A stretch of 64,000 nucleotides of DNA from Limimonas halophila (GTDB lineage Bacteria; Pseudomonadota; Alphaproteobacteria; Kiloniellales; Rhodovibrionaceae): assembly GCF_900100655.1 (NCBI RefSeq), contig NZ_FNCE01000001.1, forward strand, positions 62,001-126,000, written 5' to 3'. The translations under genes and the position numbers were made by a program. The notes below the pieces were generated by a model. It did not search any database. It saw only the letters and a list, made by a program, of their open reading frames with translations, and was not told the DNA's origin. How positions within the stretch are numbered: position 1 is the first letter of the stretch; every line of letters begins with the position of its first letter. Shown piece after piece: positions 1 to 64,000 of this stretch.

Positions 1-1
1 C

Positions 2-424
2 CTATTTCACGAAGGCCGCGTCCGTGCGCGAGCTGGTGGCCGTCAGGGCCGTGCAGTCCACCGTGGCGTCGCCCGCCGGCTGGCAGTCGCGCACGCGGTT
101 GAGCAGGATGCGCCCGACGTCGCCGCAGGCCACACCCTGGATGTCGAACAGCTTCACCGTGGTCTTGTCCGCGCGAAGCCCTCGGGTGCGCACGGCCAGC
201 CGCTTCGCGATCACGTCCCGGCTGTCGAAGATGACGAGGTCGAGCGTGTAGGCGTCGAAGGCGTGCCCGCTGGCGTTGTCGAACACCATGTAGGCGCGGC
301 AGCCGCCGTCGACGGCCTCCAGCTTGTTCAGCTCCACGCCGACCTTGCCGGTTTCGGCGCTGGCGGTGCCCGCCAGCAGCCCCGCGGCGAGGCCGGTGAC
401 GCCAATGATGTTATATCGTAACAT
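2..424 (-). CDS. small exported protein of unknown function
   Basis: A 140-residue protein is read leftward. It begins with a short basic stretch, a hydrophobic segment (residues about 5-22) and an Ala-rich cleavage region (TASAETG), so it is probably exported to the periplasm. The mature part is a small beta-rich domain with cysteines near residues 42, 99, 113 and 122, probably forming disulfides. It is clearly related to the protein encoded at 2958-3374: both share an R/G-C-R block, a T-GH-F/FKAY block, an RTRG motif and a terminal DC-ALTA/IALTA block. The two genes flank a TonB-dependent receptor, which suggests a joint role in outer-membrane uptake. I do not recognise a named family. The methionine at 424 is preferred because the signal peptide follows it directly; a start at 460 would add an unlikely leader. 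Confidence 0.75.
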   Translation of the reverse strand: MLRYNIIGVTGLAAGLLAGTASAETGKVGVELNKLEAVDGGCRAYMVFDNASGHAFDAYTLDLVIFDSRDVIAKRLAVRTRGLRADKTTVKLFDIQGVACGDVGRILLNRVRDCQPAGDATVDCTALTATSSRTDAAFVK

Positions 425-726
425 GTCGGCAGCCCTATCCCTGGTCCCGGCGTGCGTCAAGCATGCCGGGGGTGTGGTCCGTCGGATTCGATCCGTTTCC
501 GTGCCGCTTCATCGCGGTATCGCCTTTCGACCGGCCGCGTCATCCCGCGCGCCGCTGGTGTGTTTCCAGCCCGTGTGACGATCTGTCGCTTGACGCGTCT
601 TGCCTAACACGAAAGGTTCCAACGGTGGAAGGTTCGGGCGCTGGTTGTGTTCGGGCGCTTTCGATCCACCGGACCTGCGAATCATTCGCAACACGGGTGT
701 CGCAAATCGGGGGACGGGGCTCAAGC
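425..726. other. divergent intergenic region before the TonB receptor
   Basis: About 300 bases lie between the leftward exported-protein gene and the rightward receptor gene and should hold both promoters. A TTGACG hexamer at 590-595 is the best -35 candidate for the receptor, but no convincing -10 follows at the usual spacing. No Fur box or cobalamin riboswitch was recognised. Confidence 0.4.
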
Positions 727-2880
727 ATGATTCAGCACACGGCATCGCGGCGGGCGCGCCGCCTGGCAGGGGTGGGCGCACTCGCCGGCGCCCTCGCGCT
801 GCCGCACGTCGCGCCGGCGCAGACGGCGGACGGGACGGAAACCCTGGGCACGATCGCGGTCGAGGGGACGCCCATCATGGCGCCGGGGCCGGCGGAGACG
901 CTCACGGTCGATCCCGCGGAAACCACAACCTCGGGCGTCGATTCGGCCGACCTCGTCGAACGCCAGCCCGGCTACAGCGTCAACGACAACGGCCCCATCA
1001 GCGGGCAGGTGCAGCACCGCGGCATGTTCGGGCCGCGCATGAACGTGCGCGTGGACGGCACCTACGTGAACCCGGGCGGGCCGAACTGGATGGACCCGCC
1101 GCTGCACTACGCGCCCTCGGGCCTGATCGACACGGTCGAGGCGGATCGCGGCATGGCGTCGGTGAGCACCGGCGCCGAGAGCATCGGCGGCTCGGTCAAC
1201 GCCAAGCTCAAGGAAAGCAGCTTCGCCGCCGGCGGGGAAATCCGCGTGGGCGCCGAGGTCAACGGCGAACTCCGAACGGCCGAGGATTCGGGCAGCGGCT
1301 CCGGCTTCGTCGAGGCGGCGAGCGACCGCCACCGCGTCCACGCCATGACCAGCGGCAGCACGGGCGGCGACATCGAATTCCCCGGCGGCGAGATCCAGGC
1401 CAGCGAGCACGAGCGCACCATGGTCGGCGGCGGCTACGGCGTGCGCCTGGCGCCGGGGCACGAACTGTCGTTCAACGTTCGCCACCACGAAACCGACGAC
1501 ACCGGCAACCCCGCGCTGCCGATGGACATCCGCTTCTTCGACACGAACATCCTGTCGGCCGACTACACCGGCGAAACCGGGCTCGGCACGGTGACGGCGG
1601 AACTGTCCTACTCCGACATCGACCACCAGATGGACAACGTGACGCTGCGCGCGCTCGGCAACGCCAATCCGCGCCGCGTCAACGCCCAGAGCACCGGCAT
1701 CGGCTGGTCGCTCGGCCTAGAACGCGGCATCGGTCTGGGATCGCTGAAGCTCGGCGTGGACGGCCACCTGGCCGGGCACGAGATGAACATCTTCAACCCG
1801 CGCAACGCCGCCTTCTTCGTCCAGAACTTCGAGGACATCGACCGCGACCGCTACAGCGTCTTCGGCGAGTGGGACGCCGAGGTGACGCGCGACCTGAACG
1901 TCGAGCTGGGCGCGCGTGTGACGCAGGTGGAGATGGACGCCAGCCGCGTCGCCACGGGCAGCGCCCCGGGCGCGCCGCCGGTGCAGCGGCTGGTGGACGA
2001 CTTCAACGGCGGCGACCGCGACACGAGCGACACCCTCGTCGACTGGGTCGCCAAGGTGGCCTACGATGTCAGCGACAGCGTTACGCTGCGCCTGGAAGGC
2101 GGGCGCAAGACGCGCTCCCCCTCCTACATCGAGCGCTTCGCCTGGCTGCCCATCGAGGCCACCGCTGGTCTCGCCGACGGCAACAACTACGTCGGGCGGG
2201 TCGGCCTCGACCCCGAGGTGGCGCACGAGGTCGGCCTGGGCGCGGACTGGACCACGAGCAGCGTCTATTTCCGCCCGCGCGTCTTCTACCGGGATGTCGA
2301 CGACTTCATCACCGGCACGCCCTTCGACGACACGCCGAACACGATCGACAGCGACGTGGAGCGCGTCAGCAACGCCAACGGCGATGCCACGCCGCTGATC
2401 TACAGCAACACGGGCGCGGAGTTCTACGGCTTCGACGTCGACTTCGGCTACCGCTTCACCGAGAACCTGCGCATGGACGGGCAGGTGTCGCTCACCCGCG
2501 CGGAGCGCACCGACATCGACGACAACGTCTACCGCGTGCCGCCCGCGCAGGGGAACCTGCGCTTCACCTATGCGCAAAGCGGCTGGAGCGCCTTCGTCGG
2601 CACGGATCTGGCCGCCGACAAGGACCGCATCTCCCAGACCAACAACGACCCGAGCACCGAGGATCCGCGCACGCCCGGCCACGCCATCGTGAACCTGGGC
2701 GGCAGATTGCAGGTCACCCAGGGCGCGAACGTGCAGCTCGCGGTCAACAACCTCTTCGACGACAGCTACGAGCAGCAGCTCGGCGGCTTCAACCGCGTCG
2801 CCAACAGCGACGTCGGCGTCGGTCAGCGGCTCCCCGGCACCGGCCGCAGCGTCATCATGCGCGTGACCGCCGCTTTTTGA
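727..2880 (+). CDS. TonB-dependent outer-membrane receptor
   Basis: The 717-residue protein starts at the ATG at 727, which precedes a good signal peptide ending near APAQ (residue 32); an upstream in-frame extension to 463 lacks a signal peptide. A plug domain (about residues 60-170) is followed by a 22-strand-type beta barrel ending in a C-terminal Phe, as expected for outer-membrane insertion. The plug carries PNWMDPPLHYAP at residues 119-130. This resembles the MDPP region of the copper-receptor subfamily (OprC/NosA), but a Gly stands where OprC has its copper-binding Cys. Family knowledge indicates TonB/ExbBD-driven import of a metal chelate or similar nutrient; the ligand cannot be read from sequence. 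A GGGGACGGGG purine stretch precedes the start. The gene ends at a strong terminator and lies between two related exported-protein genes. Confidence 0.9.
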   Translation: MIQHTASRRARRLAGVGALAGALALPHVAPAQTADGTETLGTIAVEGTPIMAPGPAETLTVDPAETTTSGVDSADLVERQPGYSVNDNGPISGQVQHRGMFGPRMNVRVDGTYVNPGGPNWMDPPLHYAPSGLIDTVEADRGMASVSTGAESIGGSVNAKLKESSFAAGGEIRVGAEVNGELRTAEDSGSGSGFVEAASDRHRVHAMTSGSTGGDIEFPGGEIQASEHERTMVGGGYGVRLAPGHELSFNVRHHETDDTGNPALPMDIRFFDTNILSADYTGETGLGTVTAELSYSDIDHQMDNVTLRALGNANPRRVNAQSTGIGWSLGLERGIGLGSLKLGVDGHLAGHEMNIFNPRNAAFFVQNFEDIDRDRYSVFGEWDAEVTRDLNVELGARVTQVEMDASRVATGSAPGAPPVQRLVDDFNGGDRDTSDTLVDWVAKVAYDVSDSVTLRLEGGRKTRSPSYIERFAWLPIEATAGLADGNNYVGRVGLDPEVAHEVGLGADWTTSSVYFRPRVFYRDVDDFITGTPFDDTPNTIDSDVERVSNANGDATPLIYSNTGAEFYGFDVDFGYRFTENLRMDGQVSLTRAERTDIDDNVYRVPPAQGNLRFTYAQSGWSAFVGTDLAADKDRISQTNNDPSTEDPRTPGHAIVNLGGRLQVTQGANVQLAVNNLFDDSYEQQLGGFNRVANSDVGVGQRLPGTGRSVIMRVTAAF

Positions 2881-2918
2881 GGCGCCCAACCCCCAAAAAA
2901 GACGACGCCTCTCGCCTG

Positions 2919-2953
2919 GCCCCGGGTGTGATTGCGCACCCGGGGCTTTTCTG
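2919..2953 (+). terminator. intrinsic terminator of the TonB receptor gene
   Basis: A perfect 10-bp stem (2919-2928 with 2937-2946, GCCCCGGGTG and its complement) with an 8-nt loop is followed by TTTT. It sits between the receptor stop and the convergent gene at 2958. Confidence 0.85.
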
Positions 2954-2957
2954 TGGC

Positions 2958-3374
2958 TCACCGACTGAACGGCACGCGCGCGTGGGACGACGGCGCGGTG
3001 AGCGCGATGCAATCCGGCTCGGCACCGTCGGCCGTGCGGCAGGCGAAGATGCCGTCCAGGCGCACGGCCGCGATCGTGTCGCAGGGGACGTCGTGGGCGA
3101 CGAAGCTGGTTGCGGTGAGCACGCCCGCGGGCATCCCGCGCGTTCGGGCGGGCAGGCGCCGCAGGACACCGCCCCCGTCGTCGAGCACCGTCAGGGTCAG
3201 GCCGTAGGCCTTGAAGCCGTGGCCAGTCCGGTTGGACAGCGCGAACACCAGCCGGCAGCCGCGGCGGTCGTCTTCCAGCGTGTCCAGCACCAAGCCGATG
3301 CCGCCGGCCTTGGCGGGGCCGGCGAAGGCCGCGCTGATCGCGGCGGCGGCGATGAGCTGTGCCAAGCCTCGCAT
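2958..3374 (-). CDS. small exported protein, paralogue of the gene at 2-424
   Basis: The 138-residue protein starts at 3374, where GGAG lies 7-9 bases upstream and a signal peptide follows at once (hydrophobic residues about 5-18, cleavage near AKA-GG). The mature domain shares with the first protein the GCR block, NRTGHGFKAY, an RTRG motif and a final DC-IALTAPSS block. Four cysteines are at similar relative places, so two disulfides are likely. The frame stays open upstream to 3632, but that extension has no signal peptide. The gene is convergent with the TonB receptor and mirrors its sibling on the other side. Function is unknown; an accessory role in the receptor's uptake system is an inference from position only. 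Confidence 0.75.
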   Translation of the reverse strand: MRGLAQLIAAAAISAAFAGPAKAGGIGLVLDTLEDDRRGCRLVFALSNRTGHGFKAYGLTLTVLDDGGGVLRRLPARTRGMPAGVLTATSFVAHDVPCDTIAAVRLDGIFACRTADGAEPDCIALTAPSSHARVPFSR

Positions 3375-3772
3375 GGTGGTCTCCGTCCGTGGTCCGCGCC
3401 GAGGCGGTAGCATGCGGATGCGGGCGCGGAATCGCAAAAGAACCGCCGCACCGCGCACAGCCGGCCGCTCGCGCGGGAAGCATCGGGGGTGTCGTGCGGT
3501 CACCTTCGCGCGGCGATGTTCAACCAATGTCGTCAAATGTCTTAGCCGGAGTAAATTGGCATGTCGTGATGCGATACTGATTTGGTTGCTTTCCGATCGC
3601 TCCGGTTGCATCAGTGCGATGGTGATCGCCATTTGATAATCTCAGACCGCTTTTGGATGAATAAAATTCGTATTAAGATATACGAAACCTTTTCGCGCCA
3701 GTCTCGGATCGGGTGTCGAGCTGCCGCAGGAGTTGCGGCGCGCGTGGCGTGTTTCCGGTCCGGGAGGAAAAT
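3375..3772. other. AT-richer divergent promoter region
   Basis: This 398-bp gap separates the leftward exported-protein gene from the rightward chemoreceptor gene. From about 3515 to 3700 it is clearly AT-richer than its surroundings, as promoter DNA often is. A short inverted repeat (CGTAT at 3669-3673, ATACG at 3680-3684) lies about 90 bases before the chemoreceptor start and could be an operator. I see no coding sequence in it. Confidence 0.4.
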
Positions 3773-5470
3773 ATGGCTGGTGTCCGCGAGCGGCTTGCCA
3801 ATGTGCGCATTGGCAACAAGATCGCCTCGATCATCGTTCTCTTGGCGGCGTTGGCCGTCGTCGCGACTTGGTTGGGCGTGCGCGGCGTCAACAACACCGC
3901 GCAGGCGACCAAAAACCTTTACGACCATCCCTTCAAAGTCAGCAATGCGCTGGGGAACCTGCGCACGGCGCTGCTCAGCACCAGCGACGCGATGCTGGTG
4001 CTCACGGCGGGCGACGTGGACGCGGACCGCGAGGCCGTGCGCGAGCGCGTGGCCGAGGACCGCAAGCAGATCGCCGCGGCCATCGACACGCTGCACGCCC
4101 GCTACCTGGGCGAGAAGCAGGACATCTCGCGCATCGAAAACACCGTGCAGGCGTATCGGGACGTCGTCGAGCGCACGCTGAGCGCGCTGGACAACGGCAA
4201 CCGGGAGCAGGCGCGCAAGCTGTACGCCGGACAAGGGCGCGAGACTTTCCAGGCCGCCTATGACTCGGTGGATAAGCTGCTCCAGTTCGCCCGCAACATG
4301 GCGAAGAAGTTTCTCGGCGACAGCATGGCCGAGCGGGATTCGCTGGTCTGGCGGCTGATTGGCCTGACGGCCGGCATGCTGCTGGTTGGGGCGGTGCTGG
4401 CCGTGCTCGTCAGCCGCAGCATCACGCGCCCCTTGACGCGCCTGCGCGACCAGATGAGCGATCTGGCCCGGGGCAACCACGGCTTCACCGTGGCCGGCAC
4501 GCGGCGGCGCGACGAAACCGGGCAGATGGCGCAGGCGGTCGAGGTTTTCCGCGAGCAGGCGGAAGAGTCCGACCGCCTGAAGCGCGAAAATGAAGAGAAG
4601 GAACGTCAGGCCCAGGAAGAGCGCAAGCAGGCGATGAACGAACTGGCCCAGCGCTTCGAGCGCGAGGTGGGCGAGATCGTGCAGCAGGTCAGCAGCTCCG
4701 CCCAGCAGCTTCAGGGCACGGCCGAAACGATGTCCAACTCGGCCTCCACCACGAGCGAGCGCGTGCAGGCGGTCGGCTCCTCCGCCGAGCAGGCATCCAG
4801 CAACGTGCAGACCGTGGCCTCGGCGGCGCAGCAGCTCACGAACTCCATCGACGAGGTCGGATCGCGCATCAACCAGCAGTCCGAGACGGCGCGGGCCGCG
4901 CGGCAGCGCGCCGACGGCGCGCGCGAGCAGGTGCAATCCCTGGCCCAGGCGGCGGACCAGATCGGCGGCGTCATCCAGCAGATCCAGGACATCGCCGAGA
5001 AGACCAACCTGCTCGCCCTCAACGCGACCATCGAGGCGGCGCGCGCCGGCGAGGCCGGCAAGGGCTTCGCCGTCGTGGCGGACGAGGTGAAGTCGCTCGC
5101 CAACCAGACACAGAAGGCGACCGAGGACATCTCCGAGCGCATCAAGACGGTGCAGAACGAGACCAGCGAGGCGGTCAGCGTGATCGAGGCGGTGGCCGAC
5201 AACATGCGCGAGATCGACGAGGCGGCCTCCTCGATCGCCTCGGCGGTGGAGGAGCAGACCTCCTCGACGCGGGAGATCTCGCGCAACGTCGAGGAAGCCT
5301 CGACCGGCGTTCAGGACGTCTCCACGCAGCTCGGCGACATCGGCGACACCGCCAGTCAGGCCGGCACGGCGTCCAACGACCTGCTGTCCGCGGCGTCCAG
5401 CCTGTCCCGGCAGGCCGACACGCTGTCCACCAAGGTCGACGGCTTCCTCAAGGAAGTGCGCAACGGGTGA
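3773..5470 (+). CDS. methyl-accepting chemotaxis protein
   Basis: A 565-residue transmembrane chemoreceptor. The start at 3773 is fixed by GGGAGGAAA five bases upstream. It has a first membrane helix at about residues 14-34, a helical periplasmic sensor (about 35-190) resembling four-helix-bundle domains, a second membrane helix at about 197-218, a HAMP segment just after it and a long coiled-coil signalling domain. The hairpin tip is present near residues 417-445 ([18 protein letters not shown], then [11 protein letters not shown]), which contacts CheA and CheW. The tail ends in a helical region without a CheR/CheB-tethering pentapeptide. The ligand cannot be inferred. No che genes are nearby, so it is an orphan receptor locus. 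It ends four bases from the convergent photolyase gene. Confidence 0.93.
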
Positions 5471-5473
5471 GCG

Positions 5474-6919
5474 TCAGCCCCCCTTGATCGTCTCGAACGC
5501 GGCCAGGGCGCGCTTGCGGGCGGCGCTGTGGTCCACGACGGGGTGGGGGTAGGTTTCGCCGAGCCGGACCCCCGCCCCCGTCAGCACCTGGGGCGGCGCC
5601 TGCCAGGGGGCGTGGATGTGCTTCGCCGGCATCCGCGCCAGCTCCGGCACCCAGGTGCGCACGTAGCCGCCCTCGGGGTCGAACTTCTGCCCCTGCGTGA
5701 CCGGATTGAAGATGCGGAAGTAGGGCGCCGCGTCGGCGCCGCAGCCGGCGACCCACTGCCACGAGGCCGAATTGTTGGCGAGGTCGGCGTCCACGAGCGT
5801 GTCCCAGAACCAGCGCTCGCCCCACTGCCACGGCAGCAGCAGGTCCTTCACCAGGAAGGAGCCGACGATCATGCGCACGCGGTTGTGCATCCAGCCCGTG
5901 GCCCACAGCTCGCGCATCCCGGCGTCGACCACGGGGTATCCGGTGCGTCCCGCCGTCCAGGCGGCGTAGGCGTCCGCATCGTCGCGCCAGGGGAAGGCGC
6001 GGAATTGCGATTTCCAGGTGGTTTCCGGGATCTCGGGCCACCAGTAGAGCAGGTGATACGAGAACTCCCGCCACACCAGCTCGCGCAGAAAATCCCAGCC
6101 GGCGGACTCCACCCCGGGCTCGGCCGCCATGCGGGCGCGCGTCGCGGCCCAGACCTGGCGCGGCGACACCTCGCCCCAGTGCAGGTGCGGCGACAGGCGG
6201 CTGGTGCCCGCTGTGTCGGGCCGGTTGCGCAACTCGGGATAGCCGGCGAGGCTGGTTTCCAGAAAGGCGTTCAGGCGCGCGTGGGCGCCGGCTTCGCCCG
6301 GTGTCCAGGCGGCGCGCAGGCCATGCGCCCAGTCGGGCGCCGTCGGCGTCAGCCCCCAGGCGTCGAGGGTCTCGCTGTCCGCCGTGACGCCGCCGGGGAC
6401 GCGTTCGGGCGCGGGCAAGGGCGCTTCGGGTTCCGGGCGCGCGCGGAACGCCTTCCAGTAGGGCGTAAACACCTTGTAGGGCGCGTCCGCGCCCGTCTTG
6501 ATGCCCCAGGGCTCGGCCAGCAGCCGCCCGTTGTGGCTTTCCGCGTGCACGCCGCGGGCGCGCAGGTCCGCCTTGATGCGGGCGTCGCGGTCGTTGGCCC
6601 AGGGCTCGTAGAGGCGGTTCCAGTGCACGGCCCCGGCGCCCACCGCCGCCGCCACGGCCGGCACGACCGTTTCCGCCGGCCCGCGCCGAAGGACCAGCGG
6701 CGCACCGAGGCGGTCCAGCGCATCGGCCAGCGCGCGCAGGGACTGGTGCAGCCACCACCGCGCGGCGCCGCCGGGGGCGTGCGCGCCGGGCGTCTCCTCG
6801 TCCAGCACGAACAGCGGCACCACCGGGTGCCCGTGGTCGATGGCCGCCGCCAGCGCGGGGTTGTCCGCCACCCGGAGGTCCGATCGAAACCACATCAAAG
6901 TGGGGCAATCACATCCCAT
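5474..6919 (-). CDS. phrB: deoxyribodipyrimidine photo-lyase (CPD photolyase)
   Basis: A 481-residue class I photolyase that uses blue light to split cyclobutane pyrimidine dimers in DNA. The N-terminal alpha/beta antenna domain begins with WFRSDLRVADNPAL (residues 10-23). The C-terminal FAD-binding helical domain contains SRLSPHLHWGEVSP and, near residues 345-400, WMHNRVRMIVGSFLVKD followed by the ASWQW-GCGADAAPYFRIFNP signature, with the tryptophans of the electron-transfer chain. Length fits the family (about 470-480). AAGGGA lies about 10 bases before the ATG. The gene is single and convergent with the chemoreceptor. Confidence 0.95.
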   Translation of the reverse strand: MGCDCPTLMWFRSDLRVADNPALAAAIDHGHPVVPLFVLDEETPGAHAPGGAARWWLHQSLRALADALDRLGAPLVLRRGPAETVVPAVAAAVGAGAVHWNRLYEPWANDRDARIKADLRARGVHAESHNGRLLAEPWGIKTGADAPYKVFTPYWKAFRARPEPEAPLPAPERVPGGVTADSETLDAWGLTPTAPDWAHGLRAAWTPGEAGAHARLNAFLETSLAGYPELRNRPDTAGTSRLSPHLHWGEVSPRQVWAATRARMAAEPGVESAGWDFLRELVWREFSYHLLYWWPEIPETTWKSQFRAFPWRDDADAYAAWTAGRTGYPVVDAGMRELWATGWMHNRVRMIVGSFLVKDLLLPWQWGERWFWDTLVDADLANNSASWQWVAGCGADAAPYFRIFNPVTQGQKFDPEGGYVRTWVPELARMPAKHIHAPWQAPPQVLTGAGVRLGETYPHPVVDHSAARKRALAAFETIKGG

Positions 6920-7240
6920 GATTGTGTTTCCCTTTCGGGGGGTTGATAACTCACGCGAACGCCGATACGCTCACGCCGATGTGACAGCCCGTTGAAGCCT
7001 TTGCGATCTTGTGTCGCATTGTATGACAGGGCAAATTCGGACTAGGTGTTCTGAACATGGGATGGAGTTCGTCCCATCGGGAGGGCGTCTCGCCTCGGCT
7101 AGGCCTCCTCACTTCCCGATAAAACTCCGTCCCGTGCGCCGGGCGGCGCCGGTCGTTCCCCCAACCCCACACCCCACCCTCGAGCGGTGTCGCCCGGCAT
7201 CCTTCCGACCCACCCGCGGGGACGATGGCGTCGTCGCCGC
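6920..7240. other. intergenic region with a long imperfect inverted repeat
   Basis: This 321-bp gap lies upstream of the photolyase gene and downstream of pdeM, both read leftward. It contains an imperfect inverted repeat: 7059-7084 (GGGATGGAGTT...ATCGGGAGG) pairs with 7112-7133 (CTTCCCGAT...AACTCCGTCCC), loop about 27 nt. No T-run follows, so it is not a clear terminator. I see no gene here. Confidence 0.45.
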
Positions 7241-7966
7241 TCACGACAAGAGGCGGTCGCCCGAAAAGCCGTACACGCTTTGCGTGCCCAGGACGTGGAC
7301 CCGGAACCGGGCCGCGAACAGGCTTTGAAAAGCCGGATCGCGCACGTTCAACCCCCCCGTGTAGGCACCGAACGCCGGGAGCACGAGGCGGCGGCCGTCG
7401 TGAACGAAACAGGACCGCCGGAGCGTGCGCCCGCGCACGCGCACCTTGGCCTTGGGGTGGTAGTGTCCGGAGACCTCGCCCGCAGGCAGCGCGTCGGTGC
7501 GCGCGATGTGGCGGAACACCAGGCCGCCCGCGCAATGCTCCTGCATGACCTCGCCGCCGAAGGCGGGGCTCGGGTCGGGGTCGTGGTTGCCCGCGATCCA
7601 GATCCAGTGGGCCCGCGCCGTCAGCGCGCGCAGCCGCTCGCCCTCAGCCGCGTCCAGCCGCTGCGGCCCGCCGGGGTCGTGAAAGGAATCGCCCAGGCAG
7701 ATCACGGTGTCGGGGCGGTGCCGGTCGAGCGCCGCGGCCAAGCGGTCCAGGGTTGCCGTGCTGTCGTGGGGCGGCAGGGGGCCGGCGCCGTGGCGGGTGT
7801 AATTGCTGCCCTTTTCCAGATGCAGGTCGGCGACGATGAGCGTGCGCCGGGCCGGCCACAGCAGCACGCCCGCCGGATCGGGCTGCAGCGCGACGCCGTT
7901 CAGGCGGATCGTTGGCTGCTCGGCGGTGGGCGCGTCCTGCGCTCGCACGGGCGATCGTCTCCTCAT
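7241..7966 (-). CDS. pdeM: ligase-associated DNA damage response endonuclease PdeM
   Basis: A 241-residue calcineurin-like metallophosphoesterase of the PdeM family, a predicted nuclease found with a DEXH helicase, an ATP-dependent ligase and an exonuclease in a DNA-damage gene set. The metal-binding motifs are in order: DLH (residues 47-49), GDSFHD, GNHDPD and GHYHPK. The first methionine in good context is at 7966; the frame remains open upstream but that part is Arg/Pro-rich and not family-like. The partner helicase gene lies on the same strand at 9411-11891. They are not adjacent here: a toxin-antitoxin pair and repeats of about 1.4 kb separate them. No ligase or exonuclease gene of the set is in the window. 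Confidence 0.88.
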   Translation of the reverse strand: MRRRSPVRAQDAPTAEQPTIRLNGVALQPDPAGVLLWPARRTLIVADLHLEKGSNYTRHGAGPLPPHDSTATLDRLAAALDRHRPDTVICLGDSFHDPGGPQRLDAAEGERLRALTARAHWIWIAGNHDPDPSPAFGGEVMQEHCAGGLVFRHIARTDALPAGEVSGHYHPKAKVRVRGRTLRRSCFVHDGRRLVLPAFGAYTGGLNVRDPAFQSLFAARFRVHVLGTQSVYGFSGDRLLS

Positions 7967-8150
7967 GCGCGGTCTTGTCGAGACGGCCGGCCTTGTCGAG
8001 CGGTCCCGCTTCCCACTGGCGGCGCGGGGCATGCGGCGGCGCTTCACCGCGCGTCGGCGCCGGGGTGGGGCAAGTGCCTCCCGTCGCCACGGCGGTGGGG
8101 GCCTCGAAGCGCGATTGATACGCGGCGAATCCCGCTTCGCCAATCCCGCC

Positions 8151-8258
8151 CTTTCTCCTGAAGGAGAAGGTGGTGGTTGGCGAAACGTCGCGTCGCGCCA
8201 ACCCTCTCCCGCCGGGAGATGGCCGCCCGGCGACCCCCGTCGCCGGGCGGGGGGAGGC
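8151..8258. repeat. interspersed palindromic repeat (REP-like), copy A
   Basis: The unit reads CTTTCTCCTGAAGGAGAAGG at 8151-8170, a spacer of about 30 bases, CCCTCTCCCGCCGGGAGA at 8202-8219, then a perfect 12-bp stem-loop (8223-8234 with 8239-8250, loop CCCC) and GGGGGAGGCGGTGAC. The same order of modules recurs at 63434-63563 and 63718-63847. The whole gap 7967-8432 downstream of the antitoxin gene has no other recognisable gene. Confidence 0.75.
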
Positions 8259-8350
8259 GGTGACGGTACGGATGGCAACGATTCCCAGACAGCCGCCCCC
8301 ATCGCGTTTGGACGGCGTCCGGTCAGCTGACGAAGGCGATCAAACATGCC
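8259..8350. repeat. direct repeat, left copy, flanking the toxin-antitoxin pair
   Basis: This 92-bp stretch is matched by 9305-9397 in the same orientation at roughly 80% identity by eye. Shared blocks include GCCGCCCCCATCGCG, TTGGACGGCGTC and GCGATCAA. The two copies bracket the PIN/RHH toxin-antitoxin genes. Confidence 0.8.
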
Positions 8351-8393
8351 ATGTTTGCGTCCGATCGCTTGACGGATGGGATGTTTGATCGCC
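8335..8393 (-). promoter_or_regulatory. perfect 13-bp inverted repeat after the antitoxin gene
   Basis: GGCGATCAAACAT (8335-8347) and its exact complement (8381-8393) are separated by 33 bases, about 40 bases downstream of the antitoxin stop. It may act as a transcription end or an mRNA-stabilising hairpin. There is no T-run, so the role is uncertain. Confidence 0.5.
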
Positions 8394-8432
8394 CCTATGC
8401 GGCCGCTCAGCGGCGGCACGCGCTTGATGCGG

Positions 8433-8654
8433 TTACCCCTCGTCGTCCCGGTCGAGGCGATCGAGCACGGCCAAGGCCGCATCCCGGTCGCCTTGAGACG
8501 CCATGGCCCGGAAGCGGTTCTCCACGTCCCACGCTGTGATGGCCTGGGTGCTCAACTCTTCGAACAGCTTGTTGACGCTGATCCCGCGGCTTTGGGCCAG
8601 GGCTTTCAAGCGGGCGGCTGTGTCGTCGGGCAGCCGGATCGTCAGGGTGCTCAT
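8433..8654 (-). CDS. ribbon-helix-helix antitoxin
   Basis: A 73-residue protein beginning MSTLTIRLPDDTAARLKAL, the beta strand and first helix of a CopG/Arc-type ribbon-helix-helix fold, followed by RGISVNKLFEEL for the second helix. The rest is a helical, acidic tail (DRDDEG end) likely to bind the toxin. RHH proteins of this size bind their own operator as dimers and neutralise a partner toxin. Its ATG overlaps the stop codon of the upstream PIN-domain gene (ATGA), showing translational coupling. The toxin comes first here, the reverse of the commonest order. Confidence 0.88.
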   Translation of the reverse strand: MSTLTIRLPDDTAARLKALAQSRGISVNKLFEELSTQAITAWDVENRFRAMASQGDRDAALAVLDRLDRDDEG

Positions 8655-9070
8655 GAGACTGCCTCCAGGTACGTTCGTGGTGTGCGGACATGGACATTGG
8701 GGACATGGAGATCGCCGCCGCCCACATCCCGCACGTTCCAAGTCACGATGTACGAGGCGGTGCCAGCCATCGCCAGCTCAACCAGATGGTTGTCGGCTTC
8801 ATCCGGCAGGTTGGGCCGCCAGCGATAGAAGATGTGCACCCACCGGCCCGCGGCTGCCAGCGCTGCCAACACGGCCTCTCGTTCCGCTCGCGTGGTCCCG
8901 GTGTCCATGTCCTGACGGGAGAGGACCGCTTCGTATTCCAACCATAGGGTGGTGCCGAAAAGGGGCACATCGCGACCGTCGATCGCGCGCCGCAGAACCT
9001 CGCGCGATCGCCCGCCCCCAGCGCGCAGACCCGCCACCACCACGTTCGTATCGAGAACGATGTCGGCCAT
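8651..9070 (-). CDS. PIN-domain toxin (COG1569-like)
   Basis: A 139-residue PIN-domain protein, a presumed Mg-dependent ribonuclease toxin. Residues 2-10 (ADIVLDTNV) supply the first catalytic Asp. The acidic centre continues with a Glu in LWLEYEAVL near residue 50, DEADNHLVELA near residues 92-102 and the WNVRDV segment near 117-122, all typical of the COG1569 family of putative toxins. The start at 9070 is chosen because the PIN core begins at residue 2; the frame is open to 9160 but the extra residues are not family-like. The stop overlaps the start of the RHH antitoxin gene. The pair lies between helicase and pdeM genes that usually cluster, suggesting insertion. Confidence 0.87.
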   Translation of the reverse strand: MADIVLDTNVVVAGLRAGGGRSREVLRRAIDGRDVPLFGTTLWLEYEAVLSRQDMDTGTTRAEREAVLAALAAAGRWVHIFYRWRPNLPDEADNHLVELAMAGTASYIVTWNVRDVGGGDLHVPNVHVRTPRTYLEAVS

Positions 9071-9304
9071 TTGGACAGCATATACGCTGTCACCCGACAG
9101 CCGCAATCGGTAAGGCGTGTCGTGCGCTGCGTGCCAAGGTGCGTCACTGGGTATAATCACCCTCGGGCATTGCGCGGAACACCTTCCATGTTTGTCGCAC
9201 GCTTCACCGTCACCGCCTCATCCCGATGAAGCTGGAGCCTCATCGATCTTGCGCGCCTGGGGCGTGCGAGGCGAGCAAAGCTCGCCTGTCCGCCTGAAGG
9301 AGAA
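9071..9304. repeat. inverted and rearranged REP-like sequence upstream of the toxin
   Basis: This region contains GTCACCGCCTCATCCC near 9207 (the reverse of the GGGGTGAGGC-GTGAC end of the repeat family) and CGCCTGAAGGAGAAGG just before 9305, so it is another, partly inverted copy of the interspersed repeat. The toxin promoter should lie near 9071-9150. No other gene is seen. Confidence 0.5.
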
Positions 9305-9397
9305 GGTGACGGTTCGGATGGCCACATTTCCCGAGAGTGCCGCCCCCATCGCGCTTGGACGGCGTCTGTTCGCTTGACAAATGCGATCAAGCACGCC
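9305..9397. repeat. direct repeat, right copy, flanking the toxin-antitoxin pair
   Basis: The partner of 8259-8350, in the same orientation. It ends 14 bases before the helicase stop codon. The similarity includes sequence with no obvious hairpin, so it is a duplicated segment and not only a palindromic module. Confidence 0.8.
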
Positions 9398-9410
9398 GTC
9401 TTTTCGATCG

Positions 9411-11891
9411 TCAATCCAGCGGCAGGCTCGCCTGATCCAGCTCGGGCGCGGTGGCCTCGGCGATGAGGTCGTCGGCGCTTTCTTCCAGCAGCGCGTCCAC
9501 GGCCTCGCCGTGCACCTGCTCGCGGCCGATCTCCAATAGCACGGGCACGGCCAGCGGCGAGATGCGCGGCAGGTGGTGGACCCGCAGCTTGCCCTGAACG
9601 CGGGCGAGCATCTGGTCCAGCCGCGCCACGTCGGTCAAGCCGGCGGCGGCCTCCTGGCGCGTGGCGCGCAGCAGCACGTGGCCGGGCTCGTGCTTGCGCA
9701 GCACGTCGTAGATCAGCTCGGACGAGAAGGTGACCTGCTTGCCGGACTTCTCGCGGCCGGGCACCTGGCGGTCGATGAGGCCCGCGACGAGGCCGACGTT
9801 GCGGAAGGTGCGGCGCAGCAGCGAGGACTCCGCCATCCACTCCTCCAGGTCGTCGCCCAGGATGTCCTGCTCGAACAGCGCCTCGATGTGGGCGGTGTCG
9901 AGCGGCTTGGCGCTCCACACCCCGAGCACGTAGTCCGTGCCGACGAAGCCCAGCGGCTGCAGGCCCATGCGCTCCATGCGGCGGGTGAGCAGCATGCCGA
10001 GCGTCTGGTGGGCGTTGCGGCCCTCGAAGCAGTAGGCGACGAGGTAGTGGACCTCGTTGCGCGGGAAGGTCTCCACCAGCAGCCCCTCGCGCCCCGGCAC
10101 GGCGGAGCGCCAGCGCTGGATGCCCAGCCATTCGGCCACGGGGTCGGGCAGGTCGCGCCATTCCCGGCGGTCTTCCAGGATGCCGCGCACGCGCTCGGCC
10201 AGGTGTGTGGACAGCGGCAGCTTGCCGCCGATGTAGGCGGGCACCTTGGGCGCGTCGGGGCCCTTCGCGCGCGTCACCTCGCACGTCAGCCCGACGATGC
10301 GCTCGAAGCGCAGCATCTCGCCGCCGAAGATGAAGGTGTCGCCGGCCGTGAGGTGCTGGGCGAAGAACTCCTCGACCTCGCCGAGCGTGCGGCCCTTGCG
10401 CAGCTGCACCGCGAGCGTCGGCGCCTCCACGATCGTGCCCACGTTGAGGCGGTAGCGCTGCGCGTCGGGGATGCTGGTGACGCGGTAACGCCCCTGTTCG
10501 TCGTGCTGCAGGCGGCGATAGCGCCGGTAGCTCTTGAGCGCGTAGCCGCCGTGGTCCACGAAGGCGAAGCAGTCGTCGAAGTCCTCGCGTGCGAGGTCGC
10601 GGTAGGGCTGGGCGTGGCGGACCTCGTGGTAGAGCTCGTCCGGGTCCACCGGCCCGGCGCAGGCCATGCCCAGGATGTGCTGGGCGAGCACGTCCAGCCC
10701 GCCGGCCCTGGCCGGTTCGCCGTCCAGGGTGCCGTGGCGGATGGCGTCCACGGCGGCGCGGCACTCCAGCACCTCGAAGCGGTTGGCGGGCACCAGGAGC
10801 GCGCGGCTGGGCGCGTCCAGGCGGTGGTTGGCGCGGCCGATGCGCTGGAGCAGGCGCGAGACGCCCTTGGGCGCGCCGATCTGGACCACGAGGTCGATGG
10901 CGCCCCAGTCGATCCCGAGGTCGAGCGAGGAGGTGGCGACCACCCCGCGCAGCTCCCCGCGCGCCATGGCGGCTTCCACCTTGCGGCGCTGTTCGATCGC
11001 CAGCGAGCCGTGGTGGAGCGCGATGGGCAGCGCGTCCTCGTTCAGCCGCCACAGCTCCTGAAAGACGATTTCCGCCTGCGCGCGCGTGTTGACGAAGACC
11101 AGCGCGGTCGTGGCGGCGCGGATGCGCTCGTAGACCTCGCCGAGGGCGTGCACGGCCATGTGGCCCGCCCACGGCAGGTATTCGCGCGTGGTCAGGATCT
11201 CGATCTCGGGTTTCGGCCCTTCGCCACCGTCGATGCGGGCCACGCGGCCGTCGTCTTCACCGCTCGCCGAGAGCCAGGCCGCCAGCGTGTCGGGTTGCGC
11301 CACCGTGGCCGAGAGCCCCACGCGCCGCACGCCCGGCGCCAGGCGGTCCAGCCGCGCCAGATCGAGCGCCAGCAGGTCGCCGCGCTTGGTGCCGGCGAGC
11401 GCGTGCAGCTCGTCGATCACGACCGAGCGCAGGCCGGCGAAGACCTCGCCCGCGTCCGGGTAAGACAGCATCAGCGCCAGGGATTCCGGCGTCGTCAGCA
11501 GGATGTTGGGCGGCTGGCGGCGCTGGCGCTGGCGCTTGCTCTGCGGCGTGTCGCCCGTGCGCGTTTCCAGGCTAACGGGCGCGGTCATCTCCGCCACGGG
11601 GTCGGTGAGGTTGCGGTGGATGTCCTGCGTCAGCGCCTTCAGCGGCGCGACGTAGAGGGTGTGCAGCCCGTCGCGGGGCTGCGCGATCAGCTCCGCCAGC
11701 GTGGGCAGGAAGCCGGCGAGCGTCTTGCCGCCGCCCGTGGGCGCGGTCAGCAGCGCGGAGCGACCCTGGGCCGCCGTTGCCAGCATGGCCCATTGATGGG
11801 GATGCGGCTGCCAGCCGCGGCCGGCGAACCAGTCGGCGAGCGGTTGGGGTAGGTCGGTCGGCGGGGCGTCGGCGCTCATCGATCCGGACAT
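9411..11891 (-). CDS. ligase-associated DNA damage response DEXH-box helicase (Lhr-like)
   Basis: An 826-residue superfamily 2 helicase. The Walker A motif TAPTGGGKT is at residues 49-57, followed by the DEXH box VVIDELHAL, the SAT motif (GLSATVA), TSSLDLGIDWG and motif VI QRIGRANHR. The C-terminal third has the winged-helix and Lhr-core regions of Lhr-family proteins. Length fits the ligase-associated subfamily (about 820-850), whose members travel with pdeM, an ATP-dependent ligase and an exonuclease. The start is uncertain: ATGs at 11891 and 11879 both fit. A further in-frame ATG at 11984 lies inside a 31-bp tandem repeat and would add an unlikely Pro/Arg-rich tail. No clear Shine-Dalgarno sequence precedes any of them. 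Confidence 0.9.
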   Translation of the reverse strand: MSGSMSADAPPTDLPQPLADWFAGRGWQPHPHQWAMLATAAQGRSALLTAPTGGGKTLAGFLPTLAELIAQPRDGLHTLYVAPLKALTQDIHRNLTDPVAEMTAPVSLETRTGDTPQSKRQRQRRQPPNILLTTPESLALMLSYPDAGEVFAGLRSVVIDELHALAGTKRGDLLALDLARLDRLAPGVRRVGLSATVAQPDTLAAWLSASGEDDGRVARIDGGEGPKPEIEILTTREYLPWAGHMAVHALGEVYERIRAATTALVFVNTRAQAEIVFQELWRLNEDALPIALHHGSLAIEQRRKVEAAMARGELRGVVATSSLDLGIDWGAIDLVVQIGAPKGVSRLLQRIGRANHRLDAPSRALLVPANRFEVLECRAAVDAIRHGTLDGEPARAGGLDVLAQHILGMACAGPVDPDELYHEVRHAQPYRDLAREDFDDCFAFVDHGGYALKSYRRYRRLQHDEQGRYRVTSIPDAQRYRLNVGTIVEAPTLAVQLRKGRTLGEVEEFFAQHLTAGDTFIFGGEMLRFERIVGLTCEVTRAKGPDAPKVPAYIGGKLPLSTHLAERVRGILEDRREWRDLPDPVAEWLGIQRWRSAVPGREGLLVETFPRNEVHYLVAYCFEGRNAHQTLGMLLTRRMERMGLQPLGFVGTDYVLGVWSAKPLDTAHIEALFEQDILGDDLEEWMAESSLLRRTFRNVGLVAGLIDRQVPGREKSGKQVTFSSELIYDVLRKHEPGHVLLRATRQEAAAGLTDVARLDQMLARVQGKLRVHHLPRISPLAVPVLLEIGREQVHGEAVDALLEESADDLIAEATAPELDQASLPLD

Positions 11892-12017
11892 GGCACGGCG
11901 CGGGGCGCACGGAAAGAGCCATGGAACGGCGCGGGGCGCACGGAAAGAGCCATGGCACGGTGCGGGGCGCACGGAAAGAGCCATGGCACGGCGCCGGGAG
12001 CAGGGAAAGAGGCATGG
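11890..12017. repeat. 31-bp tandem repeat at the helicase 5' end
   Basis: Four units of 31 bp begin at 11890, 11921, 11952 and 11983, with the start of a fifth at 12014. Each begins ATGGCACGG or a one-base variant and contains GCGGGGCGCACGGAAAGAG; the last is more diverged. Every junction holds the palindrome CCATGG, so each unit offers an ATG on the minus strand. Since 31 is not a multiple of three, each ATG is in a different frame relative to the helicase. Confidence 0.92.
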
Positions 12018-12183
12018 GACGGCCGCCGCCCGCTGGCAGGCTGCGCGGAGCGCCGGGGTCCCGGCGTGGCACGACGCCTGCGCCCTGTGACAAGCGTGTG
12101 AAGTGGTGGCGCGCGCGCCGATTCGCCCGGTACGCTCGATGAATTCGAGGGGTTTTGGGTTTTTTCAAACCCAGGAGGTAGCC

Positions 12184-12555
12184 ATGTCGAACGCCCGAAA
12201 CCGGGAATCCATTGAGGCGACGCTCTACGCCTATCTCAATGGCATGCGCCATGCCGATCCCGGGTTGTTAAAAATCGCATTTCACGACGACGCGAATCTT
12301 TGTGGGCCAATGGGCGATTCCATGCTCACCGGACCGGTTTCCCGGCTGCTGTCCTGGGTGGAAAACGATCTGGCGCCGGGTGGTACCGGGCGGGACCACG
12401 GCATGCGGGTCGAGGAGATCGAGATCCACGAGCCCATCGCGCTGGTGAAGTGCCGCGAAACCGGGTTTCTGGGGCGCGACGCCCTGGACGTCTTCACGCT
12501 GGTCCAGCAGGGCGCGGGCTGGAAAATCACCAACAAGTCCTGGACGCTGATGTAA
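12184..12555 (+). CDS. NTF2-like / putative lumazine-binding family protein
   Basis: A 123-residue protein with a strong ribosome-binding site (AGGAGGTA) five bases upstream of the ATG at 12184. The first part (ESIEATLYAYLNGMRHADPGLLKIAFHDDA) has the long N-terminal helices of the cone-shaped NTF2-like fold. The second half holds the curved sheet, ending WKITNKSWTLM, as in SnoaL-like and putative lumazine-binding proteins. Such proteins are small enzymes or ligand binders with varied roles, so no reaction can be assigned. The gene stands alone, divergent from the helicase and convergent with the peroxiredoxin gene. Confidence 0.82.
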   Translation: MSNARNRESIEATLYAYLNGMRHADPGLLKIAFHDDANLCGPMGDSMLTGPVSRLLSWVENDLAPGGTGRDHGMRVEEIEIHEPIALVKCRETGFLGRDALDVFTLVQQGAGWKITNKSWTLM

Positions 12556-12576
12556 GCGTGCGCGCCGGCGCAAAAC

Positions 12577-12605
12577 GGCCCGGCGGGCCGCGCACCCGCC
12601 GGGCC
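12577..12605 (-). terminator. terminator of the peroxiredoxin gene
   Basis: A perfect 11-bp stem (12577-12587 with 12595-12605, GGCCCGGCGGG and complement) is followed on the minus strand by GTTTTG. It lies between two convergent genes and may serve both. Confidence 0.7.
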
Positions 12606-12616
12606 GGTCGCCGCTG

Positions 12617-13279
12617 TTACGCATTCGGCTGCGGAATGACGCGCAGGTAGGGCTTCAGCGTCTTCCAGCCGTCCGGATACTTCTTCTGCGCATCATCGTT
12701 GGAGACGCTGGGCGCGATGATCACGTCCTCCCCCTGCTGCCAGTCGGCCGGCGTGGCGACGGCGTGCTCGGCCGTGAGCTGCAGCGAATCGATGGCGCGC
12801 AGGATCTCGGCGAAGTTGCGGCCCGTGCTCATGGGGTAGGTGAGGATCAGCTTCACCTTCTTGTCCGGGCCGACGACCACGACGTAGCGCACCGTCAGGT
12901 TGTCCACAGGGGTGCGGCCCTCGGAGCTCTCGCCGGCGTCGGCCGGGAGCATGCCGTAGAGCTTGGCGACCTTCAGGTCGCTGTCGCCGATGATCGGGTA
13001 GTTGGGCGCGTTGCCCGTGACGTCCTCGATGTCCTGGGCCCACTGCTTGTGGCTGTCGACGGGGTCGACGCTCAGGCCGAGCATCTTCACGCCGCGCTTG
13101 TCGAACTCGGGCTTGAGCTTGGCGGCGGCGCCCAGCTCGGTGGTGCACACCGGCGTGAAGTCCTTCGGGTGGGAGAACAGGATCGCCCAGTTGTCGCCGA
13201 TCCACTCGTGGAAGCGGATCGGGCCCTCGGTCGTCTGCGCCTCGAAGTCCGGCGCGATGTCGTTGATACGCAGCGTCAT
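12617..13279 (-). CDS. 1-Cys peroxiredoxin (Prx6 family)
   Basis: A 220-residue thiol peroxidase that reduces hydrogen peroxide and organic peroxides. The peroxidatic cysteine is Cys45 within FTPVCTTELG, where Thr47 completes the PxxxT/SxxC-type active site. The thioredoxin-fold domain is followed by the long C-terminal arm typical of Prx6 proteins (QQGEDVIIAPSV, then KTLKPYLRVIPQP). There is no resolving cysteine in a C-terminal VCP motif, so it is of 1-Cys type. The start at 13279 follows GGAGGAGAC by a few bases. It sits upstream of a hairpin terminator and next to an AhpD-like gene, which fits an oxidative-stress role. Confidence 0.93.
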   Translation of the reverse strand: MTLRINDIAPDFEAQTTEGPIRFHEWIGDNWAILFSHPKDFTPVCTTELGAAAKLKPEFDKRGVKMLGLSVDPVDSHKQWAQDIEDVTGNAPNYPIIGDSDLKVAKLYGMLPADAGESSEGRTPVDNLTVRYVVVVGPDKKVKLILTYPMSTGRNFAEILRAIDSLQLTAEHAVATPADWQQGEDVIIAPSVSNDDAQKKYPDGWKTLKPYLRVIPQPNA

Positions 13280-13437
13280 CGTCTCCTCCATCGGGTCGGG
13301 GTGCGCGTCTCGGTCGTGCCTGTGTACCAGTCGCCGCCCGGCGCGCCCATCGCAGCCACGCCGGATATAGGCACGGCTGCCGGCTCGTGCATCCCCGGGT
13401 GATGGACGAAGCCGGCCCGGGCGGCGCCGTGCCCGGG

Positions 13438-13986
13438 TTACTGCCCGGGCAGCTTGCAGAAGCCCTGCGGCGGCACGTCGAGCGCGCTGTTGAATTTGCT
13501 GGACATGTTCTGGAAGGCGATCAGCCCCGTCAGCTCGGTGAGCGCGTCGTCGTCGAAGTGCTGCTTCAGGGCCTGCATCATCTCCTCGCTCACGCGCCCG
13601 TCGGTGTGGGTAACCGCCTCGGTGTAGGCGAGCACCGCGCGTTCGCGCGCGTCGAAGGCGTTGCTTTCCCGCCAGCTCGGCAGGGCGTCGATCTTGGCCC
13701 AGTCGACGCCGCGCTTGTTGAGCGTTTTGGAATTGATGTCGACGCAGAAGGCGCAGTGGTTGATCTGCGACACAAGCACCGTGACGAGCGCCCGCAGGGC
13801 GGGATCGAGCGGGCTTTTTCGGCGCTCGAACGCGCCGTAGAGCAGCGCCACGGCGGCGAACACCTTGGGCGAGCGCGCCCACAGCAGCGCCGGCTCCAGC
13901 ACGGCCCCGTACGTGCGCTTCTGGTTCCAGAAGAAGGGGCGCAGGTACCAGGGGTAGGCCGAAAGCGGCTTGGGCTCGACGTGCAT
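13438..13986 (-). CDS. carboxymuconolactone decarboxylase / AhpD-like protein
   Basis: A 182-residue all-helical protein of the CMD/AhpD-like fold. The key motif is HCAFCVDIN: Cys78 and Cys81 form the CxxC pair used by AhpD-type enzymes for disulfide reduction, with a following Asp/Asn. The segment RERAVLAYTEAVTH is also typical of the family, as is the downstream ELTGLIAFQNMSSKFNSAL. The usual role is peroxidase or reductase activity, or decarboxylation in distant relatives. Its neighbour is the 1-Cys peroxiredoxin on the same strand, 160 bases downstream, so a shared antioxidant function is a reasonable inference. Confidence 0.85.
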   Translation of the reverse strand: MHVEPKPLSAYPWYLRPFFWNQKRTYGAVLEPALLWARSPKVFAAVALLYGAFERRKSPLDPALRALVTVLVSQINHCAFCVDINSKTLNKRGVDWAKIDALPSWRESNAFDARERAVLAYTEAVTHTDGRVSEEMMQALKQHFDDDALTELTGLIAFQNMSSKFNSALDVPPQGFCKLPGQ

Positions 13987-14067
13987 GGTGACGGCGGCTC
14001 GCTGATCCCGGGCGCGGCGGGCCGGCGCGCGGCTGCCGGCCGCGCGAGGGCGTCGAGCGAGGTGGGG

Positions 14068-14433
14068 CTAGCCCTCGTCCTCGTCCAGCGCGTCCAGGCG
14101 GCCGCGCAGGCCATCCAGGCGCGAGGCCAGGTCCGCCGTCAAGGCGCGCGCCTGCGCCACCTCTTCGCGCAGGGCCGCCACGGGGTCGTCCGCGGTCGGC
14201 GCGGTGCCTTCCGCGTCGCCGTTGCCGAGCACCCAGCCGACATCCACGCCCAGCGCGTCGGCGAGGGTCACCAGCTTGTTCGCGCGCGGCGCGCTCTGGC
14301 CGCTTTCCCAGGCGGCCAGGGTTTCCCGCGTGACGCCCGTGCGCCGCGCCACTTCCGAGGCGGAGAGCTGCGCTTCGCTGCGTTGACGGCGGATGCGATC
14401 CCCGATTTCTACGGGGGAGGGTTCGTGGCGCAT
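14068..14433 (-). CDS. XRE-family transcriptional regulator with coiled-coil tail
   Basis: A 121-residue protein. Residues about 9-66 form a Cro/CI helix-turn-helix (IGDRIRRQRSEAQLSASEVA, then TGVTRETLAAWESGQSAPR and ANKLVTLADALGV). The second half (about 80-118) is a heptad-like helix rich in Ala, Leu, Asp and Glu, predicted as a dimerising coiled coil. GAGG precedes the ATG at 14433 at good spacing; an earlier ATG at 14451 is possible. Its target is unknown. The divergent neighbour is miaA, and the CMD and peroxiredoxin genes follow on the same strand. Confidence 0.85.
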   Translation of the reverse strand: MRHEPSPVEIGDRIRRQRSEAQLSASEVARRTGVTRETLAAWESGQSAPRANKLVTLADALGVDVGWVLGNGDAEGTAPTADDPVAALREEVAQARALTADLASRLDGLRGRLDALDEDEG

Positions 14434-14678
14434 GGCAGACCTCATCTGCAACGGTTGCGGGCGGCCGCGCCAGCCGCCGCCCCATCCCGGCCGTCCGGGT
14501 TAACGACAGCCGCCCCGGACGACCCCGCTTGTTAACCCTGCCTGTTTAGCATGCACGCGCGGCCCCTGCGAGCGAATCCCTGTGACACCCGCGTTTCCTG
14601 TGGGGTTTTGGGCCCGTCCGTCGGGTCGTGCCGCTCAGGGGCTTGCAGGCGGCGCCCGGCGGTCCGTAATGCAGCGGC

Positions 14679-15662
14679 ATGGATCGCGAGGTCAGCGCAG
14701 CCATTCCCGCGCGCAAGCCAGTGGTCGCCGTCACCGGCCCCACCGCCAGCGGCAAGTCCGGCCTTGCGCTCGCCGTGGCGGAGGCGCTCGGCGGCACGGT
14801 CATCAACGCGGACTCCATGCAGATCTACCGCGAGGTGCCGGTGCTCACCGCCGCGCCGACGGCCGCCGAGATGGCCCGCGCGCCGCACCGGCTTTACGGC
14901 GTGCGCGACGCCGCGCGCCCCTGTTCGGCGGAAGCTTGGCGCGAACTCGCCCTGCGCGAGATCGCGAGCGCGCACGCCCACGGCCGCCTGCCCATCGTCG
15001 TGGGCGGCACGGGCCTGTACCTGCGCGCCCTCACGCGCGGGATCGCCCCCATCCCGGACGTGCCCGCCGACATCCGCGCGGCCGTGCGCGCGCGCCAGCA
15101 AGCGGTGCCGCCGCCGCAGCTGCACGCCGAGCTGACGGCTGAAGACCCGCGGATGGCCGCGCGGCTGGACGTCAACGACAGCCAGCGCGTCGCCCGCGCG
15201 CTGGAGGTCGTGCGCGCGACGGGGCGCTCGCTGGCCGCCTATCAGGCGCTGCCCGACGCGGGCGCGGCCCCCTACGACACGCTGGGCGTCCTCTCGGTGC
15301 CGCCGAAAGCGGACGTGGACGCGGCCGCCGACGCGCGTTTCGACGCCATGCTGGCCGCGGGCGCGGTCGAGGAGGTGCGCGCGCTCGCCGCCCGCAACCT
15401 GGATCCCACGCTGCCCGCGATGCGCGCCGTGGGCGTCCCGCCGCTGCTGCGCCACGTGCGCGGCGAAATCGATCTGGACGCCGCGGCCGCCGCGGCGAAA
15501 CGCGACACGCGGAAGTATGCCAAGCGCCAGCTCACCTGGCTGCGCAACCAGAGCCCGCAAGATTTTTGCAAGATTGTCCGCGTTCAAGAGCAATTTTCGG
15601 AAAGTCATATGACCCACGTCTTGGCGAAAATTCGCCGGTTCGTGTTGACCGGGGAACCTTGA
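14679..15662 (+). CDS. miaA: tRNA dimethylallyltransferase
   Basis: A 327-residue enzyme that transfers a dimethylallyl group to N6 of adenosine 37 in tRNAs reading UNN codons. The P-loop GPTASGKS is at residues 20-27, followed by INADSMQIYREVPVLTAAPT (the DSxQxY substrate motif), the GGTGLYLRAL motif and the RDTRKYAKRQLTWLRNQ tRNA-binding segment near the C-terminus. Length is slightly above the usual 300-315. No clear ribosome-binding site is visible before the ATG. In many alphaproteobacteria miaA stands directly upstream of ilvB, and that is so here, about 200 bases away. Confidence 0.95.
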   Translation: MDREVSAAIPARKPVVAVTGPTASGKSGLALAVAEALGGTVINADSMQIYREVPVLTAAPTAAEMARAPHRLYGVRDAARPCSAEAWRELALREIASAHAHGRLPIVVGGTGLYLRALTRGIAPIPDVPADIRAAVRARQQAVPPPQLHAELTAEDPRMAARLDVNDSQRVARALEVVRATGRSLAAYQALPDAGAAPYDTLGVLSVPPKADVDAAADARFDAMLAAGAVEEVRALAARNLDPTLPAMRAVGVPPLLRHVRGEIDLDAAAAAAKRDTRKYAKRQLTWLRNQSPQDFCKIVRVQEQFSESHMTHVLAKIRRFVLTGEP

Positions 15663-15861
15663 CCCCGTACCGTCGCCCGCCACATCGGGGGGAAAGCGGT
15701 GCGTGCGCGGCTGTCACGACGGGAGCGTGCGGTGCGGCGCAGCATTCACGCTTGCCCCGGCGGCACGTTGCGTGCTCATCTGCCGGCGACGCCCGTACTG
15801 CGGTGCGGCATTCACCGTTTGGCTCACGAGCGACACGGATCACGATAGGGACAGGACAGCC

Positions 15862-17634
15862 ATGACGGACGAAAGCATGACCGGCGCCCAGATGGTGCTG
15901 AAGGCCCTGGAGGAGCAGGGCGTGGAAGCCATCTTCGGCTACCCGGGCGGCGCTGTCCTGCCCATCTACGACGCGCTCTATGAGGTCGAGAAGCTCCACC
16001 ACATCCTGGTCCGGCACGAGCAGGGCGCGGTGCACGCGGCCGAGGGCTATGCGCGTTCCAGCAACCAGGTTGGCGTGGCGCTGGTCACCTCCGGGCCCGG
16101 GGCGACCAACGCCGTCACCGGCCTGACCGACGCGATGATGGATTCCATCCCGGTGGTCTGCCTGACGGGGCAGGTGCCGACGCACCTGATCGGCAACGAT
16201 GCCTTTCAGGAGGCGGACACCACCGGCATCACGCGGCCCTGCACGAAGCACAACTACCTCGTGAAGTCGATCGCGGATCTGCCGCGCATCATGCACGAGG
16301 CCTTCCACGTCGCGCGCTCCGGGCGGCCTGGGCCTGTCGTGGTCGACCTGCCCAAGGACGTGCTCCAGGCGCAGGGCACCTACGTGCCGCGCGGGGAGGT
16401 GCGCCACCGCACCTACAACCCGCAGACGCGCGGGGATGCCGGCGCCATCGCGCAGGCCGTGGAGCTGCTGGCGAACGCCAAGCGCCCGATCATCTACACC
16501 GGCGGCGGCGTCATCAATTCGGGGCCGGAGGCCGCGGAGCTGCTGACCGCCTTCGCGCGCGCCACGGGCGCGCCCATCACCAACACCGTCATGGGCCTGG
16601 GCGCCTATCCCGGCACGGACCCGCAGTTCCTGGGCATGCTCGGCATGCACGGCACCTACGAGGCCAACATGGCCATGCACGACTGCGACGTCATGCTGGC
16701 CATCGGCGCGCGCTTCGACGACCGCGTGACCGGCAAGGTCTCGGCCTTCGCGCCCTATTCGAAGAAGATCCAGATCGACATCGATCCCAGTTCGATCAAC
16801 AAGAACGTCGTCGTGGACGTGCCCATCGTCGGCGACGTGCGCGAGGTGCTGAGCGAGATGCTGCGCCTGTGGCGCGAGGGCGGTCACGAAATCGACCAGG
16901 AGGCGCTGAGCGCTTGGTGGAAGCTGATCGGCGACTGGCGCAGCGTCGAATGCCTCAAGTACGAGCAGCTCGGCGACGTCATCAAGCCGCAGTACGCCAT
17001 CGACCGCCTGGCGAAGCTCACCGAGACGCGCGACGACGTCTACATCACCACCGAGGTGGGCCAGCACCAGATGTGGGCGGCCCAGTACATCACCTTCAAC
17101 AAGCCCAACCGCTGGATGACGTCCGGCGGCCTGGGGACGATGGGCTACGGCCTGCCCGCCGCGGTGGGCACGCAGGTCGCCAACCCCGACGCGCTGGTGG
17201 TGGACGTGGCCGGCGAGGCGTCGATCCTGATGAACATGCAGGAGATGTCGACGCTGGTGCAGTACGGCCTGCCGGTGAAGATCTTCATCGTGAACAACCA
17301 GTGGATGGGGATGGTCCGGCAGTGGCAGGAGCTGCTGCACGGCGAGCGCTACTCGCAGAGCTACACCGAGAGTCTGCCGGACTTCGTCAAGCTGGCGGAG
17401 GCCTATGGCGCCACGGGGCTGCGCGCCACCAAGCCGGGCGAGGTGGACGACGTCATCCAGCAGATGATCGACACGCCGGGCCCGGTGATCGTGGACTGCT
17501 GCGTCGATCAGGTGGAGAACTGCTTCCCCATGATCCCGGCGGGTGCCGCGCACAACGAGATCCTGCTCGGCCCCGAGGACACGGCGGCCGAGGAGGATGC
17601 CGACACGCAGAACGACGGCATGGTGCTCGTCTGA
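15862..17634 (+). CDS. ilvB: acetolactate synthase, large (catalytic) subunit
   Basis: A 590-residue thiamine-diphosphate enzyme that makes acetolactate or acetohydroxybutyrate for valine, leucine and isoleucine synthesis. The N-terminal domain has YPGGAVLPIYDAL and the catalytic Glu53 in RHEQGAVHAAEG. A central FAD-binding domain is followed by the TPP-Mg motif, here VAGEASILMNMQE. A Glu replaces the usual Asp of GDG/GDA, which I believe is a variant seen in alphaproteobacterial sequences. The ATG at 15862 follows AGGACAGCC; the frame is open from 15703 without family-like residues. The regulatory subunit ilvN, normally next, is absent: the following gene is on the other strand. Confidence 0.95.
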   Translation: MTDESMTGAQMVLKALEEQGVEAIFGYPGGAVLPIYDALYEVEKLHHILVRHEQGAVHAAEGYARSSNQVGVALVTSGPGATNAVTGLTDAMMDSIPVVCLTGQVPTHLIGNDAFQEADTTGITRPCTKHNYLVKSIADLPRIMHEAFHVARSGRPGPVVVDLPKDVLQAQGTYVPRGEVRHRTYNPQTRGDAGAIAQAVELLANAKRPIIYTGGGVINSGPEAAELLTAFARATGAPITNTVMGLGAYPGTDPQFLGMLGMHGTYEANMAMHDCDVMLAIGARFDDRVTGKVSAFAPYSKKIQIDIDPSSINKNVVVDVPIVGDVREVLSEMLRLWREGGHEIDQEALSAWWKLIGDWRSVECLKYEQLGDVIKPQYAIDRLAKLTETRDDVYITTEVGQHQMWAAQYITFNKPNRWMTSGGLGTMGYGLPAAVGTQVANPDALVVDVAGEASILMNMQEMSTLVQYGLPVKIFIVNNQWMGMVRQWQELLHGERYSQSYTESLPDFVKLAEAYGATGLRATKPGEVDDVIQQMIDTPGPVIVDCCVDQVENCFPMIPAGAAHNEILLGPEDTAAEEDADTQNDGMVLV

Positions 17635-17653
17635 GGTCCGGCCGGCGGCGCCG

Positions 17654-17950
17654 TCAGGACTGCCCGGCGATCAGCTGCTCGAAGTCTTTCCAGGTGGTCG
17701 CCGGCCAGATCTCGGAATGCGCGCGGCCGTGGCAGCGGATGAGCGCGGAGACGTGCTGCGCCGTCGCGATGTCCGGGGCCTCGAAGACGTCGATGTAGTC
17801 GTAGGGCCCCAGCACGGCGAAGCTCATCTTCCAGGTCACATCCGGGCAGTGGCGGCGGATCGCGTCCATCGCGCGCTTTTCCAGGTCTTCCAGATCGGCG
17901 GGCTTGTCGAAGCTCTCGGGGTCGATCCGGGTCGCCATCACACACAGCAT
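17654..17950 (-). CDS. GYD-domain protein
   Basis: A 98-residue protein of the GYD family (named for a conserved Gly-Tyr-Asp): LGPYDYIDVFEAPDIATA carries the G-YD core near residues 47-64. Such proteins are small ferredoxin-like alpha/beta folds of unknown function, related to dimeric alpha-beta barrel proteins. The start at 17950 has AGGGAGA at suitable spacing; a Met five codons in is an alternative. The gene is convergent with ilvB, with only 19 bases between the stops, and divergent from leuA. It therefore interrupts what is usually an ilvB-ilvN-ilvC-leuA block. Confidence 0.85.
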   Translation of the reverse strand: MLCVMATRIDPESFDKPADLEDLEKRAMDAIRRHCPDVTWKMSFAVLGPYDYIDVFEAPDIATAQHVSALIRCHGRAHSEIWPATTWKDFEQLIAGQS

Positions 17951-18270
17951 GCTCGCGGTCTCCCTACGCCGGAGTGCGGTGCAGCAAGCTTCGGCCCCGC
18001 GCGGGCGGGGGCACAATTGTTCGGCCGGGGGTGCTCGAAAGCGGCACCGCCCGCCGGCACGATCCTGGGGCCGCAAACGGCGGGTGTGTTGTCGCACCGC
18101 CCGCGATGCGATACATACGGATGAGGTGAACCGCCCGCCGGAGCGATGTGCGCCCGACGGTGGGCCGTGACGGACCTTCGAGCTTCGTGAACCACGCGGA
18201 CCGGATGCCCGTGATGACGGACGCGAGCACACAGGCGAACACCAAGGCCCGGCCGGTTTCCGGGTGCGGT

Positions 18271-18403
18271 GTGCTCGGCAGCCGCCGTCTCGGGAACCTG
18301 CGCCTCCGCCTTATGGGCCCCTGAACGCCGCCGCGCTGACGGGGGTGCGGGCGTTCAGGGGGAGACGGGACGGCACCCCGCCGTTCACGACACAACCCTT
18401 TTT
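18271..18403 (+). promoter_or_regulatory. possible leucine attenuator before leuA
   Basis: A 17-codon frame starting GTG at 18271 contains five Leu codons (18274, 18289, 18298, 18304, 18310), dense near its end, and stops with TGA at 18322. The stop lies inside a perfect 12-bp hairpin (18318-18329 with 18350-18361). The hairpin loop holds GGGGTGC (18342-18348), which can pair with GCACCCC at 18373-18379, and TTTTT follows at 18399-18403. This is the layout of a leader-peptide attenuator. The initiation signal is weak, so the call is tentative. The rest of the 474-bp gap 17951-18424 shows no gene. Confidence 0.45.
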
Positions 18404-18424
18404 CGGCTGGAGGCGGAGAGCATC

Positions 18425-20035
18425 ATGACGAGCGATCAGCACAGCGGCGGTGACGTCCGGGCCGTTCAGGCCGGCGACGACGGCCGTGTGACGATTTTCG
18501 ACACGACGCTGCGCGACGGCGAGCAGTCGCCCGGCTGCTCGATGAACCAGGAAGAAAAGCTGTCGGTGGCGCGCGTTCTCGACGAGATGGGCGTGGACGT
18601 CATCGAGGCCGGCTTCCCGGCGTCCTCCGTGGGCGACTTCGAGGCCGTGCGCGAGATCGCGCGCACTTGCCGGACCGCCCGCGTCGCCGGGCTGGCCCGC
18701 GCGCGCCCGAGCGACATCGACCGCGCCTGGGAGGCCGTGCAGCACGCCAACCGCCCGCGCATCCACACCTTCCTGAGCACCTCGCCGCTCCACATGCAGT
18801 ACAAGCTGCGCATGGAGCCCGAGCAGGTCTACGAGAACGCCGTCGAGGCGGTCACTCACGCGCGCAAGCTCTGCGACAACGTCGAGTTCTCCCCCGAGGA
18901 CGGCACGCGCACCGACCGCGACTTCCTGTGCCGCGTGGTGGAAGCCGCGGTAAAGGCGGGCGCGACCACGATCAACATTCCCGACACCGTCGGCTACACC
19001 GTCCCGGCCGAGTTCTTTGAGTTGATCCAGGATCTGCGCAACCGCGTGCCCAACATGGATCGGGCCACGATCTCGGTGCACTGCCACAACGACCTGGGGC
19101 TGGCGGTCGCCAACTCCCTGGCGGCGGTGCGCGCGGGCGCCCGGCAGGTCGAGTGCACGATCAACGGCATCGGCGAGCGCGCGGGCAACGCGGCGCTGGA
19201 AGAGATCGTGATGGCGCTGCAGACGCGCCGGGACGTGCTGCCCTTCCACACCGGCGTGGACAGCCACTACATCACGCGCGCCTCGCGCCTCGTCTCCGGC
19301 ATCACCGGCTTCACCGTCCAGCCCAACAAGGCGATCGTGGGCAAGAACGCCTTCGCGCACGAATCGGGCATCCACCAGGACGGGATGCTGAAGAACGCCC
19401 AGACCTACGAGATCATGACGCCGGAGTCCGTTGGCCTGACGCGCTCCACGCTGGTCATGGGCAAGCACTCCGGCAAGCACGCCTTCAAGTCCAAGCTGCA
19501 GGAGCTGGGCTTCGAGCTGGACGACAAGGAGCTGAACGACGCCTTCAAGCGCTTCAAGGACCTCGCCGACCACAAGAAGGAGGTCTTCGACGAGGACCTG
19601 ATCGCGCTGGTGGACGACGCGGTGCTGCGCCACAACGACCGCATCCGCTTCGTCTCGCTGGGCATCCACTGCGGCAGCGATCAGCCGCAGACGGCGGAGT
19701 TGACGCTGGAGGTCGACGGCGAGCGCACAAGCACGAGCGTTACCGGCAACGGCCCGGTGGACGCGACCTTCAACGCCGTCCAGGCGATCTGGCCGCACGA
19801 CGCGGCGCTGGAACTCTACCAGGTCCACGCCGTCACCGAGGGCACGGACGCCCAGGCCGAGGTCACCGTCCGCCTGAACGAGGGCGGCATGACCGTCAAC
19901 GGCCAGGGCGCGGACTACGACACCCTGGTCGCCTCGGCCCGCGCCTACGTCAACGCGCTCAACAAGCTGCTGGTGAAGCGCGAAAAGGCCGCCACGCCGG
20001 AGCAGCAGGCCGCGGCCGCGTCCTCCGTGGCGTGA
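18425..20035 (+). CDS. leuA: 2-isopropylmalate synthase
   Basis: A 536-residue enzyme that condenses acetyl-CoA with 2-oxoisovalerate, the first committed step of leucine synthesis. The TIM-barrel catalytic domain opens with [14 protein letters not shown], whose Arg and Asp are catalytic. The metal-binding [12 protein letters not shown] and the second family signature ([15 protein letters not shown]) follow. Residues about 395-520 form the LeuA regulatory domain that mediates leucine feedback inhibition. Length (about 510-540) fits the long LeuA1 type. A GGAG lies six bases before the ATG at 18425. A leucine-rich leader and hairpin lie just upstream, and a strong terminator follows. Confidence 0.95.
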
Positions 20036-20046
20036 TGCCGTTTCGG

Positions 20047-20095
20047 ACCGGGAAGCCGGCCCGGCGCCGGGCCGGCTTCCCGGTGCGATTTTGAT
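20047..20095 (+). terminator. terminator of leuA (38-bp perfect palindrome)
   Basis: Positions 20047-20084 form a perfect palindrome with 19-bp arms (ACCGGGAAGCCGG...), followed by GCGATTTTGATT. It begins 11 bases after the leuA stop. Confidence 0.85.
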
Positions 20096-20180
20096 TCGTC
20101 CCTGCAGGTCAACGGCTTGGCGCCCAATGCGGCGGGCAATACACCCTGGCGGCAACGCACGCCGGCGTGGGCGTTCTTGA

Positions 20181-21362
<1,182 letters not shown>

Positions 21363-21473
21363 CCCCCGCCGGGGCGGGCGGCGACGAGTCGTCATGAAGA
21401 AAGCGAACGATCTTGACCCAAACCCTGTGGAAGTCTCCGGGATTCCCAGTCGTTTGGATTTTGTTTACGATGT

Positions 21474-21495
21474 CGTACCACGATTGATTGGTACG
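21474..21495 (+). promoter_or_regulatory. inverted repeat upstream of mreC
   Basis: CGTACCA (21474-21480) and TGGTACG (21489-21495) are separated by eight bases, about 50 bases before the mreC start, in a locally AT-rich patch. It may be an operator or a small mRNA hairpin. Confidence 0.35.
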
Positions 21496-21546
21496 GAATG
21501 CGGCCGTGCCCGGCGCCGGCCGGGCGCGTGAACCTGGAGGCGCGGC

Positions 21547-22434
21547 GTGAGGGGTCCCCTGGTCCGATTGGCAACGCCGCTGAAGGCGTGGACCCAACGG
21601 TTCGCGTTCGTGCTGCTGGTGGGCGCCGCCTTCGCCCTCACCCTCATGGGCCGCTCGGACACCCCGGTCGTCAGTGAGTTGCGCACCGCCGTCACCGACC
21701 TTGTGGCGCCGTTTCTGGACGTCGCCTCGCGTCCCGTCGCCACCACCGCCGACGTCATCCACAGCGTGGAGAGCCTGGCGGAACTGCGGGCGGAAAACGC
21801 CGCCCTGCGCCGCGAAAACGAGCGGCTGCAACACTGGAGGGCCGTCGCGCACGAGCTGCGCGCCGACAACGCGGCGCTTCAGCGCATGCTCAAGGTGCCG
21901 AACGCGCCGGACACGCAGTACGTCACCGCCCGCGTGATCGGCGACAGCGGCGGCGCTTTCGTGCGCTCCGTTCTGGTGAACGCCGGGCAGCAGCACGGCG
22001 TGACCGTGGGGCAGGCGGCCCTGGCACCGGACGGGCTCGCCGGCCGCGTCGTGGAGGTCGGCCGCAACAGCGCGCGCGTGCTGCTCATCACCGACATCAA
22101 CTCGCGCATTCCAGTGGTCATCCAGCGCACGCGCGTGCGCGCCGTCCTGGCCGGCGACAACACGGAGCGCCCCAAGCTCACCTACCTCGCGGACCAGGCG
22201 GAGGTGGCCCCCGGCCAGCGCGTGGTCACGTCGGGTGATGGTGGCGTCTTCCCGCCGGGCGTGCCCGTGGGGAAGGTTGTCGAGACGCCGGAATCGGGCG
22301 TGCGCGTTCAGCCCTTCGTGGACTGGCATCGCATGGAATACCTGCGCGTGGCGGACCACGCCCAGGCGGATGCGCTGATGACGGATGCGGCCCCCTCGGC
22401 GGAAGCGGCGGTGGCGCAAGGGACTCCGCGGTGA
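21547..22434 (+). CDS. mreC: rod shape-determining protein MreC
   Basis: A 295-residue periplasmic scaffold protein anchored by one membrane helix (about residues 19-36). A coiled coil follows (about 75-112, with ELRAENAALRRENERL), then the two beta-barrel domains of MreC (VTARVIGDSGG, LAPDGLAGRVVEV and GDGGVFPPGVPVGKV). It links MreB filaments through MreD to PBP2 and RodA and activates PBP2. The start codon is GTG at 21547, preceded by GGAGG at normal spacing. The stop overlaps the mreD start by four bases, so translation is coupled. Confidence 0.95.
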   Translation: MRGPLVRLATPLKAWTQRFAFVLLVGAAFALTLMGRSDTPVVSELRTAVTDLVAPFLDVASRPVATTADVIHSVESLAELRAENAALRRENERLQHWRAVAHELRADNAALQRMLKVPNAPDTQYVTARVIGDSGGAFVRSVLVNAGQQHGVTVGQAALAPDGLAGRVVEVGRNSARVLLITDINSRIPVVIQRTRVRAVLAGDNTERPKLTYLADQAEVAPGQRVVTSGDGGVFPPGVPVGKVVETPESGVRVQPFVDWHRMEYLRVADHAQADALMTDAAPSAEAAVAQGTPR

Positions 22435-22940
22435 AGCTGACGGTCTGGCAGAACCTGGATCTCGTCGCGCGCCAGATCGCCCCGGTGTTGCTGACCCTGG
22501 TGACGGTGATCCTGGCGCGCATGCCCATGCACGTCCCCCACCTGGGGCCGGTGATGCCCTGGCTGACCCTGGTGGCGGTGTTCTACTGGGCAGCGCACCG
22601 GCCGGACCTCATGCCCGGGCCGGCCGTGTTCGCCGTCGGGCTGTTCTACGACCTGCTGGCGGGGGCGCCGCTCGGGGTGGGAATCATCGTGCTGCTGCTG
22701 GTGCACGCCGCCATCGCGGGCCAGCGGCGGTTCTTCGTCTCGCGGAGTTTTTCGGTGCTGTGGGCCGTGTTCGCCATCGTGGCGCTGGTGGCGATGGCCC
22801 TGCACTGGGGCCTGACCATGGTGGCGACTGGGGTGCTGCTGTCGCCCGAACCCATGGTCTTCCAGACGCTGACCACGATCGCGATGTATCCGCTGCTGAC
22901 CTGGGTGTTCGCCCACGTGCAGCGCGCGGTCCTGAGGTAG
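22431..22940 (+). CDS. mreD: rod shape-determining protein MreD
   Basis: A 169-residue inner-membrane protein with about five hydrophobic segments and short loops, as for MreD. The segment FAVGLFYDLLAGAPLGVG around residues 66-83 matches the conserved core (G-hydrophobic-x-D-hydrophobic-PLG). The start is a GTG that overlaps the mreC stop. PBP2 starts six bases after the mreD stop. It acts in the MreBCD complex that organises elongation of the lateral wall. Confidence 0.93.
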   Translation: MKLTVWQNLDLVARQIAPVLLTLVTVILARMPMHVPHLGPVMPWLTLVAVFYWAAHRPDLMPGPAVFAVGLFYDLLAGAPLGVGIIVLLLVHAAIAGQRRFFVSRSFSVLWAVFAIVALVAMALHWGLTMVATGVLLSPEPMVFQTLTTIAMYPLLTWVFAHVQRAVLR

Positions 22941-22945
22941 CCGGG

Positions 22946-24835
22946 ATGTCGCTGCTCAACGAGGAGCATGGGCGCTACAAGACCTTCTCCCGCCGGGCGC
23001 TGCTGCTCGGCGGCGGGCAGCTCCTGCTGTTCGGCGGCCTGGCGGCACGGCTCTATGAGCTGCAGATCGTGGAGAACGAGCGCTACGCCACGCTGGCGGA
23101 GGAGAACCGCGTATCCCTGCGCCTGCTGGCGCCGCCGCGCGGGCGCATTCTCGACCGGTACGGCACGCCCGTCGCCGTCAACGAGCACAATTACCGGGTC
23201 ATGCTGGTGGCCGAGCAGGCCGCCGACATCGAGCGCACGCTCGACCGCTTGAGCCGCATCGTGCAACTCAGCGAGGCCGAGAAGCGGCGCATCCTGGACG
23301 ACGTCCACGCCAAGCGCCCCTTTGTGCCCGTGAAGGTGGCGGAGAATCTGTCCTGGGAAACCGTCAGCCGGATCGAAGTTAACGCGCCCCGGCTGCCCGG
23401 CGTGAACATCGACGTGGGCCAGACGCGCGCCTATCCGCACGGGGCGGCGCTGTCGCACGTCCTCGGCTACGTCGGCGCCGTCGACAAAAAGGACATGCGC
23501 AAGGACGATCCGCTGCTGGAGGTGCCGGGCTTCTTCGTCGGCAAAACGGGGCTGGAGAAGCAGTACGACACCGCGCTGCGTGGCGAGGCGGGCACCAGCC
23601 AGGTCGAGGTCAACGCCGTCGGCCGCACCATCCGCGAGCTGGACCGCGACCCCGGCAAGCCGGGCCACGACCTCGTCACCACGCTGGATACCGAGCTGCA
23701 GAAACGGGCCCACGCCCGCATTTCCAACGCGCGCAGCGCCTCCACGGTCATCCTGGACGTGTCCACTGGCGACGTTCTGGCCCTGGCCTCCACGCCCAGC
23801 TTCGACAACAACACCTTCGCGCTCGGCATTTCCGAGCAGCGCTGGCGCGAGCTGACGCGCAACCCCTACGACCCGCTGGCCAACAAGGCGACCACGGGCG
23901 CCTACAACCCCGGCTCCACCTTCAAGATGGTCGTGGCCGCCGCGGCCATGGCGAACGGCGTCGCCCCGGACCACGAGGTACACTGCCCCGGCTACTACGA
24001 CCTGGGCGACGCGCGCTTCCACTGCTGGGCGCAGTGGGGCCACGGCAAGCTCGACATGGTCGGCGGCTTCAAGCACTCCTGCGATGTCTACTTCTACGAC
24101 CTCGCCCGGCGCGTGGGCATCGATGCCATCGCCGAAACCGCGCGTCAGTTCGGCATGGGAGCCCCGCTGGGAATCGACCTCCCCGGCGAGGCGGGCGGCA
24201 CGATGCCGACGAAGGACTGGAAGAACCGCAAGCTCGGTGAGCCCTGGCAGCTGGGCGAAACGCTCGTGTGCGGGATCGGGCAGGGCTACGTGCTCTCCAC
24301 GCCGCTGCAATTGGCCGTGATGACTGCCCGCATCGCCACGGGCCGGGCCGTGGCACCGCGCATCGGGCGCCGGCTCGTTGCCGAGCAGCGCGAGAACCAG
24401 TCCTTCGCCCCAGAGTCCTTCGAAAAGATGGGCGTGCGCGAGGAGCATCTGGAGGTGTTGCGCACGGGGATGGACGCCGTCGTGAACAGCCGCGGCGGCA
24501 CGGCGCACAGCGCCCGGCTGCGCGAGCTCGACGCCGACATGGCCGGCAAGACCGGCACCTCGCAGGTGCGGCGGATCTCGGCCGAGGAGCGCCGCGAGGG
24601 CGTGACGGACAACGCGGATCTGCCCTGGCGCAAGCGCGACCACGCCCTCTTCGTCGGTTACGCGCCCGTCAAGGCGCCGCGCTACTGCGCCGCGACCGTG
24701 GTGGAGCACGGCGGCGCCGGCTCCAAGGCGGCGGCCCCGATCGTGCACGACCTGCTGCGCGAGACGCTGCAACGCGATCCGGCCACGCGCGGCGACCTCA
24801 GGCTGTCCGGGCGCGGACGCGGGCGCACGGGGTAG
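22946..24835 (+). CDS. mrdA: penicillin-binding protein 2
   Basis: A 629-residue class B penicillin-binding protein, the elongation-specific DD-transpeptidase. It has one N-terminal membrane helix (about residues 17-38), the pedestal domain beginning with RLLAPPRGRILDRYGTPVA, and a transpeptidase domain. The active-site motifs are Ser324-x-x-Lys327 in NPGSTFKM, SCD in KHSCDVYFYDLA, and KTGTS with Lys535. Length fits PBP2 of alphaproteobacteria. It is the fourth gene of the mre operon and is followed after four bases by its glycosyltransferase partner RodA. Confidence 0.96.
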   Translation: MSLLNEEHGRYKTFSRRALLLGGGQLLLFGGLAARLYELQIVENERYATLAEENRVSLRLLAPPRGRILDRYGTPVAVNEHNYRVMLVAEQAADIERTLDRLSRIVQLSEAEKRRILDDVHAKRPFVPVKVAENLSWETVSRIEVNAPRLPGVNIDVGQTRAYPHGAALSHVLGYVGAVDKKDMRKDDPLLEVPGFFVGKTGLEKQYDTALRGEAGTSQVEVNAVGRTIRELDRDPGKPGHDLVTTLDTELQKRAHARISNARSASTVILDVSTGDVLALASTPSFDNNTFALGISEQRWRELTRNPYDPLANKATTGAYNPGSTFKMVVAAAAMANGVAPDHEVHCPGYYDLGDARFHCWAQWGHGKLDMVGGFKHSCDVYFYDLARRVGIDAIAETARQFGMGAPLGIDLPGEAGGTMPTKDWKNRKLGEPWQLGETLVCGIGQGYVLSTPLQLAVMTARIATGRAVAPRIGRRLVAEQRENQSFAPESFEKMGVREEHLEVLRTGMDAVVNSRGGTAHSARLRELDADMAGKTGTSQVRRISAEERREGVTDNADLPWRKRDHALFVGYAPVKAPRYCAATVVEHGGAGSKAAAPIVHDLLRETLQRDPATRGDLRLSGRGRGRTG

Positions 24836-24839
24836 GGGC

Positions 24840-25991
24840 ATGAGCTTCAACCCCTTCCACCAGAACCCGGACTACACCCTCACCCAGAAGCTCGGCGGCG
24901 TGACCTGGGGACTGGTGCTCATCGTCTGCACGCTCGCCGGCATCGGCTGCACGATGCTGTATTCCGCCGCCAGCGGGGCCTGGGAGCCGTGGGCGAAGGA
25001 CCAGGCGCTGCGCTTCGGCGTCGGCTTCTTCGGCATGATGGCGGTGGCGCTGATCGACGTGCGCGTCTGGTTCCGCTGGGCGTGGGTGATCTACGCGCTC
25101 GCCGTTGGCCTCTTGGTGGCGACCGAGGTGGGCGGCGTGACGGGGCAGGGCGCCCAGCGCTGGATCGACCTCAAGGTGATCCAGCTCCAGCCCTCGGAGC
25201 TGATGAAGGTGGCGCTGGTGCTGGCGCTGGCGCGCTACTTCCACGGCCTGTCGGAGGAGGAGGTGGCGCGACCGACGCGCCTGATCGCACCGCTGCTGGC
25301 GGTGGCCGTGCCCGTGGGGCTGGTGATGCAGCAGCCGGACCTGGGTACGGGACTGATCCTGCTGATGATCGCCGGAGCGGTCTTCTTCGCTGCCGGGGTG
25401 CGCTTGTGGAAGTTCGGCGTGGTGATCGGGGCGGGGATCGTGTCGATCCCCATCGCTTGGCAGTTCCTGCACGCGTATCAGAAGGAGCGCGTGCTCACCT
25501 TCCTGAACCCGCAGAACGATCCGCTGGGCGACGGCTACCACATCCTGCAGTCCAAGATCGCGCTGGGCGCGGGCGGGTTGTTCGGCAAGGGATTTCTGGA
25601 AGGCACGCAGAGCCACCTCAACTTCCTGCCGGAAAAACAGACCGACTTCATCTTCACGATGCTGGCCGAGGAGTTCGGCATGGCCGGCGGGCTGGCGCTG
25701 CTCGGGCTGTACGCCGTCGTGCTGCTCTACGGCCTGGCCATCGGCATGCGCGCGCACAACCACTTCGGCCGACTCCTGGCGCTCGGGCTGACGGTGAACA
25801 TCTTCCTCTACGTCTTCCTCAACATCGCCATGGTGATGGGGGTGATTCCCGTCGTGGGCGTGCCGCTGCCGCTGATCTCCTACGGCGGCACCGCGATGCT
25901 GGCGATGCTCGGCACGCTCGGGTTGCTGATGTCGGTCCATGTGCACCGCGACGTTCGCATTCCCCGGCGCGGGCTGGAGGACGAGCAGTAG
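24840..25991 (+). CDS. mrdB: peptidoglycan glycosyltransferase RodA
   Basis: A 383-residue SEDS-family polytopic membrane protein (about ten membrane helices) that polymerises lipid II as the partner of PBP2. Family motifs seen are GAQRWIDLKVIQLQPSELMK (about residues 103-122), QPDLGTG, the large periplasmic loop with LGDGYHILQSKIALGAGGLFGKG, LPEKQTDFIFTMLAEEFG, and PLISYGGTAMLA near the end. It is the last gene of mreBCD-mrdAB; a tRNA-Lys gene follows 83 bases on. Confidence 0.96.
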   Translation: MSFNPFHQNPDYTLTQKLGGVTWGLVLIVCTLAGIGCTMLYSAASGAWEPWAKDQALRFGVGFFGMMAVALIDVRVWFRWAWVIYALAVGLLVATEVGGVTGQGAQRWIDLKVIQLQPSELMKVALVLALARYFHGLSEEEVARPTRLIAPLLAVAVPVGLVMQQPDLGTGLILLMIAGAVFFAAGVRLWKFGVVIGAGIVSIPIAWQFLHAYQKERVLTFLNPQNDPLGDGYHILQSKIALGAGGLFGKGFLEGTQSHLNFLPEKQTDFIFTMLAEEFGMAGGLALLGLYAVVLLYGLAIGMRAHNHFGRLLALGLTVNIFLYVFLNIAMVMGVIPVVGVPLPLISYGGTAMLAMLGTLGLLMSVHVHRDVRIPRRGLEDEQ

Positions 25992-26074
25992 GATCGCGGC
26001 CGTCAGCCAAATCCTGGCTGCGATACCCTTCACAAAGCCGCCGGCAGGTGCTACATCCTCGCGCGCACCGCGAT

Positions 26075-26150
26075 GGGCGTGTAGCTCAGCTGGTAGAGCA
26101 GGCGACTCTTAATCGCCGAGTCCGGGGTTCGAATCCTCGCACGCCCACCA
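26075..26150 (+). tRNA. tRNA-Lys (anticodon CTT)
   Basis: A 76-nt gene including an encoded CCA. The acceptor stem GGGCGTG pairs with CACGCCC, the D arm is AGCTCAGCTGGTAGAGC, the anticodon stem GGCGA/TCGCC encloses CTCTTAA with anticodon CTT, and the T arm contains GGTTCGAATCC. Its 3' 47 bases serve as the attachment site of the element downstream and are duplicated at 27125. Confidence 0.97.
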
Positions 26151-26151
26151 C
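26104..26151 (+). repeat. attachment-site repeat within the intact tRNA-Lys
   Basis: 48 bp from the anticodon stem through the CCA end plus one base, identical to 27125-27172. The upstream copy keeps the whole tRNA gene, as expected when an element enters at the 3' end. Confidence 0.93.
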
Positions 26152-26209
26152 CATCTCCCTGAAATCCCTGAAAAAATCGAAAAATGAAAGGGCAGGATCA
26201 CTGCCCTAA

Positions 26210-26355
26210 GTTGGAAAAGTTGGAACAGGTTGGATTCCAACCTCGGACGCCCCTGATTCGAGGGTGCGCGGGCGTCAAAAATATCACCGATTCTACTGGT
26301 GGTAGCGGCCGCTCCATAGCGACACACGAAGGGGCAAGGTTGGAACAGGTTGGAA
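26210..26355. repeat. clustered GTTGGAA repeats, possible integrase arm sites
   Basis: GTTGGA(A) occurs at 26210, 26219, 26229, 26339 and 26349 in direct orientation. The 15-mer TTGGAACAGGTTGGA is present twice (26220-26234 and 26340-26354). The near palindrome GGTTGGATTCCAACC is at 26228-26242. A GGATTCCAAC copy recurs at the far end (27076-27085). Groups of short direct repeats beside an attachment site are typical of integrase arm-binding or directionality-factor sites; that role is inferred. Confidence 0.55.
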
Positions 26356-26363
26356 AAATGTAA

Positions 26364-26402
26364 CCGGAAAAAGAATGGGCGAGGTCCCGCAGCCCCGCCC
26401 AT
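26364..26402 (-). terminator. terminator of the element's leftward gene
   Basis: ATGGGCG (26375-26381) pairs perfectly with CGCCCAT (26396-26402). On the minus strand the stem is followed by TTCTTTTTCC. It lies about 120 bases beyond the stop of the gene at 26521-26805. Confidence 0.65.
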
Positions 26403-26520
26403 AAAACGACTATTTATTCAGGGATAGGTCTGTTTGAGCGTACTGGCTCAGTAGCATGGGGCAGAAGCTCGAAGTCCCGTTCAAAGTTGGTTTCCCCGTT
26501 TGCGTCCTCCACGAGTGCTG

Positions 26521-26805
26521 CTACGGCTGTTGCTCGCCGCCATTATCGCCCGTGGTCTTAGGGTTATCTGGGTTCGGGGTATCTGAGCCGTCTCGGTCGA
26601 TGGACTTACCGGCGGAGTACATGTGGTCAGACTGCAGCCCGCTAAAGCCCTTGGCGCTGGCACGACGCTGGCGCATGTCGAGGCGTACTGTGTGGTACTT
26701 ACAAGACAACTCTTTCGCCAGTTGATCCAGGTGCTCAGCTGCTTTGGCAGCGTCGATTATACCAGGAACTTCCATATCTATAGTCATTGTAGCTCGAAGC
26801 TTCAT
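26521..26805 (-). CDS. hypothetical protein of the tRNA-Lys element
   Basis: A 94-residue protein with no recognised family. The first half (MKLRATMTIDMEVPGIIDAA, then KAAEHLDQLAKELSCKYHTV) looks like a beta strand followed by two helices, a compact alpha/beta domain. The second half is polar and Gly/Pro/Asn/Asp-rich, so probably disordered. GGAG lies nine bases before the ATG at 26805; a methionine five codons upstream is possible. Codon use is much less GC-biased than in neighbouring genes, supporting transfer. It is the only credible gene in the element. A regulator, a small DNA-binding protein or an anti-defence factor are all possible, but nothing in the sequence decides between them. 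Confidence 0.6.
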   Translation of the reverse strand: MKLRATMTIDMEVPGIIDAAKAAEHLDQLAKELSCKYHTVRLDMRQRRASAKGFSGLQSDHMYSAGKSIDRDGSDTPNPDNPKTTGDNGGEQQP

Positions 26806-26859
26806 GTCTGGGTTCTCCATTGTGAGTGAAGAGCTGTTTGAGCTTTTGTAACAGTTCGT

Positions 26860-26963
26860 TTAGGTCACATTGTTGTTAGAAGATGATCCATTGCACTGTG
26901 TCCGAAAAGGGCGCGTCTAGCTAGGGTTTAGGCACTTTGCGTGAGCTGTTAGTGACCTAACAG
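26860..26963 (-). promoter_or_regulatory. hairpin and matching inverted repeat upstream of the element gene
   Basis: CTGTTAG (26946-26952) and CTAACAG (26957-26963) form a perfect hairpin with loop TGAC. Part of it, GTGACCTAA (26952-26960), is also complementary to TTAGGTCAC at 26860-26868. Both lie upstream of the leftward gene at 26805, so they could be operator half-sites or alternative RNA pairings in its leader. Confidence 0.45.
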
Positions 26964-27124
26964 ATGTACACCTTTTCGTAGAGAATTGATACTGAAAACG
27001 CGCGACCAAAGCAGAGCATCAAAACGCCACAGAAATGCAGTCTAAAAAAATCGGAACCGTGATGATCCTCACGTCGGATTCCAACTTGCAACTGTAAGTG
27101 CTTGTTTTAGCTAGGTAATGGCCG

Positions 27125-27172
27125 GACTCTTAATCGCCGAGTCCGGGGTTCGAATCCTCGCACGCCCACCAC
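27125..27172 (+). repeat. attachment-site repeat (tRNA-Lys 3' fragment)
   Basis: A perfect 48-bp copy of 26104-26151 containing the anticodon loop, T arm and CCA end. It lacks the 5' half of the tRNA and is not a functional gene; it marks the distal end of the element. Confidence 0.93.
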
Positions 27173-27191
27173 TTTCCCCTTGGTTTTGCTT

Positions 27192-27227
27192 AAAAAAAAT
27201 ATCCCGCATGCCCGGTGGCCGGGTGCG
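27192..27227 (-). terminator. terminator of the glycine-zipper lipoprotein gene
   Basis: A stem made of CGCA/TGCG and CCCGG/CCGGG (27205-27227, loop TGG, two-base bulge) is followed on the minus strand by eight T residues (27192-27199). It is 55 bases beyond the stop at 27282. Confidence 0.8.
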
Positions 27228-27281
27228 GTCGGCTGGCATGGACGTGATGCGGGTCGTGACACCGAGGTGGGATGCCGCCGC

Positions 27282-27782
27282 TCAGCCCGTGCGCACCTTC
27301 CACTGGCCGCCCGGCTTCTTGCAGGCCGTTCCCGTCTCCTTGAACGTCCGTTCGCCGGTGTCGATCTCCTCGACGAAGTTCTTGCATTCGGTGCCGTCGG
27401 CCATCGTGAAGACCTTCGTCACCGTCGTCTTCCCGCTGTTGCCGGTTTCGTCGTTCGTCCAGGTGTTCGTTTCGCCTTCCTCCAGGTTTTGAAGGGACTG
27501 AAACTGGTTGGCGGCATGCTTTTTTGCGTCCTCCTCGCTGAGGTATTCGCTCAGCACGCCGCCGGCGACACCGCCGAGAATCGTGCTGGCGGCGACCCAC
27601 CCCGGATTGGCATTGGCGAGGATGGCGAGGAGGCCGCCGGCAGCCGCCCCCGCGCCGGCGCCCATCTGCGTTTCCTTTTTGACGCCGGTTTCCTGTTCGA
27701 TGGACTCGCACCCGGCAAGGGCGGTCAGCGAAACCGACCCGAGCAGCACGCACACGGCCGCGGTCCTGATCTGCTTGTTCAT
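27282..27782 (-). CDS. glycine-zipper lipoprotein (17 kDa surface antigen-like)
   Basis: A 166-residue exported lipoprotein. The N-terminus MNKQIRTAAVCVLLGSVSLT leads to the lipobox LAGC, with lipidation expected at Cys24. Residues about 38-75 form a glycine-zipper segment (GAGAGAAAGGLLAILA, then ILGGVAGGVLSEYLS), as in 17 kDa surface antigen and OmpA-like glycine-zipper proteins. The C-terminal part contains GTECKNFVEEI and TACKKPGGQW, with two cysteines likely bridged and an RT20-like surface-antigen ending. A GAAAGG precedes the ATG at 27782. Probably an outer-membrane structural or stress protein. It lies just outside the tRNA-Lys element. Confidence 0.83.
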   Translation of the reverse strand: MNKQIRTAAVCVLLGSVSLTALAGCESIEQETGVKKETQMGAGAGAAAGGLLAILANANPGWVAASTILGGVAGGVLSEYLSEEDAKKHAANQFQSLQNLEEGETNTWTNDETGNSGKTTVTKVFTMADGTECKNFVEEIDTGERTFKETGTACKKPGGQWKVRTG

Positions 27783-28279
27783 GACAAGACAGCGCCTTTC
27801 ATGAATCATGAAGCATCAATAACGCACTGACCGTCGCGGTCGTTCTGGTGTTCGTAAACGATGAAAATGGATGATACCCAAACGGATTTGTGTTTTACGG
27901 GAAGAGAAAAGAGCTTTGACGAAGCGGTCGTTTCTGTTGACCGGCGTTAACGCCGGTTTTGGGCGTCGAAGGCGTTCGACGAGTCGACCGGAGCCAGCCC
28001 GCCCGATGACCGGACGGGGTGCGCGCCGACACCGGACGCCGACACCGGGCGCGCGGAACGGGGCGATGGGTTCGCGTCTGCGCACGGCCGGGTCGGTTGA
28101 AACCGCGTGGACGCGCTTGCCCCAATACGGTTGTCGACGCCGTTCGGCACGGCGGGTGCAGGAGGGTGTTCAGGCGTGGCGGGCGGGTTCCCGAACACCG
28201 TCGCCCGGTGCGGGCCGTTGTTGGGGTTTGTTCGGCGTTGCCCCTGGGCGGCGCCGGTCGGGAGCCCGCATCGTCACCG
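27783..28279. other. intergenic region with an 18-bp palindrome
   Basis: About 500 bases between two leftward lipoprotein genes. ACCGGCGTTAACGCCGGT at 27940-27957 is a perfect palindrome followed by TTT and resembles either an operator or a terminator for plus-strand transcripts. The promoter of the gene at 27282 should lie near 27800-27900, which is AT-richer. Frames that stay open in 27950-28280 look like GC-driven noise. Confidence 0.45.
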
Positions 28280-28492
28280 CTATTGTTGATCGCCGTCGCC
28301 GGCGGCATCGTCCGCGGCCTCGCCAGTCTCTTCCGCAGCCTCGCCCGCTGCCTCGCCGGCTTCCTCGGCAGCCTCGCCGGTTTCCTCGACGGCTTCACCG
28401 GCTTGCTCGCCGGCGCTGTCGTTGTCGTCACAGGCGGCCAGCCCGCCCGCCAGAGCGGCCACCACGGTCAGAATCGGCAGCATTCGTTTCAT
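28280..28492 (-). CDS. small lipoprotein with Glu/Ala/Gly repeats
   Basis: A 70-residue protein. MKRMLPILTVVAALAGGLAAC is a lipoprotein signal with the lipobox Cys at residue 21. After DDND the rest is a low-complexity acidic repeat built of EAGEAAE and EETGEAA blocks to the C-terminus, probably an extended or helical acidic rod in the periplasm. GGAGG precedes the ATG at 28492 at good spacing. It resembles the entericidin-like gene 300 bases upstream in its EA-rich mature part, and both are read leftward. The function is not recognised; a small cell-envelope stress protein is plausible. Confidence 0.72.
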   Translation of the reverse strand: MKRMLPILTVVAALAGGLAACDDNDSAGEQAGEAVEETGEAAEEAGEAAGEAAEETGEAADDAAGDGDQQ

Positions 28493-28794
28493 CGTGTTCC
28501 TCCAGGCATATCCCCAGGCTTTCAGCATGCTTCGGACGCTTCTTGGTCCGCTCGCCAAGAACACGGAATTTGGCGGATGGGTTCCTTTGTGCGATCAAGA
28601 GACTTTACCGATTTTTACAGGAGCTGCGTTGATCGCATGATTTATTTGTGTTGAATGTGTTGCGAATATGTGTTCACGACCGTCGATTTGCGGTCATCCG
28701 CGCGATTGTTTCGCAATCGCTTACATCGCGATCGCGTGCGGCGCGATCCGGCATCGCCTGCGGCGCCGGGACGCGTGTGGCCACGCGCGGTCCA
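28493..28794. other. intergenic region between two small lipoprotein genes
   Basis: About 300 bases holding the promoter of the EA-repeat lipoprotein gene in an AT-richer stretch (about 28560-28700). I see no gene or RNA in it. Confidence 0.4.
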
Positions 28795-28929
28795 CTACTC
28801 CGCCTCTTCCTCAACGGCCTCCCCGGCGCTCTGCATGTCCTTGCCCACGCCTTCGGCGGTGTTGCAGGCGCTCACGCCCCCGGCAAGCGCGCCGAAGAGC
28901 GCCACCGCCATCACGACCTTCCGCAGCAT
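28795..28929 (-). CDS. entericidin A/B family lipoprotein
   Basis: A 44-residue protein: MLRKVVMAVALFGALAGGVS, then AC with the lipobox Cys at residue 22, followed by NTAEGVGKDMQSAGEAVEEE. This matches the entericidin pattern of a short lipoprotein signal, a CNT-x-GxGxD core and an amphipathic helical tail. Entericidins are antidote/toxin-like envelope lipoproteins induced in stress or stationary phase in enterobacteria; the exact role elsewhere is unclear. AGGAG lies eight bases before the ATG at 28929. The DUF1328 gene is just upstream in the same direction, and the two may be co-transcribed. Confidence 0.85.
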   Translation of the reverse strand: MLRKVVMAVALFGALAGGVSACNTAEGVGKDMQSAGEAVEEEAE

Positions 28930-28962
28930 TTCACACGCTCCTTTCTTGCAGCGGCCATTCCG

Positions 28963-29145
28963 TCATAAGGGGGCGGGCGGCCGTCGGCCGCGCAGGAGCG
29001 CAACCGCCAGCGATGCGAGGAACAGCACGATGAAGACGATGAACAGGATCTTGGCAATCCCCGCAGCCGTGGCCGCGATACCGCCGAAGCCAAACACCGC
29101 GGCGACGATCGCGACCACCAAGAAGAACAGGGACCATCCAAGCAT
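28963..29145 (-). CDS. DUF1328 small membrane protein (YtjA family)
   Basis: A 60-residue, highly hydrophobic protein with two predicted membrane helices. Its sequence [20 protein letters not shown] followed by [18 protein letters not shown] is the classic DUF1328/UPF0391 signature (W-x-L-F-hydrophobic, FGF-GIA). An AGGAG precedes the ATG. The molecular role is unknown; relatives are often stress-induced and found next to entericidin-like or general stress genes, as here. Confidence 0.9.
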
Positions 29146-29439
29146 GGCCGGCTCCTGACGGGACGTTCACCGATCAATGGACACCTCCGCCGCAGGGAGG
29201 TGATCGTGCGGTCGCCGTTCCCGCGGCGGGTTTCAGGACAAAAACATCCAGCGCGCGGCGGCGGTTCCCTACCTCTTTGCGGCGAGGGGCCGGCGGGAAC
29301 TCCGGGCTGCGGTCGCGGGTTCGTCCGGCAGCAGCCGCGACGCCGAACCCGGCGCCCCCGCGCCCACAGCGTGAACGGCCCACGGCCTCGGCGGCTCCGG
29401 TTGCGCGGATCGCGAGGCCGCAGCCACGGAGACGGCCCC

Positions 29440-29814
29440 ATGACGCGGATGGACCCCGCCGACCGCAACGCCGCGAACGAGAATTCCCGGCGTATCCTCC
29501 TGCTCGTGCCCTCACAGCGGGCAGCGGCGATTGGGGAAGCGCGCGTCGACGAGATCGTCCGCGCGTTCGCACCCGCGCGCGTGATCCTCCGCACGCCCCG
29601 GACCGCGGCGGAGATGGATGCGGCATTCCGCGATCACGCGGGCGTCGACGCGATCGCCGTCGGGGGCTGCGGCGGCACGCGATCTCGGTGTACGTGCCCC
29701 GGAACGAGGGCGCGGCGCCGGGCATTTGCGCCTCCGCGCCTCACGAAACGGTGGACGCCAGGCCGTGAGCGCGATCGCCCGGCCCCTCACGACGCCGGCG
29801 GGGTCGCGGAATAA
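29440..29814 (+). pseudogene. possible remnant of a diacylglycerol-kinase-like gene
   Basis: From an ATG at 29440 (GGAG eight bases upstream) 124 codons stay open. The first 80 residues look protein-like: NSRRILLLVPSQRAA, a helix RVDEIVRAFAPARVIL, then FRDHAGVDAIAVGGCGGT. That order resembles the N-terminal lobe of lipid kinases, where GGDGT would be expected. The motif is altered and what follows is Arg/Cys/Pro-rich and unlike a protein. I read it as a decayed fragment or a frameshifted gene, with low confidence. The surrounding 29146-29786 shows nothing else. Confidence 0.25.
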
Positions 29815-30341
29815 TCCCGCACGTTGTGCAGGATCCAGGACGCCCACGGCAGGGCTGCGCCGTGGTGGTGCAGCACGTGGATGGTTCCGGTCCCTTCCAT
29901 GACCACGGCCTGCACCTGGGCGGGATCGACCACGTTCGCCTTGCGCAGGTGGCAGCGCAGATCGTCCTCGGTGATCCGCGCCACGCGCATGTTCGCGTGC
30001 TTCAGCTCGCCCCCGCTTCCCATCAGCAGGATGGGCGCGTTGTCCACGGTCCGCTCCACGCGGTCCCAGCGCACGCGCAGGCGCGAAACGATCAACTGGA
30101 TCGTGTACAGCGTCGCCACGGCAGCGAGTCCCTGGAGCAGCGGCGGGTTCTTCGCCGCCACCGTGGTGGCGAGCAGCGACCCGATCGCGATCGTGACCGC
30201 GATGTCGAAGGTCGACATCTGGGCGAAGCTGCGCACGCCGGACCAGCGAGCGAGGCCCAGGACGGCCAGGTACATTCCGGCCGTCGACGCTGCGACCCAG
30301 ACGATGGGCCAAAGCGCCGGGGCAAACCACTCGAGCATCAT
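29787..30341 (-). CDS. DUF421 (YetF-like) membrane protein
   Basis: A 184-residue protein with three N-terminal membrane helices, beginning at MMLEWFAPALWPIVW. The conserved DUF421 segment RWSGVRSFAQMSTFDIAVTIAIGSLLA (about residues 33-60) is clear. The C-terminal cytoplasmic YetF domain contains NAPILLMGSGGELKHANMRVARITEDDLRCHLR and a final domain with VQAVVMEGTGTIHVL. Function is unknown; YetF proteins of Bacillus respond to stress and spore physiology. An in-frame extension upstream to 30422 lacks family residues. Confidence 0.85.
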   Translation of the reverse strand: MMLEWFAPALWPIVWVAASTAGMYLAVLGLARWSGVRSFAQMSTFDIAVTIAIGSLLATTVAAKNPPLLQGLAAVATLYTIQLIVSRLRVRWDRVERTVDNAPILLMGSGGELKHANMRVARITEDDLRCHLRKANVVDPAQVQAVVMEGTGTIHVLHHHGAALPWASWILHNVRDYSATPPAS

Positions 30342-30625
30342 CGTGCCTGTCCCTTCCGCTGAACGCTGTGGCCCGCCAGCCATCACGAGCAGGGCCGGCC
30401 AGTCCGCCCACGCTGCCGGCAACGTGCCCGGTTGCGCGGCGTGACGCCGTTATTCGCGGACGCAGCTCGCCGAATCGGGGTTGCTTGACCGCGAGAGCCC
30501 GGCGGGTCGCGTTTCCAGGTCCGTACGATACGGGCATCATCTTTTGTGAAGAAGCGCCGCGCCGCCCAGCCTTTCGGCGAACGGGCGGGCTTCACGGACA
30601 GGCGATGCGCGTTGCCGGGATCGCC

Positions 30626-31654
30626 TCAGAACTTGAACGACAGGCTGACGGAGCCGAAGACGTGCGGCGGGTCCTGGCGCTCGAACTGGGGCGAGCGGAT
30701 GACGGCGGTGTAGGCGATGCGCGCCCGGCCCAGGGTGGTCACCAGGCCGGCCTGCGCGTCCATGACCAATGGTTCCTTGTCCACGCTGGGGCTGTCGCGG
30801 AAGGTGTTGCCGTCCAAGAAGATGTTACGGGCGACCATGCGGCCCTCCAGCCCGGCGAAGGCGTACCAGCTCAGGCCGTTGCGGCCCTCGAAAAAGCCGG
30901 TGCCGCCGATGGCCGGCCGCACGCGCGGCGGCCCGAAGTCGCGGCGCAGGTCGGTGCCGAAGCGCAAGGTCAGGCCGGCCTTGGCCTGGGTGCGCAAGGT
31001 GCCGAGCGAGCCGCCGATGTGCGGGGTCAGGTCGAGTTCGAGGCCGTTGAACCCCGTTTCGACCAGCGCGCGGGTCTGGCGTTCCAGCAACAGGGCGAAG
31101 GCGGGCTCGTTCTTGAGCTGATTGTCCCAGCCGTTGGCTTCCGGGCTGTTGATCAGATCGTGAAAGTTGTCCTGCGTGAACTCGGCGCCCGCCGCCGGGC
31201 CCACCATGCCGATCTGGAGCGCGGCGATGTGCAGGCGGTCGGGTTCCTGGACGTAGACGCTGTATTCGCCGTAAAGCCAGCCCGCGTAGGGGTGCTGATC
31301 GGGCAGGGGCCGCTCGGCCTCGATGTTTTCCGGCGTGAACATGTCCTGGCCGACCGCCAGCCCGTAGCGCACGCGGTCGTGGCGGTCCGCGTCGAAAAGC
31401 GCGCGTCCGACGGCGCCGTGGAGCCCGGCGTCCCAGGGTTCGGCGGGCGAGACGTAGGACAGCCGGTTGCCGTTGGTGTAGTTCCGGTCCGTGCCGGAAA
31501 AGACGTCGTTTTCCCAGATGAACGACCAGGTGCCGCGTTCGTCCTGCGCCGCGCTCGCCGGGTTCGCGCCGATCGCGGGCGTGGCGGCGTGAAGCAGCGC
31601 GAGCGTCAGGCCCGCGAGCGCGTCGCGCGGGGTGGGGCGTTTCGCCGTCATCAT
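30626..31654 (-). CDS. lipid A deacylase, LpxR family
   Basis: A 342-residue outer-membrane beta-barrel protein that removes 3'-acyloxyacyl groups from lipid A in characterised relatives. A signal peptide (to about residue 36) precedes WENDVFSGTDRNYTNGNRLS, the LpxR signature with the active-site Asn-Asp and the TDR-YTNG calcium/substrate motif. QDMFTPENI and the HPYAGWLYGEY motif follow, as in LpxR. The C-terminus (SVSLSFKF) ends in Phe, as needed for barrel assembly. It stands alone, upstream of which PolX is encoded on the same strand. The modification would change surface charge or permeability; regulation is not visible. Confidence 0.9.
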   Translation of the reverse strand: MMTAKRPTPRDALAGLTLALLHAATPAIGANPASAAQDERGTWSFIWENDVFSGTDRNYTNGNRLSYVSPAEPWDAGLHGAVGRALFDADRHDRVRYGLAVGQDMFTPENIEAERPLPDQHPYAGWLYGEYSVYVQEPDRLHIAALQIGMVGPAAGAEFTQDNFHDLINSPEANGWDNQLKNEPAFALLLERQTRALVETGFNGLELDLTPHIGGSLGTLRTQAKAGLTLRFGTDLRRDFGPPRVRPAIGGTGFFEGRNGLSWYAFAGLEGRMVARNIFLDGNTFRDSPSVDKEPLVMDAQAGLVTTLGRARIAYTAVIRSPQFERQDPPHVFGSVSLSFKF

Positions 31655-31711
31655 CGCGGCCGTTCGTCGTGATTGCCGAGTAGGTCCCGCTTCACGCCCA
31701 GAACGCGACGC

Positions 31712-33430
31712 TCACCGTGCCAGCGTGCGGCGCAGCTCGCCGAGCGGCAGGGTGTTGATGACGTCCGCGGGCGTGACCCAGCCGCGCCGGGCCTGGTCCA
31801 CGCCGTCGCGCATGAAGGCGAAGTGGTGCTTGGCGTGGGCGTCGGTGCCGATGGCGAGCCGGACACCCGCGTCGCGCGCCATGCGGCAGTGGAGGTCGTT
31901 GAGGTCCAGGCGGTCGGGCTGGGCGTTGACCTCCAGGACGCAGCCGGTCTCGGCGGCGTGGGCGATCACCCGCTCCATGTCCAGCGCGCAGGGCTCGCGC
32001 GTGCCGATCTTGCGGCCCGTGGGGTGCGCCAGGATGGAGACGTTCGGGTTGTCCATCGCCTTCAGCACGCGCGCCGTCTGCTTCTCGCGCGCCAGGCTCA
32101 TGTGGCTGTGGATGGCGCCGAGCGTGAGGTCCAGGCGGGCGAGGACGGCGTCGGGCAGGTCGAGGCGGCCGTCTTCCAGGATGTCCACCTCGCACGCCTT
32201 GAGGACGGTGATATCCTTCAGCTCCGCGTCGAGCGCGTCGATCTCGTCGATCTGCGCGGCCAGGCGCTCGGCGTCCAGGCCGTTGGCGACCCGCACCGCC
32301 TTGGAGTGGTCCGAGATCGCCAGGTAATCCCACCCCTGCTCGCGCGCGGCTTCGGCCATCTGGCGCGGGCTGGCGTGGCCGTCGGAGGCCGTCGTGTGCG
32401 TATGCAGGTTGCCGCGGATGGCGTCCGTGGTGATGAGGTCCGGCAGCGTTCCGGCCTGAGCGGCAGCGATCTCCCCGCGGTCCTCGCGCAACTCCGGCGG
32501 GATCTCGGGCAGGCCCACGCGGGCATAGACCTCCGCCTCGGTCGCGCCGGCGACGCGCTCGGTGCCCTGGAAGACGCCGTATTCGTTGATCTTCAGCCCG
32601 CGCTCCTGGCCCAGACGGCGGATGTGGATGTTGTGCGCCTTGGACCCCGTGAAATAGTGCAGCGCCGCGCCGCGGGCCGCGCTCGCCACCACGCGCAGGT
32701 CCACCTGCAGGCTGTTGCGCAGGACCACCGTGGAGCGCGTCTCACCCTTGGAAACGACGTGGCGCACGTCCTCGTGATTCACGAAGCGCTCGATCACGGG
32801 GGAATCCGCGCGGCAGGTCACGAGGATGTCCAGGTCGCCGACCGTCTCCTTGCGCCGGCGGTAGCTGCCCGCGATCGTGACCGTCTCCACGCCGTCGACA
32901 CCGCGCAGGCTGTGCGCCAGCGGCTCGGCCACCTCCTCGGCCTGGCGCAGGCGCGTGCGCTTTTCGCCGCTGCCGCGCGTGGCGAGTTCGTGGCGGATGT
33001 TGGCTTCGGTCTTGGCACCGAAGCCGGAGAGGGTGCGGATCTGCCCCGCCTCGGCGGCCGTGCGCAGGTCGTCCAGGTTGTCGACACCGAGTTGGCGGTG
33101 AAGCGCCTGTACGCGCTTGGGTCCCAGCCCGGCGATGCCCAGCACCTCGACCAGGCCGGGCGGCACCTCGCGTTCCAGCTCGCCGAGCTGGCTCAGTTCG
33201 CCCGTGACCACGACCTCGCGGATCTTGGCCGCCAGGTCCTCGCCGATGCCGGGCAACTCGGTGAGATCCTCGCCGTTGTCCACCATGGCCGCGACGGCGT
33301 GGGGCAGGTCGCGCAGCGTCCGCGCGCCGGTGCGGTAGGCGCGCACGCGGAAGGCGTTGGCGCCCTGGATTTCCAGCAGGTCGGCGATCTCGTCGAACTG
33401 CTCGGCGATGTCGCTGTTGTGGATGGCCAC
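31712..33430 (-). CDS. polX: DNA polymerase/3'-5' exonuclease PolX
   Basis: A 572-residue family X DNA polymerase that fills small gaps in base-excision repair. The N-terminal 8-kDa helical and helix-hairpin-helix region includes LPGIGEDLAAKIREVV and GIAGLGPKRVQAL. The nucleotidyl-transferase palm contains GSYRRRKETVGDLDILVT, giving the Gly-Ser and the Asp-x-Asp metal ligands. The C-terminal PHP domain begins GNLHTHTTASDG and includes DHSKAVRVANGL, ILAHPTGR and IGTDAHAKHHF, the metal ligands of the exonuclease. The start is GTG at 33430 with GAGGG upstream. Length (about 570) is standard. Confidence 0.95.
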   Translation of the reverse strand: MAIHNSDIAEQFDEIADLLEIQGANAFRVRAYRTGARTLRDLPHAVAAMVDNGEDLTELPGIGEDLAAKIREVVVTGELSQLGELEREVPPGLVEVLGIAGLGPKRVQALHRQLGVDNLDDLRTAAEAGQIRTLSGFGAKTEANIRHELATRGSGEKRTRLRQAEEVAEPLAHSLRGVDGVETVTIAGSYRRRKETVGDLDILVTCRADSPVIERFVNHEDVRHVVSKGETRSTVVLRNSLQVDLRVVASAARGAALHYFTGSKAHNIHIRRLGQERGLKINEYGVFQGTERVAGATEAEVYARVGLPEIPPELREDRGEIAAAQAGTLPDLITTDAIRGNLHTHTTASDGHASPRQMAEAAREQGWDYLAISDHSKAVRVANGLDAERLAAQIDEIDALDAELKDITVLKACEVDILEDGRLDLPDAVLARLDLTLGAIHSHMSLAREKQTARVLKAMDNPNVSILAHPTGRKIGTREPCALDMERVIAHAAETGCVLEVNAQPDRLDLNDLHCRMARDAGVRLAIGTDAHAKHHFAFMRDGVDQARRGWVTPADVINTLPLGELRRTLAR

Positions 33431-33525
33431 GGCGGCCCTCGCTGCCCGTGCGGCGGCAGGGCCAGTGTTTCACCCTGCCGCCGGGGGCGCAAAGCCGCCG
33501 GGCGATCCCCCGTCGGGTGGACCGG

Positions 33526-35961
33526 TCAGCTGCGCAGGCGCGTGCCCTCGGGGTCGACGAGCGGCTTGGGCTGCAGCGTGGCCGGGCGCTGCTCGCCCAG
33601 GATTTCCACGCTGTAGGCGCCGTCGCGCGTATCGCCCGCGTGGTCCGCGGCCACGTAGCCGAGCGCCACGGCCGTCCCGGCGGTGTGGGCGTAGCCGCCC
33701 GAGGTCACCCAGCCCACGACCGTGCCGTCGTGGGTGATGGGCTCGTCGCCGCCCGGATCGGCGCCGTCCGCGTCCACGGTGAGTGTGATAAGCTGGCGCT
33801 TCGGGCCCTCAGCCTGCTCGCGCCGCGCGCCCTCGCGGCCGATGAAGTCGCCCTTGGACAGCGCGACGAAGGGGCTCATTCCCGCTTCCGCCGGGCCGTA
33901 CACCGGGCGGTACTCCGTGGCCCAGGAGCCGAAGCTCTTCTCCAGACGCAGGGAATTGAGCGCGCGCCCGCCGAAGAGGCGGAGGCCGTGCGCCGCCCCG
34001 GCTTCCATCAGCAGGTCGAAAAGGGCGTTCTGGTATTCCGGCTTCACCCAGATTTCGTAGCCCAGCTCGCCGGTGAAGGAAACGCGGCCCACCAGCGCCG
34101 GGATCATGCCCAGGTCCATCGCCTGGATGCCCAGGAAGCGGAAGGCGTCGTTGGACACGTCCGCGTCGGTGACGCTTTGCAGCACCGCGCGCGCCCGCGG
34201 CCCGGCCAGCGACAGCCCCACCCAGTCGAGGCCGTGGCTGGTGATCTCGACGCCGCCGCCCGCGGGCTGCTGCGCGCGGAACCAGCGCATGTGGTGGTCC
34301 TGCGCCGCGCCCGCGCCGAAGATGACGAAGTGCTCGGGGCCCAGGCGGGCGAGGGTGAAGTCGCCCTTGAGCGTGCCGGCGGGGTTGAGCATCGGGCACA
34401 GCGTCAGCCGGCCTTCGCGCGGCAGCTTGCCGGCCAGCAGGTGGTCCAGCCACGGCGCCGCCTCGGGGCCGGTGATCTCGTACTTGGCGAAGCCCGACAC
34501 CTCGATCAGCCCGACGCTCTCGCGCACGGCGCGGCATTCCGCGCCCACGGGCGCGAAGGCGTTGGAGCGGCGGAAGGTGGGCGTCTCTTCCGGCGTCTCG
34601 CCCTCGGGCGCGAACCACAGCGCCTGCTCCATGCCGTAGGCGGCGCCGAAAACGGCGTTGCGGCGCTTGAGCTTTTCGTAGACGGGCGTGGTCTTGAGGG
34701 GACGGCCCGCCGGCAGCTCCTCGTTGGGGTAGGTGAGGGAGAAGCGCCGGGCGTAGGTCTCGCGCACCTTTTCGCGCGTGTAGGCGGGGCGGCACCAATC
34801 GCCGAAGCGGGCCACGTCCATGCCCCAGATGTCGAAGCCCGGATCGCCGTGGGTCATCCAGTTGGCGAGCGCCAGGCCGACGCCGCCGCCCTGGCTGAAG
34901 CCCGCCATGACGCCGCAGGCCACCCAGTAGTTGGTCAGGCCGCGGACGGGGCCGACCAGCGGGTTGCCGTCCGGCGCGAAGGTGAAGGGGCCGTTGATGA
35001 CCTGCTTCAGCCCCGCGTTCTGCAGCGCCGGGAAGTGCTCGAAGCCCTTTTCCAGCGAGGGCGTGATGCGCTCGAAGTCCGGGGCCAGCAGCTCGTGCTC
35101 GAAGTCCCACGGGGTGCTGTGCGGCGCCCAGGCCTTGGGGTTTTTCTCGTAGGTCCCCATCAGCATGCCGCCGCGCTCCTGGCGCATGTAGATCTCGCCG
35201 GAGAAGTCGATGGCGTGGAGCACCTCCTCGCCCGTGGACTCGTTGATCTCCGCGACCTCGGGCATGTCGTCGGTGATGACGTACATGTGCTCCATGGCTT
35301 GCACGGGCAGCTCCACGCCGGCCATGCGGCCCATCTCGCGCGCCCACAGCCCGGCGGCGTTGACGACGTGCTCGCATTCGATGGGGCCGGCCGAGGTCTC
35401 CAGGCGCCAGGTGCCGTCCGGCTTCTGGTGCATGGCGTCCACCGAGGTGTGGCGGTGGATCGTGGCGCCGTTGGTGCGCGCCGCCTTGGCGTAGGCGTGG
35501 GTGACGTCCGCCGGGCTGACGTGGCCGTCCAGCGGGTCGTAGAGCGCGCCCACGAAGTGCTGCGGGTCCATCAGCGGAAAGCGCCGCGCCGCCTCGGCCG
35601 CATCGAGCAGCTCGGTGTCCATGCCCAGATAGCGGCCCTTGGCGTGGAGCTGGCGCAGGAAGTCCATGCGCTCGCGGTCGGCGGCCAGCATGACGCCGCC
35701 GGTGATGTGGATGCCGCAGGACTGGCCGGACTCCTCCTCCAGCTGGCGGTAGAGGTCGATGGTGTACTTCTGTAGCGTGGCGACGTTGGTGTTGCCGTTG
35801 AGCGTGTGCATGCCGCCGGCCGCGTGCCATGTGGACCCGGCGGTCAGCTCCGACTTCTCGATCAGGACCGGGTTCGTCCAGCCGGCCTTGGCGAGGTGGT
35901 AGAGCACGCTGCAGCCCACCACGCCGCCACCGATGACAACCACGTCGGCGTGCGTTTGCAT
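33526..35961 (-). CDS. dimethylglycine dehydrogenase-like FAD oxidoreductase with GcvT domain
   Basis: An 811-residue two-part enzyme. The N-terminal DAO domain starts with VVVIGGGVVGCSVLYHLAKAG (FAD Rossmann motif, residues 8-27). GSTWHAAGG (43-50) provides His46 where mitochondrial dimethylglycine dehydrogenase binds FAD covalently. The C-terminal half (about 425-800) is a GcvT/aminomethyltransferase domain that passes the released one-carbon unit to tetrahydrofolate. The expected reaction is dimethylglycine to sarcosine, which fits the neighbouring Rieske oxygenase and sarcosine oxidase genes; sarcosine or another N-methyl amine is also possible. The ATG at 35961 has GAAGAGG upstream; a GTG at 35976 is an alternative. 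Confidence 0.9.
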   Translation of the reverse strand: MQTHADVVVIGGGVVGCSVLYHLAKAGWTNPVLIEKSELTAGSTWHAAGGMHTLNGNTNVATLQKYTIDLYRQLEEESGQSCGIHITGGVMLAADRERMDFLRQLHAKGRYLGMDTELLDAAEAARRFPLMDPQHFVGALYDPLDGHVSPADVTHAYAKAARTNGATIHRHTSVDAMHQKPDGTWRLETSAGPIECEHVVNAAGLWAREMGRMAGVELPVQAMEHMYVITDDMPEVAEINESTGEEVLHAIDFSGEIYMRQERGGMLMGTYEKNPKAWAPHSTPWDFEHELLAPDFERITPSLEKGFEHFPALQNAGLKQVINGPFTFAPDGNPLVGPVRGLTNYWVACGVMAGFSQGGGVGLALANWMTHGDPGFDIWGMDVARFGDWCRPAYTREKVRETYARRFSLTYPNEELPAGRPLKTTPVYEKLKRRNAVFGAAYGMEQALWFAPEGETPEETPTFRRSNAFAPVGAECRAVRESVGLIEVSGFAKYEITGPEAAPWLDHLLAGKLPREGRLTLCPMLNPAGTLKGDFTLARLGPEHFVIFGAGAAQDHHMRWFRAQQPAGGGVEITSHGLDWVGLSLAGPRARAVLQSVTDADVSNDAFRFLGIQAMDLGMIPALVGRVSFTGELGYEIWVKPEYQNALFDLLMEAGAAHGLRLFGGRALNSLRLEKSFGSWATEYRPVYGPAEAGMSPFVALSKGDFIGREGARREQAEGPKRQLITLTVDADGADPGGDEPITHDGTVVGWVTSGGYAHTAGTAVALGYVAADHAGDTRDGAYSVEILGEQRPATLQPKPLVDPEGTRLRS

Positions 35962-35983
35962 TCCGGACCTCTTCACCTGGGGT

Positions 35984-35999
35984 GGGGCATTTTTGCCCC
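35984..35999. promoter_or_regulatory. small hairpin before the dimethylglycine dehydrogenase gene
   Basis: GGGGCA (35984-35989) pairs with TGCCCC (35994-35999) around a TTTT loop, 23 bases upstream of the start codon. It may affect translation or be an operator. Confidence 0.35.
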
Positions 36000-36081
36000 G
36001 GTCTATCCGCCATGACCCTATTTTGTCCGGCGCGGCGGGTCACATGCCGTTTGCGGAAGCAGCCCGTTGATCTGTGGTTAT

Positions 36082-36111
36082 GCGGCCGGACGCGGTGGTG
36101 CGCCCGGCCGC
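36082..36111 (-). terminator. possible terminator-like hairpin after the GcvT/DmdA-like gene
   Basis: GCGGCCGG (36082-36089) pairs with CCGGCCGC (36104-36111) just beyond the stop at 36117. No T-run follows on the minus strand, so read-through into the dehydrogenase gene is likely. Confidence 0.4.
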
Positions 36112-36116
36112 GCGGG

Positions 36117-37283
36117 TCAGCTCTTCGGGATCTCCTTGTTGGGATCGACGAAGGGCATGGGGACCACGGTGCCGTCCACGACGCCAGCCGCCTTGGCGAC
36201 GGAGAGGTGCGTGCCGGTCTCGGCGTAGGCGATGGGCACCAGGGCGTAGCCGATGTTCTTTTCCAGCCGCGGCGACCAGAACGCCGAGGTGACGTAGCCG
36301 ATGTGGCTGTCCCCGTCGTGGACCAGCAGGTAGTCCTCGATGTAGCCGATGAGCGGATCCCCGCCCAGCTCGATCCCCACCAGCTTGCGCGACACGCCCT
36401 CGTCGCGGATGCGCCGGAGCGCCGCGCGGCCGATGAAGTCCTGCTCCTGATCCAGGTCCACCAGCTTGTCCAGGCCCAGCTCGTAGGGATTCAGGGGATC
36501 GTTGAAGATCACCATGTCTGAGCCGTAGCTGTGGATGCCCGCCTCGACGCGGCGGATCTGGCACGGCCCGATGGGCGCGAGGTTGTAGGGCTTGCCGGCC
36601 TCGACGACGGTATTCCAGAAGGCCGTGCCGTCGCGCCGCGCGTTGCGCAGGTAGATCTCGTAGCCGACCTCGCCGGTGTAGCCGGTGCGCGAGATCACGA
36701 CGTGCATGCCGTTCAGCGTGGCCTCGGTCATGAAGTAGTACTTCAGTTCCAGGATTTCCGGGCCGAAGAGGTCGCGCATCACGTCCTTGGCCTTGGGGCC
36801 CTGGATCTGCACCGGTGCCACATCCGGCTCGGTGATCCGCACGTCCATGCCCGAATGCACTGCGACGCCGCGTGCCCACAGCAGCACGTCGCCGTCCGCG
36901 ACCGAGAGCCAGAAGTGGTTCTCACCCAGACGCAGGAGAACGGGGTTGTTCACCATCTTCCCCTGTTCGTCGGTCATGGGCAGGTATTTGCACTGCCCGA
37001 CCTTGCATTTCGTCAGGTCGCGCGGGGTGAGCATGTTCGTGAATTCGAAGGCATCCGGGCCGGTGATCTCCACCTGACGCTCGACGGCGACGTCCCACAG
37101 CGTGACGTCGTTCACCAGCTTCCAGTACTCCGCGATCATGTCGTCGTAGTGGCGCGGATGGTACATGCGGTTGCAGACGGTGTAGGACTGCACGCCGTGC
37201 TGGCGCGAGGCGTAGAAGAACGGCGATTTCTGGATGCGCGTGTAGAGGTGGATGCGCGGATTGTCGTACGGGATTTTCATCAC
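36117..37283 (-). CDS. GcvT/DmdA-family tetrahydrofolate methyltransferase
   Basis: A 388-residue aminomethyltransferase-family protein. The opening (TRIQKSPFFYASRQHGVQSYTVCNRMYHP) and TLWDVAVERQVEITGPDAFE are close to DmdA, the enzyme that demethylates dimethylsulfoniopropionate using tetrahydrofolate. The conserved barrel continues through ISRTGYTGEVGYEIYL and VEAGIHSYGSDM to IGYVTSAFWSPRLEKNIGYAL. The C-terminal barrel is present and length (about 370-390) fits. In this betaine gene set it may instead demethylate betaine, dimethylglycine or a related compound; sequence alone does not decide. It is just upstream of the dehydrogenase gene on the same strand and is probably co-transcribed with it. 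Confidence 0.85.
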   Translation of the reverse strand: MMKIPYDNPRIHLYTRIQKSPFFYASRQHGVQSYTVCNRMYHPRHYDDMIAEYWKLVNDVTLWDVAVERQVEITGPDAFEFTNMLTPRDLTKCKVGQCKYLPMTDEQGKMVNNPVLLRLGENHFWLSVADGDVLLWARGVAVHSGMDVRITEPDVAPVQIQGPKAKDVMRDLFGPEILELKYYFMTEATLNGMHVVISRTGYTGEVGYEIYLRNARRDGTAFWNTVVEAGKPYNLAPIGPCQIRRVEAGIHSYGSDMVIFNDPLNPYELGLDKLVDLDQEQDFIGRAALRRIRDEGVSRKLVGIELGGDPLIGYIEDYLLVHDGDSHIGYVTSAFWSPRLEKNIGYALVPIAYAETGTHLSVAKAAGVVDGTVVPMPFVDPNKEIPKS

Positions 37284-37520
37284 GACCTCCCCGTGAATGC
37301 AGGGCGGCCGATCGTTTTGGTGTCGTTTGTTTCGGCCGCGGGGTGCTGTCCCTCGGCCGCCCGGTCATGGGAGCGCGATACCTTCGCCTCGACCGTTTTC
37401 TTGACGGCAGGGCGGATGGAATTCTATTTGTTCCGCTTGTTAACGACAAGTATTTTAAATATCCGCGATTCCGATTTTGAAAAATAATCGATGACGGAAA
37501 GTGGTCGGTTCGATTGCCGT

Positions 37521-37561
37521 GGTCAAATAAAAAGGGCCCGGTCGCTGTCGCGACCGGGCCC
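37521..37561 (-). terminator. terminator of the betaine-binding protein gene
   Basis: GGGCCCGGTCGC (37534-37545) pairs perfectly with 37550-37561 around a TGTC loop. On the minus strand TTTTTATTTGACC follows. It lies 25 bases beyond the stop of the gene at 37586. Confidence 0.9.
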
Positions 37562-37585
37562 GTCGCCCGCCCGATGGCCGGCGGC

Positions 37586-38455
37586 TTACTGCATCTCGCC
37601 GCTGACCCAGTAGTCGACGCGATCCGCGTTGGCGTCCACGTAGGCCTGCGCGGCCTCGCTGTAGGAGGACTCCTCGGCGTCGTACATCGCCGCCTGGACG
37701 TCGGCGATCGGGATCTGCATGCGGTAGAGCATGTCACCCACCTCCGGGTCGTCCTGGTAGAAGCCCTCGCGGGCGATGATGTCGACGTGCTCGAACTTGC
37801 CGAGCGTCTTCTTGGGATCCTCGATGTAGCGCAGGTCCCAGCGGCCGAACATCCAGTGCGGGCTCCAGCTCGTGGCGACGATCCACTCCTCGTTGTCGAT
37901 CGCGCGCTTGACGGAGGAGGTCATGCCGGCGCCGGAGGAGATCTCAAGCTCGTAGCCGGCATCCTTCAGCCCGTAGTCGTCCATCGCCTTCTTGGACAGG
38001 CGCGTCAGCCCGGCGCCGGGCCCGATGCCCGTGATCGTGCCGTCCAGCTTCTCGCTGATGCCGTCCTTCTTCAGGTCCGGGATCGAGCTGATCTTGTCCT
38101 CGGGCACGTACGCCGGAACGATCCAGCCCAGGCGGGCGCGCGTGTAGATGGCGCCCATGCTGATGACGTCGTCGTTCACGTCCTTGTAGTAGTCGGAGTG
38201 CGTGCTCGGCAGCCAGCCGACGGTGTGGAAGTCCACGTCCCCGCTGGCGACGCCCTTGTACAGCGGCGCCGGGTCGACCTGCATCAGCTGAACCTCGCGG
38301 TCCATCTCCTGCTCCAGGACCGTCTTCACGATGTGCGTCGTGATGAGGTTGCTGGTCCAGGTCGTGTGGCCGATCATGACTTCCTGCGCCTGCGCGGCGC
38401 CGGCGACCGAAACGCCGGCGGCAAGCGCGAGACCGAATTTCAGGCTACGCTTCAT
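37586..38455 (-). CDS. glycine betaine-type ABC transporter substrate-binding protein
   Basis: A 289-residue periplasmic binding protein of the OpuAC/ProX type (PF04069). The signal peptide MKRSLKFGLALAAGVSVAGA is followed by a cleavage site near AQAQEV. Trp residues in TTWTSN, GWLPSTH and ATSWSPHWMFGRWDL could form the aromatic cage that binds quaternary ammonium groups. GGGAGG lies eight bases before the ATG at 38455. No permease or ATPase gene is adjacent, so its transporter partners must be elsewhere or it serves as an extra binding protein. Its position between the GcvT-like and Rieske oxygenase genes supports betaine or a related ligand. Confidence 0.9.
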   Translation of the reverse strand: MKRSLKFGLALAAGVSVAGAAQAQEVMIGHTTWTSNLITTHIVKTVLEQEMDREVQLMQVDPAPLYKGVASGDVDFHTVGWLPSTHSDYYKDVNDDVISMGAIYTRARLGWIVPAYVPEDKISSIPDLKKDGISEKLDGTITGIGPGAGLTRLSKKAMDDYGLKDAGYELEISSGAGMTSSVKRAIDNEEWIVATSWSPHWMFGRWDLRYIEDPKKTLGKFEHVDIIAREGFYQDDPEVGDMLYRMQIPIADVQAAMYDAEESSYSEAAQAYVDANADRVDYWVSGEMQ

Positions 38456-39082
38456 GATGTGAAGCCTCCCATTGGTGGTTTGTGTGGGGTGCCGCATCGC
38501 GGCGGCCCGTCGCGGCGGCCACACGGCCCCGCCGGCCCGCAACGACGGTCGCGGGCGGAGCGGTGCGCCGCCAACCCATGTGCCGGCGGTACGCCCATCA
38601 TGGCTGCACGCACCGGCGGTGTGGCTGGGCATGTCGGGTGGGGAGACGCGCCAAAACGCTGGCCGCGCGATCCGGGCGCGCGGCGCGGGACGCGCGCATG
38701 CCGACCCGGCTGACTGTGCCGATGGCTGGCGCCGACTTCGGTTGAACCACCTCGGGGCTTTTGCCAAGCGCCCGGGCCTCCGGAACGATGAAACACGGCG
38801 GTCATCCTTACGGAGATGCCGCCGTCCTTCAAGCACAATTGGATTGCGGACGAATTCGCCTGGCTGGCTGGCCGGCCGACCGGCCCCGGCGCGGCCGCAA
38901 AAATCGCGCTGGCGCAAGGCGTTGGCTCGGCTGCGCGGTGACCGCCGAGCGCTGGCGGCCACCCCGCACCGTGCTGGCGCGGGGTGCGCTGGCGCGGGCG
39001 AAAACCAGCGCACCCCGGCGCCGGGGGAGGCAAACGGATCGGATCGGGCACCACGGCGGCGCCCTCCGCCGGGACGGGCAGC
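38456..39082. other. long intergenic region upstream of the binding-protein gene
   Basis: This 627-bp gap lies between the leftward oxygenase gene and the leftward binding-protein gene. It should contain the latter's promoter. A perfect 13-bp stem (38980-38992 with 39005-39017, CGGGGTGCGCTGG and complement, loop 12) sits 66 bases beyond the oxygenase stop and may end that transcript, though without a T-run. CCCCGGCGCCGGGG follows. I see no credible gene; open frames are Arg/Ala/Pro-rich. Confidence 0.5.
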
Positions 39083-40312
39083 CTACTCGGCGGCCGCCAT
39101 CACCGGCGCGTGGTCGAGGGCGCCGTCCTCCGACATCGCGCGCGCGACCCAGTGGTGGAAGGCGTGGGTGCCCGTATCCATCACGGGCGAGAAGAAGCCG
39201 CCCTGGAAGGCGGGCGAATGCCGGCCTTCCTGCATGCGCTGGACGACGTCCACGTCCTCGACGAAGACCTCCTCCCAGCGCGCGATCGTGCGCCGGCGGC
39301 TCTCCGCGTAGGCGTCGGACACCGCCTCGTCGCCGACGTAGTAGAGGTTCAGGTGCTCCAGCGTGCGACCCTCGGAAAGCGGCTCCAGCCAGATGGAGAA
39401 GAAGTGGTCGGACTGGATGCCGAGCAGCACGTTCGGGAAGAGCGCGACGTATTCCGCCGCCGTGTCCTGCTCGGCGCTGAGGCCGGGGAACTTGGGCAGC
39501 GGTGCGTCGTCGCTCGGGGCGTAGTTGGTCACGCCCTGGCCGGCGTAGCTGCGCTCGGCGATGTTGTAGTGGTCGTCCAGGCGCGAATAGCTGTTCAGGC
39601 CCGGGTGCACCCACGGCAGGTGGTAGCTCTCGCAGTAGTTCTCCACGGCCAGCTTCCAGTTCGTGGCCACGTCGAAGTCCATGGCGCCGCCGATCTCGCC
39701 GCCGTGGCGGATGAGGCTGAGGTCGTAGGCCTGCCAACGCTCCGCGAGCGGGCGCACGTGCTCGGCGAATTCGGGCGCGTTCTCCGCGAGGTTGACGAAC
39801 ACCAGATCCGCCCAGACGGCGCTGCGAACCGGCTTCAGGCCGTGCTGCGAGCGGTCCAGGGCGGGGTGCTCGTCGACGTTCTGGCCGCCGAAGTGCGGTG
39901 TTGCCGTCAGCTCGCCGCTGTCCAGCTCGTAGCAAAAGCAGTGATAGGGGCAGCGCAGGCGGCCCTTGGCGCGCATCGGCTGGGTGACGAGCTTCACGCC
40001 GCGGTGGCTGCATACGTTGTGGTAGACGTGCACCTGGCCGTCGTGGTCGCGCACCATCACCAGCGGCACGCCCAGAAAGTCCACGGGGCGCGCATAGCCG
40101 GCCCGGGGCAGCGAGCTGGCCGTGCCGATGCACGTCCAGGTGCGCGCGAACAGCTGCTCGCGCTCATACGCCCGGAAGGCGGGGTCGATGTAGCACGCGT
40201 TGGGCAGGCCGCGCGCCTCCGCCACGGGGCGCTTCGCCGCCTCGAACATCTCGGCCGGGAAGCGGTCGGCGAGGCTCCCGGTCGTGATCCCGTCCGTGAT
40301 GGCGTGCGTCAT
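39083..40312 (-). CDS. gbcA: Rieske non-haem iron oxygenase, glycine betaine monooxygenase type
   Basis: A 409-residue ring-hydroxylating-type oxygenase alpha subunit. The Rieske 2Fe-2S ligands are Cys101 and His103 (CSHRG) and Cys121 and His124 (CPYHCF). The mononuclear iron site has His231 and His236 in ENYCESYHLPWVHPGL. It resembles the GbcA/carnitine-type oxygenases, which oxidatively demethylate glycine betaine to dimethylglycine. Placement opposite a LysR regulator and soxBDAG and near the dimethylglycine dehydrogenase supports this. The ferredoxin reductase partner (GbcB) is not in the window. GGGAGG precedes the ATG at 40312. Stachydrine or carnitine oxygenases are alternatives. Confidence 0.87.
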   Translation of the reverse strand: MTHAITDGITTGSLADRFPAEMFEAAKRPVAEARGLPNACYIDPAFRAYEREQLFARTWTCIGTASSLPRAGYARPVDFLGVPLVMVRDHDGQVHVYHNVCSHRGVKLVTQPMRAKGRLRCPYHCFCYELDSGELTATPHFGGQNVDEHPALDRSQHGLKPVRSAVWADLVFVNLAENAPEFAEHVRPLAERWQAYDLSLIRHGGEIGGAMDFDVATNWKLAVENYCESYHLPWVHPGLNSYSRLDDHYNIAERSYAGQGVTNYAPSDDAPLPKFPGLSAEQDTAAEYVALFPNVLLGIQSDHFFSIWLEPLSEGRTLEHLNLYYVGDEAVSDAYAESRRRTIARWEEVFVEDVDVVQRMQEGRHSPAFQGGFFSPVMDTGTHAFHHWVARAMSEDGALDHAPVMAAAE

Positions 40313-40421
40313 GGCGTGACCTCCCTCGATGCCCGCGGTTCGGGTGCGCGGCGTGTTTCATCATCGAAAAGGCTGGCGTATCGTCATCGCGGCGTGAACG
40401 GCATGAATTCGTATTGCTCGA

Positions 40422-40451
40422 TTGACGCTGCGTAATGTTGCAGCGCAATAA
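40422..40451 (+). promoter_or_regulatory. likely lysR promoter with overlapping palindrome
   Basis: TTGACG (40422-40427) and CAATAA (40446-40451) are spaced by 18 bases. TTGCAGCGCAA (40438-40448), a short dyad within ATGTTGC-GCAATAAA, overlaps the -10 and is a good candidate for a LysR-type binding site, about 20 bases before the regulator's start and in the shared divergent region with the oxygenase gene. Confidence 0.5.
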
Positions 40452-40468
40452 AGCGGGCGGGACGCGCG

Positions 40469-41389
40469 ATGGCGACACTGAACCGGACGTTGCCGCCGCT
40501 GGCCGCGCTGGTCGCCTTCGAGGCCGTGGCGCGCCACCTCTCGGTGACGAAGGCGGCGGGGGAGCTGTGCCTGACCCAGGCGGCGGTCAGCCGCAAGACG
40601 CGCGCGCTGGAGGACGACCTGGGCGTGCGCCTGTTCCAGCGCCTGCACCGCGGGCTGCGCCTGACGCCCGAGGGCGAGCGCCTGCAGGCCGCGGTGTCCG
40701 CCAGCCTGGGCCGGATCGCGGAGACGGCCGACCAGCTGCGCCAGCGCGGGCGCTCGGCCCAGGTGACCGTGGCGACCTCGGTGGCCTTCGCGACCTATTG
40801 GCTGATGCCGCGCATCCCCAACTTCCGCGCCGCGCATCCCGACATCGAGCTGCGCATCACCGCCTTCGACCCCTACGTCGATCCCGTCCGCGAGGGCGTG
40901 GACGCCGCCATCCGCTACGGCGGCGGCGACTGGCCGGGGCTGGAGACGACGCGCCTGTTCGCCGACGAGATCTTTCCGGTGTGCAGCCCGGCCTACCTGC
41001 GCGCGCATCCCGGCCTGACCAGCCTGGACGCGCTCGCCGAGCACACCCTGCTCCACCTGGACGTGTCCTATCAGGACTGGGTCGACTGGGGGGAATGGTT
41101 CCGCGCGCAAGGCCGTGCCGCGCCGGGGCACCGCTCGGGGCTGCTGTTCAACACCTACACCCTGCTCATCCAGGCCGCGGTCGCGGGGCAGGGCGTCGCG
41201 CTGGGCTGGCGGCACCTCGTGCAGGACTTCCTGGAAGCCGGGCAGCTCGTCCGCCCCATCGCGCCCACGATGCAGCCGCGCGGCGCCTACCACCTGGTCC
41301 ATCCCGCCGGCACGGCGCTCGCGCCGGAAACCCAGACCTTCGTCGACTGGGTTCTGGACGAAGCGGCACCCGAACCGGATGGCGCCTGA
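40469..41389 (+). CDS. LysR-family transcriptional regulator (GcvA-like)
   Basis: A 306-residue regulator. The N-terminal winged helix-turn-helix (residues about 8-66: PLAALVAFEAVARHLSVTKA, AGELCLTQAAVSRKTRALED) is followed by an effector-binding domain with TVATSVAFATYWLMPRI and VREGVDAAIRYGGGDWPGL, typical of the GcvA-like branch. It is divergent from the Rieske oxygenase gene and followed by soxBDAG on its own strand, 276 bases downstream. It therefore probably controls betaine and sarcosine catabolism, with a pathway intermediate as inducer; that is inference. Confidence 0.92.
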   Translation: MATLNRTLPPLAALVAFEAVARHLSVTKAAGELCLTQAAVSRKTRALEDDLGVRLFQRLHRGLRLTPEGERLQAAVSASLGRIAETADQLRQRGRSAQVTVATSVAFATYWLMPRIPNFRAAHPDIELRITAFDPYVDPVREGVDAAIRYGGGDWPGLETTRLFADEIFPVCSPAYLRAHPGLTSLDALAEHTLLHLDVSYQDWVDWGEWFRAQGRAAPGHRSGLLFNTYTLLIQAAVAGQGVALGWRHLVQDFLEAGQLVRPIAPTMQPRGAYHLVHPAGTALAPETQTFVDWVLDEAAPEPDGA

Positions 41390-41664
41390 GCCGTCGCGGC
41401 GGCGTGTCGAGTCTCGTTTCCGCGCTCACCGGGGCTCGATTTGCCGGGGAAATGGATCGATAAGACCGGCCGGGGGCGAAACCCGGTGTCGGCCCCGTCG
41501 ATCGCGGCGCGTGGGGCGCAAATCGACAGCCGGTGCTTGACTCCGGCGCGGCGGCTGACAGGTGATAATCGCGGGCACCGCGCGCGGGGACCGGCTGGAC
41601 GGCCGGGTGCGGGCGGCTGTACGCCTCTGCGATGGGATCACCACTGGGGGAGAACGCCGTCACG

Positions 41665-42978
41665 ATGGCCTCGGAGCTTGTGCGGCCTGCGCGGCCCGAC
41701 GACGCCGGCAAACCGCGGGTGCGGGAGCGCTATTCCGCGCTCAGCCTGCTGCGCCACGCCCTCGGCGGCCATCGGGGCTGGACGCCCGCCTGGCGCGACA
41801 AGGCCCCCAAGCCCGCCTACGACGTCGTCATCATCGGCGGCGGCGGCCACGGCCTGGCCACGGCGTACTATCTGGCGCGCGAGCACGGCATCACGAACGT
41901 CGCCGTGCTGGAAAAGGGCTGGCTCGGCGGCGGCGGCACCGGCCGCAACACCACGATCGTGCGCTCCAACTTCATGCTGGAGCCGAACACCTACTTCACC
42001 GAGTGGTCGATGAAGCTCTGGGAGAACCTCTCCCAGGAGCTCAACTTCAACATGATGTTCAGCCAGCGCGGCGTGCTGAACCTCGCGCACACGGAAGGCC
42101 AGCTCGACGCCTTCGCCCGGCGCGGCAACGCCATGCGCCTGGGCGGCGTGGATGCCGAGCTGCTGTCGCGCGAGGAGGTCGCGCGGCGTGTGCCCTCATT
42201 GGACGTGTCGCCGCAAGCGCGCTTCCCCGTCATGGGCGGGCTGTTGCAGCCGCGCGCCGGCGTGGCGCGGCACGACGCCGTCGCCTGGGGCTACGCGCGG
42301 GCGGCGGACGCGCTGGGCGTCGACATCATCCAGAACTGCGAGGTCACGGGCATCCACCGGGACGGCGGCGCGGTGACGGGCGTGGACACCACGCGCGGCC
42401 CGATCACGGCGGGCAAGGTCGCCATCGCCGTCGCCGGGCACACCACGCAGCTCGCGGACATGGCGGGCATTCGCACGCCCATCGAGAGCCACGTGCTTCA
42501 GGCCGTGGTGTCGGAGCCGCTCAAGCCCACGCTGGACATGGTCGTCACCTCCGGCGCGACGCACCTCTACTGCAGCCAGACGGACAAGGGCGAGCTGGTC
42601 TTCGGCGGCGACCTGGAGGGCTACAACAGCTTCGCCGCGCGCGGGAACCTGCCCACGATCCAGTCGCTGGCGGGCGCGCTGACGGCCATGTTCCCGCGGG
42701 CCAGCCGGCTGCGCATGCTGCGCCACTGGGGCGGCACCGTGGACATGTCCATGGACGGCAGTCCCATCATCGCCAAGACGCCGGTGGACGGCCTCTACCT
42801 CAACGGCGGCTGGTGCTACGGCGGCTTCAAGGCGACGCCGGCCTCGGGCTGGACCTTCGCCCACACCATCGCCCGCGACGAACCCCACCCGCTGAACGCG
42901 CCTTTCACGCTGGAGCGCTTCCACACCGGCCGCGTCGTCGACGAGAAGGGCATGGGCCCGCGGCCCGGAGCCCATTAG
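41665..42978 (+). CDS. soxB: sarcosine oxidase subunit beta
   Basis: A 437-residue flavoprotein subunit of heterotetrameric sarcosine oxidase, which oxidises sarcosine to glycine with oxygen or tetrahydrofolate as acceptors. The family start RYSALSLLRHALGGHRGWTP is present at about residues 21-40, followed by the FAD motif DVVIIGGGGHGLATAYYLA and EKGWLGGGGTGRNTTIVRS, which carries the covalent-FMN region. The C-terminal GGWCYGGFKATPASGWTFAHTIA is also characteristic. The ATG at 41665 is preferred (GGGGGAG upstream); an in-frame ATG at 41632 has no ribosome-binding site. It is the first gene of soxBDAG, in the canonical order. Confidence 0.94.
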   Translation: MASELVRPARPDDAGKPRVRERYSALSLLRHALGGHRGWTPAWRDKAPKPAYDVVIIGGGGHGLATAYYLAREHGITNVAVLEKGWLGGGGTGRNTTIVRSNFMLEPNTYFTEWSMKLWENLSQELNFNMMFSQRGVLNLAHTEGQLDAFARRGNAMRLGGVDAELLSREEVARRVPSLDVSPQARFPVMGGLLQPRAGVARHDAVAWGYARAADALGVDIIQNCEVTGIHRDGGAVTGVDTTRGPITAGKVAIAVAGHTTQLADMAGIRTPIESHVLQAVVSEPLKPTLDMVVTSGATHLYCSQTDKGELVFGGDLEGYNSFAARGNLPTIQSLAGALTAMFPRASRLRMLRHWGGTVDMSMDGSPIIAKTPVDGLYLNGGWCYGGFKATPASGWTFAHTIARDEPHPLNAPFTLERFHTGRVVDEKGMGPRPGAH

Positions 42979-42989
42979 GAGAATCTGAC

Positions 42990-43280
42990 ATGCTGATCCG
43001 CTGCCCCTGGTGCGGCGAGCGCGACCAGAGCGAGTTCACCTACGGCGGCGACGCGGCCGCGATGCGCCCCGCCGATCCGGACGCCATCTCGCGCGAGGCC
43101 TGGGTCGATCACATCTACCTGCGCGCCAACCCCAAGGGGCCGCACGCCGAGCTGTGGCAGCACAGCGCCGGCTGCCGCGCCTGGATCAAGGTCGTCCGCG
43201 ACACCACGACCCACGAAGTTCTGGCGACCGGCGGGCCGCACGACGCCCTGGCGCCGGATGCGACGGGTGAGACGGCATGA
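42990..43280 (+). CDS. soxD: sarcosine oxidase subunit delta
   Basis: A 96-residue small subunit that binds zinc and helps hold the heterotetramer together. The predicted zinc ligands are Cys5 and Cys8 (CPWCGERD) with His58 and Cys62 (QHSAGCRAW), as known for the family. GGAGAATC precedes the ATG at 42990. Its stop overlaps the soxA start by four bases (ATGA). Confidence 0.93.
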   Translation: MLIRCPWCGERDQSEFTYGGDAAAMRPADPDAISREAWVDHIYLRANPKGPHAELWQHSAGCRAWIKVVRDTTTHEVLATGGPHDALAPDATGETA

Positions 43281-46200
43281 GCGAGCAACCGCACCGCCTC
43301 TCCGCCGGCGCCTCGGGCGGCGCCATCGACCGCGAGCGCCGGCTGACCTTCACCTTCGACGGCCGCAGCTACACCGGCCATCCGGGCGACACCCTGGCGT
43401 CGGCGCTGCTGGCGAACGGCGTGCGCCTGGTCGGGCGCAGCTTCAAGTACCACCGCCCGCGCGGCATCGTGTCCGCCGGGGCGGAGGAGCCCAACGCGCT
43501 GGTCGGCCTGGGCGCGGGCGCGCGCTACGAGCCCAACACGCGCGCCACGATGACGCCGCTAACCGACGGCCTCGTGGCGCAGAGCCAGAACCGCTGGCCC
43601 TCGCTCGGGTTCGACGTGAACGCGCTGACGGGGGTCCTCTCGCCGCTCTTCCCGGCCGGCTTCTACTACAAGACCTTCATGGGCGGCGGGCAGAAGGCCT
43701 GGCACCTCTACGAGCGCATCATCCGCAACGCCGCCGGGCTGGGGGTCAGCCCCGAGCAGGCGGACGCCGACCGCTACGAGCGCATGCACGCGCACTGCGA
43801 CGTCCTCGTCGTCGGCGGCGGGCCCACCGGGCTGGCCGCGGCCAAGGCGGCGGCGGAGACGGGCGCGCGCGTCATCCTGGCCGACGAGAACGAGGGCTTC
43901 GGCGGCTGGCTGCGCCGTGAGCGCCTGAGCGTGGACGGCGAGTCCGGTGCGGCGTGGGCAGCCGGCGTCGCGGGCGAGCTGGCCGGGGCGCCCAACGTGA
44001 CGCTGCTGCCGCGAACGACCGCCTTCGGCCACTACGATCACAACAACGTGGCGCTCGCCGAACGTGTGCAGGACCATCTGCCCGAGCCCGACCCGGACCT
44101 GCCGCGCCAGCGCCTGTGGAGCGTGCGCGCCCGGCGCGTCGTCCACGCCACGGGGGCGATCGAGCGCCCGCTCGTGTTCGCGGGCAACGACCGGCCGGGC
44201 GTCATGCTGGCCGCCTCGGCGCGCGCCTACGTCAACCAGTACGCCGTCGCGCCGGGCTGGACGGCCGTGATCGCCACCAACAACGACAGCGGCTACCGCA
44301 CGGCGCTGGACCTGCATGCGGCCGGGCTGGGCGTCGCCGCCGTGGTGGACGTCCGCCCGAAGGGGGGCGGCGCGCTCATGCGGCAGGTGAAGGAAAAGGG
44401 CCTGGAGGTGCTGACGGGCCACACCGTCGTGACGACGCGCGGCGGCCACGGCGTCCGCGCTGCCGAGGTCATGGCGCTGAGCGAGGACGGCGCGCGCGTC
44501 GAGGGTGCGCGCCGGCGCATTCCCTGCGATCTCGTCGCCATGTCCGGCGGCTGGAGCCCGGCGGTGCACCTGCACTCCCAGGCGGGCGGGCGGCCCGTCT
44601 ACGACGACCGCATCGGCGCCTTCGTCCCCGGCGCGTCCAAGCAGGCCGAGCGCTCGGCGGGCGCCGCCGCGGGCACGCTCAACCTCGCGGACTGCCTGCG
44701 CGAGGGCTTCAAGACCGGCGCCGAGGCCGCCCACGCCACCGGGCACGGCAGCGGCACCGCGCCCGAGCGTCCCGCCTGCGACAGCGAGGACCGCGGCCAC
44801 GTGCGCGCGCTCTGGGCGATCCCGGGCAGCCGCTCGATGGGCCGGAACTTCATCGACTTCCAGAACGACGTCACCGCCAAGGACGTCAAGCTGGCCCACC
44901 GCGAGGGCTATGGCGCGGTCGAGCACCTGAAGCGCTACACCACGCTCGGCATGGCGACCGACCAGGGGAAGACCAGCAACGTCAACGGCCACGCGCTGCT
45001 GGCGGAACTGCGCGGCGAGCCCATGGACCAGGTGGGCACCACCACCTTCCGCCCGCCCTACACGCCCGTCACCTTCGGCACGCTGGCGGGGCAGGACACG
45101 GGCGCGCACCTGGAGCCGACGCGGCGCACGCCGATGCACGACTGGCACGTCGAGCACGGCGCGGTGTTCACGAGCGCCGGGCTGTGGCTGCGCGCGCAGT
45201 ACTACCCCAAGCCGGGGGAGAGCGCGCACGAGGCCATCCAACGCGAGGCGCGCACCGTGCGCCGGGCCGTCGGGATGGTGGACGTCTCCACCCTGGGCAA
45301 GATCGACATCCAGGGGCCGGATGCGGCTGAGTTGCTCAACCGCGTCTACATCAACGGCTGGAAGCGCCTGCCGGTGGGCAAGGCGCGCTACGGCGCCATG
45401 CTGCGCGAGGACGGCATGGTGGACGACGACGGCACCACCTCGCGCCTGGGCGAGACGCACTACGTCATGACCACGACGACCGGGAAGGCCGGCTCGGTCA
45501 TGGCGCGGCTGGAGCGCCACCTCGCCGTGGACTGGCCGGAGCTGCGCGTGGACGTCGCCTCGGTCACCGAGCAGTGGGCGACCATGGCGCTCGCCGGCCC
45601 GAAGAGCCGCGAGGTGCTGGCGCGCGTGGTCGAAGACGCGGACGTGAGCAACGAGGCGTTGCCGTTCATGGGCGTGACCACGGCCACGGTCGCCGGCGTG
45701 CCGGGACGCATCTTCCGCATCAGCTTCTCCGGCGAGCTGGCCTACGAGATCGCCGTGCCCGCCGACTACGGCCGCGCGGTGTGGGAACGCGTCATGGCCG
45801 CGGGCGCGGATCTCGGCATCGCCCCGTACGGCACCGAGGCCCTGGGCGTGCTGCGCACCGAGAAGGGCCACCCCGTCGCCGCCGAGCTGGACGGCCGCAC
45901 CAGCCCCGGCGACCTGGGCCTGGGGCGCATGCTCTCCGGCAAGAAGGACTACATCGGCCGGCGCGCGCTGGAACGCGAGGCGTTCCACGACGAGGGCCGC
46001 AAGGTGCAGGTGGGCCTCGTTCCGGTGGACGCGTCGCACAAGCTCCGGCCGGGTTCACAACTCACGGCCGAAGAGCAGCCGGAGATCCCGGCGACGCTGC
46101 TGGGGCACATTTCCTCCACCTCGTTCAGCCCGGAGCTGGGCCATTCCATCGCGCTGGCGTTCCTGGAACGCGGCCGGGAGCGCGAGGGCGAGGTCGTCTA

Positions 46201-46291
46201 CGCCCAGTACCCGCTTTACGGCGAAACGGTCGCGGCCCGCGTGACCAGTCCGGTGTTCGTCGATCCCGAGGGGGCCCGCCTTCATGCCTGA
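43277..46291 (+). CDS. soxA: sarcosine oxidase subunit alpha
   Basis: A 1004-residue large subunit. The N-terminal part (LTFTFDGRSYTGHPGDTLAS, residues about 18-37) is the ferredoxin-like fold. A pyridine-nucleotide binding domain follows (DVLVVGGGPTGLAAAKAAAE, about 175-194). The C-terminal half (about 600-1000) is a GcvT-type tetrahydrofolate domain with EGARLHA at the end and QREARTVRRAVGMVDVSTLG near its start. The enzyme converts sarcosine to glycine and makes 5,10-methylene-tetrahydrofolate. It overlaps soxD by four and soxG by eight bases, so all four genes are one operon. Confidence 0.95.
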   Translation: MSEQPHRLSAGASGGAIDRERRLTFTFDGRSYTGHPGDTLASALLANGVRLVGRSFKYHRPRGIVSAGAEEPNALVGLGAGARYEPNTRATMTPLTDGLVAQSQNRWPSLGFDVNALTGVLSPLFPAGFYYKTFMGGGQKAWHLYERIIRNAAGLGVSPEQADADRYERMHAHCDVLVVGGGPTGLAAAKAAAETGARVILADENEGFGGWLRRERLSVDGESGAAWAAGVAGELAGAPNVTLLPRTTAFGHYDHNNVALAERVQDHLPEPDPDLPRQRLWSVRARRVVHATGAIERPLVFAGNDRPGVMLAASARAYVNQYAVAPGWTAVIATNNDSGYRTALDLHAAGLGVAAVVDVRPKGGGALMRQVKEKGLEVLTGHTVVTTRGGHGVRAAEVMALSEDGARVEGARRRIPCDLVAMSGGWSPAVHLHSQAGGRPVYDDRIGAFVPGASKQAERSAGAAAGTLNLADCLREGFKTGAEAAHATGHGSGTAPERPACDSEDRGHVRALWAIPGSRSMGRNFIDFQNDVTAKDVKLAHREGYGAVEHLKRYTTLGMATDQGKTSNVNGHALLAELRGEPMDQVGTTTFRPPYTPVTFGTLAGQDTGAHLEPTRRTPMHDWHVEHGAVFTSAGLWLRAQYYPKPGESAHEAIQREARTVRRAVGMVDVSTLGKIDIQGPDAAELLNRVYINGWKRLPVGKARYGAMLREDGMVDDDGTTSRLGETHYVMTTTTGKAGSVMARLERHLAVDWPELRVDVASVTEQWATMALAGPKSREVLARVVEDADVSNEALPFMGVTTATVAGVPGRIFRISFSGELAYEIAVPADYGRAVWERVMAAGADLGIAPYGTEALGVLRTEKGHPVAAELDGRTSPGDLGLGRMLSGKKDYIGRRALEREAFHDEGRKVQVGLVPVDASHKLRPGSQLTAEEQPEIPATLLGHISSTSFSPELGHSIALAFLERGREREGEVVYAQYPLYGETVAARVTSPVFVDPEGARLHA

Positions 46292-46898
46292 CGCCCGTTC
46301 CGCGCTGGAAAGCGTTTACGCGCCCGGCCGCTTCGGCCGCATCAGCGGCGACGCGCCCGGCGTCACCCTGGCGGAGCGCCGGGGCGTCGCCATCGTGCAG
46401 GTTTCCGCCTGGGACAAGGACGGCGAGTCGCTGCGCGCCGCGCTGGCCACCGCCACCGGCCTCGACGTGCCGGGTCAGCCCAACGGCAGCGCCAGCGACG
46501 GCACCACAACGGTGTTGTGGAATGGCCCCGCACGCTGGCTGGTGATGCGGCCCGGAACGCACGGCTGGGATCTGGACCGCGAGCTGCGTGACGGCCTGGG
46601 CGAGGCGTCGGCGGCCGTCGTGGACGTCAGCATGGGCCGCACGATCATCCGCCTGTCCGGCCCGGCGACGCGCCGGGTGCTCGCCAAGGGCTGCGCGGTC
46701 GACCTGCACGCAGCCGCGTTCCGGCCCGGCGAGGTGCGCCTGGCGGCCCTGGGCCACGTCTCGGCGGCGATCCATCTGGTGGACGGCACGCCGACGGCGG
46801 ACGTCATCGTCGCCCGGAGCGTCGGCGTCTCCGTCTGGGAATGGCTGTGCGAGGCCGCGCGCGAGGACGGCTGCGCGGTCAGCGAGCCGACGGGCTGA
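46284..46898 (+). CDS. soxG: sarcosine oxidase subunit gamma
   Basis: A 204-residue subunit needed for assembly of heterotetrameric sarcosine oxidase. It has a GcvT-like fold remnant: AIVQVSAWDKDGESLRAAL, NGPARWLVMRPG, VVDVSMGRTIIRLSGPATRRVLAKG and LDLHAAAF-like segments are typical. It starts within soxA (8-bp overlap) and ends ten bases before the convergent Ldh2-family gene. Confidence 0.92.
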   Translation: MPDARSALESVYAPGRFGRISGDAPGVTLAERRGVAIVQVSAWDKDGESLRAALATATGLDVPGQPNGSASDGTTTVLWNGPARWLVMRPGTHGWDLDRELRDGLGEASAAVVDVSMGRTIIRLSGPATRRVLAKGCAVDLHAAAFRPGEVRLAALGHVSAAIHLVDGTPTADVIVARSVGVSVWEWLCEAAREDGCAVSEPTG

Positions 46899-46907
46899 GC
46901 CTGTCGC

Positions 46908-47915
46908 TCAGCCCTCGGCGTAGCCGCGGATCTTGTCGTATAGATCCTGTTTGATCGCCACGCCGGCCTCGGCTGTGGTGCTGCGCGCCTTCAGGCGGCC
47001 CTGACCGGGCAGGCGCGTGCCCTCCTGCTCGCCGATCGCGCCCAGCAGGCGTTCCACCTTGTCCGCGAACATCGCGCCCGCGAAGGCGTTCGGGTCCACG
47101 GCGACGAAGAACTGCCCCGTCTCCGGCGAGCCGCCCTGGTTGTTGGCGAAGGAGGAGGCGTCGATGGACAGGCTGCTCGCGGTCAGCGCGGCGGCGAAGA
47201 CCTCCACGACCAGGGCCTGGTTGGCCCCCTTGTAGCCGCCCGCCGGGACCATCGTGCCGCCGGCCAGCGCCGCCTCGGGGTCGGTCGTCGGGTTGCCGTC
47301 GGCGTCCAGCGCCCAGCCCTCGGGCAGCGGCTCGCCCTTCTGCTTGTGCACCATGACCTCGCTCTTGGCGACGACGCTGGAGGACTGGTCGATCACCAGC
47401 GGCGCGGCGTTCGCGCGCGGCACGGCGCAGGCCAGCGGGTTGGTGCCGAAGGTTGCCTTGTGGCCGCCCCACGGCGCGATCGAGGCGGGCGCGTTGACGA
47501 AGCCGAGCGCCACGAGGCCCTGCTCGGCCAGCCGTTCCACGTGATAGCCGACGACGCCGCAGTTGTAGGAGTTCGTCACCGCCATGGCGGCGATCCCGGC
47601 CTCGCGCGCGGCGTCCGGCAGCACGTCAAAGCCCAGGTCGATGGCCGGGTGCGCGAAGCCGTCGCGCGCGTCGACCAGCACGGTGCCGGCGCGCGGCTGC
47701 GCGCGCGTCGGCTCGGCGCGGCCGTCGATCTTGCCACAGCGCGCGTGCTCGCAGTAGGTGGGCAGGCGCGCCAGGCCGTGGCTGTGGATGCCGTCGCGCT
47801 CCGCCGCCACCACAGACTGCGTCACGGACTCGGCGTTGCCGGGGGCGACGCCCGAGGCGAGCAGGGCGCGGCGGGTGAGGTCTTCGACGTCGGTCAGGCT
47901 GAGCGTCACGGTCAC
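46908..47915 (-). CDS. Ldh2-family NAD(P)-dependent malate/lactate dehydrogenase-like oxidoreductase
   Basis: A 335-residue protein of the Ldh2/malate-lactate dehydrogenase family (YlbC/AllD-like), which uses an unusual NAD(P) fold. Family segments: ERDGIHSHGLARLPTYCEH with the catalytic His, AVTNSYNCGVVGYHVERLA, PWGGHKATFGTNPLACAVPR and GGYKGANQALVVEV. The start is probably the GTG at 47915, preceded by GAAGGAGAC; an ATG at 47939 overlaps that ribosome-binding site. Family substrates include malate, lactate, ureidoglycolate and imines such as delta-1-piperideine carboxylate. Being next to soxBDAG, a substrate from amine or amino-acid catabolism is plausible. Confidence 0.85.
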   Translation of the reverse strand: MTVTLSLTDVEDLTRRALLASGVAPGNAESVTQSVVAAERDGIHSHGLARLPTYCEHARCGKIDGRAEPTRAQPRAGTVLVDARDGFAHPAIDLGFDVLPDAAREAGIAAMAVTNSYNCGVVGYHVERLAEQGLVALGFVNAPASIAPWGGHKATFGTNPLACAVPRANAAPLVIDQSSSVVAKSEVMVHKQKGEPLPEGWALDADGNPTTDPEAALAGGTMVPAGGYKGANQALVVEVFAAALTASSLSIDASSFANNQGGSPETGQFFVAVDPNAFAGAMFADKVERLLGAIGEQEGTRLPGQGRLKARSTTAEAGVAIKQDLYDKIRGYAEG

Positions 47916-48018
47916 GAGCGGGTCTCCTTCGGTGTGCATACCGGCCGTATCGTGCCGCCGGGCTTGCCGTGGGACAAGCGCGGTGCCGAGCCCCGGGGAC
48001 GCCGAGACGGGCGCCGCA

Positions 48019-48426
48019 TTACTGCCCGCTCGATTGGCCGCCGCCCATTTGCTCGACCAGCTGCAGCACCCGCTGGCGCAGGCGGGGATCCTGCGACATC
48101 GCCTGATTGATCTTCTTGTACTGCTCGACCGTGAGCCCGGCGTTGTCCACGGCCTCGCGGATCTCCTTGCGCATCCGCTCTTCGATTTCCTTCTTTTCCT
48201 GCTTGCGCTGGGCGCTCTTCAAATCCTCCGCGTTGCGGGAGAAGACGTTGCGCACGTTCAGCGCCGCCTTGGCGAAGCGGTAGATGGTGTCGTCGCTGAA
48301 GGACTGCGCCTGGCTGGTCTGGACCGGCGCCTTGGCCGCGGCCGCGGTGTCGGGGCTCGCGGCGGCGGGGGCGGTGCCCAGGCCGGCGGCGGCGAGGGCG
48401 GCAAGGGCGGCAAGCAGGTGTCGCAT
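48019..48426 (-). CDS. DUF4168 periplasmic protein
   Basis: A 135-residue protein with an N-terminal signal peptide (MRHLLAALAALAAAGLGTAP, cleavage near AAA-SPD). The mature protein is helical and charged: SFSDDTIYRFAKAALNVRNV begins the DUF4168 domain, and NAGLTVEQYKKINQAMSQDP then RLRQRVLQLVEQM ends it, a typical pattern. Function is unknown; members are small secreted or periplasmic proteins. The frame is open upstream to 48528 without protein-like residues. Confidence 0.82.
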   Translation of the reverse strand: MRHLLAALAALAAAGLGTAPAAASPDTAAAAKAPVQTSQAQSFSDDTIYRFAKAALNVRNVFSRNAEDLKSAQRKQEKKEIEERMRKEIREAVDNAGLTVEQYKKINQAMSQDPRLRQRVLQLVEQMGGGQSSGQ

Positions 48427-48599
48427 GGCGGTGGCTCGCGGCTGGTGGCTTGCGGTGACGGCAGCGTGCCTGCTTGGCCGCGCGGTGTGAATGCCGGTCG
48501 CACAGGCCGTGATGACAGGCATCGCCATTGGCCGCTTTATGCCCGGTCGCGCGCGGCGGCACCCTCGGCCCCGTTCACGAGCACGAAAGGGCCTGAGCC

Positions 48600-49451
48600 A
48601 TGCCGATCCAAAGCCCGTTGACCGGGAACGCGCTCGTCCACGGCCACCGCATCGCCACGGGCGTGCACGGCCCGGCGGATGGAACGCCGGTGGTGCTCAT
48701 TCACGGAACGCCGTCGCACAGCGTGATCTGGCGCAATGTCGTGCCGCGCCTCGTCGAGGCAGGGTTGCGCGTGCACCTCTTCGATCTGCTGGGCTTCGGC
48801 GCGTCGGAACGGCCGTTGGCCGCCGACACCTCGGTGGCGGCGCAGGAGGCGCTCTTAGGGGCGCTACTGCATCACTGGGGCCTGTCGGACGCGATTCTGA
48901 TCGCCCACGACATCGGCGGCGCCGTCGGACTGCGCGCGGCCGTGCATACGCCCGAGCGCGTGCGGGGGCTGATGCTGGTGGACAGCGTGAGCTACGACTC
49001 CTGGCCGTCCGAAACGTGGCGGGCCATCATCCGCGATCACTTCGACAGCTATACCGCGATGGCCGAACCGGATTTTCACGCCATGCTGACGCGTCAGCTG
49101 CAGATGACGGTCCACGACCCGGAAACGATGACGGGCGAGGTGCTGGACGCCTACCTGCAACCCTTGAGCGGGCCCATGGGGAAGGTGTCCTTCTTCCACC
49201 ATCAGGTCCGCCACTACGACAGCCGCTACACCGAAGCGCTGACGCCGGCCCTGAGCGGCATTCGCGTGCCCGTCCACATCCTGTGGGGTGCGGACGACCG
49301 CTGGCAGCCGGTGAGCTACGCGCACGAACTGGAACGCGACATTCCGGGCGCACGGCTGGAGACCATTCCGGACACCGGGCACTTCAGCCCCGAGGACGCG
49401 CCCGGCGCCGTTGCCGACGCCGTGCGGGCCTTCGCCCGGCGTCACGGCTGA
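48600..49451 (+). CDS. alpha/beta hydrolase with Asp nucleophile
   Basis: A 283-residue alpha/beta hydrolase. HGTP at residues 35-38 is the oxyanion motif. AHDIGG places Asp104 at the nucleophile elbow, the pattern of epoxide hydrolases and haloacid/haloalkane dehalogenases, not Ser esterases. The acid is likely in WGADDRW and the catalytic His in DTGHFSPED. A helical lid spans about 130-210. The substrate cannot be predicted. The gene stands alone, convergent with a MarR-family regulator gene, which might respond to its substrate. Confidence 0.85.
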   Translation: MPIQSPLTGNALVHGHRIATGVHGPADGTPVVLIHGTPSHSVIWRNVVPRLVEAGLRVHLFDLLGFGASERPLAADTSVAAQEALLGALLHHWGLSDAILIAHDIGGAVGLRAAVHTPERVRGLMLVDSVSYDSWPSETWRAIIRDHFDSYTAMAEPDFHAMLTRQLQMTVHDPETMTGEVLDAYLQPLSGPMGKVSFFHHQVRHYDSRYTEALTPALSGIRVPVHILWGADDRWQPVSYAHELERDIPGARLETIPDTGHFSPEDAPGAVADAVRAFARRHG

Positions 49452-49466
49452 CGGCGAGGGCGGCGC

Positions 49467-49496
49467 GGGCGCGGCGTCGAACCTGCCGCCGCGCCC
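49467..49496. terminator. bidirectional hairpin between convergent genes
   Basis: GGGCGCGGCG (49467-49476) pairs perfectly with CGCCGCGCCC (49487-49496), loop 10, between the hydrolase and MarR stops. No T-run follows on either strand. Confidence 0.5.
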
Positions 49497-49508
49497 GAAC
49501 CGTGGTGC

Positions 49509-50012
49509 CTACGCCGTCTCGCGGTCGGGCGAATCCACCATGTCGGCCACCAGCCTGTGCAGCGCGGTGTCCAGGTTCGCCCGCTCGCTGTCGCCGAGGC
49601 GGTTGATGGCGTTCACCAGGTTCTGGATGGGGTCCTGTTGCAGCAACTCGCGCCCGGCGTCGGTGATGTGCAGCCCGCGATTGCGCGGAACGCCCCGGCC
49701 GTAGTCGCGCGCCAGATAGCCCTTGCGCACGAGCGTCGAGATCGTCGTCGACGCCGTGCCCATCGTGGACGCGCGGTGGCGCGCGAACGCCGTGACCGTG
49801 CGGTCCTCGGGCTCGGCGGTGGCGAAGTACCGCAGGGCGTGCCACTGCGCGGGCTTGAGGCCGCTGCGGAAGCTCTGGCTGAAGTGCACCCGGATCAACT
49901 GCTCCAGGGTAACGGCGATGTCCTCACCCGAGGCGGAGGTCGCTTCGCTCGTCGCCACGCCCGGCTCGTCGTTCACGGCGTGCCCAACGTTTTCCTGCGG
50001 ATCACCCATCAT
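49509..50012 (-). CDS. MarR-family transcriptional regulator
   Basis: A 167-residue winged-helix regulator. After a polar N-terminal tail, LKPAQWHALRYFATAEPEDR and TVTAFARHRASTMGTASTTISTLVRKGYLAR (about residues 72-102) form the MarR DNA-binding region, followed by the wing (DYGRGVPRNRGLHITDAGREL) and C-terminal dimerisation helices. Two adjacent ATGs (50012, 50009) are possible starts. Targets are unknown; its convergent neighbour is the alpha/beta hydrolase. Confidence 0.9.
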   Translation of the reverse strand: MMGDPQENVGHAVNDEPGVATSEATSASGEDIAVTLEQLIRVHFSQSFRSGLKPAQWHALRYFATAEPEDRTVTAFARHRASTMGTASTTISTLVRKGYLARDYGRGVPRNRGLHITDAGRELLQQDPIQNLVNAINRLGDSERANLDTALHRLVADMVDSPDRETA

Positions 50013-50283
50013 TGCTCGCCAACTGTTCAGCTTTGCACGGTTTGCGCTTTCACGCGCCGGTTCACCTATTTCCCACCAGGAATTTTAAAACTTTTTGGTG
50101 GCAAGTAAACAGGCCGCAACCATCGGGAGGATTAGAAAAGCCAACCGTGGCTGTAAACCCCGTGGTTAACTGGAATTTAGGAAAAGCCGGGTCGAAATGG
50201 ACACGAATACGTTAGGGTTCCAACTGTTCGTTCAAAACGCGGCGCGCGCCGTTCCATCGCCGCGGTCCGGCCGACGCGCGACC
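50013..50283. other. AT-rich intergenic region upstream of rpmI
   Basis: Together with 50284-50444 this makes a 432-bp gap. The part at 50030-50230 is unusually AT-rich for the genome and probably holds the MarR gene promoter and upstream activating sequence for the ribosomal operon. infC, which commonly precedes rpmI, is absent. No gene seen. Confidence 0.45.
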
Positions 50284-50312
50284 TTGCGTGCCGGCGGGGG
50301 CGTGGTTATAAC
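50284..50312 (+). promoter_or_regulatory. sigma-70-type promoter of rpmI-rplT-pheST
   Basis: TTGCGT (50284-50289) and TATAAC (50307-50312) are spaced by 17 bases; the -10 lies in the palindrome GGTTATAACC. A leader of about 125 bases would follow, with a GCCGGCC/GGTCGGC hairpin, where L20 autoregulation often acts. Confidence 0.6.
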
Positions 50313-50444
50313 CGCGCGCCCAACGGGAGCAACCGCGGCCCCTGGACATGCCCGGACGCCCCGTTGATGCCGGCCGCCACCGCGGTCGGCCACACTGCAT
50401 GCGCGCGCCCGCCCGGGCGCACGAACCACCGAAAGGATGGGGAA

Positions 50445-50645
50445 ATGTCCAAGCTCAAGACGAAGAGCGGCGCCAAGAAGCGCTTCAAGGTCTCCGCCAA
50501 CGGCAAGGTCCGGGTGAAGTACGGCTACAAGGCGCACAACCTGCGCAAGCGTCCCCAGCAGATGAAGCGCCAGAACCGCGGCATGAAGGTGCTGCCCCGC
50601 ACCGAGGGCAACATCGTCAAGAAGCACTTCCTGCCGTACAGCTAA
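50445..50645 (+). CDS. rpmI: 50S ribosomal protein L35
   Basis: A 66-residue, very basic ribosomal protein: MSKLKTKSGAKKRFKVSANG is the family start, and the C-terminal LPRTEGNIVKKHFLPYS is typical. AAGGATGGGG precedes the ATG. It is the first gene of rpmI-rplT-pheS-pheT. Confidence 0.97.
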   Translation: MSKLKTKSGAKKRFKVSANGKVRVKYGYKAHNLRKRPQQMKRQNRGMKVLPRTEGNIVKKHFLPYS

Positions 50646-50728
50646 GGCGGGCGCATTCGCCGCAGCCGCCGACTGGCCGGTTCGCGGCGCACCCGGATCC
50701 ATGACGCGCTAGACGACGGAGGCATTCG

Positions 50729-51103
50729 ATGGCGCGACCGAAGCGCGGCGTCCAAAAGCACGCCAAACACAAGCACATTCAGAAGCAGGCCAAGGGCTAC
50801 CAGGGCCGCTCCAACAACACCTTCCGCGCCGCCAAGCAGCGGGTGGAAAAGGCGCATCAGTACGCCTACCGCGACCGCAAGCAGCGCAAGCGTCAGTTCC
50901 GCCGCCTGTGGATCGCGCGCATCAACGCGGGCGCGCGCCAGAACGGCCTGACGTATTCCCAGTTCATGGCGGGCATGAAGAACGCCGGCATCGACATCGA
51001 CCGCAAGGTGCTGGCCGACATGGCCGTGCGCGAGCCGGAGACCTTCCAGGCCGTGGCGCAGCAGGCGCAGCAGAACCTGCCGTCCGGCGCGCAGCAGGGC
51101 TGA
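50729..51103 (+). CDS. rplT: 50S ribosomal protein L20
   Basis: A 124-residue primary 23S rRNA-binding protein needed for early 50S assembly; in other bacteria it also represses its own operon. The N-terminal basic extension ([20 protein letters not shown]) and the globular part ([40 protein letters not shown]) match the family. It is 83 bases after rpmI and 17 before pheS. Confidence 0.97.
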
Positions 51104-51120
51104 GGCGCACGCGGACCGGC

Positions 51121-52194
51121 ATGGAAGACGTCGAGGCTCTCCAAGAGCAGGTGCTCCAGGAGGTGCGCGAGGCGGACAGCCTCGACGCCCTGGAGCGCGT
51201 GCGCGTTTCGGCGCTCGGGAAGAAGGGGCGCATCACCGGGCTGATGAAGCAGCTCGGCGGCCTCGACCCCGAAGAGCGCAAGGCCGCCGGCCAGCGTCTC
51301 AACGCCGCCAAGCAGGCGGTGCAGGAGGCCATCGACGCCCGCAAGGGCGAGCTGGCCGAACGCGAGCTGCGCGAGCGGCTGGCGCGCGAGCGCGTCGACG
51401 TCAGCCTGCCGCCGCGGCCCGACCCGGTCGGGCACATCCATCCCATCTCGCGCACGATCGAGGAGATGATCGCCATCTTCGGCGAGATGGGATTCCGGGC
51501 GGCGGAAGGTCCCCACATCGAGGACGACTTCCACAACTTCTCCGCCCTCAACATCCCGCCCGAGCACCCCGCGCGCCAGGAGCACGACACCTTCTACGTG
51601 CGTGCCACCGACGCGCAGGGCGAGCGCAAGGTGCTGCGCACGCACACCTCCCCGGTGCAGGTGCGGGCGATGCAGGCCGAGGGGCCGCCGCTGCGCATCA
51701 TCGTGCCGGGGCGCACCTTCCGCAGCGACGACGACGCCACCCACTCCCCGATGTTCCATCAGATGGAGGGGCTGGTCGTCGATCGCGCCACCACGATGAG
51801 CCACCTCAAGGGCACGCTCGTCGCCTTCTGCAAGGCCTTCTTCGGCGTCGAGGAGCTGCCGGCGCGCTTCCGGCCCAGCTACTTCCCCTTCACCGAGCCC
51901 TCGGCGGAGATGGACATCGGCTGCTCCAAGCGCGACGGCCAGCTGCGCATCGGCGGCGGCGAGGACTGGCTGGAGGTGCTGGGTTGCGGCATGGTGCACC
52001 CGCGCGTGCTCGAGAACTGCGGCGTCGATTCAGGCGAATACCAGGGCTTCGCCTTCGGCCTCGGCATCGAGCGCATGGCCATGCTGAAGTACGGCATCCC
52101 GGACCTGCGGCCCTTTTTCGACTCCGATCTGCGCTGGCTGCGCCACTACGGCTTCGCCCCCACCGACCTGCCCAGCCCCGTGCGGGGGCTGTAA
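51121..52194 (+). CDS. pheS: phenylalanyl-tRNA synthetase alpha subunit
   Basis: A 357-residue catalytic subunit of the heterotetrameric class II synthetase. It has an N-terminal coiled coil (about residues 1-95), motif 1 (GHIHPISRTIEEMIAIFGEM), motif 2 (PGRTFRSDDDATHSPMFHQMEGL) and motif 3 (GFAFGLGIERMAML). HFLPYS-like RFRPSYFPFTEPSAEMDI completes the core. Start ATG at 51121. It is followed after four bases by pheT. Confidence 0.97.
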   Translation: MEDVEALQEQVLQEVREADSLDALERVRVSALGKKGRITGLMKQLGGLDPEERKAAGQRLNAAKQAVQEAIDARKGELAERELRERLARERVDVSLPPRPDPVGHIHPISRTIEEMIAIFGEMGFRAAEGPHIEDDFHNFSALNIPPEHPARQEHDTFYVRATDAQGERKVLRTHTSPVQVRAMQAEGPPLRIIVPGRTFRSDDDATHSPMFHQMEGLVVDRATTMSHLKGTLVAFCKAFFGVEELPARFRPSYFPFTEPSAEMDIGCSKRDGQLRIGGGEDWLEVLGCGMVHPRVLENCGVDSGEYQGFAFGLGIERMAMLKYGIPDLRPFFDSDLRWLRHYGFAPTDLPSPVRGL

Positions 52195-52198
52195 CGCC

Positions 52199-54604
52199 AT
52201 GAAATTCACGCTCTCCTGGCTGCGCGACCATCTGGCGACCGAGGCGTCGCTGGAGCGGCTCACCGACGCGCTGACGATGCTCGGCCACGAGGTCGAGGAG
52301 GTGGACGACCCGGCCGCGCGCCTGGCGCCCTTCCGCACGGCCTATGTGCGGGCCTGCGAGCAGCACCCGAACGCCGACAAGCTCTCGGTGTGCACGGTTG
52401 TCACGCCCGAGGGCGGCGAGGCGCAGGTGGTCTGCGGCGCGCCCAACGCGCGGGCGGGCATGATCGGCGTCTTCGCCGGGCCGGGCACCCACATCCCCGG
52501 CAGCGGCATCACGCTGAAGAAGGGCAAGATCCGCGGCGTCGAATCCCAGGGCATGCTCGTCTCGGAGTACGAGCTGGGCCTGTCCGAGGACCACGAGGGC
52601 ATCATCGAGATGCCCGCGGGCACGCCCCAGGGCGCGCCCTTCGCCGAGCAGGCCGGGCTGGACGATCCCGTGATCGAGGTCGCGCTAACGCCCAACCGCG
52701 CCGACTGCTTCGGCGTGCGCGGGCTGGCGCGCGATCTGGCCGCCGCCGGGTTGGGCGAGCTGCGCCCGCTGGAGCGCGCGGCGCCGACACCGGGCGGCCA
52801 CGCCAGCCCCATCGCCTGGCACCGGAAATTCTCGGCCGATCACGCCGGCGCGTGTCCCTACGTCGCCGGGCGCCACTTCGGCGGCGTGCGCAACGGCCAC
52901 AGTCCCGCTTGGATGCGGCGCCGTCTGGAGGCGGTGGGCCTGCGCCCGATCTCGGCGCTGGTGGACATCACCAACTATGTGACGGTCGATCTCGGCCGGC
53001 CGCTGCACGTCTTCGACGCCGACAAGCTGGACGGCGATCTGGCGATGCGCTTCGCCGAAGACGGCGAGACCATCGCGGCGCTGGACGAGCAGACCTACAC
53101 GCTCGATTCGGAGATGGTCGTCATCGCCGACCGCCGGCAGGCCCACGGCATCGGCGGCGTCATCGGCGGCGCCGCCTCGGGCGTGAGCGAGGCGACGACC
53201 AATGTCTTCCTGGAGGTCGCGCTCTTCGATCCCGTGCGCATCGCCACCACGGGGCGCAAGCTCGGCATCGTTTCGGACGCGCGCCAGCGCTTCGAGCGCG
53301 GCGTCGACCCGGAAAGCGCGGACTGGGGCGTCCACGTCGCCACGCGCCTGATCCAGGAGATCTGCGGCGGCGAGGCGAGCGAGGTCGTGGCCGCCGGCCA
53401 GGTGCCGCGCCATGAGCGCACGATCACGCTGCGTCCCGAGCGCGTGGGCGCGCTGACCGGCGTCGAGGTTCCCGAGGCGACCAGCGCCGACATCCTCGAC
53501 CGCCTGGGCTTCGAACCCGAGCGCGCGGACGGCCGCATCGCCACCACGGTGCCCTCGTGGCGCTTCGACATGGACGGCGAAGCCGACCTCGTGGAAGAGG
53601 TCATGCGCGTCCACGGCTACGACGCCATTCCCGAGCAGCCGCTGCCGCGCGACTCGGCCGTGCCCGCGCCGGCCGTGAGCTTCGCCCAGCGCCGCGCCGA
53701 GCTGGCACGCACGCGCCTCGCCTGGCGCGGGCTGGAGGAGACGGTCGGCTTCTCCTTCGTCAGCTCGCGTTCCGCCGAGCTGTTCGGCGGCGCGGGAGAC
53801 GAGGTGCGCCTCGCCAACCCGATCTCCAGCGCGCTGGACGTCATGCGCCCCAGCGTGCTCGCCAGCCTCGCGGACTCGGCCCAGCGCAACAGCGACCGCG
53901 GCTTCCCGGATGTCGCGCTCTTCGAGGTCGGCCCCGCCTACCGCGACGCCACGCCGGACGGGCAGGCGACCGTGGCCGCCGGGCTGCGCGCGGGCCGCGC
54001 CCACGCCCGCCACTGGGCTTCCGGCGAGCGGCCGGCCGACGTCTTCGACGCCAAGGCGGACGCGCTCGCGGCGCTGGACGCGGCGGGCGCCCCGACCGAC
54101 AAGCTCACCGTCACCACCGAGGTGCCCGGCCACTACCATCCGGGCCGCTCCGGCGCGCTGGTGATGGGCAAGGTTGTGGTCGCGTACTTCGGCGAGCTGC
54201 ATCCCACGGTCGTCGCGGCCCACGACCTGCGCGAGCCCGTGGCCGCCTTCGAGGTCTTCCTGGACGCGCTGCCCAAGCCCAAGAAGAAGGGCACGGCGCG
54301 GCCGGCGCTGGCGCGCTCGGCCTTCCAGCCGGTGGTGAAGGACTTCGCCTTCGTCGTGGATGCCGACGTGCCGGCGGACAACGTGCTGCGCGCCGTGCGC
54401 GCTGCCGGCAAGGACCTGGTCAGCGACGCGACGGTCTTCGACGTCTACACGGGCGAGAAGATCGGCGCGGGCAAGAAGTCGCTGGCGCTGGCGGTGACGC
54501 TTCAACCGCGTGAGCGCACGCTCACCGACGAGGATCTGAGCGACGTGGCCGCGCGCATCGTGGACAAGGTGCGCCAGGACACCGGCGGCGAGTTGCGCGG
54601 GTAG
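52199..54604 (+). CDS. pheT: phenylalanyl-tRNA synthetase beta subunit
   Basis: An 801-residue subunit carrying the editing site and tRNA-binding parts. The N-terminal FTLSWLRDHL is followed by an OB-fold tRNA-binding domain (about 40-150, with HPNADKLSVCTV and KIRGVESQGMLVSE). The B3/B4 editing domain includes LVDITNYVTVDLGRPLHVFDADKL; the B5 domain and catalytic-like core follow, then the C-terminal anticodon-binding domain (VKDFAFVVDADVPADNV). Length about 800 is standard. It ends the ribosomal-synthetase operon. Confidence 0.97.
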   Translation: MKFTLSWLRDHLATEASLERLTDALTMLGHEVEEVDDPAARLAPFRTAYVRACEQHPNADKLSVCTVVTPEGGEAQVVCGAPNARAGMIGVFAGPGTHIPGSGITLKKGKIRGVESQGMLVSEYELGLSEDHEGIIEMPAGTPQGAPFAEQAGLDDPVIEVALTPNRADCFGVRGLARDLAAAGLGELRPLERAAPTPGGHASPIAWHRKFSADHAGACPYVAGRHFGGVRNGHSPAWMRRRLEAVGLRPISALVDITNYVTVDLGRPLHVFDADKLDGDLAMRFAEDGETIAALDEQTYTLDSEMVVIADRRQAHGIGGVIGGAASGVSEATTNVFLEVALFDPVRIATTGRKLGIVSDARQRFERGVDPESADWGVHVATRLIQEICGGEASEVVAAGQVPRHERTITLRPERVGALTGVEVPEATSADILDRLGFEPERADGRIATTVPSWRFDMDGEADLVEEVMRVHGYDAIPEQPLPRDSAVPAPAVSFAQRRAELARTRLAWRGLEETVGFSFVSSRSAELFGGAGDEVRLANPISSALDVMRPSVLASLADSAQRNSDRGFPDVALFEVGPAYRDATPDGQATVAAGLRAGRAHARHWASGERPADVFDAKADALAALDAAGAPTDKLTVTTEVPGHYHPGRSGALVMGKVVVAYFGELHPTVVAAHDLREPVAAFEVFLDALPKPKKKGTARPALARSAFQPVVKDFAFVVDADVPADNVLRAVRAAGKDLVSDATVFDVYTGEKIGAGKKSLALAVTLQPRERTLTDEDLSDVAARIVDKVRQDTGGELRG

Positions 54605-54625
54605 CTGGCGGCGCCGGGGCTGTGA

Positions 54626-55207
54626 TTACCCCAGGCGCGCGATGGCGCCTTCCGCCGTGCCGCGCAGGGCTTCCGGGTCGGCGCCGCTGCGCGCCATCAC
54701 GAGCATCCCCATGAAGGTCGCCAGCATCGACGACGCGGCCGCGTCCGCGTTCATCTCGACCGGCACCTCGCCGGCGCGCTGAGCCTCATCGATCTTGCGC
54801 CCGAAGAAGTCGGCCAGGGCCTGCTGGGCGCGGGCCACGTGTTCGCGCACGGCCTCGTCGTGCGGCGCGCGCTCCAGCGAGGTGTTGACCATGAAGCAGC
54901 CGCTGGGCGTGCGCTCCTGTTCGACGGCGTCGACCCAGTCGTGAAAGACGCGCCGCAGCGCTTCCAAGGGTGAGCCCAGCGCGTCCAGCTCGCGCAGCCA
55001 CGCCGCGCGGTGGTTTTCGTCGTAGGCGCGCAGCGCCGCGAGAAACAGATCCTGCTTGTCGCCGAAGGTGTCGTAGAGGCTGGCCCGGTTGATGCCCATC
55101 CGGTCCACCAGATCCTGGATGGACGTGGCCGTGTAGCCCTGCGCCCAGAAGGTGTCGAGCGCGCGCTCGAGCACCTCCTGCTGGTCGAAGCGCTTGTTCC
55201 AGGGCAT
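54626..55207 (-). CDS. TetR/AcrR-family transcriptional regulator
   Basis: A 193-residue repressor. The N-terminal helix-turn-helix spans about residues 8-54 ([43 protein letters not shown]). The rest is helical; [20 protein letters not shown] and the C-terminal [15 protein letters not shown] fit the TetR C-terminal subtype common in AcrR-like regulators of small-molecule stress. Its target is unknown; it is divergent from lepA. Confidence 0.92.
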
Positions 55208-55338
55208 GCCGTGCGTCCCCCCACTTTGCCGCCGGCGCCGTTGCGAACACGTGCGAGCGCGCCTATGGTCCCGCTACCCGCGCGCCCGGCGGTCGAAACC
55301 ACTGGGTGCAGCGCCCATCGCAACGGTTCAAGCACACG

Positions 55339-57141
<1,803 letters not shown>

Positions 57142-57153
57142 ACGCCGACGCGT

Positions 57154-57480
57154 TTAGCGGTGGAAGATGCGGCGTTTGCCGTTGCCGCGGCGGCGGGCGA
57201 GGGCGAAGAGGACGAGCGCGAGGACGAGGCCGCCGACGACCAGCAGAATGGCGGGCAGGCGCAGTAGCGGCAAAACGACGGCGTGCCAGAGGGCAGGCAG
57301 AAGGTAGCGCTCCACGGCGGCCTGCGCAGCGTTGAGGCTGCCGGAGTCGATCTTGAACCAGAGTTCCCCGGCGGGCGCCATGACGTCGAGTCCGTGCAGG
57401 GCCGCCGCGGCGACGAGCCCGAGGCTGGCGGCGGCGCCGGCGAGGAAGATCAGGGCAAGCAAAAGGGCGAGCACACGCAA
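57154..57480 (-). CDS. small membrane protein with TTG start
   Basis: A 108-residue protein with two hydrophobic segments (about residues 3-28 and 62-93) and a basic Arg/Lys-rich C-terminus, so it is probably an inner-membrane protein with a small periplasmic loop. I recognise no family. The start appears to be TTG at 57480, with GAGGAGG nine bases upstream; a GTG two codons later would be too far from it. It is convergent with lepA. Confidence 0.65.
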   Translation of the reverse strand: MRVLALLLALIFLAGAAASLGLVAAAALHGLDVMAPAGELWFKIDSGSLNAAQAAVERYLLPALWHAVVLPLLRLPAILLVVGGLVLALVLFALARRRGNGKRRIFHR

Positions 57481-57662
57481 CGATCCGGCCTCCTCGTGCG
57501 AGCCGGGCGCGCACTCTATCAGCCGTTATCCCCGGCGGAAACGGGGCGTTGACGCCAACCCGGTGAACGGGGCGTGGCGGCGTCAGGCTGCGATCGCTGG
57601 GTTTGCGTTCGCCGGAGCGTGTGACTAGGTTCCCTCGCGCCGACGGACGAGTCATCCGTTGT

Positions 57663-57753
57663 GGAGGGGTGGCCGAGCGGTCGAAGGCGCACGCCTGGAA
57701 AGCGTGTGTGCGGGACCCCCGCACCGAGGGTTCGAATCCCTCCCCCTCCGCCA
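57663..57753 (+). tRNA. tRNA-Ser (anticodon GGA)
   Basis: A 91-nt class II tRNA including encoded CCA. The acceptor stem GGAGGGG pairs with CCCCTCC (57743-57749), the anticodon loop CTGGAAA holds GGA between CACGC and GCGTG, there is a long variable arm (TGCGGGACCCCCGCA), and the T loop is GGTTCGAATCC. Confidence 0.96.
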
Positions 57754-57862
57754 TCGCACTGGCCTTTTCGCGTTTCTTCCCCATTTCGAAAATCGGGTTC
57801 GCCGCCCGGCGGGGTACAGTCGCCGGGTTTCGCATTGGCGTGAACACGGCACACTGAGCGGT

Positions 57863-59557
57863 ATGACCGCACACCGCAGCACGAGCGCGGCTGAAAGCCG
57901 CCCCGCGCGCAGCCGGGGCGCCTGGATCGCGGCGGCGCTCGGCCTGATCGCGCTGGACCTGGCGCTGATCGCACCCAACGCGCCGTACGCGCTGACGTGG
58001 GACGCGCTGCGCATGATTCCGTTGGAGCTGCCGGCGCTGCTGCTGGCGCTGGTGGCGCTGCCGCCGCGCGGGCGGCTTTGGGCGGCGCGGCTGATCGGCG
58101 GCGCGATGGCCCTGATGCTGCTTGTGAAGGCGGGCGATCTGGCGTCGCGGCTGGTTTTCGGGCTGCGCTTCAACCCGCTGGTGGACTGGCACCGGCTGTA
58201 CCACGCCTGGACCTTCTTCGAGGGGGCAGCGGGGCCCGTCGCCGTGGTCGCCACCCTTGCGGGCGCGCTCGCCGCGGCGCTGGCGCTGATCTGGGCGCTC
58301 ATGCGGGCGGCCGGGGCGGTGGCCGTGTTGCCCGACCGGGCGGGCCGACGCGCCGCGCTGGTGGCTGTGGGCGCGGTGAGCGTGGCGATCGGAGCCGCTG
58401 ATGCCGCCCGGCGCACGGTCGGCTGGGACACGCGCACGGCCGCCTTCACCACCAAGCTGGCGTGGGGTCACGTCGCCACGGCGCGCGAGGTCTCGCGGGA
58501 TCTGGAACGCTTTCGTGCGGACCTGAACGGCGACGCGCTGGCGCAACACACCGGCAAAGACCTGTTCGCGCGCCTGCAAGAGCGCGACGTGGTCCTGGTG
58601 TTCGCCGAATCGTACGGGCGCACGGTGTACGCGCGCGAGCGTTACTGGTCGCGCGTGGGGCCGCAGGTGGCGCGGCTCGGCGCGGCGGCGAAGGCCAAGG
58701 GCATGGCCGTGCGCTCGGCGTGGCTCGAATCGCCGACGGTGGGCGGACGCACCTGGCTGGCGCACGCGTCCCTGGTCTCCGGGGCCTGGATCGACCGCCA
58801 GCGCCGCCACGACGAGTTGCTGCGCTCGGAGCGTGTGAGCCTGGCGCACCTTTTCGCCCGCGCGGGCTGGCGCACGGCGGCGGTGGTGCCGTCCAGCCAG
58901 CCGCCGTGGCCGGCTGCGCGGTATTTCGCCTACGACACCGTGTTGGACGCGCCAGCGCTGAACTACGCGGGCAAGCCCTTCAACTGGGTGACGATGCCCG
59001 ACCAGTTCACCCTGGAGGCGCTGCACGAGCGCGTTCTGGCCCCCGAACGCGAGCGCCCCGTGTTCGCGGAGGTCGCGCTGATCTCCAGCCATGCGCCCTG
59101 GACGCCGATTCCCGAGCCGGTGTCGTGGGATGCCATCGGCGACGGCGAGATCTTCAACCAGTTCGCCGAGCGCGGCCCCGCGCCCACAGAGTTGTGGCAG
59201 GATACGAACCGCGTGCGCACGAAGTACGGCGAGGCTGTGGCCTACGTCATGCGCACGCTGGCGGGCTTCGTGCGCGAACGGCTGAGCGAGGACACCGTGC
59301 TGCTGGTGGTGGGCGACCACCAGCCGGCGCCCATCATCACGGGGGACGCGGCGACGCGCCACGTGCCCGTTCACCTCATCGCCCCGCCCGAGGTCGCGGC
59401 GGCCACGCGGGACTGGGGCTGGAGCCACGGGGTCGTGCCCGCTGGGGACGCGCCGGTGTGGCGGATGGATTCCGTTCGCGGACGGCTTGTCGACGCGTTC
59501 GGACCGCGCGCGCCCAAGGGCGAGGCCGTCACTTGGCGGCGGCCGACGCGGGAGTGA
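57863..59557 (+). CDS. membrane sulfatase-fold enzyme (phosphoglycerol transferase-like)
   Basis: A 564-residue protein of the alkaline phosphatase/sulfatase superfamily, anchored by about five N-terminal membrane helices (residues about 20-180). The soluble domain begins VVLVFAESYGRTVYARE, whose Glu is the first metal ligand. GGRTWLAHASLVSG supplies the likely catalytic Thr, and VVGDHQPAP is the metal-binding Asp-His. The layout resembles LtaS/OpgB-type lipid-headgroup transferases more than true sulfatases. It could decorate lipids or glycans in the periplasm; the substrate is unknown. The start at 57863 follows a short gap after tRNA-Ser. Its 3' end overlaps the convergent transporter gene by 29 bases. 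Confidence 0.87.
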   Translation: MTAHRSTSAAESRPARSRGAWIAAALGLIALDLALIAPNAPYALTWDALRMIPLELPALLLALVALPPRGRLWAARLIGGAMALMLLVKAGDLASRLVFGLRFNPLVDWHRLYHAWTFFEGAAGPVAVVATLAGALAAALALIWALMRAAGAVAVLPDRAGRRAALVAVGAVSVAIGAADAARRTVGWDTRTAAFTTKLAWGHVATAREVSRDLERFRADLNGDALAQHTGKDLFARLQERDVVLVFAESYGRTVYARERYWSRVGPQVARLGAAAKAKGMAVRSAWLESPTVGGRTWLAHASLVSGAWIDRQRRHDELLRSERVSLAHLFARAGWRTAAVVPSSQPPWPAARYFAYDTVLDAPALNYAGKPFNWVTMPDQFTLEALHERVLAPERERPVFAEVALISSHAPWTPIPEPVSWDAIGDGEIFNQFAERGPAPTELWQDTNRVRTKYGEAVAYVMRTLAGFVRERLSEDTVLLVVGDHQPAPIITGDAATRHVPVHLIAPPEVAAATRDWGWSHGVVPAGDAPVWRMDSVRGRLVDAFGPRAPKGEAVTWRRPTRE

Positions 59558-60857
59558 TCCCGCCTTCATCCGCGGCCTGCTCGGCCACGCGCGCGTCGCG
59601 GGCGCGGCCCAGCCACCAGCCGAGCACGGCCCAGGCGCCCGAGATGGGCACAGCCACCAACGCCACGCCGGGTACGGCCAGGCCGAGCCCGCCCAGCCCG
59701 GCATACAGCCAGCCCGCGATGGCGTCGCCGCCGCGATAGATCAGGGTGTCGACGACGTTCTTGGCCTTGTACTTCTCGCTTCGCGAGAGCGGGGTGAACA
59801 GCATTTCCCGCCCGGGCCGGGCGAGGGCGTAGTTGCCCGCGCGCCGAACCACCTGCACGGCCGCGATGGCGGCGAAGACCGGCGCAGCCGCCAGCACCAG
59901 GAAGCCGCCGACCAGCAGCGCGGGCACCAGGGCGAGGGTCGCGGGCAGGCCGACGGCGCGGATCAGCCGCGCGGCGACGAAGAGCTGCGCGCCCACGGTC
60001 AGGGTGTTGGTGGCCAGATCGATCCAGGCGAACGCGGCCGTGCGCGAGCCCGTGTCGCCGAAGGTGTCGGCGACGATCCCGGCCTGGGCGAAGTAGAGGA
60101 AGGTCGCCAGCGTGGTGTAGAGCCAGATGAAGCCGCCCACGCCCTGCAGGTAGCGCGAGCCAAGCACCGAGCGCAGGCCGTCCAGCACGCGCCCGCCGAG
60201 CGCCGCGCCCTGCTCCTGGCCCCCGTGGCCGTGGCGGTCCTGCCAGCGCACCAGCACCCACAGGCACGGCAGCGTCGCCGCCAGCACGGCGGCGGCGATG
60301 GGCAGCAGCCCGCTCGGCCCGAGGCGCTCGGCGAGCGCCGCCGTCAGCCCCGGCCCAGCGATCGCCCCCACGCTGCCGCCGGCCGCGATGGCGCCGAACA
60401 GGCGCTTGGCCTGCTCGTTGTCGAAGAGGTCGGCCATTAGCGACCAGAAGATCGACACCACGAAGAGGTTGAAGACCGAGAGCCACAGGAAGAAGGCGCG
60501 CGCCGCCCAGGCCGGCGTCAGGCCGCTTTCCAGCCACACCGCGAAGCCGGCCATGCACGCGATGAAGAAGCCGTAGACCGTGGGCACCAAGCGCCGGCGC
60601 GAAAACCGCGAGGCCAGCCAGCCGTACAGCGGCACCGCGCCCAGCATGAGCACGAAGGTGCCCGTGAACAGCCACTCCAGGTTCTCCACGCCGCCGCGGA
60701 TGCCCATTTCGTCGCGCACGGGGCGCAGAACGTAGTAGCTGCACAGCAGGCAGAAGAAGAACGCGAACCCGCCCACGAGCCCCGGCAGCTCGCCGCGGCG
60801 GACGAGCAGGGCGCGCGAGATCAACGGGATGGCCTGGACCGGCCGCTGGTCGCTCAC
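59529..60857 (-). CDS. MFS transporter, NTP/NDP-exchange-like (AAA family related)
   Basis: A 442-residue membrane protein with about 12 helices. The motif FAFFFCLLCSYYVLRPVRDEMG near residues 30-52 is characteristic of the ATP/ADP-translocase-like MFS branch, as is the loop FNLFVVSIFWSLMADLFDNEQAKRLFG and GREMLFTPLSRSEKYKAKNVVDTLIYRGGD. These non-symbiont members are annotated as NTP/NDP exchange or MFS proteins of unknown substrate; real nucleotide exchange is unproven. Start GTG at 60857, with GGGAG upstream. The 3' end overlaps the convergent sulfatase-fold gene by 29 bases. Confidence 0.85.
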   Translation of the reverse strand: MSDQRPVQAIPLISRALLVRRGELPGLVGGFAFFFCLLCSYYVLRPVRDEMGIRGGVENLEWLFTGTFVLMLGAVPLYGWLASRFSRRRLVPTVYGFFIACMAGFAVWLESGLTPAWAARAFFLWLSVFNLFVVSIFWSLMADLFDNEQAKRLFGAIAAGGSVGAIAGPGLTAALAERLGPSGLLPIAAAVLAATLPCLWVLVRWQDRHGHGGQEQGAALGGRVLDGLRSVLGSRYLQGVGGFIWLYTTLATFLYFAQAGIVADTFGDTGSRTAAFAWIDLATNTLTVGAQLFVAARLIRAVGLPATLALVPALLVGGFLVLAAAPVFAAIAAVQVVRRAGNYALARPGREMLFTPLSRSEKYKAKNVVDTLIYRGGDAIAGWLYAGLGGLGLAVPGVALVAVPISGAWAVLGWWLGRARDARVAEQAADEGGITPASAAAK

Positions 60858-60935
60858 CTCGGGCTCCCGCGGTGCATGGCCGCACAGGCTAGCACGGCGG
60901 CCGGGCCGAGCGGGAAGGGGGCGACGGCGGCGGGG

Positions 60936-61400
60936 TTAGCGGGTGTACAGCCCCATCACCTCGGCGACGTCGAGGACGTTGGGCCGCGCCGCGTCCATGA
61001 GCTGCGGACAGCTCGGCCGGTCGGGGACGTTCAGCGTTGCCAGAGAGAGGGCGTAGAGGCGGAAGTGGTAGTGATGCGTGCCGTGGCCCGGCGGCGGGCA
61101 CGGGCCGTTGAAGCCCTCGTTGCCGAAGTCGTTCATGGCTTCCCGAAAACCGGCCTGGCGGGTGTTGGCGGTGTAGCCTTCGGTGAGCTGGCGCCAGGTG
61201 CCGGGGATCTCGTAGACGCCCCAGTGATGAAACACCCCGCCCGGCGCGTCCGGGTCCGCCACGATCAGCAGGAAGCTCTGCGTGCCGGCGGGCGGATCGG
61301 CCCACTTCAGGGCCGGGGAGAGGTCGTCGCCGTCGCAGGTGTGGCGCACGGGGATGCGGTCACCCTCGCCGAACGCCGTCGTGGTCAGCTCGAACGCCAT
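60936..61400 (-). CDS. YbhB/YbcL-family Raf-kinase-inhibitor-like protein
   Basis: A 154-residue phosphatidylethanolamine-binding-protein fold. It has DPDAPGGVFHHWGVYEIP (about residues 49-66), forming the anion-binding pocket with its Asp and His residues, and GPCPPPGHGTHHYHFRLYAL. There is no signal peptide, so it is cytoplasmic. Function in bacteria is not settled. CCGGAGG precedes the ATG at 61400. Confidence 0.93.
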   Translation of the reverse strand: MAFELTTTAFGEGDRIPVRHTCDGDDLSPALKWADPPAGTQSFLLIVADPDAPGGVFHHWGVYEIPGTWRQLTEGYTANTRQAGFREAMNDFGNEGFNGPCPPPGHGTHHYHFRLYALSLATLNVPDRPSCPQLMDAARPNVLDVAEVMGLYTR

Positions 61401-61585
61401 CCGCGCCTCCGGGGCCGGCCGGGGGAAGGGACTTCTGGGCGCTTTCCTGACAAAAGGTTAGCGAAGGCGGCGTCCCGCGCCTATCCGCCATTCGGAGAGG
61501 CGGGTGCCCGCCGACCGGTTTGGGGTGGCATTCTTCCCTGACGGCACCATTCTCGGGGCCGCGCAACGACCGCCGGACCGCCGCG

Positions 61586-63409
61586 ATGCGCCCGACGACA
61601 GCCGATCTGCACCAGGTGAAGATGAGCCGGCAGCTCCACGTGATGCGCCGGCTGCTGCCCTATCTGTGGCCGCGCCACCGCCGCGACCTGCGCCTGCGCG
61701 TCGTGGTGGCGCTGGTGCTGATGCTCGCGGCCAAGCTGACGAACGTCTACGTCCCCATCCTGCTCAAGCACGCCACGGACGCGCTCACGGCGGATGCGGT
61801 GAACCTCTGGGCGGCGGTGCCGCTGGGGCTGCTGCTGGCCTACGGCGGCGCGCGGGCCGGGGCGCGCGTCTTCGGCGAGGCGCGCGACGCCGTCTTCGCC
61901 CGCGTGGCCCAGGACGCCGTGCGGCGGCTTGGCGTCACCGTCTTCCGCCACCTGCACAAGCTGTCGCTGCGCTTTCACCTGGACCGGCGCACGGGCGGGC
62001 TGTCGCGCGCCGTCGAGCGCGGCACCAAGGGCGTGGAGTTCCTGCTGACCTTCGTGCTCTTCAACGCCGTGCCCACGGTGATCGAGGTGGCGCTGGTCAG
62101 CGGCATCCTGTGGTGGATGTTCGACTGGCGCTTCGCCGCCGTGACGCTGGTGACGATCGCGGCCTTCGTCGCGCTCACCTTCCGCCTGACGGAGTGGCGC
62201 ATCCGCTTCCGCCGCGCCATGAACACCGCCGACGGCGATGCCCACAGCCTCGCGGTGGACAGCCTGCTGAACATGGAAACGGTGAAGGCGTTCACGAACG
62301 AGGACCGCGAGGCCCGGCGCTACGACCGGGGCATGGCCGCCTACGCCGACGCGGCGACGCGCAGCCGCATGTCGCTGTCCGCGCTCAACGCCGCGCAGAG
62401 CGGGGTCCTGGCGGTCGGCATCACGGCGATCATGACGCTGGCCGCCGTCGGCGTGGCGCGGGGCACGATGACGGTGGGCGACTTCGTGATGGTGAACGCC
62501 TACCTCATTCAGCTCGCCGTGCCGCTGAACATGCTCGGCACGGTCTACCGCGAGATCAAGCAGTCGCTGGTGGACATGGAGGAGCTGTTCGACCTCCTCG
62601 ACACCCCGCTGGAGGTCGTGGACGCGCCGGACGCCGCGCCGCTGCGCGTGACCGACGGGCGCGTGAGCTTCGACCGCGTCTCCTTCGCCTACGACGAGCG
62701 GCGGCCGGTCCTGCGGGACGTGAGCCTGTCCGTTCCGCCGGGCGGGCGCGTGGCCGTGGTGGGCACGACGGGCGCGGGCAAGTCCACGCTGTCGCGCCTG
62801 CTGCTGCGCTTCTACGACGTGGACGCGGGCGCGGTGACGGTGGACGGCCAGGACGTCCGCGCGGTGACGCAGGAATCGCTGCGCGCGGCGATCGGGCTGG
62901 TGCCGCAGGACACCGTGCTCTTCAACGCCAGCATCTACGACAACATCGCCTACGGCCGCCCCGACGCGCCGCCCGAGGCGGTCTACGCAGCCGCGCGCAC
63001 GGCCCGCATCGACGCCTTCGCGCGCGGGCTGCCCGACGGCTACGACACCCTGGTGGGCGAGCGCGGGCTCAAGCTCTCGGGCGGGGAGAAGCAGCGCGTC
63101 GCCATCGCGCGCGCCGTGCTCAAGGACCCGCCCATCATGGTGTTCGACGAGGCGACCTCGGCGCTCGACACCCAGACGGAGCAGGCCATCCAGGCCGACC
63201 TCGCCGCGGCGGCGCGCGGGCGCACGACGCTGATGATCGCGCACCGCCTGTCCACGGTGGCGGACGCCGACGAGATCGTCGTGCTGGAAGCGGGGCAGGT
63301 GGCGGAGCGCGGGACGCACGCGCAGCTCCTGGCGCGCGGCGGCATCTACGCCCGCATGTGGCACCGCCAGCAGACGGCGGCCGAGGAGGCGGTTACGGCG
63401 GCACAGTGA
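61586..63409 (+). CDS. Atm1-type ABC exporter (fused permease and ATPase)
   Basis: A 607-residue half transporter that works as a homodimer. The membrane domain has six helices (about residues 35-310) with Atm1-like coupling and substrate region ([40 protein letters not shown]). The ATPase has Walker [11 protein letters not shown]-loop VPQDTVLFN, signature LSGGEKQR, Walker [13 protein letters not shown] and the H-loop AHRLST. This matches mitochondrial Atm1 and bacterial Atm1-like exporters of glutathione or metal-sulfur compounds. The start at 61586 fits the family; the frame is open from 61520. Confidence 0.93.
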
Positions 63410-63433
63410 GTGGGCGCATGCGGGCGCCCCAAA

Positions 63434-63563
63434 CCCTCTCCTTCAGGAGAGAGGGCGACCGCGGACCTCGGCGTGCCGCCACAAAACCCTCTCCCACTGG
63501 GAGAGGGTCGCCAAGCTGCCCCGGCAGCTTGGCGGGGTGAGGCAGTGCCGGGTCGGAGTGCGG
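63434..63563. repeat. interspersed palindromic repeat, copy B
   Basis: The unit contains CCCTCTCCTTCAGGAGAGAGGG, shortened here to its core arms CTCTCC/GGAGAG, a spacer, CCCTCTCCCACTGGGAGAGG, a perfect 12-bp stem (63509-63520 with 63523-63534, CGCCAAGCTGCC and complement) and GGGGTGAGGC. From 63481 to 63543 it matches copy C with a single mismatch. Confidence 0.88.
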
Positions 63564-63717
63564 TATCGTGTGGTGAGCGTTGCGTGGTGTGGGCGGCAGC
63601 ACGACTGCCGTCGGCGGAACCGATGCCGGCGCGGTGATACATGATCCGCGCGCTGCGTCGATGTCTGTCGTGGTCGCACCGCCACTGCCTCACCCCGGCG
63701 GGCCTGACGGCCCGCCA

Positions 63718-63847
63718 CCCCTCTCCTGAAGGAGAGGGGTCGACCGCAGGCATCGGCGTGCCGACACAAAACCCTCTCCCACCGGGAGAGGGTCGCCAAG
63801 CTGCCCCGGCAGCTTGGCGGGGTGAGGCTGTGACAGGTCGGGATGCG
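63718..63847. repeat. interspersed palindromic repeat, copy C
   Basis: The direct-repeat partner of 63434-63563, with the same stem at 63794-63819. Just before it, 63688-63716 reads GCCTCACCCCGGCGGGCC..., the inverse of the unit's GGGGTGAGGC end, so the whole block 63688-63826 has palindromic ends. The gap 63410-63858 holds no gene. Confidence 0.88.
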
Positions 63848-63858
63848 ACGGAGGGCAA

Positions 63859-64000
63859 TCAGGATATCGCCGGAAGGTGGCGTGCGATTACTGCAAGCAC
63901 GCCATCCAGATTCTTCAGCACATCGGTGTTCCAAAAGCGAAGAACGGTGTAGCCGTGGCCGTTCAAGCACCGGGTGCGACGGTCGTCGCGGGCGGTGTCT
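63859..64000 (-). CDS. DUF559 endonuclease-like protein, C-terminal end (partial)
   Basis: The last 46 residues of a leftward gene that runs off the window. The segment GHGYTVLRFWNTDVLKNLDGVLAVI is the conserved end of DUF559 proteins (very-short-patch-repair endonuclease-like, PD-(D/E)xK fold), with YxVLRFWN-x-V. The stop is TGA at 63859-63861, just after the interspersed repeat. Members are small proteins of about 120 residues of unknown role. Confidence 0.85.
   Translation of the reverse strand, partial: DTARDDRRTRCLNGHGYTVLRFWNTDVLKNLDGVLAVIARHLPAIS

Follow-up and report, generated by a model that had tools for sequence, protein, structure and literature searches.

The locus downstream of rodA in Limimonas halophila raises the question of how DNA that carries no recombinase could have become enclosed between two copies of a tRNA gene end. 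In the 64,000-nucleotide stretch of this genome analyzed here (the window), the 3′ part of tRNA-Lys(CTT) recurs as a direct repeat of 48 bp with 0 mismatches, the two copies starting 1,021 bp apart (Table 1), as a preliminary description of the same DNA had stated.

Boundaries and contents of the element

The repeat provides the intervening segment (the element) with flanking attL and attR, and the arrangement has the pattern of tRNA integration by tyrosine recombinases, in which the core corresponds to the 3′ part of the tRNA gene and is flanked by arm-like sites, here putative in their arm function. The DNA between the repeats had been described as compositionally foreign, and its G+C content is indeed 0.51 versus 0.70 for the 64-kb window. 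The element is located on a contig of 653,550 bases and is single-copy in its own genome (3.04 Mb in 26 contigs, 100% complete), where the 25 matches at E ≤ 10 comprised the element itself and short matches, the next eight of which (L014 to L021) each fell on a tRNA gene. The 1.0-kb inserts that were to be sought in related genomes were not encountered, no element DNA being detected in the 60 other genomes of the order. None of the CRISPR spacers tested against the window (33 from the own genome, from which one 120-base interval and the gap between arrays were left out, and 31 from genome G002) matched the element.

Table 1. Features of the tRNA-Lys locus; positions are those of the window.
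Feature	Position	Strand	Basis
rodA, chromosomal neighbor upstream of tRNA-Lys	24840..25991	+	NCBIfam TIGR02210 3e-123; tblastn
tRNA-Lys(CTT), intact, integration target	26075..26150	+	ARAGORN; Rfam tRNA 67.7 bits
attL core, from anticodon stem through CCA end and one further base	26104..26151	+	exact 48-bp repeat
Element interior, 973 bp, 51% G+C	26152..27124	.	
Second terminator-like stem, directed at tRNA	26189..26207	-	within shuffle expectation
Arm-type-like GTTGGAA sites, left end, at 26210 and 26219	26210..26225	+	core distance resembles L295-L298, L300
Arm-type-like site, opposite orientation, left end	26235..26241	-	
Second GTTGGAA pair (26339, 26349)	26339..26355	+	
Terminator-like stem downstream of ORF	26375..26402	-	within shuffle expectation
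94-codon ORF, orphan, length within chance	26521..26805	-	
Arm-type-like site, right end, 39 bp before right core copy	27079..27085	-	
attR core, tRNA 3′ part without 5′ part	27125..27172	+	exact 48-bp repeat; ARAGORN: no second tRNA there

No integrase or recognizable fragment of one was detected in the interior by tblastn with 10 integrases (best E = 0.079) or by an integrase hidden Markov model (HMM) applied to its six frames (best E = 0.96), in agreement with the earlier view that the element has no recombinase. The accompanying idea that an integrase might be borrowed from a resident phage or island led to no evident cognate enzyme. The four PF00589 matches in the genome are two Xer-like genes, one short fragment (L011), and, beside tRNA-Gln, a recombinase broken by a TAG (L012); both Xer-like genes score below the XerC/XerD equivalog cut-offs, one of them above the cut-off of a tyrosine recombinase subfamily. 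Because these matches are Xer-like, fragmentary, or broken, no resident integrase is an evident helper, and neither L011 nor L012 contains the GTTGGAA sites described below. The genome also contains two CRISPR arrays, in which a 27-base repeat occurs in 36 exact copies (L305, C1 578000-592000, at about 2.8–9.6 kb), and one of these arrays adjoins the TAG-broken tyrosine recombinase at tRNA-Gln(CTG).

The clustered repeats of 7 to 15 bp noted previously near the attachment site share an underlying motif, GTTGGAA, of which there are 10 copies in the 64 kb (both strands), 6 of them within the 973-bp interior. Six copies were reached by 0 of 2,000 shuffles of the interior that kept dinucleotide composition, the largest number being 3. 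When the element is closed as a circle, the sites are found at −69(−), +83, +92, +108(−), +212, and +222 relative to GTTCGA, so that all six occupy a span of about 300 bp at the circle junction. Judging from this arrangement, the repeats appear to be arm-type-like integrase sites, laid out as around an attP, with a putative arm function, and this strengthens the integration reading. The exact repeat, the foreign composition, the arm-like sites, and the lack of any integrase trace collectively bear out the claim that an element without a recombinase is integrated at tRNA-Lys.

The same description assigned to the element a single 94-codon gene with its own terminator. Both the open reading frame (ORF) and the stem are present, and the ATG of the ORF is preceded by GGAG, a plausible ribosome-binding site; neither the ORF nor the stem, however, exceeds shuffle expectation. 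The full open frame of 99 codons was equalled or exceeded in 257 of 1,000 single-base shuffles when any start codon was allowed and in 147 of 1,000 with an ATG start, and the element contains 2 terminator-like stems against a shuffle mean of 1.4. Hence, the boundaries of the element are established, whereas the gene and its terminator are not. Searches with the ORF product yielded nothing in PHROGs and Pfam (best E = 0.32 and 0.12, respectively), an implausible best match in NCBIfam (0.034), no relative in PADLOC, PDB sequences, or phages, only sequences sharing an exact short peptide in viral and genome contig collections, and a lowest E of about 2 among plasmids. Among 58 relatives, the own genome was recovered together with seven matches (E = 0.006–0.1) that we judged to be noise, and a search of 142 genomes of the class that included its own detected the product in none of the 141 others. 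An AlphaFold model built with no alignment had a pLDDT of 55.9.

Occupied tRNA ends and the GTTGGAA motif in other genomes

For comparison, we examined the tRNA-Lys locus in each of 29 further genomes of the order (28 with the CTT anticodon and one with TTT); contig ends cut some of these loci. The rodA gene is present in 21 of the 29, a second copy of the tRNA-Lys 3′ part within the locus in none, and GTTGGAA on the tRNA strand within the next 350 bp likewise in 0 of 29, although two of the loci stop at the tRNA and contribute no sequence to this count; one locus (L153) has a single GTTGGAA on the other strand behind tRNA-Lys. Two loci are occupied by integrase-bearing elements. In L161/L307, rodA and tRNA-Lys are followed about 100 bp behind by an integrase (PF00589, 1.6e-13), and two CCGTTTCCAC repeats are located at about the same distance from the tRNA as the GTTGGAA sites of the window. 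In L308 (G044, 1138-17552), rodA precedes an island of 16.3 kb that is bounded by two whole tRNA-Lys(CTT) genes and carries an integrase at its right end (PF00589, 2.5e-24). In this order, therefore, elements do integrate at the tRNA behind rodA. The island in L308 also carries several large ORFs, one of them methyltransferase-like by eye and another 1,833 codons long, and could be a defence island. The two genomes that belong to the family of L. halophila (L145 and L146) have rodA and tRNA-Lys, and the gene that lies downstream of the element in the window was not found in either locus, which provides no original right flank for comparison. In one of the two (L146/L306, from G002), tRNA-Lys(CTT) is followed, at a distance of about 100 bp, by a CRISPR array with 32 repeats.

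Scanning of genomes for GTTGGAA clusters gave at least 80 loci; in at least 5 of the matches listed (L191, L217, L218, L222, and L237), the cluster has a whole tRNA no more than 300 bp away, and in another of them (L225) a partial one. Directly behind alphaproteobacterial tRNA genes, clusters were found at tRNA-Lys(TTT) in L237, tRNA-Phe in L222, and tRNA-Arg in L218. In Mesorhizobium sp. Root157 (L225/L322), a tRNA 3′ copy is followed by three sites and then by the start of a recombinase (DUF6538 and PF00589, 2.1e-8), with another integrase, this one including an arm-binding domain, on the other side of the tRNA 3′ copy; the copy is flanked by two different tyrosine recombinases, an arrangement known from tandem elements.

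In two other loci, the integrase is decayed. Both L222 (Hyphomicrobiales; tblastn E = 1.5e-7, with no support from PHROGs) and L237 (Sediminimonas; tblastn E = 2.7e-5, in two frames) have, beyond the sites, only part of an integrase end, related in sequence to the enzyme encoded by the viral contig L300 (see below). A further locus, L318 of Sediminimonas qiaohouensis (1700-1881), has tRNA-Arg(ACG) followed after 37–54 bp by two GTTGGAA motifs and farther on by a long chromosomal frame; it gave no match to an integrase. On the other side is a kinase-like gene with 68% identity to a gene of the provirus contig L298, where it is likewise located upstream of a tRNA-Arg. The tRNA-Lys(TTT) of L237, with its three sites and a broken integrase end, belongs to this genome as well. 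The relics in L222 and L237, together with L318, indicate that loss of the integrase with retention of the sites is not peculiar to the window element. No match to the ten integrases was obtained by tblastn for L191 or L217, and a possible truncated integrase read by eye in L218 had no Pfam, PHROG, or tblastn support; a further site pair in the genome of L218 (L319) is beside no tRNA and has no integrase match. The full layout of a tRNA end plus sites was recovered in 0 of 384 other genomes of the class as searched, that is, only in the own genome among 385, so such places are rare in that sample.

Among viral contigs, a tRNA end followed by two GTTGGAA motifs was found in 8 stretches, and in 5 of these (L295 to L298 and L300) the tRNA end adjoins a tyrosine recombinase. 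The reversed motif, used as a control, gave 9 stretches, with an integrase beside the tRNA end in 0 of 9; the raw counts are thus no higher for the motif than for its reverse, and only the association with integrases differs. Six of the 9 control stretches lie in tRNAs with no integrase match. One control stretch (L313) with an integrase-like frame about 1 kb away was discounted, its GTTCGA being located at the end of the locus in a sequence that does not resemble a tRNA end. From the motif set, we set aside L294 and L299, which have no tRNA end, and L301, in which ARAGORN predicts a tRNA with no integrase beside it. The integrase HMM used for the viral stretches was built from the integrases of the motif set itself; the families were therefore checked separately, and assignment to tyrosine recombinases came from Pfam for L295 and L298 and from PHROGs for L300 and L298, L300 having no Pfam match. 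L295 to L298 constitute one related group (42–83% identity; L298 shares 83% identity with L296 and 62% with L297). Because the integrase open frame extends over the sites at its 3′ end in these records, coding conservation could add to the association between motif and integrase in this group.

L300 offers a counterpart to the circularized element. Its integrase (phrog_1, 4.2e-19) and an Rz-like spanin (phrog_456, 2e-10) lie on opposite sides of the core, so that L300 reads as an attP, and its sites, at −79(−), +58, +69, and +95(−) relative to GTTCGA, have the same order and orientation as the inner arm sites of the element. Distances and signs vary elsewhere: in L297, an 11.5-kb record, a far core copy is preceded by one site about 45 bp before it on the other strand, and this far-end site and the sites of L225 are in the other orientation. 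Scanning of the viral contigs for attP-type arrangements returned 4 stretches, namely L300 and L302 to L304. The latter three, near-identical phages in which an apparently whole tRNA has TTCCAAC on one side and two GTTGGAA motifs on the other, were set aside, as no integrase was seen within 2.5 kb. In the viral contigs L039, L045, L052, L060, and L073, GTTGGAAC arrays adjoin large frames that by eye are VirE-like or AAA-type replication genes. These arrays are iteron-like, and it is odd that one motif should occur beside replication genes and integrases alike.

Origin of the element

Based on these comparisons, we consider that the element is probably an internal-deletion derivative of a larger integrated element, decayed and cis-mobilizable (CIME-like), and most likely an ordinary relic, that is, a case of an already known kind. 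We infer deletion, arm-site function, and latent mobility along the following lines. A larger element (prophage, satellite, or island) would have entered the 3′ end of tRNA-Lys(CTT) via a tyrosine recombinase, and an internal deletion would then have removed the integrase and nearly all cargo, while attL, attR, and the arm-type sites of either end stayed in place. Excision, or recombination with an incoming element, might still occur in principle through a recombinase reading the GTTGGAA arms and the core. No enzyme reading these arms was found in the own genome, so the element is probably static at present. The deletion reading is favored by the six GTTGGAA sites, the L300-like layout, the integrase-bearing elements at the same tRNA, and the decay observed in L222 and L237. 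Against it, the window element has no integrase code, whereas L222 and L237 kept traces; a full-length parent with the same ends at this site was not found among the 60 other genomes of the order. The equal raw counts for the motif and its reverse in viral contigs, the possible contribution of coding conservation in L295 to L298, the variation in site distances and signs, the GTTGGAAC arrays beside replication genes, and the lack of the full layout in the 384 other class genomes as searched likewise count against it, although the motif gave 8 stretches and its reverse 9.

Of the two origins offered in the preliminary description, the scar of a larger island is thus the one that fits better, and the minimal non-autonomous unit, of which no second copy was found, is the less supported. 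The latter would have arrived as a 1-kb circle with an attP, arm sites, and one small gene, its integrase acting in trans. Neither end is truncated, arm-like sites flank the core in the L300 order, the interior holds no integrase relic, and the ORF has a plausible ribosome-binding site, all as expected of such a unit; nevertheless, we regard this origin as unlikely, because the element is single-copy in its own genome and has no copy in the 60 other genomes of the order, the ORF product has no relative in the searches and its length is within chance, and no evident cognate integrase is resident. Nor was a family of several copies with conserved ends and similar size found, judging from the own genome, the 60 other genomes of the order, and the search for the ORF product in 141 other genomes of the class. 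A broader proposal, in which GTTGGAA-armed tRNA sites would define a group of alphaproteobacterial non-autonomous units of at most about 1 kb with complete attP ends, riding on incoming phage integrases as MITEs do on transposases, is highly speculative, and we give it very little weight. If such a group exists, the window element and perhaps L318 would be members; L222 and L237 were dropped as candidates because both hold integrase relics.

The motif itself lends itself to another interpretation, in which the GTTGGAA repeats are replication iterons and the segment is the relic of a satellite or plasmid-like replicon with its origin near the attachment site. The GTTGGAAC arrays beside the VirE-like or AAA-type frames of the five viral contigs agree with it, but the sites of the element are distributed to both sides of the core, their signs matching those in the L300 attP, and those of L225/L322, L222, L237, and L295 to L298 occur where a tRNA end adjoins an integrase, whole or decayed, which makes a replicative role quite improbable. 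That no mobile element is involved at all, the repeat having arisen by simple duplication of the tRNA end or through misassembly, is hardly credible: the arrangement is confined to one genome, and a second 3′ copy is missing from all 29 other tRNA-Lys loci, as this explanation would have it, but the foreign composition, the presence of arm-like sites at each end, and the length of the contig speak against it.

Read as a deletion derivative, the element is a clean relic, its 1 kb comprising little beyond attL, attR, and the arm-like sites, and it may therefore represent what a GTTGGAA-type tyrosine recombinase needs. GTTGGAA near tRNA ends could also be used to find att sites and relics that are overlooked by island finders keyed to integrases.

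Comparison with known systems

The nearest relatives of the element in layout are the loci identified in this work. Like the element, L225/L322, L295 to L298, and L300 have a tRNA 3′ end with GTTGGAA, on either strand, within about 115 bp of GTTCGA; unlike the element, they carry an integrase and further genes, and none of them targets tRNA-Lys(CTT). L222 and L237 resemble it in having GTTGGAA behind a tRNA gene and no whole integrase, but each retains part of an integrase end and has no second att copy in the locus, whereas the element has both att copies and no such remnant. Among the papers listed by searches of the open-licence literature, none was, to judge by its title or the start of its abstract, devoted to minimal non-autonomous tRNA elements in Alphaproteobacteria, and those listed for the GTTGGAA motif were two on Drosophila.

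Clustered arm-type motifs are described for the attP of ICEMlSymR7A of Mesorhizobium, the tyrosine recombinase of which is IntS: this attP spans 283 bp and includes five arm-type motifs with the consensus TGKTGGTATC, all five of which are needed for efficient integration (PMC11963761). The element is similar in the clustering of its arm motifs and differs in their sequence, and ICEMlSymR7A carries its own intS. Islands between copies of the tmRNA 3′ end at ssrA in Dehalococcoides include 15 without integration modules that are possibly cis-mobilizable (PMC3146451). According to that account, they differ from the element in the use of a serine recombinase at ssrA, in their rdhA cargo, and in their occurrence as tandem arrays in several strains.

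The class had been presumed to be little described in alphaproteobacteria. As the cited sources indicate, however, att-flanked elements without integration genes are already known as CIMEs (PMC5704250; PMC3146451). CIMEs of the Streptococcus type are flanked by attL and attR, have lost their integration and transfer genes, and are regarded as decay products of an ICE or IME (PMC5704250). The window element has the same flanks and contains neither an integrase nor transfer genes, which makes it CIME-like and sets it apart from autonomous prophages, ICEs, and IMEs, all of which have an integrase of their own. It departs from the Streptococcus CIMEs, as described there, in its length of 1 kb, in that no resident helper was found, and in that no tandem accretion was seen, and it may descend not from an ICE or IME but from a phage or satellite.
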